Positions 1-30,955 of a DNA stretch of 30,955 bases are shown here, one piece after another. The translations under genes were made by a program, and so were the position numbers. Under the pieces are notes generated by a model, which saw only the letters and a list, made by a program, of their open reading frames with translations, was not told the DNA's origin and ran no database searches. Position 1 is the stretch's first letter; the number at the start of each line of letters is the position of its first letter. Origin of the DNA: Bauldia sp. (GTDB lineage: Bacteria > Pseudomonadota > Alphaproteobacteria > Rhizobiales > Kaistiaceae); assembly GCA_020442095.1 (NCBI GenBank), contig JAGRKY010000430.1, forward strand, positions 1 through 30,955, in the 5' to 3' direction.

Positions 1-1
1 T

Positions 2-727
2 TCGGTCGATCTGGAATCGGCGACCCGTCATGGCATTCCGGTGACGATCGCTTCGGGCGCGAATGCCGAAACCGTGGCCGACCAGGCCCTCGCGTTCATG
101 CTTGCCCTCCTCCGCAAGCTCGTCGTCCACGACCAGGCGGTCCGGTCCGGACGCTGGGAACGGTTCGGCGTGACGACCTCCGAGCTTCCGGGCAAGACGG
201 TCGGACTGATCGGAGCGGGAACGATCGGCCGGGCCGTGACAAGACGGCTTGCCGGTTTCGGCGCATCGGTGGTGTTCTTTGACAGGTACGTCCCGTCTCT
301 GGACGGCGCCCGGAAGATGGAGACCGTCGAGGAACTGCTCGCGACTGCCGACATCGTCTCGTTGCATATGCCGCTGACGCCCGAGACCCGGCACATGATC
401 GATGCCGCCGCGATAAGCCTGATGAAGCCGACGGCCCTGCTCATCAATACGGCGCGCGGGCCGCTCGTCGACCAGGAGGCGCTTTTCGACGCCCTGAGGG
501 CACAGCGCATCGCCGGTGCCGGCCTCGACGTCTTCGAAGACGAGCCGCCGGCGCCGGGTACATTCGACAACGTCCCGAACCTGATCTGTTCGCCGCATAT
601 CGCCGGGGTCAGCGGCGAGTCGATCAGGCGCATGACGATCTCGGCCACATCGAGCCTGCTCGCCGTCCTCGACGGTCAGACGCCGGACACGATCGTCAAT
701 CCCGCGGTGCTCGAGCAGCGTGACTAG
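2..727 (+). CDS. D-isomer-specific 2-hydroxyacid dehydrogenase, 5'-truncated by window edge
   Basis: The reading frame is open from base 2, so the N-terminal part lies outside the window. What remains is the NAD-binding and catalytic core of a D-2-hydroxyacid dehydrogenase (phosphoglycerate/glyoxylate-hydroxypyruvate reductase superfamily). The nucleotide-binding loop reads GLIGAGTIGRAV. The three catalytic positions are visible: Arg in NTARGPLVD, Glu in DVFEDEPP and His in SPHIAG. Such enzymes interconvert 2-oxoacids and D-2-hydroxyacids with NAD(P)H in the cytoplasm. The next gene, an SDR, follows 48 bp downstream on the same strand, so the two are probably co-transcribed. The surrounding genes suggest a sugar-acid or hydroxyacid substrate, but it cannot be read from the sequence. 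A GTG at 41 is in frame but only because it is an internal Val codon; it is not the start. Confidence 0.88.
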   Translation, partial: SVDLESATRHGIPVTIASGANAETVADQALAFMLALLRKLVVHDQAVRSGRWERFGVTTSELPGKTVGLIGAGTIGRAVTRRLAGFGASVVFFDRYVPSLDGARKMETVEELLATADIVSLHMPLTPETRHMIDAAAISLMKPTALLINTARGPLVDQEALFDALRAQRIAGAGLDVFEDEPPAPGTFDNVPNLICSPHIAGVSGESIRRMTISATSSLLAVLDGQTPDTIVNPAVLEQRD

Positions 728-775
728 CGCGTCGGCGCAACACCTGTCCAACAACAAGAGAGAGGGCGGACCGCA

Positions 776-1525
776 ATGTCAGACCAATTCCGGCTCGACG
801 GCCGGGTCGCGGTGGTCACCGGCGCCGGGCGGGGGATCGGGTTGGCGATCGCGGAAGCGTTCGTCGCGGCGGGCGCCCATACCATCGTCGCGGAAATCGA
901 CCCGGCACTCGGCGCGGAGGCGGTCGACAGGCTCGGACCGACGGCGGCGTTCATGCAACTGGACGTCGCCCGACCGGCCGAGGTCAAGCGCGCCGCCGAC
1001 GAGACGGTCGCGCGGCACGGGCGCGTCGACGTTCTCGTCAACAATGCCGGCATCTGCCTGACCTCCGACGCCCTCGACACGACCGACGACACCTGGCGAC
1101 AGCAGATGTCGGTCAACCTCGACGGCGTCTTCTACTGCTGCCGCGAATTCGGCCGACACATGGTCGCGGCGCGGCGAGGCAGCATCGTCAATGTCTCGTC
1201 GATCGCCGGCATCGTTGATGTCCGGCCGCAGAACCATGTCGCCTATGACACCTCCAAGGCCGGCGTCGTCCAGATGGCCCGGGCGCTCGCGTCCGAATGG
1301 GCGCCGCACGGCGTCAGGGTCAACGCCATCGCGCCCGGTTACGTCGCGACAACGATGCCGCAGATGGCGCCGGGTCGGATGGAGACCTGGATGGCGCAGG
1401 TGCCGATCGGCCGCATGCTGGAGCCCGCGGAAATCGCCTCGGCAGTCCTCTTCCTGGCGAGTGACGCCGCGAGTTCGGTGACCGGCCATCTCCTCGTGAC
1501 GGACGGGGGCTACACCGTCTGGTAG
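776..1525 (+). CDS. SDR family NAD(P)-dependent oxidoreductase
   Basis: This is a classical short-chain dehydrogenase of 249 residues, the usual length. The cofactor motif TGAGRGIG is at residues 15-22, NNAG at 89-92, Ser at about 141-142, and the catalytic YxxxK pair is Y157/K161. The C-terminus, LLVTDGGYTVW, is typical of the FabG-like group. It would oxidise or reduce a secondary alcohol or ketone in the cytoplasm. The start ATG is preceded by a purine-rich GAGAGAGGGCGG ribosome-binding stretch. The gene follows the 2-hydroxyacid dehydrogenase by 48 bp and ends only 7 bp before the convergent RraA-like gene. The substrate is unknown; a sugar, sugar acid or polyol is inferred from the neighbourhood. 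Confidence 0.88.
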   Translation: MSDQFRLDGRVAVVTGAGRGIGLAIAEAFVAAGAHTIVAEIDPALGAEAVDRLGPTAAFMQLDVARPAEVKRAADETVARHGRVDVLVNNAGICLTSDALDTTDDTWRQQMSVNLDGVFYCCREFGRHMVAARRGSIVNVSSIAGIVDVRPQNHVAYDTSKAGVVQMARALASEWAPHGVRVNAIAPGYVATTMPQMAPGRMETWMAQVPIGRMLEPAEIASAVLFLASDAASSVTGHLLVTDGGYTVW

Positions 1526-1532
1526 GCTGGCC

Positions 1533-2222
1533 CTAGTGGATTTCCTTGGCTTTCTTGAGGGCTTCCCTGAGCTTGGCCGGCGTGAATTCGGGGTCCGCGC
1601 AGATATCGAGGATCACCTTTTCGCGCCGCGCAACGAGGTCCACCGCCTCGGGCAGGCCGGCGACGCAGTCGTCCGGAATCACCACCGCGCCCTGGTAGTC
1701 GGCGTGGATGATGTCGCCGTCCGATACCTGCATTCCACAGATGTCGACCGTGTGGCCGAACTCGACGAGATGAACATGGGCATGGCTGGGGCCCACATGG
1801 CTTCCGAGGATCTGAAATCCATCCGCGAGCAGGTCGACATCCCGGTAGGAGCCGTTGGTCACGCAGCCCTCGGCGCCCAGAGCCTTGTGGACGGCGCTGT
1901 GGACCTCGCCCCAGAACGAACCGACGCCCGGCACATCGTCGACGTCCTCGATGACCACGATCGTCGGGACTTCGCACGCGGCGACGTAGTCGTACCAGTC
2001 CGCCCGGTCCGGCACCTTGCCGCTCGCCGGCTCCGCAGCGCGGATTCTTGCGACGCGAGCCCGGCCGATGATCGGCGGAAGGTCACGCCTGGCGGGCAAC
2101 AGCGGGCGCTTGGTATAGCCGGAACTGCGATATTCCGGTCTCATCACCTCGAGGGCATTGCAGATCGCTGCCGTATCGAAAGCGCGCAGCCGCTCCAGGT
2201 CGGCGCCTGTTATTTCCATCAT
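1533..2222 (-). CDS. RraA-family protein (4-hydroxy-4-methyl-2-oxoglutarate aldolase / oxaloacetate decarboxylase-like)
   Basis: The protein is 229 residues and belongs to the RraA/HMG-aldolase family. The family's metal and pyruvate-enolate site is recognisable: a G-E pair (SFWGEVHSAV), then NGSYRDVDLL, whose R-D-x-x-D supplies the substrate Arg and the metal Asp. Family members cleave 4-hydroxy-2-oxoacids to pyruvate plus another oxoacid, or decarboxylate oxaloacetate, using Mg2+ or Mn2+. The RNase E inhibitor activity of E. coli RraA is unlikely here, because catabolic dehydrogenases and lactonases surround the gene. Translation may start at either of two adjacent ATGs (2222 or 2219); AGAGG upstream is better spaced for the second. 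The gene diverges from the amidohydrolase gene at 2439. Confidence 0.85.
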   Translation of the reverse strand: MMEITGADLERLRAFDTAAICNALEVMRPEYRSSGYTKRPLLPARRDLPPIIGRARVARIRAAEPASGKVPDRADWYDYVAACEVPTIVVIEDVDDVPGVGSFWGEVHSAVHKALGAEGCVTNGSYRDVDLLADGFQILGSHVGPSHAHVHLVEFGHTVDICGMQVSDGDIIHADYQGAVVIPDDCVAGLPEAVDLVARREKVILDICADPEFTPAKLREALKKAKEIH

Positions 2223-2438
2223 GGGACCTCTCTCGATTGGGTCGTCGGGAAGGACAGGTTCTCAGACCTGCATGCCGAGGTGTACGATGACGCTGTTGAT
2301 TTGCGTAGAGCCATCAAGCATTCCGATCCAGAAAAACGCACAGGCCGGCCGTTGCCTGTGTCGGCCATGCGACAGCCACCGGCCGGCCCGGACCGCCTTT
2401 GAGCCGACGAAAGATCCAGGGTGGGGCAAGCAGGGACA
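2223..2438. promoter_or_regulatory. Divergent intergenic region with inverted repeat
   Basis: This 216-bp gap separates the diverging RraA-like and amidohydrolase genes and must hold both promoters. An inverted repeat CACAGGC-N8-GCCTGTG occupies 2339-2360 and is a reasonable operator candidate. I see no convincing -35/-10 pair and no copy of the AACGTT element found further along the window. Confidence 0.4.
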
Positions 2439-3473
2439 ATGGAGATCATCGACGGTCAGGTCCACCTGAACCATCTTGGTATCGACGCCTGCATTGCCGC
2501 GATGGATGCGACGGGCGTGGACGCGGCGATCATCGACCAATACCCGACGACCGGGGAGCGCCTCGCGGGTGGCGCCATGCGGTATCGCTTCGACATCTCC
2601 GAGGAGGCCGTCACGCGCTTCCCGGCACGCTTCGGCTATGTCGTGCGCATCGATCCATTGGATCCGGACATGGAGGCCCTGGTTGCCGGAGTCCGGCTGC
2701 AGCCGGGACGGCTCGGCATCCGCATCGACAAGCCTTCCGCGGCGAGCCTCGCCGAGGGCGGTTACGACCGCTTCCTCGGGACTGCCATGGAACACGAGGT
2801 GCCGGTCTGGATCACCCTTCCGGGGCGGATGCCGGAGCTCGGGCTGCTGGCCGGAGCATTTCCCGATCTCCAGTTCATCATCGACCATGCCGGCGTTCCG
2901 GAGGACTGGCGACGCATCGGCGAAGACCGGTTCGCACCACTTGACGAGGTCATCGCCCTCTCGGCGCATTCCAACGTCGCGGTGAAATGGGGCCACATGA
3001 CCAAGATGTCCGCGATGCCCTTTCCCTACGAGGATGTGCTGCGGCAGCTGCGGCGCCTCGTCGACGCCTTCGGTGCACATCGTGTGATGTGGGAAAGCGA
3101 CTGGACCCAATGCCGCGGCCACGAAACCCTGGCGGAAATGCTGTTTTCCATCCGGCTGGCGCCAGCATTCTCCGCCGAGGAGAAGGAATGGCTGCTTGGC
3201 CGCAGCGCAACGACCTTGATGCGCTGGGATCGCCCCAGGGACAAGGTCGACGTCGTTGCGATTGCCGAATCGGACTGGCCCGCCTTCGAGCGCGCATTGG
3301 CATCGGCGGGGCGATTGCCGCATGGTGGCGTCAGAGCCGTCAGGATGACGTCGGGCGAGGTTCCGCCTGACGGGCATGTCATAGCCACGGGGCCGATCGC
3401 GGGCGCCAGCCAGGTGACGCTGGACGAGGCTGTCCACGTGATGTTGAACGGCCGGCTGCCGCGCGGGCGGTAG
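2439..3473 (+). CDS. Amidohydrolase_2-family hydrolase (lactonase-like) with C-terminal extension
   Basis: With the ATG at 2439 the protein has 344 residues. Residues 1-262 form an amidohydrolase TIM-barrel domain of the PDC-lactonase/galactarolactone-isomerase/fuconolactonase type. The N-terminal motif is IDGQVHLN, where the first His of the usual HxH is Gln. FIIDHAG lies at about 147-152, and the late catalytic Asp is in MWESDW (D221). Many relatives hydrolyse or isomerise sugar-acid lactones. Residues about 265-344 form an extra domain that normal family members of about 270-290 residues lack. I chose ATG 2439 over the GTG at 2421 because it places IDGQVH near the N-terminus as in the family; neither has a strong ribosome-binding site. 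It is followed at 22 bp by the SMP-30 lactonase gene, which suggests an operon for a lactone-forming oxidative pathway. Confidence 0.8.
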   Translation: MEIIDGQVHLNHLGIDACIAAMDATGVDAAIIDQYPTTGERLAGGAMRYRFDISEEAVTRFPARFGYVVRIDPLDPDMEALVAGVRLQPGRLGIRIDKPSAASLAEGGYDRFLGTAMEHEVPVWITLPGRMPELGLLAGAFPDLQFIIDHAGVPEDWRRIGEDRFAPLDEVIALSAHSNVAVKWGHMTKMSAMPFPYEDVLRQLRRLVDAFGAHRVMWESDWTQCRGHETLAEMLFSIRLAPAFSAEEKEWLLGRSATTLMRWDRPRDKVDVVAIAESDWPAFERALASAGRLPHGGVRAVRMTSGEVPPDGHVIATGPIAGASQVTLDEAVHVMLNGRLPRGR

Positions 3474-3494
3474 ATCAGGGACAAAGAAAAGGCC

Positions 3495-4433
3495 ATGTCG
3501 GAAACAATCGCCCGCTATCCCGACCCTGCGATCAAGATTCTGCGACCGGGCTTCGAAAAGTACCGGTTGCCGAATGCCGCGATCGAACGTCTCGCGACCG
3601 GCTGCCGGTGGTCCGAGGGACCCGCCTGGTTCGGCGACCAGCGTTGCCTTCTGTGGAGCGACATCCCGAACAACCGCATCCTGCGGTGGGACGAAGGGAC
3701 CGGGACGACAAGCGTCTACCGCTCTCCGTCCCAATACGCCAACGGCAACACACGCGACCGCCAGGGGCGCCTGGTCACGTGCGAACACGGCGCCCGCCGG
3801 GTAACCCGCACCGAGTATGACGGCAGCATCACCGTTCTCATCGACAGCTTCGACGGGAAGCGCCTGAATTCGCCGAATGACCTTGTGGTCAAGAGCGACG
3901 ACTCGATCTGGTTCACCGACCCGCCATTCGGCATTTCCGGCGACTATGAGGGCGACCGGGCAACCCCGGAGCTTCCAAGCAACGTCTACCGCATCGACGG
4001 CCGCACGGGCGCCGCGACCGTGGTTGACAGTGAGATCAAGGGTCCGAACGGTATCGCCTTTTCCCCTGACGAAGCCATTCTCTACGTGGTCGAGGGACGG
4101 ACTGATCCGCGTCGAATCCTCGCCTATGACATCGTCGATGGAACGCGCGTTGCCCGGCGAAGAACCTTCATCGACGCGTCGGACGGCGGAACGCTCGACG
4201 GCTTTCGCGTCGACGAGGACGGGAACCTGTGGTGCGGATGGGGGATGGGCACGCCGGAGCTCGACGGGGTCGTCGTCTTTTCTCCGGAAGGCGAGCGGAT
4301 AGGCCGGATCGAGCTGCCGGAGCGTTGCGCCAACTTGTGCTTCGGAGGTCGCCGGAGGAACCGGCTGTTCATGGCTGCCAGCCAATCCCTCTACGCTCTT
4401 TATGTGAACACACGAGGTTGCCTCGGCGGATAA
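3495..4433 (+). CDS. SMP-30/gluconolactonase/LRE family lactonase
   Basis: This 312-residue six-bladed beta-propeller protein belongs to the SMP-30/gluconolactonase family, which opens sugar lactones with one bound divalent metal. Likely metal ligands are E41 (WSEGPAW), N185 (GPNGIAFS) and D235 (LDGFRVDEDGNLW); N128 in NSPNDL and the WFTDPPFG stretch are also typical. There is no signal peptide, so it acts in the cytoplasm. It sits between the amidohydrolase and uronate dehydrogenase genes. The stop overlaps an ATG (TAATG) at the start of the next coding segment. Uronate dehydrogenase makes aldaro-1,5-lactones, so the natural guess is that this enzyme hydrolyses such a lactone. Which of the two neighbouring lactonases does so cannot be told from sequence. 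Confidence 0.9.
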   Translation: MSETIARYPDPAIKILRPGFEKYRLPNAAIERLATGCRWSEGPAWFGDQRCLLWSDIPNNRILRWDEGTGTTSVYRSPSQYANGNTRDRQGRLVTCEHGARRVTRTEYDGSITVLIDSFDGKRLNSPNDLVVKSDDSIWFTDPPFGISGDYEGDRATPELPSNVYRIDGRTGAATVVDSEIKGPNGIAFSPDEAILYVVEGRTDPRRILAYDIVDGTRVARRRTFIDASDGGTLDGFRVDEDGNLWCGWGMGTPELDGVVVFSPEGERIGRIELPERCANLCFGGRRRNRLFMAASQSLYALYVNTRGCLGG

Positions 4434-4444
4434 TGAGGAAAGAA

Positions 4445-5227
4445 ATGATCTTCCAGAAAGTCTTACTGACCGGCGCCGCGGGCGGGTTGGGCCGCGTGCT
4501 GCGCCCTGCCCTGCGGAAGGAGCTCGAATTCCTGCGATCGACCGACATCAATCCGATGGATCCGCCCGAAGCCAACGAGGAGACGATCGTCGCGGATCTC
4601 GCCGATCCGACGTCAGCGACCAGACTCGTCGAAGGCATCGAAGCGATCGTCCATTTCGGCGGCATATCGACGGAAGCGGATTTCGAGAGCATCGAGAGGG
4701 TCAACATCGCGGGGATGTACCATCTCTACGAAGCGGCGCGGCTCGCCGGCGTCAAGCGGGTGGTGTTCGCAAGCTCCAACCACGCGATCGGCTTCTATCC
4801 CCAGTCGCAGGTGATCGATACCGCCGTGCCGCAGCGGCCCGACACGTTCTACGGCCTCTCCAAGGCTTTCGGCGAAAACCTCGCGAGCCTCTACTGGGAC
4901 AAGCACGGGATCGAAACGGTGAGCATCCGCATCGGCTCGAGCTTCCCGGAACCCACCGATCGGCGGATGCTGCTGACGTGGCTTTCCTATGGCGATCTCA
5001 TTCAGCTCGTGTCGCGTGCGCTGACCGCGCCGCGCGTCGGCAATCTGGTGGTCTACGGCGTTTCGGACAATGCAGCCACGTTCTGGGACAACCGGCTTGC
5101 CGGCATCCTTGGCTACAAGGCCGCCGACTCCTCCGAAGCGTATCGCGAGAAGGTGTTCGCAAATACCCCGGTGCCGGACAAGGACGAAGCGGCCATGGTC
5201 TATCAGGGCGGCGTGTATACCCTTTAG
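4445..5227 (+). CDS. udh: Uronate dehydrogenase (NAD-dependent epimerase/dehydratase fold)
   Basis: The 260-residue extended-SDR protein closely resembles agrobacterial uronate dehydrogenase along its whole length. Shared features include the TGAAGGLG cofactor loop (9-16), IVHFGGIS (68-75), FASSNHAIGFYPQ (108-120) and the YGLSK catalytic segment with Y136 and K140. RIGSSFPEPTDRRML and the C-terminal FWDN...LGYK segment also match. The known enzyme oxidises D-galacturonate or D-glucuronate at C1 with NAD+, giving aldarolactones. I chose ATG 4445, which is preceded by GAGG at 6-nt spacing, over ATG 4433, which overlaps the upstream stop. It follows the gluconolactonase-type gene directly, consistent with oxidation and lactone opening in one operon. 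It converges on larB. Confidence 0.87.
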   Translation: MIFQKVLLTGAAGGLGRVLRPALRKELEFLRSTDINPMDPPEANEETIVADLADPTSATRLVEGIEAIVHFGGISTEADFESIERVNIAGMYHLYEAARLAGVKRVVFASSNHAIGFYPQSQVIDTAVPQRPDTFYGLSKAFGENLASLYWDKHGIETVSIRIGSSFPEPTDRRMLLTWLSYGDLIQLVSRALTAPRVGNLVVYGVSDNAATFWDNRLAGILGYKAADSSEAYREKVFANTPVPDKDEAAMVYQGGVYTL

Positions 5228-5376
5228 CCGGCCACCGCGTTGCGGCTCCACGCCAATGATCGAGGCTTCGATTCGTCGACGTCGTCCGCCTTCCATCGCC
5301 GCCGTTGAAGGCTGATGCGGCATGGGGCGGATTGGCGACCGGTCAGCGAAGTCCCGTCGGTCTGGAGAGGGAAGTT

Positions 5377-5422
5377 CCTGATTGACCCGGCCGGAGGACG
5401 ACGGCCGGCGTGATCAATCAGG
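5377..5422. terminator. Hairpin between convergent udh and larB
   Basis: A nested inverted repeat lies in the convergent gap. The outer arms are CCTGATTGA (5377-5385) and TCAATCAGG (5414-5422). The inner arms are CCGGCCG (5387-5393) and CGGCCGG (5402-5408). The right outer arm covers the larB stop codon. There is no clear T-tract, so it is a terminator-like structure, possibly serving both directions, rather than a textbook rho-independent terminator. Confidence 0.45.
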
Positions 5423-6074
5423 CGGAAGGTTGGTTCATCAATATCTTGCAGGCCGCCACCGCCGCGCCGAACCCGTTGTCGACATTGACGACGACAACCC
5501 CGGGAGAACAGCTCGAAAGGGCCGCATTCAGCGCCGTTACGCCACCGGTTGCGACCCCGTAGCCCACGGAAGTCGGCACCGCGATAACCGGGGCAGGCAC
5601 CAGCCCGCCAATCACGCTGAACAGCGCGCCTTCCATGCCGGCAACCGCGATGATGACGCGGAAGGAAGCAAGCTCGTCGCGGCGATCGACAAGTCTCCAC
5701 AGACCGGCCACCCCGACGTCGATGATCATCGTCGAATCGTGGCCGGCAAAGGCAAGGGTCCTCTGCGCCTCAAGCGCTACCGGCATATCGGATGTGCCCG
5801 CGGCGACTATCCCTGTGCCGCTTGCGACGAGCGGCGTCGCGCCGCCCAGAATGGCTGTTCGGGAGATCGGATCATAGTCGAGCGCCCGGGAGGTTTCCGA
5901 CACGAGGGCGGCGTGGGTTTCGGTATCGAGCCGCGTCATGAGCAGACGGTGTTCGCGTCCGCTTGCGGCCGCGACGATCGCGTCGATCTGTGCCGGGCTC
6001 TTTCCGGCGCAGAACACCGCCTCGGCGACGCCTGTCCGTGTCGCCCGGCCCCAATCCATCCGGATGTCGGTCAT
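5418..6074 (-). CDS. larB: Nickel pincer cofactor biosynthesis protein LarB
   Basis: This 218-residue protein matches LarB, the pyridinium-3,5-biscarboxylate synthase that carboxylates and adenylate-cleaves nicotinic acid adenine dinucleotide in the first step of nickel-pincer nucleotide synthesis. The C-terminal PurE-like half is clear: IVAAGTSDMPVALEAQRT, VAGMEGALFSVIGGLV and VIAVPTSVGYGVATGGVTAL. It is the last gene of larA-larC-larE-larB, overlapping larE by 4 bp (ATGA), so translation is probably coupled. The protein is a little shorter than many LarBs but keeps the catalytic domain intact. It would be needed only to supply cofactor to LarA. Confidence 0.92.
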   Translation of the reverse strand: MTDIRMDWGRATRTGVAEAVFCAGKSPAQIDAIVAAASGREHRLLMTRLDTETHAALVSETSRALDYDPISRTAILGGATPLVASGTGIVAAGTSDMPVALEAQRTLAFAGHDSTMIIDVGVAGLWRLVDRRDELASFRVIIAVAGMEGALFSVIGGLVPAPVIAVPTSVGYGVATGGVTALNAALSSCSPGVVVVNVDNGFGAAVAACKILMNQPSA

Positions 6075-6862
6075 GGTTGCCGCACGAACATTGCTCCGCG
6101 ACGATAGCTGCGCACGCCCGCGAAATTTCGTCCGGCGTCGCGGCAGAGCGCGCGGACCACGTCGGAGAGATCCTCCCTCTGCCTCATCGCGGCCTCATCC
6201 AGCTCCAGTTCCACGCCGCCGGACGTAATGCGGCAGCGAAGGGTGGCGTTTCGCGGCGCCAGCGAAGAAAGCCTGCCTTCCGCCTTCTCGACAAATGCGA
6301 GGTCGTCGGGGTCGACCGCGATGCCCGTCTCGATCCGGCTCGCGAGGCAGGGCTGCGCCGGAAGCTCGGCAATACCGGAAAGGCCGAGCGAGCGCGCGAG
6401 GGAACGAACGTCGGCCTTTGTCATCTGGGCCTCGACATAGGGATGGACGACATCGTTTTCGGCCGCAGCGATCAGCCCCGGCCGATAGTCCCCGAGGTCG
6501 TCGAGATTGGCGCCGGAGGCGATCGGATCGTCCGTCAGCAGGCGGATACGATGATAGAGATGCGTCTTGCAGAAGTAGCAGCGGTCGACGGGATTATCCC
6601 GGTAGCGCGCATCGTCGAATTCGCCGGCGCCGACGACCTTCAGGTCCCAACCCTCGGTCGCCGCGAGCTCCTGCACGCGCCGTGTCGCGTCCGCCGGGAC
6701 GGCCGGCGAGACGGCATGGATTGCGGTCATCGCGAGCCCTCTCGTCCGGTGAGCGAAGGTTGCGAGGGTCATGCTGTCGACGCCGCCGCTGACCGCGACG
6801 GCCAGCCGACCGAAGCGCGACAGCACCGCGCCGAGCGAGATTGCCTGAGGCTCCGCGCTCAC
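6071..6862 (-). CDS. larE: ATP-dependent sacrificial sulfur transferase LarE
   Basis: The 263-residue PP-loop ATPase carries SGGVDS at residues 25-30. LarE adenylates the dicarboxylated pyridinium mononucleotide and donates sulfur to make the dithiocarboxylate of the nickel-pincer cofactor. C172, in PCLASR, lies where the sacrificial cysteine of Lactobacillus LarE (C176) is expected. That alignment is made by eye. C95 and C98 (CYFC) add a second cysteine pair, but the three-cysteine cluster of the [4Fe-4S]-type LarE enzymes is not evident. Its start overlaps the larC stop and its stop overlaps the larB start, each by 4 bp, so the four lar genes are translated as a tightly coupled set. Confidence 0.92.
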   Translation of the reverse strand: MSAEPQAISLGAVLSRFGRLAVAVSGGVDSMTLATFAHRTRGLAMTAIHAVSPAVPADATRRVQELAATEGWDLKVVGAGEFDDARYRDNPVDRCYFCKTHLYHRIRLLTDDPIASGANLDDLGDYRPGLIAAAENDVVHPYVEAQMTKADVRSLARSLGLSGIAELPAQPCLASRIETGIAVDPDDLAFVEKAEGRLSSLAPRNATLRCRITSGGVELELDEAAMRQREDLSDVVRALCRDAGRNFAGVRSYRRGAMFVRQP

Positions 6863-8037
6863 TGGTCGGTGTCCTCGGTCTGCTGCTTCCAGGCTCGCCG
6901 CGCCGCCAATGTCTCGCCCGTGAGGTCATCGCTTTCCGCTTTCCGGGTTTCCTCCATGCCCGGCCGCCAGACGGACTTGAGGCGGATGCCGCCCACTTCG
7001 CGCAATTCGCGCGCCAGCACGACCCGCGTGTCTTCCCTGACGCGAAGGCCGATCGTCGATGTCTCGGCGAAACAACGGCTGATGGCGGCCTCGGCCGCTT
7101 CGGGCCTTGCGATGACCTGGAATGATTGCATCGGCCGCCCCTTCTTGCCCCAGCGCTCGGCGATCGAAACGTCGATCACGCCCGCCTCGGCGCGAAGCAG
7201 GGTCGCCGCGGCCGCGATCTCCTCTCCTGTCATGTCGTCGATCTCGAAATCGATGACTGCCACGCGATCGCCGGTGGTGGTACGCGTTGGTTCGAACACC
7301 AGCGCCCGAAGGATGTTGGGTATGCCGGGAAGGGTCCGGGTTCCAGCGCCCGTTCCGGCCGAGACGAGCCGCCTGGTCATCCGCGGCTGCTCGCCGACGA
7401 TGAGATGCTTGAGGATTGCGGCGCCTGTTGGCGTGACGCGCTCCCCCTCGACGCCGTCGTCGCGCCAGACGAAGCCTTCAAGGATCAGGGTGGTGGCCGG
7501 TGCGGGCACCGGCAGCAATCCATGCGCGGTCTTGACCACACCACCGCCCTGCGGCAGGGCGGAGACGGACCAATGGGCACCGTGGAGCGCTGCCGCAATG
7601 CTGCCGGCGGCGACCACGTCAAGCAGCGAGTCCCAGTCGGCGAGCTCGTGGAAATGGACATGATCGACTGGCACGCCGTGTATCTTCGCTTCGGCCTCTG
7701 CGAGGATCGTCAGGATGGCGATCGCCTCGGGTGCTGTTCCATTCTCCAGCATTGCACCTTCGATACGGCGGACGAGAGCCGGGAAGCCGGTGTCGTCCGG
7801 CGCATGTCGGGGAGGATCGCGGCGCTGCGGCTCGGCGAGACCGAACCGCAGGGTCCTGAGGGAGCCGATTGTTGTCTCCTCGATCAACGGTTGCCCCAAG
7901 CCTCGGGGCAGGACCTTCGCCGTGTCGGCCATCACCCGCGGCGCGAGTCCAGGCATGGCATCGAGCATCGCCGCCACGAACATGTCGCCGGCGATCCCGC
8001 CCACGGCATCGAGATGGATCGTCGTCACGTCACTCAC
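6859..8037 (-). CDS. larC: Nickel insertion protein LarC, single unsplit frame
   Basis: The 392-residue protein begins with the family signature IHLDAVGGIAGDMFVAAMLDA and continues through HVHFHELADWDSLLDVV, a His/Asp-rich segment typical of LarC. The C-terminal nickel-binding half (IDDMTGEEIAAAATLL, ERWGKKGRPM) is present in the same frame. LarC uses CTP to insert nickel into the pincer nucleotide. In Lactobacillus plantarum it is made as larC1/larC2 by programmed frameshifting, whereas here it is one continuous gene. It overlaps larA upstream and larE downstream by 4 bp each. Confidence 0.93.
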   Translation of the reverse strand: MSDVTTIHLDAVGGIAGDMFVAAMLDAMPGLAPRVMADTAKVLPRGLGQPLIEETTIGSLRTLRFGLAEPQRRDPPRHAPDDTGFPALVRRIEGAMLENGTAPEAIAILTILAEAEAKIHGVPVDHVHFHELADWDSLLDVVAAGSIAAALHGAHWSVSALPQGGGVVKTAHGLLPVPAPATTLILEGFVWRDDGVEGERVTPTGAAILKHLIVGEQPRMTRRLVSAGTGAGTRTLPGIPNILRALVFEPTRTTTGDRVAVIDFEIDDMTGEEIAAAATLLRAEAGVIDVSIAERWGKKGRPMQSFQVIARPEAAEAAISRCFAETSTIGLRVREDTRVVLARELREVGGIRLKSVWRPGMEETRKAESDDLTGETLAARRAWKQQTEDTDQ

Positions 8038-9329
8038 GGACGATAGACCGGAATGACGTAAGGCCCTTCCGGAATCACCGCGACAGCCGCATCGCCATGG
8101 CGTGCAACGCTTGCCGCGATGGCCTGCTCAACCGAGGGGATGATTTCCACGGCCGTTATTCGCTGCTCCTCGGCGTCGAGGCCGCGCGTATAGAGCTGGA
8201 CGCGGCCGACGCGCATCGGCTTCAACTGCATCTCGGTCTGCCACTCGTCAATCTCGGCCAGGGACTTTGCGGTCAGCGTCGCGAGGAATCGTTCGGCACC
8301 GAGAGCGACAAGACGTTCCTGTGCCTCGCGGAACTCCCTTGAGCCGAAGCCCTCGGAGCACTCCGACACGACAATCAGCGTCCCGCCCGGCTCGAGGATG
8401 TCGATCGGCGTCACCATGCCCTTCACGGTCTGGTAGTAGGTCTTGTCGAGCGGATAGCCCGCGGAGGAAGTGACCACGGTCCTGAACTTCCGCGGCACGC
8501 CAACCTGGGTCGATTCGGCAACAAAGGCGACGGCAGCGAGATGGCTCGCGATGATTTCGCCGAAGGTCACGCAAACCAGATCGCGCTCTTCGTCGATCAC
8601 CGTATTCAAGGCATAGATTTCGCCGATCTTCCGGACGATCTGGAGCTGCTCCTCGTGAAGCGGATTGCCGACAAGGTTGCACTGGACGGCGAGCGGATCC
8701 TCCATGAAACGCGCCGAGTGGAAAGTCCGAATGGTCTCATGCCCGGCGACGCCGGGGGCCACGACCTTGCGGCCGCCGGACCAGCCGGCCATGAAATGCG
8801 GTTCGACCAGACCGGTCGCGATCCTGAGGTCCGCTTCGACGAAGCGCCGGTTGATCTTGACCGGTGTCCCGCGCGTCTCCGTGGGTCCGAGGTCGACCTG
8901 TTCAGCTTCATTCCGCGCGAAGTGGTTCTCCACCCGGACATTGTCGAGGACCCACGAGTCGCCGACCAGTTCGGCAAGCTCCGCGCCCTCGTTTGGACGG
9001 TGAAGCCCGGTGGCAACGAGCACCGTGATTCGGTCGCGCGGAATGCCCCCGGCAATCATGGTTTCGATCATCTGGCGGAGGAAAAGGCCGTTCGGGACCG
9101 GACGGGTAATGTCACAGATCAGGATGCAGGCACTTCTCTTCCCCCGAACGAGCTCGTAGAGGGGGGGCGAGTCGATTGGCCGTTCGAATGCATCCCGGAT
9201 CGCTGCGCGGCCGTCAGCAAGCTTCGGGAGCGCCAATTTGCGGATGACCGTCGGTTCGACGCCCGGTGGCAGGGAGACGACGAGGCCCGATCGGCCAAAG
9301 GCAATGTCAATTTTCTTCGAGTTCGGCAT
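8034..9329 (-). CDS. larA: Nickel-pincer-dependent 2-hydroxyacid racemase/epimerase (LarA family)
   Basis: The 431-residue protein has every catalytic landmark of LarA. K188 in SGGRKVVAPGVA corresponds to the lysine that binds the cofactor covalently. H204 (RTFHS) sits 16 residues later, like the nickel ligand H200 of the Lactobacillus enzyme. H110 (ATGLHRP) and H178 (VEPHFMAGW, ten before the Lys) match the acid/base pair. The substrate-contact segment DITRPVP is also present. LarA removes and returns a hydride at the alpha carbon. The superfamily covers lactate, malate and other hydroxyacid racemases and gluconate epimerases. No lactate permease or lactate dehydrogenase is nearby, while uronate and sugar-acid genes are, so a sugar-acid epimerase is more likely (inference). 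It heads the lar genes; no strong ribosome-binding site precedes the ATG. Confidence 0.9.
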   Translation of the reverse strand: MPNSKKIDIAFGRSGLVVSLPPGVEPTVIRKLALPKLADGRAAIRDAFERPIDSPPLYELVRGKRSACILICDITRPVPNGLFLRQMIETMIAGGIPRDRITVLVATGLHRPNEGAELAELVGDSWVLDNVRVENHFARNEAEQVDLGPTETRGTPVKINRRFVEADLRIATGLVEPHFMAGWSGGRKVVAPGVAGHETIRTFHSARFMEDPLAVQCNLVGNPLHEEQLQIVRKIGEIYALNTVIDEERDLVCVTFGEIIASHLAAVAFVAESTQVGVPRKFRTVVTSSAGYPLDKTYYQTVKGMVTPIDILEPGGTLIVVSECSEGFGSREFREAQERLVALGAERFLATLTAKSLAEIDEWQTEMQLKPMRVGRVQLYTRGLDAEEQRITAVEIIPSVEQAIAASVARHGDAAVAVIPEGPYVIPVYRP

Positions 9330-9557
9330 TGCACCGAAGTCTAGGCCGATCGCTCATTCTGCAAAAGGCGGAAAGATGCCCTCACCCTCTGCAATCGCCT
9401 GCCGCGCTTTGGATACGGCAGTCGAGTGCAGCGTCTTCCTTCCCCGCCCGCTCCCGCCGGCGAGGCGACGGCTGCACGCCGCCGCGAGCCGCCACGGGAA
9501 TTCCGACATCACCGACCCATCGGATGCCGCGGTGCCGAGTGTAGCGGCGAAAAGGCG

Positions 9558-10469
9558 TCAGTCGCCCTTCGGCATCTGCTCTTTCAGCTCCTTCGCCATC
9601 ATCAGCATGATGCTCGAATAGTCGTGCTTGGCATAACCCGCGTCGCAGTGAAGGGCGTAGAGATTGCAGGCAATCTCTCCAAGGGTCGCCAGCGTGCGCG
9701 ACTCGCTCGCCAGCTCGACGGCGAGGCGCATGTCCTTGAGCTGGAACTCCGTACGGAACCCGCCGGTGTAGCCGCGCGAGGACGGGACGGTATCCATCAC
9801 ACCCGGATAGGGATTGAGCTGCTGAAGCGCGAAATTGGTGCCGGAACTTGTGCGCATGATGTCGGAGAGGATCTTCGGATCGAGGCCGTTGGCGACCCCG
9901 AGCGCCAGAGCCTCGACGCATCCGATCATGCAGATGCCTGACAGCATGTTGTTGCAGATCTTGGCTGTCTGTCCGGCCCCGTTGGTGCCCGCATGAACGA
10001 TGTTGCGCCCCATCGCCTCGAGCAGCGGACGGACCAGCTCAAGATCCTCGGCGTCGCCGCCGACCATGAAAGTCAGCGTGCCGGCTTCCGCGCCATGCGT
10101 GCCGCCGGAGACCGGCGTGTCCAGCATCTTGCCGCCGCGCTTCTTCACCTCCACCGCGAGATCGCGGGTGACGGAGATCGAGATTGTGCTGCTGTCCATG
10201 AACACCGTGCCGGGCGCGACGTTGTCCAGGAGGGCCGCCTCGCCGAGATAGACGTCGCGGACATGCTCGCTGGTCGGAAGCATGGTCATCACGACCTCCG
10301 CTCCCTTGGCCGCTTCGACCGCTGAAGAAGCCGCCTTGCCGCCATGCTGGACAAGGTAGTCGACCGCCTCGGACGAGAGGTCGAACCCGGTCACTTCATG
10401 GCCGGCATTCAGCATATTGCGACCCATCGGCTTTCCCATGTTGCCGACGCCAATAAGGGCAACCCGCAT
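9558..10469 (-). CDS. 3-hydroxyisobutyrate dehydrogenase-family NAD(P)-dependent oxidoreductase
   Basis: The 303-residue beta-hydroxyacid dehydrogenase has the Rossmann start VALIGVGNMGKPMGRNM (GxGxxG at 7-12). It also has the substrate loop DTPVSGGTHGAEAGT (about 117-131) and the catalytic Lys at K170 in GAGQTAKICNNM. The family includes 3-hydroxyisobutyrate dehydrogenase (MmsB) and tartronate semialdehyde reductase (GarR/GlxR). The PYPGVMDTVPSSRGYTGGF segment resembles MmsB, but the context favours a sugar-acid breakdown product such as tartronate semialdehyde. It lies 30 bp after the aldehyde dehydrogenase gene on the same strand, with a strong GGGAGGAA ribosome-binding site, so the two form an operon. 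The lar genes start 228 bp further on and may be read from the same transcript. Confidence 0.88.
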   Translation of the reverse strand: MRVALIGVGNMGKPMGRNMLNAGHEVTGFDLSSEAVDYLVQHGGKAASSAVEAAKGAEVVMTMLPTSEHVRDVYLGEAALLDNVAPGTVFMDSSTISISVTRDLAVEVKKRGGKMLDTPVSGGTHGAEAGTLTFMVGGDAEDLELVRPLLEAMGRNIVHAGTNGAGQTAKICNNMLSGICMIGCVEALALGVANGLDPKILSDIMRTSSGTNFALQQLNPYPGVMDTVPSSRGYTGGFRTEFQLKDMRLAVELASESRTLATLGEIACNLYALHCDAGYAKHDYSSIMLMMAKELKEQMPKGD

Positions 10470-10499
10470 GTCCGTATTCCTCCCTCGGTATTGTTGTTC

Positions 10500-12056
10500 T
10501 CACACGCCCGGCGTGCCGGAATTGATGATGACGGTCTTCGGCCAGGTGAAATACGCCACCATGCTCTCGAGCGAGAGCTCGCGGCCCATCCCGCTGATCT
10601 TGGTGCCGCCGTATTCGATGCTGGCCTCGGCGACCGAGAACTGGTTGACCTGGACGAAGCCGGCCTCGACCCGATCGACGAATTCCATCGCGCGGGCCAG
10701 ATCGCGCGTCCACAGCACGGCGGCGAGGCCGTAGCGGGAGTTGTTGGCCTCCGCCAGCACGGCGTCGAAATCGCGAAACGGTGCGACGGTGGCAACCGGG
10801 CCGAATATCTCGTCGCGACAGACCGGCGAGTCGGCGGCGATCCCCTCGATCAGGGTCGGCTGGTAGAAATGGCCGCGGCTGAGCGCCGGATCCTGCGAAC
10901 GTGCCCCGCCGACGGCGATCCGCGCGCCGGGGGTGTTGCGCGCCATGTCGACGTAGCGCTCGATCCTTGCCATCTGCTCGGCGGAGATCACCGAACCGAC
11001 CTCGGTCGAATCGTCGAGAGGGTTGCCCATCCTGCCCTTGTTCATGGCAGCGATCACCCGCTCCAGCGTTTCGCTGTAAACGTCCTCGTGGATGTAGATC
11101 CGGGTGCCGGCGGTGCAGGACTGGCCCTGCCGGAAGAGCCTGAGGCCCTGGATGATGCCCGCGACGGCAAGGTCGAGATCGGCATCGGGCATGACGATGT
11201 TGGGATTCTTGCCACCGAGTTCGGCGGTCACGGTGATGAACTTGTCCGCCGCGTAATGCATGATCTGGGCACCGACGGCGCTCGATCCGGTGAAGGAGAT
11301 TTTCCGGATCAGCGGGTGCTCGCAAAGCGGCTTGCCCGCCTCCTCGCCGAATCCTGAAATCAGGTTGGCGACACCCGGCGGCAGCACCTCCTGGATCAGC
11401 TCGAAGACCCGCAGGACAGCCAGCGGCGCCTGCTCCGCCGTCTTGAGCACGACCGTGTTGCCGGCCGCGAGCGCAGGCCCGATCTTGCAGGCCGACTGCA
11501 TCAACGGCGCATTCCACGGAATGATCGCGCCCACCACGCCGACCGGCACGCGTTTCGTGTAAAGGAACTTGCCCGGCGCCCACGGCGTCGTCTTGCCCTG
11601 CACCTCGCTGGCCAGGCCGGCGAAATAGCGCAGGATGTCGATCATCGTCTTCGCTTCGCCGCGCGTCTGCGTCGCCAAGGCATTGCCGGTCTCCAGGGAC
11701 GACAATTGGGCGAGGCTCTCGACCTCGGCCTCGAGGCGTTGGGCCATCTCCAGCATCAACGCGCTGCGCTGGCGCGTCGGGATCGCCGCCCAGGCCGGGA
11801 ATGCTTTCTGCGCCGACTGGACCGCCCGCTCGACATCGGCCTCGCGACAGCGCGGCGCCGATCCGATGACCTCGCCGTTTGCCGGATTCTCGACGGAAAA
11901 TGATTCTCCGGACAGTGCCTCGCTCAGGCGGCCGTCGACGACGACGCGATCGGACAGCCTTGCGGCCGTCGCCTTGGCGGTCCGTTCCCGTTCCATGGCC
12001 GTGGAGGTCGCCGGCTCAACCTCGCTTGCCTTCCCCGCGGTCGCAGGACCTGCCAT
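10500..12056 (-). CDS. NAD(P)-dependent aldehyde dehydrogenase
   Basis: This is a 518-residue ALDH-superfamily enzyme. The catalytic set is complete: N182 (IIPWNAPL), E279 (TAELGGKNP), nucleophile C314 (GQSCTAG) and Glu in DEIFGPV. The Rossmann Gly motif ISFTGSSAVG is at about 253-262. It resembles betaine-aldehyde, succinate-semialdehyde and sugar-aldehyde dehydrogenases; the exact aldehyde is not evident. The first roughly 35 residues are an Ala/Thr/Glu-rich tail not seen in most relatives, so an internal start is possible. However, the ATG at 12056 has a good AGGGAGG site 7-8 nt upstream. It diverges from the pdxA2-type gene and heads the (-) operon that continues into the 3-hydroxyisobutyrate-type dehydrogenase and possibly the lar genes. 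Confidence 0.9.
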   Translation of the reverse strand: MAGPATAGKASEVEPATSTAMERERTAKATAARLSDRVVVDGRLSEALSGESFSVENPANGEVIGSAPRCREADVERAVQSAQKAFPAWAAIPTRQRSALMLEMAQRLEAEVESLAQLSSLETGNALATQTRGEAKTMIDILRYFAGLASEVQGKTTPWAPGKFLYTKRVPVGVVGAIIPWNAPLMQSACKIGPALAAGNTVVLKTAEQAPLAVLRVFELIQEVLPPGVANLISGFGEEAGKPLCEHPLIRKISFTGSSAVGAQIMHYAADKFITVTAELGGKNPNIVMPDADLDLAVAGIIQGLRLFRQGQSCTAGTRIYIHEDVYSETLERVIAAMNKGRMGNPLDDSTEVGSVISAEQMARIERYVDMARNTPGARIAVGGARSQDPALSRGHFYQPTLIEGIAADSPVCRDEIFGPVATVAPFRDFDAVLAEANNSRYGLAAVLWTRDLARAMEFVDRVEAGFVQVNQFSVAEASIEYGGTKISGMGRELSLESMVAYFTWPKTVIINSGTPGV

Positions 12057-12162
12057 CGATCATCCTCCCTTTGGGCAGCTTCGTTGCGCGGACCATTCCG
12101 GAGGAGGCGGCCGGCGGATGGTACCACCGACGAATTCCGAAAAATGGCTGCATCTGAAGCTT

Positions 12163-12196
12163 TGCATTCGTATGCATATGCGATAACCTTGGTTAT
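12163..12196. promoter_or_regulatory. Palindromes in the ALDH / pdxA2 divergent promoter region
   Basis: In the 204-bp gap between diverging genes lie TGCAT-TCGT-ATGCA (12163-12176), the overlapping palindrome GCATATGC, and ATAACC-TT-GGTTAT (12183-12196). They form an AT-richer island in GC-rich DNA and are plausible operators, perhaps for the LacI regulator at 13282-14295. I could not pick a secure -35/-10 pair for either direction. Confidence 0.4.
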
Positions 12197-12260
12197 GTGA
12201 TGAGTCAATAGCGACCGCGGCATGGACCGCCGTCGATGCATGGGAGGCTAAGCGACCGAC

Positions 12261-13262
12261 ATGGCACCAACCCGCATTGGGCTCGTCCTCGGTGACCCCG
12301 CAGGAGTTGGGCCGGAGATCGCGGCCAAGCTCCTGAAACGGAACTGGGACCGGGACGATCTTCGTTTCATTGTTATCGGCACGGAGGCCGTGCTGGCGGG
12401 CGGCGCCAGGGTGGCCGGTATCGACCTCGACCTGGAGACGATCCGGCAAGGCGCGCCGATCCCGCAGAACACGCGGGAGCCGCTGCTGATGACGATCGAC
12501 GAAACCGATCTCGACGATATCCCCGAAGGCAAGGCCTCACGTGCCGCCGGTCTCTTCGCGCTGCGCAGCCTGCAGGCGGCGGTCGAAGCCGCGAAGGCCA
12601 GGCAGATCGACGCGATCGTCTATGCGCCGCTGAACAAGCACGCGATGAGCCTCGCCGGCTTCGACGAGATCGACGAGATGCACTATCTCGCCCGCCTCTT
12701 CGAGTGCCGCCACTTCTGCAGCGAGCTGAATGTCCTCGACAAGCTGTGGACGGTGCGGGCGACATCGCATGTCCCGCTTGGCGAGGTTGCGGGAAAGCTC
12801 ACAACGGATCTGATCATCGACGCGACCCGGCTTGGCGTCTCGACGATGGCCCGCGCCGGCCTGTCGAATCCGCGCGTCGCGGTGGCCGGCCTGAATCCGC
12901 ACGCGGGAGACGGCGGTACGATCGGCCAGGAGGACATCGACATCATCCAGCCAGCCGTCGAAGCGCTCAAGCGCGAGGGCATGAACATCCGAGGACCGAT
13001 ATCGCCCGACACGGTGATGATGGTCGCGTATCGCGGCGCCTTTGATCTGGTCGTGACGATGTACCACGACCAGGGGCAAATAGCGCTCAAGGCCCTTGGC
13101 TTCGAGCGCGTGGTGACGATGCTCGGTGGGCTCCCGGTGCCGGCGATCACCGCCTCGTCGGGAAGCGCCTACGACATCACCGGCCAGAACCTGGCGAGCC
13201 CCGACGGAATGCTGTCCGCCTGCGAGCTCGCCCGGCGGTTGACCGAACCCGTCCTGGTCTGA
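12261..13262 (+). CDS. pdxA2: PdxA2-type 4-phospho-threonate/erythronate dehydrogenase family protein
   Basis: The 333-residue protein belongs to the PdxA family of metal-dependent, NAD-linked beta-decarboxylating dehydrogenases. All three metal-ligand histidines are visible: H170 (ATSHVPLG), H214 (GLNPHAGDGG) and H269 (YHDQGQIALK). GDPAGVGPE near the N-terminus is also typical. Vitamin B6 PdxA is unlikely here. PdxA2 proteins in catabolic clusters oxidise and decarboxylate 4-phospho-D-threonate or erythronate. Their usual partner, a DUF1537 kinase, is not in the window. The C-terminal family motif DHGTA is replaced by SSGSA (about 299-303), so the substrate may differ. The gene diverges from the aldehyde dehydrogenase and converges on a LacI regulator 19 bp away. 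A GGGAGG lies a long 13-14 nt before the ATG. Confidence 0.82.
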   Translation: MAPTRIGLVLGDPAGVGPEIAAKLLKRNWDRDDLRFIVIGTEAVLAGGARVAGIDLDLETIRQGAPIPQNTREPLLMTIDETDLDDIPEGKASRAAGLFALRSLQAAVEAAKARQIDAIVYAPLNKHAMSLAGFDEIDEMHYLARLFECRHFCSELNVLDKLWTVRATSHVPLGEVAGKLTTDLIIDATRLGVSTMARAGLSNPRVAVAGLNPHAGDGGTIGQEDIDIIQPAVEALKREGMNIRGPISPDTVMMVAYRGAFDLVVTMYHDQGQIALKALGFERVVTMLGGLPVPAITASSGSAYDITGQNLASPDGMLSACELARRLTEPVLV

Positions 13263-13281
13263 CGGCCGCGCAGCGTCCGCG

Positions 13282-14295
13282 TCACGCCGACCCGGCCGGG
13301 CCAACCCGCGCGGACGATCGGATGACCAGTTCGCCCGGCACCCGGATCGACACCGGCGCCGCATCCGGCCTGTCCATCTGGTCGATAAGAATGGCGATGG
13401 CCTCGGCGGTCATCGTCTCTACAGGCTGGCGCACCGTCGTCAGGTCGTAGCTCGGCCAGGCCGCCGCGGCTATGTCGTCGAAGCCGACGATCGAAACGTC
13501 GCCCGGGACGTTGAGCGAGAGGTCGCGTCGCGCCGCATCGAGCGCGCCGAGCGCCATGATGTCGCTGATGCAGAACAGCGCATCCGGCCGGTCGGGACCC
13601 GAGAGAAGCACCTTGGCGGCGGCGTAGCCGCCTTCATAGGTGTTTCCCCCCGGCTCCTCCCGGAGTTCGGTGATCCCGTGGCGGCGAAGCTCCTCGACAA
13701 AGGCGCGCCGCCGTTCGATGTGGGTCGACGTGGTGGCAAAGCCGCCGATCAGGCCGAAGCGCCGATGCCCGCCCTCCACCAGGGTTCGCGCCACGAGGCG
13801 GCCAGCCTCCTCGTTCGCGCAGGATACCGAGTTCACCGCATCTCCGTAGACGGTGCGGTTGAACAGCACCAAAGGCGTACTGCCACTCGCAAAGGCCTCC
13901 GCCGCCCGGGACGAGAGGGTGGCCGAGGTGATCACCACCCCGGCGACCTGATACTGCATGAGCTGCGGGACGATCTCGTCGACGTCCTGGCCGGGCGGAA
14001 GGCTGAACAGCATCACCCGGCGTCCGATCTTCTGGAGGCTCTGGGTGAAGGCGTGGAGGACGGCCGGATAGAAGGGGTTGAGGATGTCGCCCATCACCAA
14101 GCCGATGACGTTCGACTTCCGTGAAATCAGTGAGCGCGCGAGCTCGTTCGGCCGATAGCCGAGTTCGGCCGCAATGGAGTGGATCCGCTCCAGCGTCTCC
14201 TGGGAAACCACGTCCGGTCGGCTGAAGGCCCGGGATACGGTCGGCTGCGAGACGCCGGCGGCGCGTGCCACTTCGTTTGAAGTTATCTTCTTCAT
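13282..14295 (-). CDS. LacI-family transcriptional regulator
   Basis: With the start at 14295 the protein has 337 residues, the normal LacI length. The N-terminal helix-turn-helix reads SNEVARAAGVSQPTVSRAF (residues 5-23) and the hinge region ELGYRPNELARSLISRKS. The periplasmic-binding-protein-like ligand domain follows (NVIGLVMGDILNPFYP, SIVGFDDIAAAAWPSYDLTTVRQP). An upstream in-frame extension of 49 residues is Arg-rich and unlike the family, so I rejected it. It lies 190 bp downstream of the ABC importer genes on the same strand and converges on pdxA2. Likely targets are the pdxA2/ALDH divergent promoter or its own unit; this is inference. Confidence 0.9.
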   Translation of the reverse strand: MKKITSNEVARAAGVSQPTVSRAFSRPDVVSQETLERIHSIAAELGYRPNELARSLISRKSNVIGLVMGDILNPFYPAVLHAFTQSLQKIGRRVMLFSLPPGQDVDEIVPQLMQYQVAGVVITSATLSSRAAEAFASGSTPLVLFNRTVYGDAVNSVSCANEEAGRLVARTLVEGGHRRFGLIGGFATTSTHIERRRAFVEELRRHGITELREEPGGNTYEGGYAAAKVLLSGPDRPDALFCISDIMALGALDAARRDLSLNVPGDVSIVGFDDIAAAAWPSYDLTTVRQPVETMTAEAIAILIDQMDRPDAAPVSIRVPGELVIRSSARVGPAGSA

Positions 14296-14388
14296 CCCGG
14301 GCGTACCTGGCCGTCTCGCGCGAGCACGAATTGCCGACCGACTGGATCGACGGGTCCGCTCATATGCGCGGCAGCCCCGGATCGTCAA

Positions 14389-14408
14389 GGCTGTGGCGCA
14401 CCACAGCC
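14389..14408. repeat. Perfect inverted repeat between ABC gene and LacI gene
   Basis: GGCTGTGG-CGCA-CCACAGCC is a perfect 8-bp stem with a 4-nt loop. It lies in the 190-bp gap between the ABC fusion stop and the LacI start. It is flanked by two direct copies of GGCAGCCCCGG (14370-14380 and 14418-14428). It could be an operator for the LacI gene or a transcription-slowing hairpin after the transporter. No T-tract follows on either strand. Confidence 0.5.
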
Positions 14409-14485
14409 GTGGCGCCTGGCAGCCCCGGGCGTCCAGGCTCAATCACGCCGGCCTGGATGCCTTTCACGTCGTGCCACGGTGGCCG

Positions 14486-17032
14486 CTAGGCCCGGGGCCG
14501 GCGGGCCTGGGAATAGACAGCGACAGCGCCAAGCGTGATGCCGCCGATGAACCAGTATTGCCAGGCGCCCGACAGACTGAGGAAAGTGGTCGTCGAGTTG
14601 ATGACCTGGATCAGGACAGCTCCGAACAGGACACCAATGAAAGCGCCCCGGCCACCGAACAGGCTCGCCCCGCCGAGTACGACGGCCGCGATACTGCTGA
14701 GCGTATAGGTGACGCCCTGGTTGGCGTCTCCGATGCCGAGCTGGGCCATGACCATGATGCCACCGAGAGCGGTGAGAACGGAACAGGCCACAAACGCACC
14801 GACGATGACCCAGCCCGTTGCGACGCCGATGCGAGAGGCCGCCACTTCGTCCGATCCGACGCCGCGCAGGCTCAGACCCCAGCGGGTGTGGCGCAGCGCG
14901 ATCTCGAGGCCGATACCGAGGAGCAGGGCGACGACGAAAGCGATGGGGACGCCGCCGATCTCGTACTGGATGAAGTCGATCACATCAGTCCTGATCGGGC
15001 CGCCCGGCGTCGGCCGCAGCAGGACCGAGAATCCCTGAAGGATGATGAAGATGCCAAGCGTCGCGGCGACCGACGTGAAATTTCCGAAGCGTATCAGCGA
15101 ACCATTGACGAAGCCGACCAGAGCGCCGGCGCCGATCATGGCGACAAGCCCCATGATCATCGTGAAGGCGACGCTGCCGTCCGAGAAGAAGAAAGAAGAT
15201 ATGACGACGACCAGGCCGACGAGCGGGCCGACCGACACATCGATGCCGCCGGTGAAAATGGCGCAGGCCTGCCCGTATCCGATAAACGCAAGAGCGGCCG
15301 CCAGCAGCAGCATCTTCTCGATATTGAAGGCCGAGACGAAACGAATGTTGTGATCCGTCGCGTAGGCGCCGAGAGCGAGGATGAGGATCGCAAGGACGAC
15401 GCTCGGCGCATAGTCGCCGGCCGCGAACTGCCGCAGGCGCCAGCCCCAGCCCCTCCGCTGGTCGACGCCAGCCGTCCGTCCGCTTCCGTCCTGCTCCTTG
15501 CGGTGTGTCGTGGCCGTGATCATCTTGCGGCCAATCTGTTCCTCGGTGACGTCGTCGCCGGTCAGCTCGCCAACGTTGTGGCCACGCGAGAAGACGATGA
15601 CCCGATCGCAAAGCCCCTCGAGCTCCTGCGTGTCCGACGAGACGATGATGACCGGCGTGCCGGCGTTGGCGATCTCGCGAAGGATCGAATAGATCTCGGC
15701 GCGCGCGCCGACGTCGACGCCGGCCGTCGGCTCTTCCGCCAGCACCAGCGATGGATTCGCCAGCAGGGCGCGTGCCAGGATCACCTTCTGCTGGTTGCCG
15801 CCCGACAGACTGCCGACATTCGCATCGATCGAAGCCGTACGGATGGCGAGGTTCTTGCGCTGCTGTTCGACGGCTGCGCGCTCGACCGACCCGCGAACCA
15901 CCCCGAACTGGGCGAAGCGCGGCAGGGCGGCCAGCGCCGCGTTCTCGCGCACCGACATCCGCATCAGGAGGCCCTCGGTCTGACGTTCCGAGGACAGGAA
16001 GATGACGCCGGCCTTGTAGGCCGATTCCGGATTGCCGAGCCGCAGGGCATTGCCGCCCAGCGAGACCTCGCCGGAGGCGTTGATGAGACCGGCAAGCGAT
16101 CGCAGGAATTCGCTCTGGCCGTTTCCGACGATACCGGCGATGCCGACAATCTCGCCGCCGCCGGCGACCATGCTGACATCGTGGAAATTGCGTCCCGACA
16201 GGTTCTTGACGACGAGCTCGCCGTCCTTGCGCGCGCCGCCACCCTTCTCGGGATACACGCTGGTCACCGAGCGCCCGACGATGAGACGCAGCATCTCGTC
16301 GTCGGACATGTCTTCGGCCAGGGCGGATCCCTGGACCTCGCCGTCGCGCATGACCGTCACCCGGTTCGCGATCTGGCGGACCTCCTGAAGGCGATGCGAA
16401 ATGTAGATGATCGCCGCGCCACGCCGCGCGGCCTCGCGAATCTTCTCGAACAGCAGGTCGACGAGATCGGCGGTCAGCGGTGCCGTCGGCTCGTCGAGAA
16501 TCAGAACCTTCGGCTCGATCGCGAGAGCCTTGGCCAGTTCGATGAGCTGGCGCTGCGCCACCCCGACGTCGGTCATCCTCGTCTTGGGATGGATGGCGCA
16601 GCCGACCCGCTCGAGCTGGCTCGCGACCCACTCCATCATGGTCTGGTTGCCCCGGCGCAAATGGGCGGGCACGGCGAGCGCCATGTTTTCAGCGACGGTG
16701 AGGTCGGGCAGGACCGCCGGGTGCTGGTGGACGATGGCCAGGCCGTGGCGCTGTGCCTGCGCCGCCGAAAGCCGGCCAATCGCTTCGCCGCCGATTTCAA
16801 CGGTCCCGGTATCGGGACGCACGTCACCCGATGCGATGCCCATCAATGTCGATTTGCCCGCGCCGTTCTCGCCAAGCAGCGCGTGAACCTCACCTGCGAT
16901 CGCAGTGAAGGATACGCCGTTGACAGCGACCACGCCGCCATAGCGCTTCGAGACATGTTTCAGCTGAAGCCCGGCGGCGCCGATTGCAGGGGCTTCTGCC
17001 AATTCGGGGCTCCGCTCTTTCACCGACACCAT
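14486..17032 (-). CDS. Fused sugar ABC transporter: tandem ATPase (RbsA-like) plus permease (RbsC-like)
   Basis: This 848-residue protein joins what are normally two genes. Residues about 22-505 are an RbsA/MglA-type double ATPase. NBD1 has a canonical Walker A (GENGAGKST, 54-62) and Walker B (VLILDE, 176-181). NBD2 has the usual degenerate Walker A of the family (GIVGNGQSE), a canonical signature LSGGNQQ (409-415) and an unusual Walker B, LVLAEE (429-434), where Asp is Glu. After a charged linker (about 506-540), residues about 541-848 form an RbsC-type permease with FTGGIDVSVGPLVGL and VVLGGASLFGGRGAFIGVLFGA. It is the third gene of the importer operon, after the separate permease and the binding protein, so the complex would hold two different permease chains. 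An imperfect hairpin separates it from the binding-protein gene. Confidence 0.9.
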   Translation of the reverse strand: MVSVKERSPELAEAPAIGAAGLQLKHVSKRYGGVVAVNGVSFTAIAGEVHALLGENGAGKSTLMGIASGDVRPDTGTVEIGGEAIGRLSAAQAQRHGLAIVHQHPAVLPDLTVAENMALAVPAHLRRGNQTMMEWVASQLERVGCAIHPKTRMTDVGVAQRQLIELAKALAIEPKVLILDEPTAPLTADLVDLLFEKIREAARRGAAIIYISHRLQEVRQIANRVTVMRDGEVQGSALAEDMSDDEMLRLIVGRSVTSVYPEKGGGARKDGELVVKNLSGRNFHDVSMVAGGGEIVGIAGIVGNGQSEFLRSLAGLINASGEVSLGGNALRLGNPESAYKAGVIFLSSERQTEGLLMRMSVRENAALAALPRFAQFGVVRGSVERAAVEQQRKNLAIRTASIDANVGSLSGGNQQKVILARALLANPSLVLAEEPTAGVDVGARAEIYSILREIANAGTPVIIVSSDTQELEGLCDRVIVFSRGHNVGELTGDDVTEEQIGRKMITATTHRKEQDGSGRTAGVDQRRGWGWRLRQFAAGDYAPSVVLAILILALGAYATDHNIRFVSAFNIEKMLLLAAALAFIGYGQACAIFTGGIDVSVGPLVGLVVVISSFFFSDGSVAFTMIMGLVAMIGAGALVGFVNGSLIRFGNFTSVAATLGIFIILQGFSVLLRPTPGGPIRTDVIDFIQYEIGGVPIAFVVALLLGIGLEIALRHTRWGLSLRGVGSDEVAASRIGVATGWVIVGAFVACSVLTALGGIMVMAQLGIGDANQGVTYTLSSIAAVVLGGASLFGGRGAFIGVLFGAVLIQVINSTTTFLSLSGAWQYWFIGGITLGAVAVYSQARRPRA

Positions 17033-17082
17033 CCCACTCCCTTGCGCCGCGACCCGCCGGTCCGGCCAGTCTTGAAGATGAA

Positions 17083-17117
17083 GGAGGAGGAGGCCGGCGC
17101 GGCCGGTCCCCTCCCCT
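17083..17117. repeat. Intercistronic GC-rich hairpin after the binding-protein gene
   Basis: GGAGG and CCGG on the left pair imperfectly with CCGG and CCTCC on the right, in the 110-bp gap between the binding-protein stop and the ATPase-permease start. Such hairpins after binding-protein genes often stabilise the upstream message and reduce read-through. That role is inferred from position; there is no T-tract. Confidence 0.35.
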
Positions 17118-17142
17118 CGTTTTGCGCTACGCCGTGTGGCGC

Positions 17143-18324
17143 TTACAGGCCGCCCTTCAGGGCGCCCAGCGTCTGGGCGGTCGTCAGGCTGGTGCCGTTA
17201 CCCGCCGAATCCGGCAGTTCCGGCGTGCAGAAGACGATACCCTTGAGCGAATCGTCCATCACGAAGTTCGTGACGATCTTGTCGCCGGGGTTCGCAACCA
17301 CATGCTCACCGCCCTTGGTGTCCTTGACGACGAGCGGCTGATCGACCTTGCCGCCGGCTGCTTCGGCGATGGCCCATTGGATGGCGAGACGAACGTTCCA
17401 CTGCTCGGCACTGGTGGTCATGAACTGGAAGTTCTTGTCGCTGCCGTCGGCCTGGGCCTTCTCCCAGTAGCAGCCGAAACCGTTGGCATCCTCGCCAGCG
17501 ATCAGCGGCATCTTGCGGTCGGCACGCTGGAAAGCGCCCGAGGTCAGCAGCGGGATCGACAGGTCACCGAACATGCCATCGATCTGCGGGTACTTGGCGA
17601 TCAGCGCGGTGAGCGACTTGGCGATCAGGCTCGGATCCCAGTTGGTCGCCTCGAAGGGCTCCTGGCCGATCCATTCGATGTCGGGGAAGTCCTTGAGGAC
17701 GTCCCGCATGCCCTGGGCCTTTTCCTCGCTCTCGCTGTTCCCGGGCGGGCCACCTTCGTAGCCGAGGGTACCCTTGCCACCCATGGCTTCCGCGATCCAC
17801 TTGGCCCAGATGACGCCGTGATCGTAGAAATTGGTTCCGACGAAGACGTTGTAGTCCTGGCCCTCGGTGCCGCCGACCTTCACCCGGTACGGGACAACCG
17901 CACTGCCCTGCTTGTAGGCGTCGCGGATCGCCGGCAGCATTGCCTGACCGGCATCCGGGAAGACCACGATCGCCTCGACGCCCTTGGCGGCCAGACCCTG
18001 GAGGTCGGAGATCGCCTTCTGGGTGTTGCCCTGGCCGTCGGTATGCTCCCAGCCGATGACGTTCGGGCAGCGGCTCGCTTCGTTGATCGCGGCGGCAGTG
18101 GTCATCTGTCGCCAAGGATTGTCGGCGAAGCCATCCGCGAGAGCGACCGAAATTTCCTTGTCGCCGCAGAAGTTCGGCGGCGTGGCCTCGGGCTCGGCGC
18201 AATAGAGGCCGTCAGAGATATTCTGGCACCAATCCGGCGCTGCGAGGGCCGGCAGTGCGCCGACTGCCATCCCTGCGACCGTCACCGCACCCGACAACAG
18301 CCTTTTTTGGCTTTTCGAAATCAT
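17143..18324 (-). CDS. Sugar ABC transporter substrate-binding protein (periplasmic binding protein type 1)
   Basis: The 393-residue protein starts with a Sec signal peptide: basic MISKSQKRLL, a hydrophobic stretch, then a likely cleavage site after ALPALA near residue 28. The mature part is an RbsB-like two-lobe periplasmic binding protein (EISVALADGFADNPWRQ, GVEAIVVFPDAG, IDGMFGDLSIPLL). Three cysteines near the mature N-terminus (C33, C42, C53) plus one in SRCPN may form disulfides. It is somewhat longer than RbsB. An ideal AGGAGGAG site lies 8 nt before the ATG, fitting high expression. It sits between the permease and the ATPase-permease fusion. The ligand is unknown; a sugar, uronate or sugar acid is inferred from the neighbours. 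Confidence 0.9.
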   Translation of the reverse strand: MISKSQKRLLSGAVTVAGMAVGALPALAAPDWCQNISDGLYCAEPEATPPNFCGDKEISVALADGFADNPWRQMTTAAAINEASRCPNVIGWEHTDGQGNTQKAISDLQGLAAKGVEAIVVFPDAGQAMLPAIRDAYKQGSAVVPYRVKVGGTEGQDYNVFVGTNFYDHGVIWAKWIAEAMGGKGTLGYEGGPPGNSESEEKAQGMRDVLKDFPDIEWIGQEPFEATNWDPSLIAKSLTALIAKYPQIDGMFGDLSIPLLTSGAFQRADRKMPLIAGEDANGFGCYWEKAQADGSDKNFQFMTTSAEQWNVRLAIQWAIAEAAGGKVDQPLVVKDTKGGEHVVANPGDKIVTNFVMDDSLKGIVFCTPELPDSAGNGTSLTTAQTLGALKGGL

Positions 18325-18391
18325 ATCAGAAACTCCTCCTTGATTGTTCCCACTCCGGGTCCGCGGACGTGACGACGCCCCGCACCCTCTC

Positions 18392-19480
18392 TCACGAACT
18401 CGAGCTGCCGGTGGCCTCCGACGCCGGGTTGCGCCGGATGAGCATTTTCAGCAGCTCCGTCAATTCATTCAGCTTAAGGCTGTACACCGCGACGCCGACG
18501 ATGATCGCGCCACCCTGGAAAAGGAATTGCACCCCTGCGCTGGCACCGGTCGTCAGCACGAGCTGCTGCAACTGGGTGAGGAAGACCGCGGCGATGACCG
18601 TCGCCACAAGATTTCCCGATCCGCCGAAAAGCGACGTCCCGCCGAGCACCACCGCGGCGATCGAGGGAATGAGGTAGATGTCGCCCTGGAACGCGCTCGG
18701 CAGCGATATGATCCCGGCGAGGAATATTCCCCCTATCGCATAAAGCACCGCCGCGCCGACATAGGCGGCTAACTGATAGCGCCCCGCGACAACGCCGGCG
18801 GCACGGGTCGCCTGGGCATTGGCGCCAACCGCCTCGAAGCGTCTGCCGAAAACGGTCTTCTTGATGATGAGCATGACGACGATGGTGATCGCCACGGCGA
18901 GATAGGCCAGCGTGGTCACGCCGAAAATCTTGTAGTCGACGAACGTCGACAGGCTCTCCGGAACCTGCACCGGCGTGCCGCCGGAGATCTGGAGGTTCAC
19001 CCCGTAGAGAACCGCGTTCATGCCTATGGTCGCGACAATCGGCGCGACCTGCGCCTTGCTGACCAGCAATCCGCTGACCAGGCCCGCGACCGCCGCGACC
19101 CCGAGCGCCCACAAAACCGCGGTCAACAGATTCGCGTCGCCAAGACCGGGCTGATGGCTCGAATAGTAGGCGACGATGATCCCGCTAAGGGAGACGACAC
19201 CCGGGACCGACAGGTCGATACCGCCCTGCTGGATGACCAGAGTCTGTCCCAGGGCGATGACGGCGAGGATCGCCGCAAACGGGATCATCCCGCTCATGGC
19301 GCTGCTGCCGAGCGTTTCGGGCTGGACGATCCAGCTCACCAGGAAGAGCAGGATCGTCGCCGCAAGAATGCCGCGGCTCGAACGGAATGGAATCTTTTCG
19401 ACAATCGCGTCGATCGTCCTGCGATTGTCGTCCTCGGTCGGCCGGGGCGCGCCGTTCATGTCGTGGCCCGAAGCGCTCAC
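18392..19480 (-). CDS. Sugar ABC transporter permease (RbsC-like)
   Basis: The 362-residue polytopic membrane protein of the CUT2 branch has a hydrophilic N-terminus of about 37 residues, then about eight to ten hydrophobic segments. It carries the family signatures VIQQGGIDLSVPGVVSLSG and IPSIAAVVLGGTSLFGGSGNL. It is the first main gene of the (-) importer operon. The GTG at 19480 is favoured over the ATG at 19459 because GGGG of GGGGTGA lies 7 nt upstream. The GTG overlaps the stop of a short upstream frame (GTGA). The operon promoter and operator lie about 165-220 bp upstream. It presumably pairs with the permease half of the fused protein. Confidence 0.9.
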   Translation of the reverse strand: MSASGHDMNGAPRPTEDDNRRTIDAIVEKIPFRSSRGILAATILLFLVSWIVQPETLGSSAMSGMIPFAAILAVIALGQTLVIQQGGIDLSVPGVVSLSGIIVAYYSSHQPGLGDANLLTAVLWALGVAAVAGLVSGLLVSKAQVAPIVATIGMNAVLYGVNLQISGGTPVQVPESLSTFVDYKIFGVTTLAYLAVAITIVVMLIIKKTVFGRRFEAVGANAQATRAAGVVAGRYQLAAYVGAAVLYAIGGIFLAGIISLPSAFQGDIYLIPSIAAVVLGGTSLFGGSGNLVATVIAAVFLTQLQQLVLTTGASAGVQFLFQGGAIIVGVAVYSLKLNELTELLKMLIRRNPASEATGSSSS

Positions 19481-19536
19481 CGCTTCACCCCGTCCATGCG
19501 CGCAGCCCAGAAGCTGATCCTGGCAGTGCGATTCAC
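19477..19536 (-). CDS. Possible 19-residue leader peptide coupled to the permease gene
   Basis: In the operon leader, a GGGGAGGA site lies 5 nt before GTG 19536, which opens a 19-codon frame ending DGVKR. Its TGA overlaps the permease GTG as GTGA. The arrangement suggests translational coupling of the permease to a short upstream peptide. I have no homology support for the peptide itself, and it may be only an accident of the strong purine-rich sequence. Confidence 0.25.
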   Translation of the reverse strand: MNRTARISFWAARMDGVKR

Positions 19537-19644
19537 CACTTCCTCCCCTTCAAGGATCCCGTAAGCGGCCGACCGCACGAAACCCTCGCCTTTGTCCTTC
19601 GGTTTCAGTCGATGTTTCCTCGACTTGGCTCCCGGAGAGAACTT

Positions 19645-19669
19645 TCGAGAACGTTCTCCGGGAACGTTT
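19645..19669 (-). promoter_or_regulatory. Double AACGTT operator in front of the ABC importer operon
   Basis: This contains the perfect 12-bp palindrome GAGAACGTTCTC (19647-19658) and a second AACGTT core (19663-19668) whose centre is 13 bp away. On the (-) strand the 25 bases are identical to those at 21090-21114 on the (+) strand. An even-length palindrome with a central CG is typical of LacI-family operators. It begins 2 bp after the -10 box of the importer promoter, so bound repressor would cover the transcription start. Confidence 0.8.
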
Positions 19670-19671
19670 AC

Positions 19672-19701
19672 AGCGTATTGTTCATTCTTCGCCTCTGTCA
19701 A
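19672..19701 (-). promoter_or_regulatory. Sigma-70-type promoter of the ABC importer operon
   Basis: On the (-) strand a consensus -35 TTGACA (19701-19696) is followed after 18 nt by TACGCT (19677-19672) as the -10. The double AACGTT operator follows immediately. This gives a leader of about 180 nt before the permease GTG, which contains a small AGTCGA/TCGACT hairpin and the possible leader peptide. Confidence 0.65.
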
Positions 19702-19920
19702 GTGAGCTTCGGCAATCAGCCACCGGCAAAGCTGCTATGGAGCGACCGCTTGCCGCCGAACGGCGCGTTCTTTCGGCCGCCATCTTGCCGCACGCGGCGT
19801 AAGCTCGCCACGAGACTGCATCACGAAATCATCATTTTGGAAAGTCGGATCGCCATCGCCGCGTCCTGCGTTCCCGGGACCTCCCGGCCGGTCACGTCAA
19901 CGCAGCGGCGGCGAAAGCAA
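19702..19920. other. Non-coding gap with compound hairpin downstream of LacI gene 2
   Basis: No gene is supported here. At 19857-19913, just past the LacI stop, is a nested structure. The outer arms are CGCCGC/GCGGCG, the inner arms CTGCGTT (19866-19872)/AACGCAG (19899-19905), and a further CCGGGA-CC-TCCCGG palindrome lies in the loop (19874-19887). It probably ends or pauses LacI transcription before the importer promoter; there is no T-tract. Confidence 0.45.
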
Positions 19921-20961
19921 TCACCCCTCGCTGCGAAACCAGGTGGTGTCGCGCTCCATCAGCGTCCCCGAGAGGCGGACGATCTTGGGCCTGGCGCGAG
20001 GGTGCTGTCGGATCTTGCGGACGATGTCGACGGTGGATTCGACCATCGCGGCGACCGGCTGGCGGACCGTCGTCAACGAGTAGGACGGCCAGGATGCCAT
20101 GGCGATGTCGTCGAAGCCGGCGACCGACAGGTCGTCGGGAACCCGCAGCCCGAATTCCCTGCGGGCAGCATCGACGACGCCGAGGGCGACGATGTCATTC
20201 GCCCCGAAGACCGCGTCAGGTCGCGGCGTCCGGGCGAGCAGCCGCTTCGCCGCCTCGTAGCCGGCCTCGTAGCCGAAGGCGCCGGCGTCCTCGCGGAGCG
20301 GCGGCGCAACGCCACGCGCGATGCATCGCTTGGAAAAGCCCTCCCATCGATCGACGGTCGTCGACGCATCGGGCCGGCCGGCCACGTAGGCAAGCCGCTT
20401 GTGGCCCTGATCGATCAGGCGGTCGGCGATCTGCCGGCCGCCATCGACGTTGTCGCAGGTGACGGCCCAGGACTCGCCGTCGGAAACGTAGCGATTGAAG
20501 AAGATCACCGGCGTGCCGGCTTCGCGACAGTCTCTCGCGGCCGCCGATGTCAGGGTGGCGGCGAGGAGGATCGCGATGTCCGGCTGGTAGCGCAGGAGCA
20601 AGCGCAATGCCTCGTCGCTGCTGCGCGACGGGCTCGCCGAGACCAGCATGACGTTCATGTCTTCCGTCTGCAGGGCCTCGGTGAGTTGGTTAAGCACTTC
20701 CGGATAAAACGGGTTGGTTATATCCGCGGCGACGATTCCGGCGATGTGGGTCTGCTTGGTGATCAGGCTTCGCGCCAGCGGATTGGGGCGGTAGCCGAGT
20801 GCGGCCGCCCGCTCCAGGACTTCGCGGCGGGTATCCTTCGCGATGTCGGCATTCTGATGGAATGCGCGAGACACGGTGGCCACCGAGAGGTCGAGATCCC
20901 TGGCCAGATCGCGGAGGGTTATTCGAGGCTTCTGCCCCGCAACGAGTGTCCTGCGCTTCAT
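19921..20961 (-). CDS. LacI-family transcriptional regulator (probable regulator of flanking operons)
   Basis: The 346-residue protein, counted from ATG 20961, has the helix-turn-helix ITLRDLARDLDLSVATVSRAF (about 14-34) and the hinge ALGYRPNPLARSLITKQT. The ligand domain (IAGIVAADITNPFYPEVL, SVAGFDDIAMASWPSYSLTTVRQP) is very like that of the LacI protein at 13282-14295. A TTG at 21012 would add 17 residues but is weak; ATG 20961 is close to AGAGG. The gene lies between two identical 25-bp double operators, one in front of the importer operon and one in front of the enzyme operon at 21237. It is therefore the best candidate for the protein that binds them. Autoregulation is possible, because the second operator lies in its own upstream region. 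Confidence 0.92.
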   Translation of the reverse strand: MKRRTLVAGQKPRITLRDLARDLDLSVATVSRAFHQNADIAKDTRREVLERAAALGYRPNPLARSLITKQTHIAGIVAADITNPFYPEVLNQLTEALQTEDMNVMLVSASPSRSSDEALRLLLRYQPDIAILLAATLTSAAARDCREAGTPVIFFNRYVSDGESWAVTCDNVDGGRQIADRLIDQGHKRLAYVAGRPDASTTVDRWEGFSKRCIARGVAPPLREDAGAFGYEAGYEAAKRLLARTPRPDAVFGANDIVALGVVDAARREFGLRVPDDLSVAGFDDIAMASWPSYSLTTVRQPVAAMVESTVDIVRKIRQHPRARPKIVRLSGTLMERDTTWFRSEG

Positions 20962-21049
20962 CGCCTCTCGACCATTTTCGCGTTCTGTAGCCGCGCCGCG
21001 AGTTGCTGACAACCCCCACCGGGAAACGCAACATCGACGCTTCGGTCCC

Positions 21050-21079
21050 TTGACACGACCGAACAGACGACCCTACGGT
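21050..21079 (+). promoter_or_regulatory. Sigma-70-type promoter of the catabolic operon 21237-27398
   Basis: A consensus TTGACA (21050-21055), an 18-nt spacer and TACGGT (21074-21079) form a promoter nearly the same as that of the importer operon, including spacer length. The operator starts 11 bp downstream of the -10, over or just past the expected start point. Confidence 0.65.
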
Positions 21080-21089
21080 GGGTCATTGA

Positions 21090-21114
21090 AAACGTTCCCG
21101 GAGAACGTTCTCGA
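21090..21114 (+). promoter_or_regulatory. Double AACGTT operator in front of the catabolic operon
   Basis: AACGTT (21091-21096) is followed, 13 bp centre to centre, by the perfect palindrome GAGAACGTTCTC (21101-21112). The 25 bases are the same as those on the opposite strand at 19645-19669. This ties the enzyme operon to the importer operon. The LacI gene starts 130 bp away in the other direction. Confidence 0.8.
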
Positions 21115-21236
21115 TATTCTAGTTTCACGCTTCGAACCCGGACCGACGCACCAGAGTCCGGGACGAAAATCGTCCCGAGAGATCGCAAACCGGTCGGTTG
21201 CCGCGCATTCGATCGAGGGGAGGGAGCAAGGCTTCG

Positions 21237-22136
21237 ATGACGTCCGACTTTCCAATGGTGGACCCGCACGTCCATTTCTGGGACCCGGAGAAATACTACC
21301 TTCCCTGGTTGTGCGACAAGCCGCTGATCCCATTCCGTTACGGCGACTATTCGTCGATCTGCCGGCGCTATCTCCCCTCCGACTATTTTGCCGATGCCGG
21401 CCCGCACAACGTCGTCAAGATCGTCTATCTCGAAGCGGAGTGGGACCCGAAGGACCCGATCGGTGAAATGGATTTCATCGACGGCCTGAGGAAGGAGACC
21501 GGCTTCCCCACCGCCGCGATCGCCCAGGCATGGCTCGATCGCGAGGATGTTGCGGAGGTTCTCGAGAGCCACGCAGCACGCGACTTCGTCCGCGGCGTCC
21601 GCCAGAAGCCGCGCGGCAGTTCCAGGCCCGGCAGCGGACAGTCGACGAGCATGAGTGACCCGCTCTGGCGCGAAGGCTTCGCCCGGCTGCAGCCGCTCGG
21701 CCTCCAGTTCGATCTGCAGACGCCGTGGTGGCATCTCGACGAGGCGGCGGCGCTGGCCCGCGCCTTCCCCGACACCCGCATCGTGCTCCTGCATACCGGC
21801 CTTCCGGCCGACCGCAGCCGGGAAGGGCTCGCGGGTTGGAAGGCGGCGATGAACGATTTCGCCGAATGCCCCAACGTCGCGGTCAAGATATCGGGCATCG
21901 GCCTGCCCGGAGTACCGTGGACCGCCGAGAATAATCGCGAGGTGGTCCTCAGCACGATCGAGGCATTCGGCGTCGACCGCTGCATGTTCGCCAGCAACTT
22001 CCCGGTGGACGGCGTCTGCGGCGATCTGGAGACGATCTTCTCCGGCTACAAGACCATCACCGCTGGTTTCTCCGACGACGAGCGTCGGAAGCTGTTCCAC
22101 GACAACGCCATTCACTTCTACCGGCTCGATGACTGA
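21237..22136 (+). CDS. Amidohydrolase_2-family lactonase-like hydrolase
   Basis: This 299-residue TIM-barrel amidohydrolase has an intact HxH (DPHVHFWDP, H11 and H13) and a C-terminal CMFASNFPVDG motif. It is in the fuconolactonase/rhamnonolactonase-like branch of Amidohydrolase_2, so hydrolysis of a sugar lactone is the best guess. I chose ATG 21237 because MTSDFPMVDPHVH starts as in the family and GGGAGGGAG lies upstream, though at about 10 nt. It is the first gene of the (+) operon behind the LacI-type operator. It overlaps the next gene by 8 bp (ATG within its last codons), suggesting coupled translation. Confidence 0.87.
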   Translation: MTSDFPMVDPHVHFWDPEKYYLPWLCDKPLIPFRYGDYSSICRRYLPSDYFADAGPHNVVKIVYLEAEWDPKDPIGEMDFIDGLRKETGFPTAAIAQAWLDREDVAEVLESHAARDFVRGVRQKPRGSSRPGSGQSTSMSDPLWREGFARLQPLGLQFDLQTPWWHLDEAAALARAFPDTRIVLLHTGLPADRSREGLAGWKAAMNDFAECPNVAVKISGIGLPGVPWTAENNREVVLSTIEAFGVDRCMFASNFPVDGVCGDLETIFSGYKTITAGFSDDERRKLFHDNAIHFYRLDD

Positions 22137-23046
22137 GACGATCGGATATGTCGGGGTCGGCCTGATGGGCGGCCCGATGGCCAGGTGGCTGCTCGCTTCG
22201 GGCTACGCCCTGCGTGCGTTCGACGTTTCGCCGGAGCGGATGCAGGAGGCGGTCGCGGCCGGTGCCACGGCGGCCGCATCCGCAGGCGATGTCGTCGAAG
22301 GCGCCGACATCGTGGTCCTCAATCTGCCGACGCCCGCCGCCGTCGAGGAGGCCGTCTTCGGCCAGGACGGAATTGCGGGGCGCATCCGCCCGCCATGCCT
22401 GCTGGTCGACTTTTCGACGATCGAGGTCGATCGATGCCGGAGTTTTGCGCAACGCCTGAAGGACGAGACCGGCTGTAGCTGGATCGACGCACCGGTCTCG
22501 GGCGGACCGGTCGCATCGACCGACGGAACGCTGACCGTGATGGCGGGCGGTGACCCCGCGGATATCGCCCGGCTGCGCCCCTTTTTCGATACGGTCTCGG
22601 CAAATTTCACCCATGTCGGCCCGACGGGCGACGGGCTGGTGGCCAAGATGGTCAGCCAGCTGATCGTCGGTTGCCTCCACGTCGTTCTGGCCGAGGGCGC
22701 GAGACTGGCCGAGCTTTCCGGCATCGACGCTGCGGCAATCCCGGCCTGCGTTGCCGGTGGCCATGCCGACGGCGTCCTTCTCCGCCAGCTCTATCCGCGG
22801 ATCGTCGAGCGCGATTTCCGCCCCCGGGCCTATGTCCGGCAGATCGTCAAGGACCTCCACATGGTCGAAGAACTGGCCGAGTCTACGGGAACGCCGACCC
22901 CGATGCTCGGCACCGCATACGAGCTTTACCGGGGTCTGGCCACCAGCGGTTCCTCGGAACTGGATTCCTCGGCAATTGTCAAAATGTACGAGACCGCCCG
23001 GTCGACACAGGCCACGTCGACCGCCGGTCACGAAGGAGCAAATTAG
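22129..23046 (+). CDS. 3-hydroxyisobutyrate dehydrogenase-like NAD(P)-dependent oxidoreductase
   Basis: The 305-residue beta-hydroxyacid dehydrogenase has IGYVGVGLMGGPMARWL as its Rossmann start, the substrate loop DAPVSGGPVASTDGTLTVMAGG (about 120-141) and the catalytic Lys K173 in GDGLVAKMVSQ. It is clearly diverged from the other family member in this window (9558-10469), which has SGGTHGAEAGT and GAGQTAK instead, so they are unlikely to be redundant. It would oxidise a 3-hydroxyacid or reduce a semialdehyde. It overlaps the lactonase gene by 8 bp and its stop is directly followed by the next ATG, so it is firmly part of the operon. Confidence 0.87.
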   Translation: MTETIGYVGVGLMGGPMARWLLASGYALRAFDVSPERMQEAVAAGATAAASAGDVVEGADIVVLNLPTPAAVEEAVFGQDGIAGRIRPPCLLVDFSTIEVDRCRSFAQRLKDETGCSWIDAPVSGGPVASTDGTLTVMAGGDPADIARLRPFFDTVSANFTHVGPTGDGLVAKMVSQLIVGCLHVVLAEGARLAELSGIDAAAIPACVAGGHADGVLLRQLYPRIVERDFRPRAYVRQIVKDLHMVEELAESTGTPTPMLGTAYELYRGLATSGSSELDSSAIVKMYETARSTQATSTAGHEGAN

Positions 23047-24369
23047 ATGAAGCGACTCAAGGCAGGCCGAAGCGCGGAAGCCGTGGCAGAGGATTCCGCC
23101 AAGGTCCGGTCGACGGTCGAAGGGATCCTCGCCGACATTGCCGAACGCGGCGACCGCGCCGTCCGCGATCTTTCCACCCGGTTCGACGGTTGGGATCGTG
23201 ACGACTACCGTTTGACCGACGCCGAGATCCGCGATTGCCTCAGTCAGCTTTCCGCGCAGGACCTCGACGACATCGCCTTCGCCCAGGCCCAGGTCCGTGG
23301 CTTCGCCGAAAAGCAGAAGGCATGCCTTGTCGACCTCGAGGTCGAGACGCTTCCCGGCGTCGTCCTCGGACACAAGAACGTCCCGGTGAGTTCCGTCGGG
23401 TGTTACGTGCCCGGTGGCAAATATCCGATGCTTGCTTCCGCCCATATGTCGGTCATCACCGCCAAGGTCGCCGGCGTGCCGCATATCGCGACCTGCGCGC
23501 CGCCCTATCAGGGCAAGCCCGCGCCGGCGATCGTCGCGGCCCAGCATATGGCAGGGGCAGACGTGATCTACTGCCTCGGCGGGGTACAGGCGGTCGGCGC
23601 CATGGCTCTCGGCACCGAGACCATCCCCGCCGTAGACATGCTCGTCGGCCCGGGCAACGCCTATGTCGCCGAAGCGAAGCGCCAGCTCTACGGGCGGGTC
23701 GGCATCGATCTCTTCGCCGGGCCAACGGAGACCCTGGTGATCGCCGACGACAGCGTCGATGCGGAGATATGCGCGACCGATCTGCTCGGCCAGGCCGAGC
23801 ATGGGCCGACCTCCCCCGCGATCCTGCTGACGACTTCGGAGAGCCTGGCGCGGGCGACCATGGAAGAGGTGGAGCGCCTCCTCGGCATCCTGCCGACCGG
23901 CGAAATCGCCCGGCAGGCATGGGAGAATTTCGGCGCGGTGATTGTCTGCGACGACGACGAGGAGATGGTGGCCGAGGCAGATCGTATTGCGTCGGAGCAC
24001 GTCCAGGTGATGACGCGCGATCCCGATTACTTCCTCACCAACATGCGCAACTACGGCGCCCTGTTCCTCGGACCGCGGACCAACGTCGCTTACGGCGACA
24101 AGGTGATCGGAACGAACCACACGCTGCCGACCATGAAGGCGGCGCGCTACACCGGCGGCCTGTGGGTCGGCAAGTTCCTCAAGACCTGCACCTACCAGCG
24201 CGTGCTGACCGACGAGGCCTCGGCGATGATCGGCGAACGCTGCTCGAGGCTCTGCATGCTGGAAGGATTCGCAGGTCACGCAGAGCAAGCCAATATCCGC
24301 GTCCGCCGCTATGGCGGCCGCAACGTCCCCTACGCCACCGCCGTCGAGCCGACCACGGCGAGTGCATGA
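23047..24369 (+). CDS. Histidinol dehydrogenase-family alcohol dehydrogenase (HpsN-like)
   Basis: The 440-residue protein is a HisD paralogue. The zinc ligands of HisD are kept as Q249 and H252 (QAEHGP), D351 (YGDK) and H411 (FAGHAEQ). The catalytic pair is E317/H318 (ASEHVQV), and NHTLPT is also conserved. HisD oxidises an alcohol to an acid in two NAD-linked steps. The sequence resembles sulfopropanediol 3-dehydrogenase HpsN (VEILADI-type start, [21 protein letters not shown]). No other histidine genes are nearby, and the operon is catabolic. It probably oxidises a terminal CH2OH of a small polyol or sugar-derived acid to COOH. Its ATG directly abuts the previous stop, with AAGGAG upstream; an SDR pair follows. 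Confidence 0.87.
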
Positions 24370-24397
24370 GAAGCCCCGGACAAGGAGAACCCGTCAA

Positions 24398-25150
24398 ATG
24401 CTGCTCGCTGACAAGGTAGCGATCATCACCGGCGCCGCCTCCCCTCGCGGCATCGGCAAGGCCACGGCCCTGCGATTCGCCGAGGAAGGCGCCAGCGTCG
24501 CCGTCGTCGACCTCGATCCCGAGGCGAGTGTTGCGGCAGCCCAGGACATCGGCGCGAAGCATCGTGGCTATGGCTGCGACGTCGCCGACCGCGAGGCGTG
24601 CAAGCGACTGGCCGATCAGGTCCTCGCGGACTTCGGGAAGATCGACATCCTGGTCAATTACGCCGGCGTCAGCCATCCGGACCGGCTGATGGAAGCGACT
24701 CCGGAACGCTACGATCTTGTGATGAACGTCAACGTCCGCGGCACGTTCAACATGTGCCAGGCGGTCGTGCCTCACTTCCTTTCCCGCAAGCAGGGCAACA
24801 TCGTCTGCATCGGCTCGGTCGCGGCGGAGCGCGGCGGCGGCATTTTCGGCGGCGCGCATTACTCGACCTCTAAGGGTGCCGTTCAGGCCCTCGGCAAGGC
24901 CCTTGCGCGCGAACTCGGCCCGGAGGGAATCCGCGTCAATTCGATCGCGCCGGGCACCATCGACACCGACATCTTCGCCGGCCTGCTCTCCGAGGAGAGA
25001 CGCAAGGAGATCGCCGCAAGCGCGCCCCTTGGCCGGCTTGGCACTCCTGACGACATCGCCAAAGCCTGCCTGTTCCTCGTCTCCGACCTTGCCAGCTATG
25101 TCACCGGTATCGTTCTTGACGTGAACGGCGGTATCCTGATCCACCAGTAG
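24398..25150 (+). CDS. SDR family NAD(P)-dependent oxidoreductase
   Basis: The 250-residue short-chain dehydrogenase has the cofactor loop TGAASPRGIG (11-20), Asp39 in VVDLD after strand 2 (favouring NAD over NADP), catalytic S140 and the YSTSK pair Y155/K159. The usual NNAG reads NYAG (87-90), a tolerated variant. I chose ATG 24398 because of AAGGAG about 10 nt upstream and because MLLADKVAIITG starts as in the family. It lies between the HisD-like gene and a second SDR. The pair could interconvert stereoisomers of the HisD-like enzyme's substrate through a ketone; that is inference. Confidence 0.88.
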   Translation: MLLADKVAIITGAASPRGIGKATALRFAEEGASVAVVDLDPEASVAAAQDIGAKHRGYGCDVADREACKRLADQVLADFGKIDILVNYAGVSHPDRLMEATPERYDLVMNVNVRGTFNMCQAVVPHFLSRKQGNIVCIGSVAAERGGGIFGGAHYSTSKGAVQALGKALARELGPEGIRVNSIAPGTIDTDIFAGLLSEERRKEIAASAPLGRLGTPDDIAKACLFLVSDLASYVTGIVLDVNGGILIHQ

Positions 25151-25161
25151 GGGCAACCGCG

Positions 25162-25935
25162 ATGACCGCGCAGCCGACATCGATCTCCGAGCGTTTCCGA
25201 CTTGACGGCAAGCGCGCGCTCGTGACCGGCGCCGGCCGCGGCATCGGCCTCGGCGCGGCTCGTGCCTTTGCCGAGATGGGTGCCGAGGTGACGCTGGTCG
25301 CGCGCAGCGCTGACGAGATAGAGGCTGCGGCGGACGAGATCCGGCAAAGCGGCGGCAAGGCCGACACCTTGGCCGTCGACGTCATGGACCTTGACCGGAT
25401 CCTTCCAGCGATCGCCGAACGGCAGCCCTACCAGATCCTGTTCAACAACGCCGGGATCAACCGGACCAACACCTTCGTCGACGTCAAGATCGAGGACTTC
25501 GACTACATCTTCGGGCTCAACGTGCGGGCCGCATTCTTCGTCGCCCAGGCCGTCGCCCGGAAGCTCGTCGCGGCGGGCGAGAAAGGGTCGATCATCAACG
25601 TGTCGTCGCAGATGGGCCATGTCGGTGCGGCGACGCGCTCGGTCTACTGCGCGTCGAAATGGGCGATGGAAGGCATGACCCGCGCCATGGCGATCGACCT
25701 CGCGCCGCAGGGTATCCGGGTCAACACGATCTGCCCGACCTTCGTCGAAACCAAACTCGCCAACAACTACCTCGGCAATCCCGAATTCCGGACCTACGTC
25801 GAATCGAAGATCAAGCTTGGCCGTGTCGGCCAGGTGGACGACCTGATCGGAGCGATCGTTCTGCTTGCCTCCGACGCATCATCGCTGATGACCGGCTCGT
25901 CGATCGTCATCGACGGTGGCTGGACCGCGGATTAG
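25162..25935 (+). CDS. SDR family NAD(P)-dependent oxidoreductase
   Basis: The 257-residue short-chain dehydrogenase has RALVTGAGRGIGLGAA (motif TGAGRGIG at 22-29), FNNAGINR (95-101), INVSSQMG and the catalytic pair Y162/K166 in VYCASKWAMEG. The ending TGSSIVIDGGWTAD is typical of gluconate 5-dehydrogenase-like and FabG-like SDRs. An Arg (VARSADE) follows strand 2, where the preceding SDR has Asp, so the two may differ in NADP/NAD preference. The gene starts 11 bp after the preceding SDR, firmly in the operon. The substrate is not evident. Confidence 0.88.
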   Translation: MTAQPTSISERFRLDGKRALVTGAGRGIGLGAARAFAEMGAEVTLVARSADEIEAAADEIRQSGGKADTLAVDVMDLDRILPAIAERQPYQILFNNAGINRTNTFVDVKIEDFDYIFGLNVRAAFFVAQAVARKLVAAGEKGSIINVSSQMGHVGAATRSVYCASKWAMEGMTRAMAIDLAPQGIRVNTICPTFVETKLANNYLGNPEFRTYVESKIKLGRVGQVDDLIGAIVLLASDASSLMTGSSIVIDGGWTAD

Positions 25936-25954
25936 GCGCTGCGGAGGAGGTCAC

Positions 25955-26485
25955 ATGGATCCCCGCAGACAAAACCGGCCCGACCGTCTGTTTCCTCCCG
26001 AAACCGCGTCCGCACTGACGGCCGGGCCGGTCATCCATGCTTCGGTCGAAGACGAGAGCCTGATCGCCTATGCGATGGCGGCCGATCCCGTCTTCACCAA
26101 CATGCGTGCCCTCATCGGCCAGCTCTCGGGCATCCTGATCCTCGCCCAGACACGCCGTTGTCGCGACGTCGGGGACCTTCCCGATATCGCGGTCGCGCGG
26201 GAGCGGTGGGGCGAGGTCGTCGAGCATCTCGGCAAGGTCACCGCACCGCAGGGCAAAGAAGCCGACCTCGGCCGATTGCGGGAAGCGGTCGCGCAGGTCG
26301 AGCGGGCGATTTCCGTCATGACCGAGATGCGCCCGCGCGATACCGACGAAAGCGTCGCCAGGGCGAGCAGCCACCTGAAGAGAGCCTATCGGCTGATGCA
26401 GCAGGCCTGCGACCACCGGCTCGGCCTCGCGATGGTCGACCAAAGCGGCGCCTGCTGCAGCTGTGGAGCAAGCCTGTCTCAATAA
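25955..26485 (+). CDS. Hypothetical protein, 176 aa, helical, C-terminal cysteine cluster
   Basis: I do not recognise this family. The ATG at 25955 has a very strong GGAGGAGG site and lies 19 bp after the SDR gene, so it is very probably a real operon member. The protein has no signal peptide or clear membrane segment. Residues about 35-65 and 78-160 look helical with many charged residues. It ends with ACCSCGASLSQ, giving C167, C168 and C170 besides C69 and C152. The cysteine cluster could bind a metal or iron-sulfur centre or be redox-active, but nothing proves it. Its position between dehydrogenases and an MBL-fold hydrolase suggests an accessory, electron-transfer or structural role in the same pathway. 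Confidence 0.75.
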   Translation: MDPRRQNRPDRLFPPETASALTAGPVIHASVEDESLIAYAMAADPVFTNMRALIGQLSGILILAQTRRCRDVGDLPDIAVARERWGEVVEHLGKVTAPQGKEADLGRLREAVAQVERAISVMTEMRPRDTDESVARASSHLKRAYRLMQQACDHRLGLAMVDQSGACCSCGASLSQ

Positions 26486-26507
26486 CCACAAGACCGGGAG
26501 GAAGGGC

Positions 26508-27398
26508 GTGAAGCAATATTCGATCTGGGTGCTGGAATACAGCTATGTGCCGAAGTTCCACAAAAGCGGCGTCCTCTACGGGGCGCACAACGAGGGCTAC
26601 CTGAAGCTCCCCTACTGCTACACGGTCATCAAGGGCAACGGCCATGTCGCGATGTTCGACGTCGGCCACATGAACAAGGGTTATGGCTGGGAATTCGGCA
26701 ACAGCCTCGGCGTCGAGAACTGGCATTCGCCGCAGGAGGTGCTCGCCGAGATCGAACTCACCCCCGAGAACGTCGACACGATATTCATATCGCATTCCCA
26801 CTTCGACCATTTCGGCAATGTCGAGGATTTCCCCAAGGCGACGTTCTACATTCAGGAACGCGAGATTGCGAAATGGGTGTGGGCGCTGTCCCTGCCGGAG
26901 CGCATGCGCTTCCTGCTTACCGGCATCGACCCGGCCGACATCCTGCGCGGCGTCGACCTCGCCCGGAACCAGCGCATGGTCTGCGTCGATGGTGCCATGG
27001 AAGACGTTCTCCCCGGCATCAACCTGCATCCAGCGTTCGACACCCACACCTTCGGCTCGATGTGGGTGTCGGTTCGCAATGACGGCCTGGCGGAATCGCA
27101 GGATGTCTGGGTGCTCGCCGGCGACCTCGCCTATCAGTTCGAGAACCTCGGCGATACGACCGGCAAGGGCGGTCCTCCCGACGGCCGTTACATCCCGGTC
27201 GGCCTCGCGACGGGCAGCCAGCAGAACCTCCTCAACGTGACCGAGGAAATGGTCAAGATGGCCGGCAATGAAACCCGGAGGGTGATCCCGCCGCACGAGG
27301 AGCGGCTGAAGGACCGGTTCCCCTCGCGCATCACCAAGCACGGATTGCGCGTCACCGAGATCTGCCTCGCCGACAATGCGAAGTCCATGGTGAGCTGA
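26508..27398 (+). CDS. Metallo-beta-lactamase-fold hydrolase (N-acyl-homoserine-lactonase-like subgroup)
   Basis: The 296-residue protein, counted from GTG 26508 with GGAGG 5 nt upstream, has the dinuclear-zinc motif HSHFDH (96-101). Later metal-ligand candidates are FDTHTFGSM, LAGDLAY and PPHEE. General form and start (SIWVLEYSYVP...) match the AHL-lactonase-like MBL group. In a sugar-acid operon with no LuxI homologue, a lactone or ester of the pathway is a likelier substrate than a quorum signal. An upstream in-frame ATG (26463) would overlap the previous gene and is less likely. It is the last gene of the (+) operon before a 373-bp gap. Confidence 0.85.
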   Translation: MKQYSIWVLEYSYVPKFHKSGVLYGAHNEGYLKLPYCYTVIKGNGHVAMFDVGHMNKGYGWEFGNSLGVENWHSPQEVLAEIELTPENVDTIFISHSHFDHFGNVEDFPKATFYIQEREIAKWVWALSLPERMRFLLTGIDPADILRGVDLARNQRMVCVDGAMEDVLPGINLHPAFDTHTFGSMWVSVRNDGLAESQDVWVLAGDLAYQFENLGDTTGKGGPPDGRYIPVGLATGSQQNLLNVTEEMVKMAGNETRRVIPPHEERLKDRFPSRITKHGLRVTEICLADNAKSMVS

Positions 27399-27771
27399 CG
27401 GCGAAGCGACGGTCATGTCGATCGCCGCCTGAAGTCCACTCCAGTCGCGGCTGCGGCTCCGAATTCCGATGCCGCGACGCTCGCCCGGGCCGGTGTAGCG
27501 CCGCGGCCGATCCTCCAACAATCATGACTCGCGAAATGTCATTGGTTGGCCCGGAGTAGTGGCAAACCTCTCGCAAGGCTCCGACACAGAGTGGAATGTC
27601 GGAGTCCTGTCTGAAATGCGTGAGTGCAGGGCGGCCGCTCCCAGGCGCGCCATCAACGGGAGAAGCCCTAACCTTCACCCATGACAACCTAGAAATCTCT
27701 TTGTATTGTGAACAGTGGGAGAAACGTTCTCGGGCGGCTTGACGGCCTTGGCTGAGAAACGAGATTCATCT
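27399..27771. promoter_or_regulatory. Intergenic region upstream of the LuxR-PBP gene
   Basis: No gene is supported in this gap. It holds an imperfect long inverted repeat at 27515-27549 (CCAAC...ATGAC / GTCAT...GTTGG) and a perfect one at 27579-27604 (CTCCGACA-N10-TGTCGGAG). A promoter and a partial AACGTT operator lie at its right end, described separately. The repeats may be a terminator for the preceding operon and/or binding sites for the fused regulator. Confidence 0.5.
27681..27732 (+). promoter_or_regulatory. Promoter of the LuxR-PBP gene with partial AACGTT operator
   Basis: ATGACA (27681-27686), a 17-nt spacer and TATTGT (27704-27709) make a good sigma-70-type promoter. The expected start point, about 27716, is followed by GAGAAACGTTCTCG, whose AACGTT core (27723-27728) and right arm CTCG equal those of the 19645 and 21090 operators; the left arm does not match. 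A weaker site for the same LacI protein is plausible. Confidence 0.5.
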
Positions 27772-29499
27772 GTGCCGAACACGTTGAGCGTCGACCCTTC
27801 CGTCGTTCTCCAGATCAACGAGCACGGCGAGTTCGAAGAATGCGGCGCGGCGGCCGGTAGGTTCCCTGTCGTCAGCGAAGAACCGGTGCTCCGGGAATGC
27901 ATACGGAGCGCCGTCGCGAGCCAGCGGCAGACAACCCGCTTCATCTGGATCGATCGGGACAGGCGCTGGCTCAGCATTACGGTCGAGTCCGACCAGGGGC
28001 TCGGCATCCAGGGGATCGTTTCGGCACTTCCCATCCCGCCTCCCTTCGACCTCACGGTCCGCGAGCTCGATATCCTGACCCTCCTGGCGAGCGGCCTCAG
28101 CAACCCGGCAATCGCCTCGCGGCTCGGGCGAAGCCGACGGACCATCTCGACCCACGTCGAACGCATCCTCCGAAAGCTTGGCCAAACGACCCGCGCCGGC
28201 GCTGCCGTCCTGGCGGTCGATCAGGGCCTGTTGCGCGTCCCCTCCCCCGACGGGGGAATCCCCGTCTCCCTGGCGGCGCAGGAACCGGACACCGGCCGCA
28301 CGCGCCATCGCGGCCTCAATCGCCGCAAAATTACGATCGGGGCGCCATTGTCACTTCACGGATTTGCGGGGACGGACGCCGTGGAGATGCTGAATGGCGC
28401 GCAGCTCGCGGTCCGGGAGATCAACGCGCGCGGCGGCGTGCTCGGCCGGCAGCTCGACCTGAAGGTGGTCGATTGCGATGTCAGCCAACCCAAGTCGGTG
28501 GCCCGCGCTTTCAGGACCCTCGTCGATGCCGAAGTCGAGGCAATCGTATCCGGATACACGGCCGCCCAGCACGTCGCCCACGATATCGCCGCCGATTACG
28601 GGTGCCTCTATCTCAACAACGCGACGCTGGAGTCGATGGTCGAGCGTGTCCGCCAGGATCGGACGCGATTCCGCAACGTCTTTCAGATCGGCCCGAGCGA
28701 CATTTATTATGGCCCCGGGTTTGTCCGCTTCCTGAACGAGCTTGAATCACAGGGACACTGGAGGCCGGCCAGCCGGCGGCTCGCCGTCATTCAACCGGCA
28801 TGGCCGGAGATGGACATCGGCTTTCGCGGCCTGGAGAGGATTGCGTCCCGGCACGGCTGGACGATCGACCTGCTGGACGATCTTCCTCTCGTCCACATCA
28901 ATTGGTCGAGAGTGGTCGAATGGATTCACAACGTCCGGCCAGCCGCGATCCTGCTTGCGTACTACTTCCCCGAAGAGACCATCGCGTTTCTGAGGTCCTT
29001 TGCCGCCGATCCGGCAAATGCCCTGGTCTACACCCTGTACGGCCCTTCGGTTCCCGTGTTCCGGCATCAGCTCGGGGGCATGGCGGAAGGCGTGATCTGG
29101 GCGACCGTCACCGGGATGTATTCGGATATTCTGGGCCGGGGCTTTGCCGAACGGTATGAATCAGCCTTCGGAGTCCGGCCCGGCCGCTCCCACGCGAGCA
29201 TAGCCTATGATCGCGTGAACATGCTTGCCAATGCCTGGGCGCGGGCGGGAAATCCCCGGTCGTTCGATCGCGTCGGCGAAGAGCTCCGCAGCTTTGTCTA
29301 TCGCGGCGTGAACGGCTCCTACGCGCTCGACAATACCGGCCAATCCAGTCTTTCCTATCCAGACGCCACCCTCGATCCGTCGATGGGCCAGGCGCATCTC
29401 GTCTACCAGATCCAGGGTGGCCGCCAGCGCATCCTTTCGCCGTCGCCCTATTGCGACAGCGTCTTCCAGTTGCCGCCCTGGTTCGACGGCCGCAAATAG
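27772..29499 (+). CDS. LuxR-type HTH fused to ABC-type substrate-binding (Peripla_BP_6/AmiC-like) domain
   Basis: From GTG 27772 the protein has 575 residues. Residues 1-91 are an unassigned N-terminal domain. Residues about 92-155 are a LuxR/GerE helix-turn-helix (LTVRELDILTLLASGLSNPAIASRL, then TISTHVERILRKLG). A linker (about 156-184) leads to a type 1 periplasmic-binding fold of about 385 residues like amide/urea/branched-chain amino-acid binders (KITIGAPLSLHGF, AVREINARGGVLGRQLDLKVVD, VEAIVSGYTAAQ). There is no signal peptide or membrane segment, so the binding domain is cytoplasmic and probably senses a ligand directly. The frame opens at GTG 27715, but that lies at the predicted transcription start; 27772 is a better guess, with only a weak ribosome-binding site. 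It probably controls the importer genes that follow. Confidence 0.82.
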   Translation: MPNTLSVDPSVVLQINEHGEFEECGAAAGRFPVVSEEPVLRECIRSAVASQRQTTRFIWIDRDRRWLSITVESDQGLGIQGIVSALPIPPPFDLTVRELDILTLLASGLSNPAIASRLGRSRRTISTHVERILRKLGQTTRAGAAVLAVDQGLLRVPSPDGGIPVSLAAQEPDTGRTRHRGLNRRKITIGAPLSLHGFAGTDAVEMLNGAQLAVREINARGGVLGRQLDLKVVDCDVSQPKSVARAFRTLVDAEVEAIVSGYTAAQHVAHDIAADYGCLYLNNATLESMVERVRQDRTRFRNVFQIGPSDIYYGPGFVRFLNELESQGHWRPASRRLAVIQPAWPEMDIGFRGLERIASRHGWTIDLLDDLPLVHINWSRVVEWIHNVRPAAILLAYYFPEETIAFLRSFAADPANALVYTLYGPSVPVFRHQLGGMAEGVIWATVTGMYSDILGRGFAERYESAFGVRPGRSHASIAYDRVNMLANAWARAGNPRSFDRVGEELRSFVYRGVNGSYALDNTGQSSLSYPDATLDPSMGQAHLVYQIQGGRQRILSPSPYCDSVFQLPPWFDGRK

Positions 29500-29711
29500 A
29501 GGACGCCTCGCAGTCTGCTTAAGCGACTAAGTACGTCAGTTGGCGTATTGCCGGTTTCTTGCCGCCTCTCCAAGCTTGGGAAATCCTTGGGCCGTCGACC
29601 CAATGGGTTCGAGGCGCGCGCCGGCTGCATCCTTGTTCGTCGCCGCCTGGTCCTTGAGGAACGGCCCGCAAGGGCAGTGTCAACTCACCCGGTGGGACAG
29701 GAGCCAACAAT
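29500..29711. promoter_or_regulatory. Intergenic region before the second binding-protein gene
   Basis: The 212-bp gap contains the dyads CTTA-N6-TAAG (29518-29531) and TACG-N8-CGTA (29533-29548) close to the regulator's stop, which could be sites for its LuxR-type HTH. No strong promoter stands out. There is no copy of the AACGTT element. Confidence 0.35.
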
Positions 29712-30758
29712 ATGGCCAGCAAAGTCGCCAGGAATTCGGTGCTCGCATCGCTGACTACGACAGCGATGCTTGTCGCCATCAGCACTGGTGCGGCAATCGC
29801 CGCGGAAGAATGTACGCCGCATGAAATCGACCTCGGTGAAGGGAAGACGGTGACCGGCGGCTGCGGGCCGCTGAAGATCGCCTTCCTTACGGCAGCGACC
29901 AACAATGTCTATCTGCAGGCAGGTATCCAGGGGGCAAAGGATGCGGCCAAGAAGGTCGGCGCCGAGTTGGAGGTCTTCGATTCCAACTGGGATCCGGCAA
30001 CGCAATATAACCAGGTCCAGAACATCCTTTCCGGTGGTGAGTTCAACGCCATCCTTGCCGAGATGAACGACGGCAACCAGGCGTGCCAGATCCTGACCGA
30101 GGATGCCCCGAAGGCAAATGTCCTCGTCGCCGTCGCGAACCTGCCCCTCTGCGGTCGCGCGACGGAGGAAGGCAACGATCTCTGGTCGCCGGGCACGCTC
30201 AACTTCGTTGGCGGATCGCAAGGCAATGAAGCGTTCCGCGACTGGATCATGGAGATCGCCGAGAAGAACCCCGGCCCGCAGAAGGTCGCCGTGGTGACCG
30301 GTCCGGATCTCAACGCCAACACGATCAACACCGACGCAGCGATCAAGGCGGCGCAGGAGAAATATCCCGACTTCAACGTCGTGGCCGTTGTCCGCACCGA
30401 CTACTCGGTGCTGCAGGGCAATGAAAAGACCGCGCCGCTTTTGCAGGCCAATCCTGACCTGACGATCCTGATCGGCAACTACTCCGACATCACCCGGGGC
30501 GCGGCCCAAGCGGTCAAGCAGGCCGGCATGGGCGACCAGGTCAGAATCTACGACAGCGGCGGAAACAAGTGGGCGTTCCAGGCGGTCAAGAACGGCGTGA
30601 TCACCAGCACGCGGACGCTCACGCCCTATACGGAAATGTACGTTGGCGTCGAAGCCCTGGCGGCGGCCTGGAAGGGCGAGACCGTGCCGCGCTACTTCGC
30701 GCTAGAAAGCGCGCTCGTCACAAAGGACAACATCGACGAGAACGAGCCGCAGTATTGA
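29712..30758 (+). CDS. Sugar-type ABC transporter substrate-binding protein
   Basis: The 348-residue protein has a Sec signal peptide (basic MASKVARNSV, a hydrophobic core, and a cleavage site after AAIAA near residue 31). The mature RbsB-like type 1 periplasmic binding protein includes LKIAFLTAATNNVYLQAGIQGAKDAAKK and a C-terminal lobe with DSGGNKWAFQAVKNGVITST. AGGAG lies 7 nt before the ATG. Cysteines in EECTPHE and GGCGPLK may pair. It differs clearly from the binding protein at 17143-18324, so this is a second transporter rather than a duplicate. It follows the LuxR-PBP regulator and precedes a sugar ABC ATPase. The ligand is unknown. Confidence 0.9.
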   Translation: MASKVARNSVLASLTTTAMLVAISTGAAIAAEECTPHEIDLGEGKTVTGGCGPLKIAFLTAATNNVYLQAGIQGAKDAAKKVGAELEVFDSNWDPATQYNQVQNILSGGEFNAILAEMNDGNQACQILTEDAPKANVLVAVANLPLCGRATEEGNDLWSPGTLNFVGGSQGNEAFRDWIMEIAEKNPGPQKVAVVTGPDLNANTINTDAAIKAAQEKYPDFNVVAVVRTDYSVLQGNEKTAPLLQANPDLTILIGNYSDITRGAAQAVKQAGMGDQVRIYDSGGNKWAFQAVKNGVITSTRTLTPYTEMYVGVEALAAAWKGETVPRYFALESALVTKDNIDENEPQY

Positions 30759-30779
30759 TGCGGATCGAGAGGCTCGACC

Positions 30780-30955
30780 ATGCCTGAGGGCATGGCCAGC
30801 ACCGACACCATGGACCGTCCGGCGGCGCCGGGCGGTCCGCTCGCCATCGATGCGCGCGCCGTCGAGAAGCGCTTCGGCGGGACGCTGGCGCTGAAGGGCG
30901 TGAGCGTCAGCGCCGAGGTCGGCTCGATCAACGCGCTGGTCGGCGAGAACGGCGC
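30780..30955 (+). CDS. Sugar ABC transporter ATP-binding protein, 3'-truncated by window edge
   Basis: Only the first 58 residues are in the window. After a Gly/Pro-rich start they read AIDARAVEKRFGGTLALKGVSV and end in ALVGENGA, the beginning of a Walker A motif cut by the window edge. This is the N-terminus of an RbsA/MglA-type ATPase. The ATG at 30780 has GAGAGG about 7 nt upstream and lies 21 bp after the binding-protein stop. A later in-frame ATG is also possible. Permease genes would be expected beyond the edge. Confidence 0.85.
   Translation, partial: MPEGMASTDTMDRPAAPGGPLAIDARAVEKRFGGTLALKGVSVSAEVGSINALVGENG

Follow-up and report, generated by a model that had tools for sequence, protein, structure and literature searches.

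Characterised enzymes of the LarA superfamily, which work with a nickel-pincer nucleotide (NPN), are described in PMC11770544. LarAIp is a broad short-chain racemase, best on lactate and 2-hydroxybutyrate, then on L-glycerate and others, and its activity is reduced by polar side chains. For LarAH43, the highest listed efficiency is that for glycerate, a preference for which the authors suggest a glutamine at the last of four specificity positions as a possible cause. At these four positions LAR usually contain F,F,W,E/Q and SAR L,M,W,Q, while malate racemases (MAR) have H/Q and K at the last two, 2-hydroxyglutarate racemases (HGR) Y,F,H/Q,T and the gluconate epimerases (GntE) usually E,V,A,H.

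The window, i.e. the whole 30,955-nucleotide stretch of Bauldia sp. DNA analysed, contains four consecutive minus-strand genes: larA (8034–9329; 431 residues, a predicted NPN racemase; PF09861 E = 3.1e-54, PF21113 E = 4.4e-17), larC (6859–8037; 392 residues, a predicted nickel insertion cyclometallase; PF01969 E = 2.6e-79), larE (6071–6862; 263 residues, a predicted sulfur insertase; TIGR00268 250.7 bits, cut-off 150) and larB (5418–6074; NF033503 249.6 bits, cut-off 175). All four frames are open and each of the three junctions (larA/larC, larC/larE and larE/larB) is a 4 bp overlap; frames and family matches far above chance bear out the arrangement described in an earlier, sequence-only reading of this DNA. 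LarC is one unbroken frame, without a split, and scores 160.7 bits on TIGR00299 (cut-off 90) and 89.8 on NF052512 (cut-off 50). LarB, LarC and LarE, for making the cofactor, are thus all encoded beside larA. LarB is found above cut-off once per genome in all 27 relative genomes, two of which (G001 and G023) have larB and larA on different contigs. LarE contains an SGGVDS motif at residue 25 and a CXXC-C motif (Cys95, Cys98 and Cys172); SGGXDS with CXXC-C is given as the mark of [4Fe-4S] LarE in PMC9283937, which suggests that the protein is of this type rather than the sacrificial type, with a bound cluster predicted from the motif.

In LarA, the Lar_N and LarA_C domains are both present, as are two catalytic histidines, the tether lysine, the nickel histidine and the phosphate arginine. 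The catalytic residues already named for it, His110, His178, Lys188 and His204, are confirmed, and Arg76, Tyr299, Gln300 and Lys303, absent from that earlier list, are found as well. The presence of both histidines rules out a single-His LarA-like enzyme. At the four specificity positions LarA has Phe179, Met180, Trp363 and Gln364 (F,M,W,Q), intermediate between LAR and SAR and within the short-chain kind that these two represent. Across 81 sequences (the window LarA and 80 relatives) the phenylalanine, tryptophan and glutamine are invariant, and the methionine occurs in 80; among 18 additional non-duplicate relatives, with identity down to 49%, 17 have F,M,W,Q and one F,F,W,Q. Judged by alignment to LarAIp, the pocket is predicted to be small and of the short-chain or lactate type, not the E,V,A,H type of the gluconate epimerases.

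Of the six LarA models matched, the lactate racemase model NF033504 gives the best score, 343.8 bits, which does not reach its cut-off of 460; two malate racemase models give 287.8 and 253.6 bits, below their cut-offs of 500 or 462, and the hexonate epimerase model gives 26.8 bits (cut-off 500). Among structures, LarAIp, from the planctomycete Isosphaera pallida, matches with 343.9 bits versus 31.2 for the GntE structure 4nar. In a quick tree, with SH-aLRT support only and long branches at the reference rows, LarA joins LarAIp on the lactate-racemase side of the malate racemase MAR2; the tree has no rows for GntE, HGR and HHR enzymes, which were judged by NCBIfam scores and published residue signatures. 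Tree placement had been set as a test in the sequence-only reading, and the position beside a short-chain racemase is close to the placement within lactate racemases that it had named as contrary to its proposal. A malate racemase is rejected, MAR2 reading Y,K,H,K at the specificity positions, as is a 2-hydroxyglutarate racemase by its signature; a D-gluconate 2-epimerase is supported neither by its signature nor by the hexonate score.

A codon-usage script called 27 genes in the window, none under 80 residues, and all were scanned with Pfam or NCBIfam. Upstream of larA, on the same strand and after a gap of 228 bp, lies a gene for a 3-hydroxyisobutyrate dehydrogenase (HIBADH) family protein (9558–10469; TIGR01692 366.5 bits, cut-off 291.6; PDB entry 3obb, 318 bits); a scan of positions 9250–9700, around this gap, found no promoter- or terminator-like site. 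It is preceded by an aldehyde dehydrogenase gene (10500–12056, minus strand; PF00171 E = 4.4e-155), for which the best 25 of 43 NCBIfam matches are all below their cut-offs, and, divergent from the latter, a PdxA-family dehydrogenase gene (12261–13262, plus strand; PF04166 E = 8e-81), below cut-off in all seven NCBIfam models matched. On the other side, a uronate dehydrogenase gene (udh; 4445–5227, plus strand; PDB entry 3rft, 272 bits) is convergent with larB and follows a gene for an SMP-30/gluconolactonase-like lactonase (3495–4433, plus strand; PF08450 E = 3.6e-56). With the sugar-type ABC genes, these confirm the udh, lactonase, aldehyde dehydrogenase and sugar importers reported earlier. 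The earlier statement that lactate permease, lactate dehydrogenase, larD and larR are missing holds for the permease, an aquaporin-type larD and a Crp/Fnr-type larR, none of which is matched among the 27 genes; for lactate dehydrogenase it is slightly too strong, because a D-isomer-specific 2-hydroxyacid dehydrogenase, of a family that includes D-lactate dehydrogenases, is encoded at the left edge (41–727, cut by the window end). None of the 27 called genes is a glycerate kinase. When positions 5000–13300 were compared with plasmids, three records had 60–80% identity, none of them across most of the query.

In 120 loci of LarA relatives, udh is never found near larA: the uronate context is local and the association is not conserved. 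Fourteen of these loci have a glycerate kinase gene no more than 10 kb from larA; in nine it is on the same strand, and in five (L021, L044, L069, L155 and L157) it immediately follows larB. According to its annotation, a block on a Rhodovastum plasmid consists only of genes for a sigma-54 regulator and a permease of the KdgT family, larACEB and a gene for glycerate kinase, a compact arrangement that occurs once among the relative loci. When the kinase labels are placed on the tree, glxK needs two changes, with six of its seven cases within one clade, and gckA needs six. In 27 whole genomes with a close LarA, three of 38 glycerate kinase genes are within 10 kb of larA, where 0.115 would be expected (Poisson P 2.3e-4), and none of 90 lactate permease or FMN-oxidase-family genes is; the families counted were chosen after viewing the genes near larA, so these tests are not blind. 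A glycerate kinase of the MOFRL type is encoded in 25 of these genomes and one of the PF02595 type in four. In the other 106 loci no glycerate kinase gene is found up to 10 kb from larA; the same is true of 70 of the 82 loci that extend 8 kb or more to either side of larA, and only two of the 33 loci that are neither closest matches nor plasmids have one. A tartronate semialdehyde reductase above its NCBIfam cut-off is encoded at locus L029, with one 89% identical at L036 and one 47% identical at L073.

From the gene content, residues, kinship and neighbours observed, we infer the activity of LarA, its substrate and direction and its role in the organism. The reading we favour, with some confidence, is that larACEB forms a self-sufficient system for the NPN-dependent racemisation of a 2-hydroxy acid with three carbons, glycerate being the likeliest and lactate the next. 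That the substrate is one or the other of these acids is quite probable; glycerate as the main substrate is a possibility we place somewhat short of even. Nicotinic acid adenine dinucleotide would be the compound from which LarB, LarE and LarC make the NPN, and LarA would hold this cofactor by Lys188 as tether, His204 as nickel ligand and Arg76 at the phosphate. To invert C2, a hydride would pass between substrate and cofactor in a proton-coupled transfer for which His110 and His178 form the acid/base pair, and the small pocket of Phe179, Met180, Trp363 and Gln364 would suit CH2OH or CH3 as the side chain. The likeliest physiological reaction would be the conversion of L-glycerate into D-glycerate, from which glycerate kinase would form 2-phosphoglycerate; interconversion of L- and D-lactate would come next. 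LarA would then act on a short acid that remains once a sugar acid has been broken down, rather than on the sugar acid. Of the dedicated nickel-dependent step in sugar-acid catabolism proposed earlier, what stands is a complete, self-sufficient system beside genes for sugar acids, together with a role that is plausible where such a pathway ends; an aldonate or aldarate as its substrate is not supported. Only in a narrower form can the idea be kept, glycerate counting formally as the smallest of the sugar acids.

Tentatively, and a shade more so than for glycerate itself, the LarA subfamily with F,M,W,Q, mainly from Alphaproteobacteria, may be a dedicated glycerate racemase that, together with glycerate kinase and a permease of the KdgT type, forms a nickel-dependent entry of L-glycerate into glycolysis, the window LarA being a member attached to a uronate/sugar-acid island. 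A permease-racemase-kinase operon would give a concrete, testable physiological role, in which a nickel enzyme rescues L-glycerate, and a route for L-configured three-carbon products of sugar-acid catabolism; the name "nickel-dependent lactate racemase", given automatically to four annotated plasmid relatives, would be corrected. In literature that included few subscription journals, we found no prior description of a glycerate racemase, or of a lactate racemase tied to glycerate kinase and L-glycerate (Table S1 of PMC7583248, on COG context, may list glycerate kinase for some group), and for L-glycerate racemization by a nickel-pincer enzyme only the work on LarAIp. Several observations go against glycerate: the window genes include no glycerate kinase, most of the loci have none near larA, six of the seven glxK cases fall in one clade, 22 loci have a context that points to lactate, LarAIp prefers lactate and 2-hydroxybutyrate, and LarA scores below the NF033504 cut-off.

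The alternative that survives best, though we think it unlikely, makes LarA a lactate racemase in a non-phosphorylated 6-deoxyhexose pathway, in which a hydrolase would release pyruvate and L-lactate, LarA would convert the L-lactate to its D form, and this would be oxidised by a GlcD-like flavoprotein; our estimates for this and for the three-carbon reading overlap. Hydrolases of the 2,4-didehydro-3-deoxy-L-rhamnonate type yield L-lactate. A gene of the FAH family and/or for a GlcD-like oxidase is within 10 kb of larA in 22 of the 120 loci, mostly rhizobial, with both in 13, a context that points to lactate; with the model for 2,4-didehydro-3-deoxy-L-rhamnonate hydrolase (cut-off 500), the single FAH protein that was scored gives 425.7 bits, and locus L158 adds amidohydrolase, mandelate-racemase-family and aldo/keto-reductase genes. 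The substrate preference of LarAIp fits as well. However, neither the hydrolase nor the oxidase family is matched among the 27 window genes, no lactate permease or FMN-oxidase-family gene is within 10 kb of larA in the 27 genomes, and the glycerate kinases of 14 loci are left unexplained. Literature with the same coverage gave no relevant work linking a lactate racemase with Rhizobi and fucose, the sole match concerning iron regulation in Clostridioides.

Epimerisation of a tetronate (the threonate/erythronate pair) for a pathway of the PdxA/DUF1537 type is very improbable. In the window, some 2.9 kb separate larA from the start of the PdxA-family gene upstream of it, PdxA-family matches lie beside larA, without larBCE nearby, at L179–L181 (in the G001 order sample), with a DUF1537-type kinase (PF07005/PF17042) as well at L180, and LARs are reported to epimerise 4-deoxythreonate weakly. 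Yet no DUF1537 kinase is matched in the window, the L179–L181 proteins are only 33–35% identical to the window PdxA, the gene is divergent from larA here and at these loci, and the LarA pocket is predicted to be small. The claim of the sequence-only reading, that LarA epimerises C2 of a C5–C6 aldonate or aldarate supplied by the neighbouring udh and lactonase, takes its appeal from these genes, the sugar importers, the gluconate epimerases of the superfamily and the uronic or aldaric substrates proposed in print for the LarAH19 group, and is the least credible of all, with F,M,W,Q instead of E,V,A,H, a hexonate score of 26.8 bits where the lactate racemase model gives 343.8, the weak match to 4nar, a place beside LarAIp in the tree and udh near larA in 0 of 120 loci.

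When the three-carbon racemase we favour is compared with known systems, the GntE gluconate 2-epimerases (LarAH19/20; 4nar is GntE2) have the NPN superfamily and a sugar-acid context in common with it, while the match is only 31 bits and the usual pocket differs. LarA1/LarALp of Lactiplantibacillus plantarum (PDB entries 5huq and 6c1w) is 29.4% identical to the window LarA and shares the mechanistic residues and the phenylalanine and tryptophan of the pocket, with F and T where ours has M and Q. Its operon also contains larB, larC and larE; larC is annotated there in two pieces and is single here, LarE is reported to be sacrificial there and has the CXXC-C motif here, and, unlike that system, the window has no larD or larR. 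LarAH43 from Enterocloster asparagiformis, compared by its published description only, is of the lactate-racemase group and, like the window LarA, has glutamine at the last specificity position. The best solved match is LarAIp (LarAH2 or SAR; PDB entry 9eia), with 344 bits and 42.5% identity. The two proteins share all eight residues for the cofactor and the substrate carboxylate, as well as the methionine, tryptophan and glutamine of the pocket, and the first position is leucine in LarAIp and phenylalanine here.

The window carries four lar genes, all on its minus strand: larA (8034–9329) comes first, followed by larC (6859–8037), larE (6071–6862) and larB (5418–6074), with a 4-bp overlap at every junction. 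All four frames are intact; both LarA domains are present, and LarC, LarE and LarB score above their curated NCBIfam cut-offs. LarA contains R76, H110, H178, K188, H204, Y299, Q300 and K303, to which alignment with the Lactiplantibacillus plantarum lactate racemase (LarALp) and the Isosphaera pallida short-chain racemase (LarAIp, 9eia) would assign phosphate-binding, acid/base, cofactor-tethering, nickel-ligand and substrate-holding roles. LarE has the SGGVDS motif and C95, C98 and C172, a CXXC-C arrangement linked, in the portion of PMC9283937 consulted, to a [4Fe-4S] cluster and not to a sacrificial cysteine. The complete nickel-pincer system described by the sequence-only reading, with the catalytic residues of LarA in place, is thus confirmed, and its LarA is, judged by sequence, a short-chain-type racemase.

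Among the six NCBIfam LarA models matched, the lactate racemase model ranks first (343.8 bits, under its cut-off of 460), before malate (288 and 254), LarAH10 (232), LarAH14/15/16 (68) and hexonate epimerase (27 bits). Against solved structures, the scores are 344 bits for LarAIp, 185 for LarALp, 164 for malate racemase and 31 for the gluconate epimerase 4nar; aligned identities are 42.5% to LarAIp, 29.4% to LarALp and 27.7% to the malate racemase MAR2. In a quick tree of 113 rows, in which long reference branches make exact depths uncertain, the whole group of the window LarA joined with LarAIp (SH-aLRT 99), separate from three lactate-racemase-type rows (98) and from MAR2 with three companions (99).

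At the four specificity positions, the usual residues given in the part of PMC11770544 consulted are F, F, W, E/Q for lactate racemases, E, V, A, H for gluconate 2-epimerases and Y, F, H/Q, T for 2-hydroxyglutarate racemases; malate racemases have H/Q at the third position and K at the fourth. By alignment, the window LarA has F, M, W, Q and MAR2 has Y, K, H, K, while LarAIp (L, M, W, Q) differs from the window protein only at the first position. F179, W363 and Q364 are invariant in 81 of 81 sequences (the window and 80 relatives) and M180 is present in 80. Of 20 further loci aligned, two were duplicates of earlier loci; the other 18, with identity down to 49%, have F-M-W-Q in 17 cases and F-F-W-Q in one.

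Pfam or NCBIfam scans covered all 27 genes called in the window with our own script. Genes for a 3-hydroxyisobutyrate-dehydrogenase (HIBADH) family protein (TIGR01692, 366.5 bits, cut-off 291.6) and an aldehyde dehydrogenase lie upstream of larA on its own strand, with a PdxA-family gene divergent from them. To the left of the lar genes, on the opposite strand, a genuine uronate dehydrogenase gene, udh (3rft match, 272 bits), is found with SMP-30 lactonase and amidohydrolase genes. Genes to the right comprise LacI regulators, SDRs, sugar-type ABC genes and a histidinol-dehydrogenase-like gene, together with one further amidohydrolase gene and one further HIBADH-family gene. No lactate permease, larD, larR, glycerate kinase or FAH hydrolase was matched among the 27 called genes.

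An 848-residue frame (14486–17032, minus) combines a BPD_transp_2 permease domain with two ABC ATPase domains; in ribose-type importers these usually belong to separate genes. Another (27772–29499, plus) fuses a LuxR-type DNA-binding domain to a periplasmic-binding-protein fold (Peripla_BP_6) and is possibly a one-piece ligand-sensing regulator. An RraA-like aldolase gene (1533–2222, minus) is overlapped by a plus-strand frame (1536–2402) that has no Pfam match and is probably spurious. The histidinol-dehydrogenase-like gene (23047–24369, plus) is about 80% identical to one at 2527–3855 of locus L059, from an uncultured Acetobacteraceae MAG, where it lies about 7 kb from larA, ahead of DUF1177, AroM and peptidase S51 genes.

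Neighbours of larA were counted by tblastn with bit-score limits, within 10 kb, in 120 relative loci: the 80 closest relatives, 18 from a class sample (23 matches, one already counted and two not taken; 2 of the 20 taken were duplicate contigs), 15 from order samples (35 matches, 12 already counted; 8 of the 23 taken were duplicates) and seven plasmids (17 matches, of which the seven at 60–80% identity were counted and ten below 60% left out). Duplicates, detected by shared 60-mers, were dropped; 82 loci have flanks of 8 kb or more on each side, and the remainder are shorter. The scored families were picked after viewing cluster annotations, so the counts are not a blind survey. larB is present in 80 loci, larC in 86, larE in 82 and all three in 79. 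A glycerate kinase is found in 14 loci (seven of glxK and seven of gckA type), a KdgT-type permease in nine, an FAH hydrolase in 16 and a GlcD-like oxidase in 19 (one or both of these two in 22 loci, both in 13), and a histidinol-dehydrogenase-like gene in one.

The glycerate kinase is on the same strand as larA in nine of its 14 loci, and immediately 3' of larB in five. The clearest example is plasmid RHOApc of Rhodovastum atsumiense, for which the PLSDB gene table, itself incomplete, gives a sigma-54 regulator, a 2-keto-3-deoxygluconate-permease-family (KdgT) gene, larA, larC, larE, larB and glycerate kinase. One flank of this block, which could be mobile, holds several transposase genes; at the other flank the linear record ends. 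Locus L029 has a tartronate semialdehyde reductase (NCBIfam 487.4 bits, cut-off 397), to which those of L036 and L073 are 89% and 47% identical. In Rhizobium ruizarguesonis, the larACEB-kinase block adjoins genes for a lactonase, an SDR, a beta-keto-acid cleavage protein, a CoA transferase and a thiolase, neighbours that resemble the deoxyribonate pathway, which, in the part of PMC6365646 consulted, terminates in glycerate and glycerate kinase.

On the LarA tree, the glxK label needs two changes and the gckA label six, which suggests several origins of the larA-kinase pairing; but six of the seven glxK rows form one clade. L186 was found only once the tree had been built. We take the gckA type to be related to three characterised D-glycerate-preferring kinases. 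Their activity with L-glycerate is given as 13–34%, and the T. tenax kinase as glycerate-specific among substrates tried, including gluconate, galactonate and lactate, in the portion of PMC2063504 consulted. Because such kinases prefer D-glycerate, a racemase beside one would most simply convert L- to D-glycerate. In 27 whole genomes, three of 38 glycerate kinase genes are within 10 kb of larA versus 0.115 expected (Poisson P 2.3e-4). For lactate permease and FMN-oxidase-family genes together, the count is none of 90 (0.28 expected; Fisher P 0.025), FMN_dh being a mixed family with matches counted only above about 190 bits. Against glycerate, only two of the 33 loci outside the closest-hit and plasmid sets have the kinase, and it is missing within 10 kb from 70 of the 82 well-flanked ones.

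In two annotated rhizobial loci, L156 and L158, the setting points to lactate. Here larA comes after a branched-chain-type ABC importer, a GntR regulator and an NAD(P)-dependent (HIBADH-like) oxidoreductase precede larC-E-B, and an SDR and a GlcD-like oxidase lie further along, with an FAH-family hydrolase in L158. The L030 homologue of this hydrolase scores 425.7 bits (cut-off 500) with the 2,4-didehydro-3-deoxy-L-rhamnonate hydrolase model. Hydrolases of this type yield pyruvate and L-lactate, and lactate is therefore suggested in these strains. The sequence-only reading had proposed an aldonate or aldarate as substrate; udh was absent within 10 kb of larA from all 120 relative loci (tblastn), and the udh cluster of the window would be either incidental or an indirect supplier of the C3 acid. 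Common to the kinase and FAH/GlcD contexts, the candidate substrate is a C3 hydroxy acid that sugar-acid breakdown frees at its end. For the window LarA, glycerate is the leading candidate, put forward tentatively and at slightly under even confidence; lactate comes next and is rather unlikely.

A sample of 385 genomes from the class to which G001, a relative genome, belongs has close larA genes in 23 (E ≤ 1e-80). In samples from three orders, which include genomes already known to carry one, the figures are 10 of 397, 7 of 82 and 18 of 395 (E ≤ 1e-140). The 27 genomes reached from the loci have one close LarA each, two with an additional remote Lar_N match, and exactly one LarB above cut-off; in two (G001 and G023) larB is on a different contig from larA. 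Rhizobium sp. BK376 is the sole strain among the 80 loci with two close larA loci (L054 and L058). The larBCE set is incomplete within 10 kb in 41 of the 120 loci (L001, L002, L040 and others), some on short contigs. In L179, L180 and L181, larA has no larBCE nearby and all three match a PdxA-family gene and an aldehyde dehydrogenase; in L180, the only annotated one, a PfkB kinase follows larA, with a DUF1537-type kinase and PdxA divergent from it, a context that is possibly tetronate-related. Two titles look doubtful: in the LarA tree, L052, titled Mycobacterium sp. KBS0706, forms a tight group with Inquilinus limosus, and L078, which also has this larA, is a MAG titled Bordetella parapertussis.

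No earlier statement of a glycerate-racemase operon was found in the main-text literature searched. This proposed operon is the potentially new part; the LarA enzyme itself is of known type, with LarAIp, a broad short-chain racemase, by far its strongest solved-structure match.
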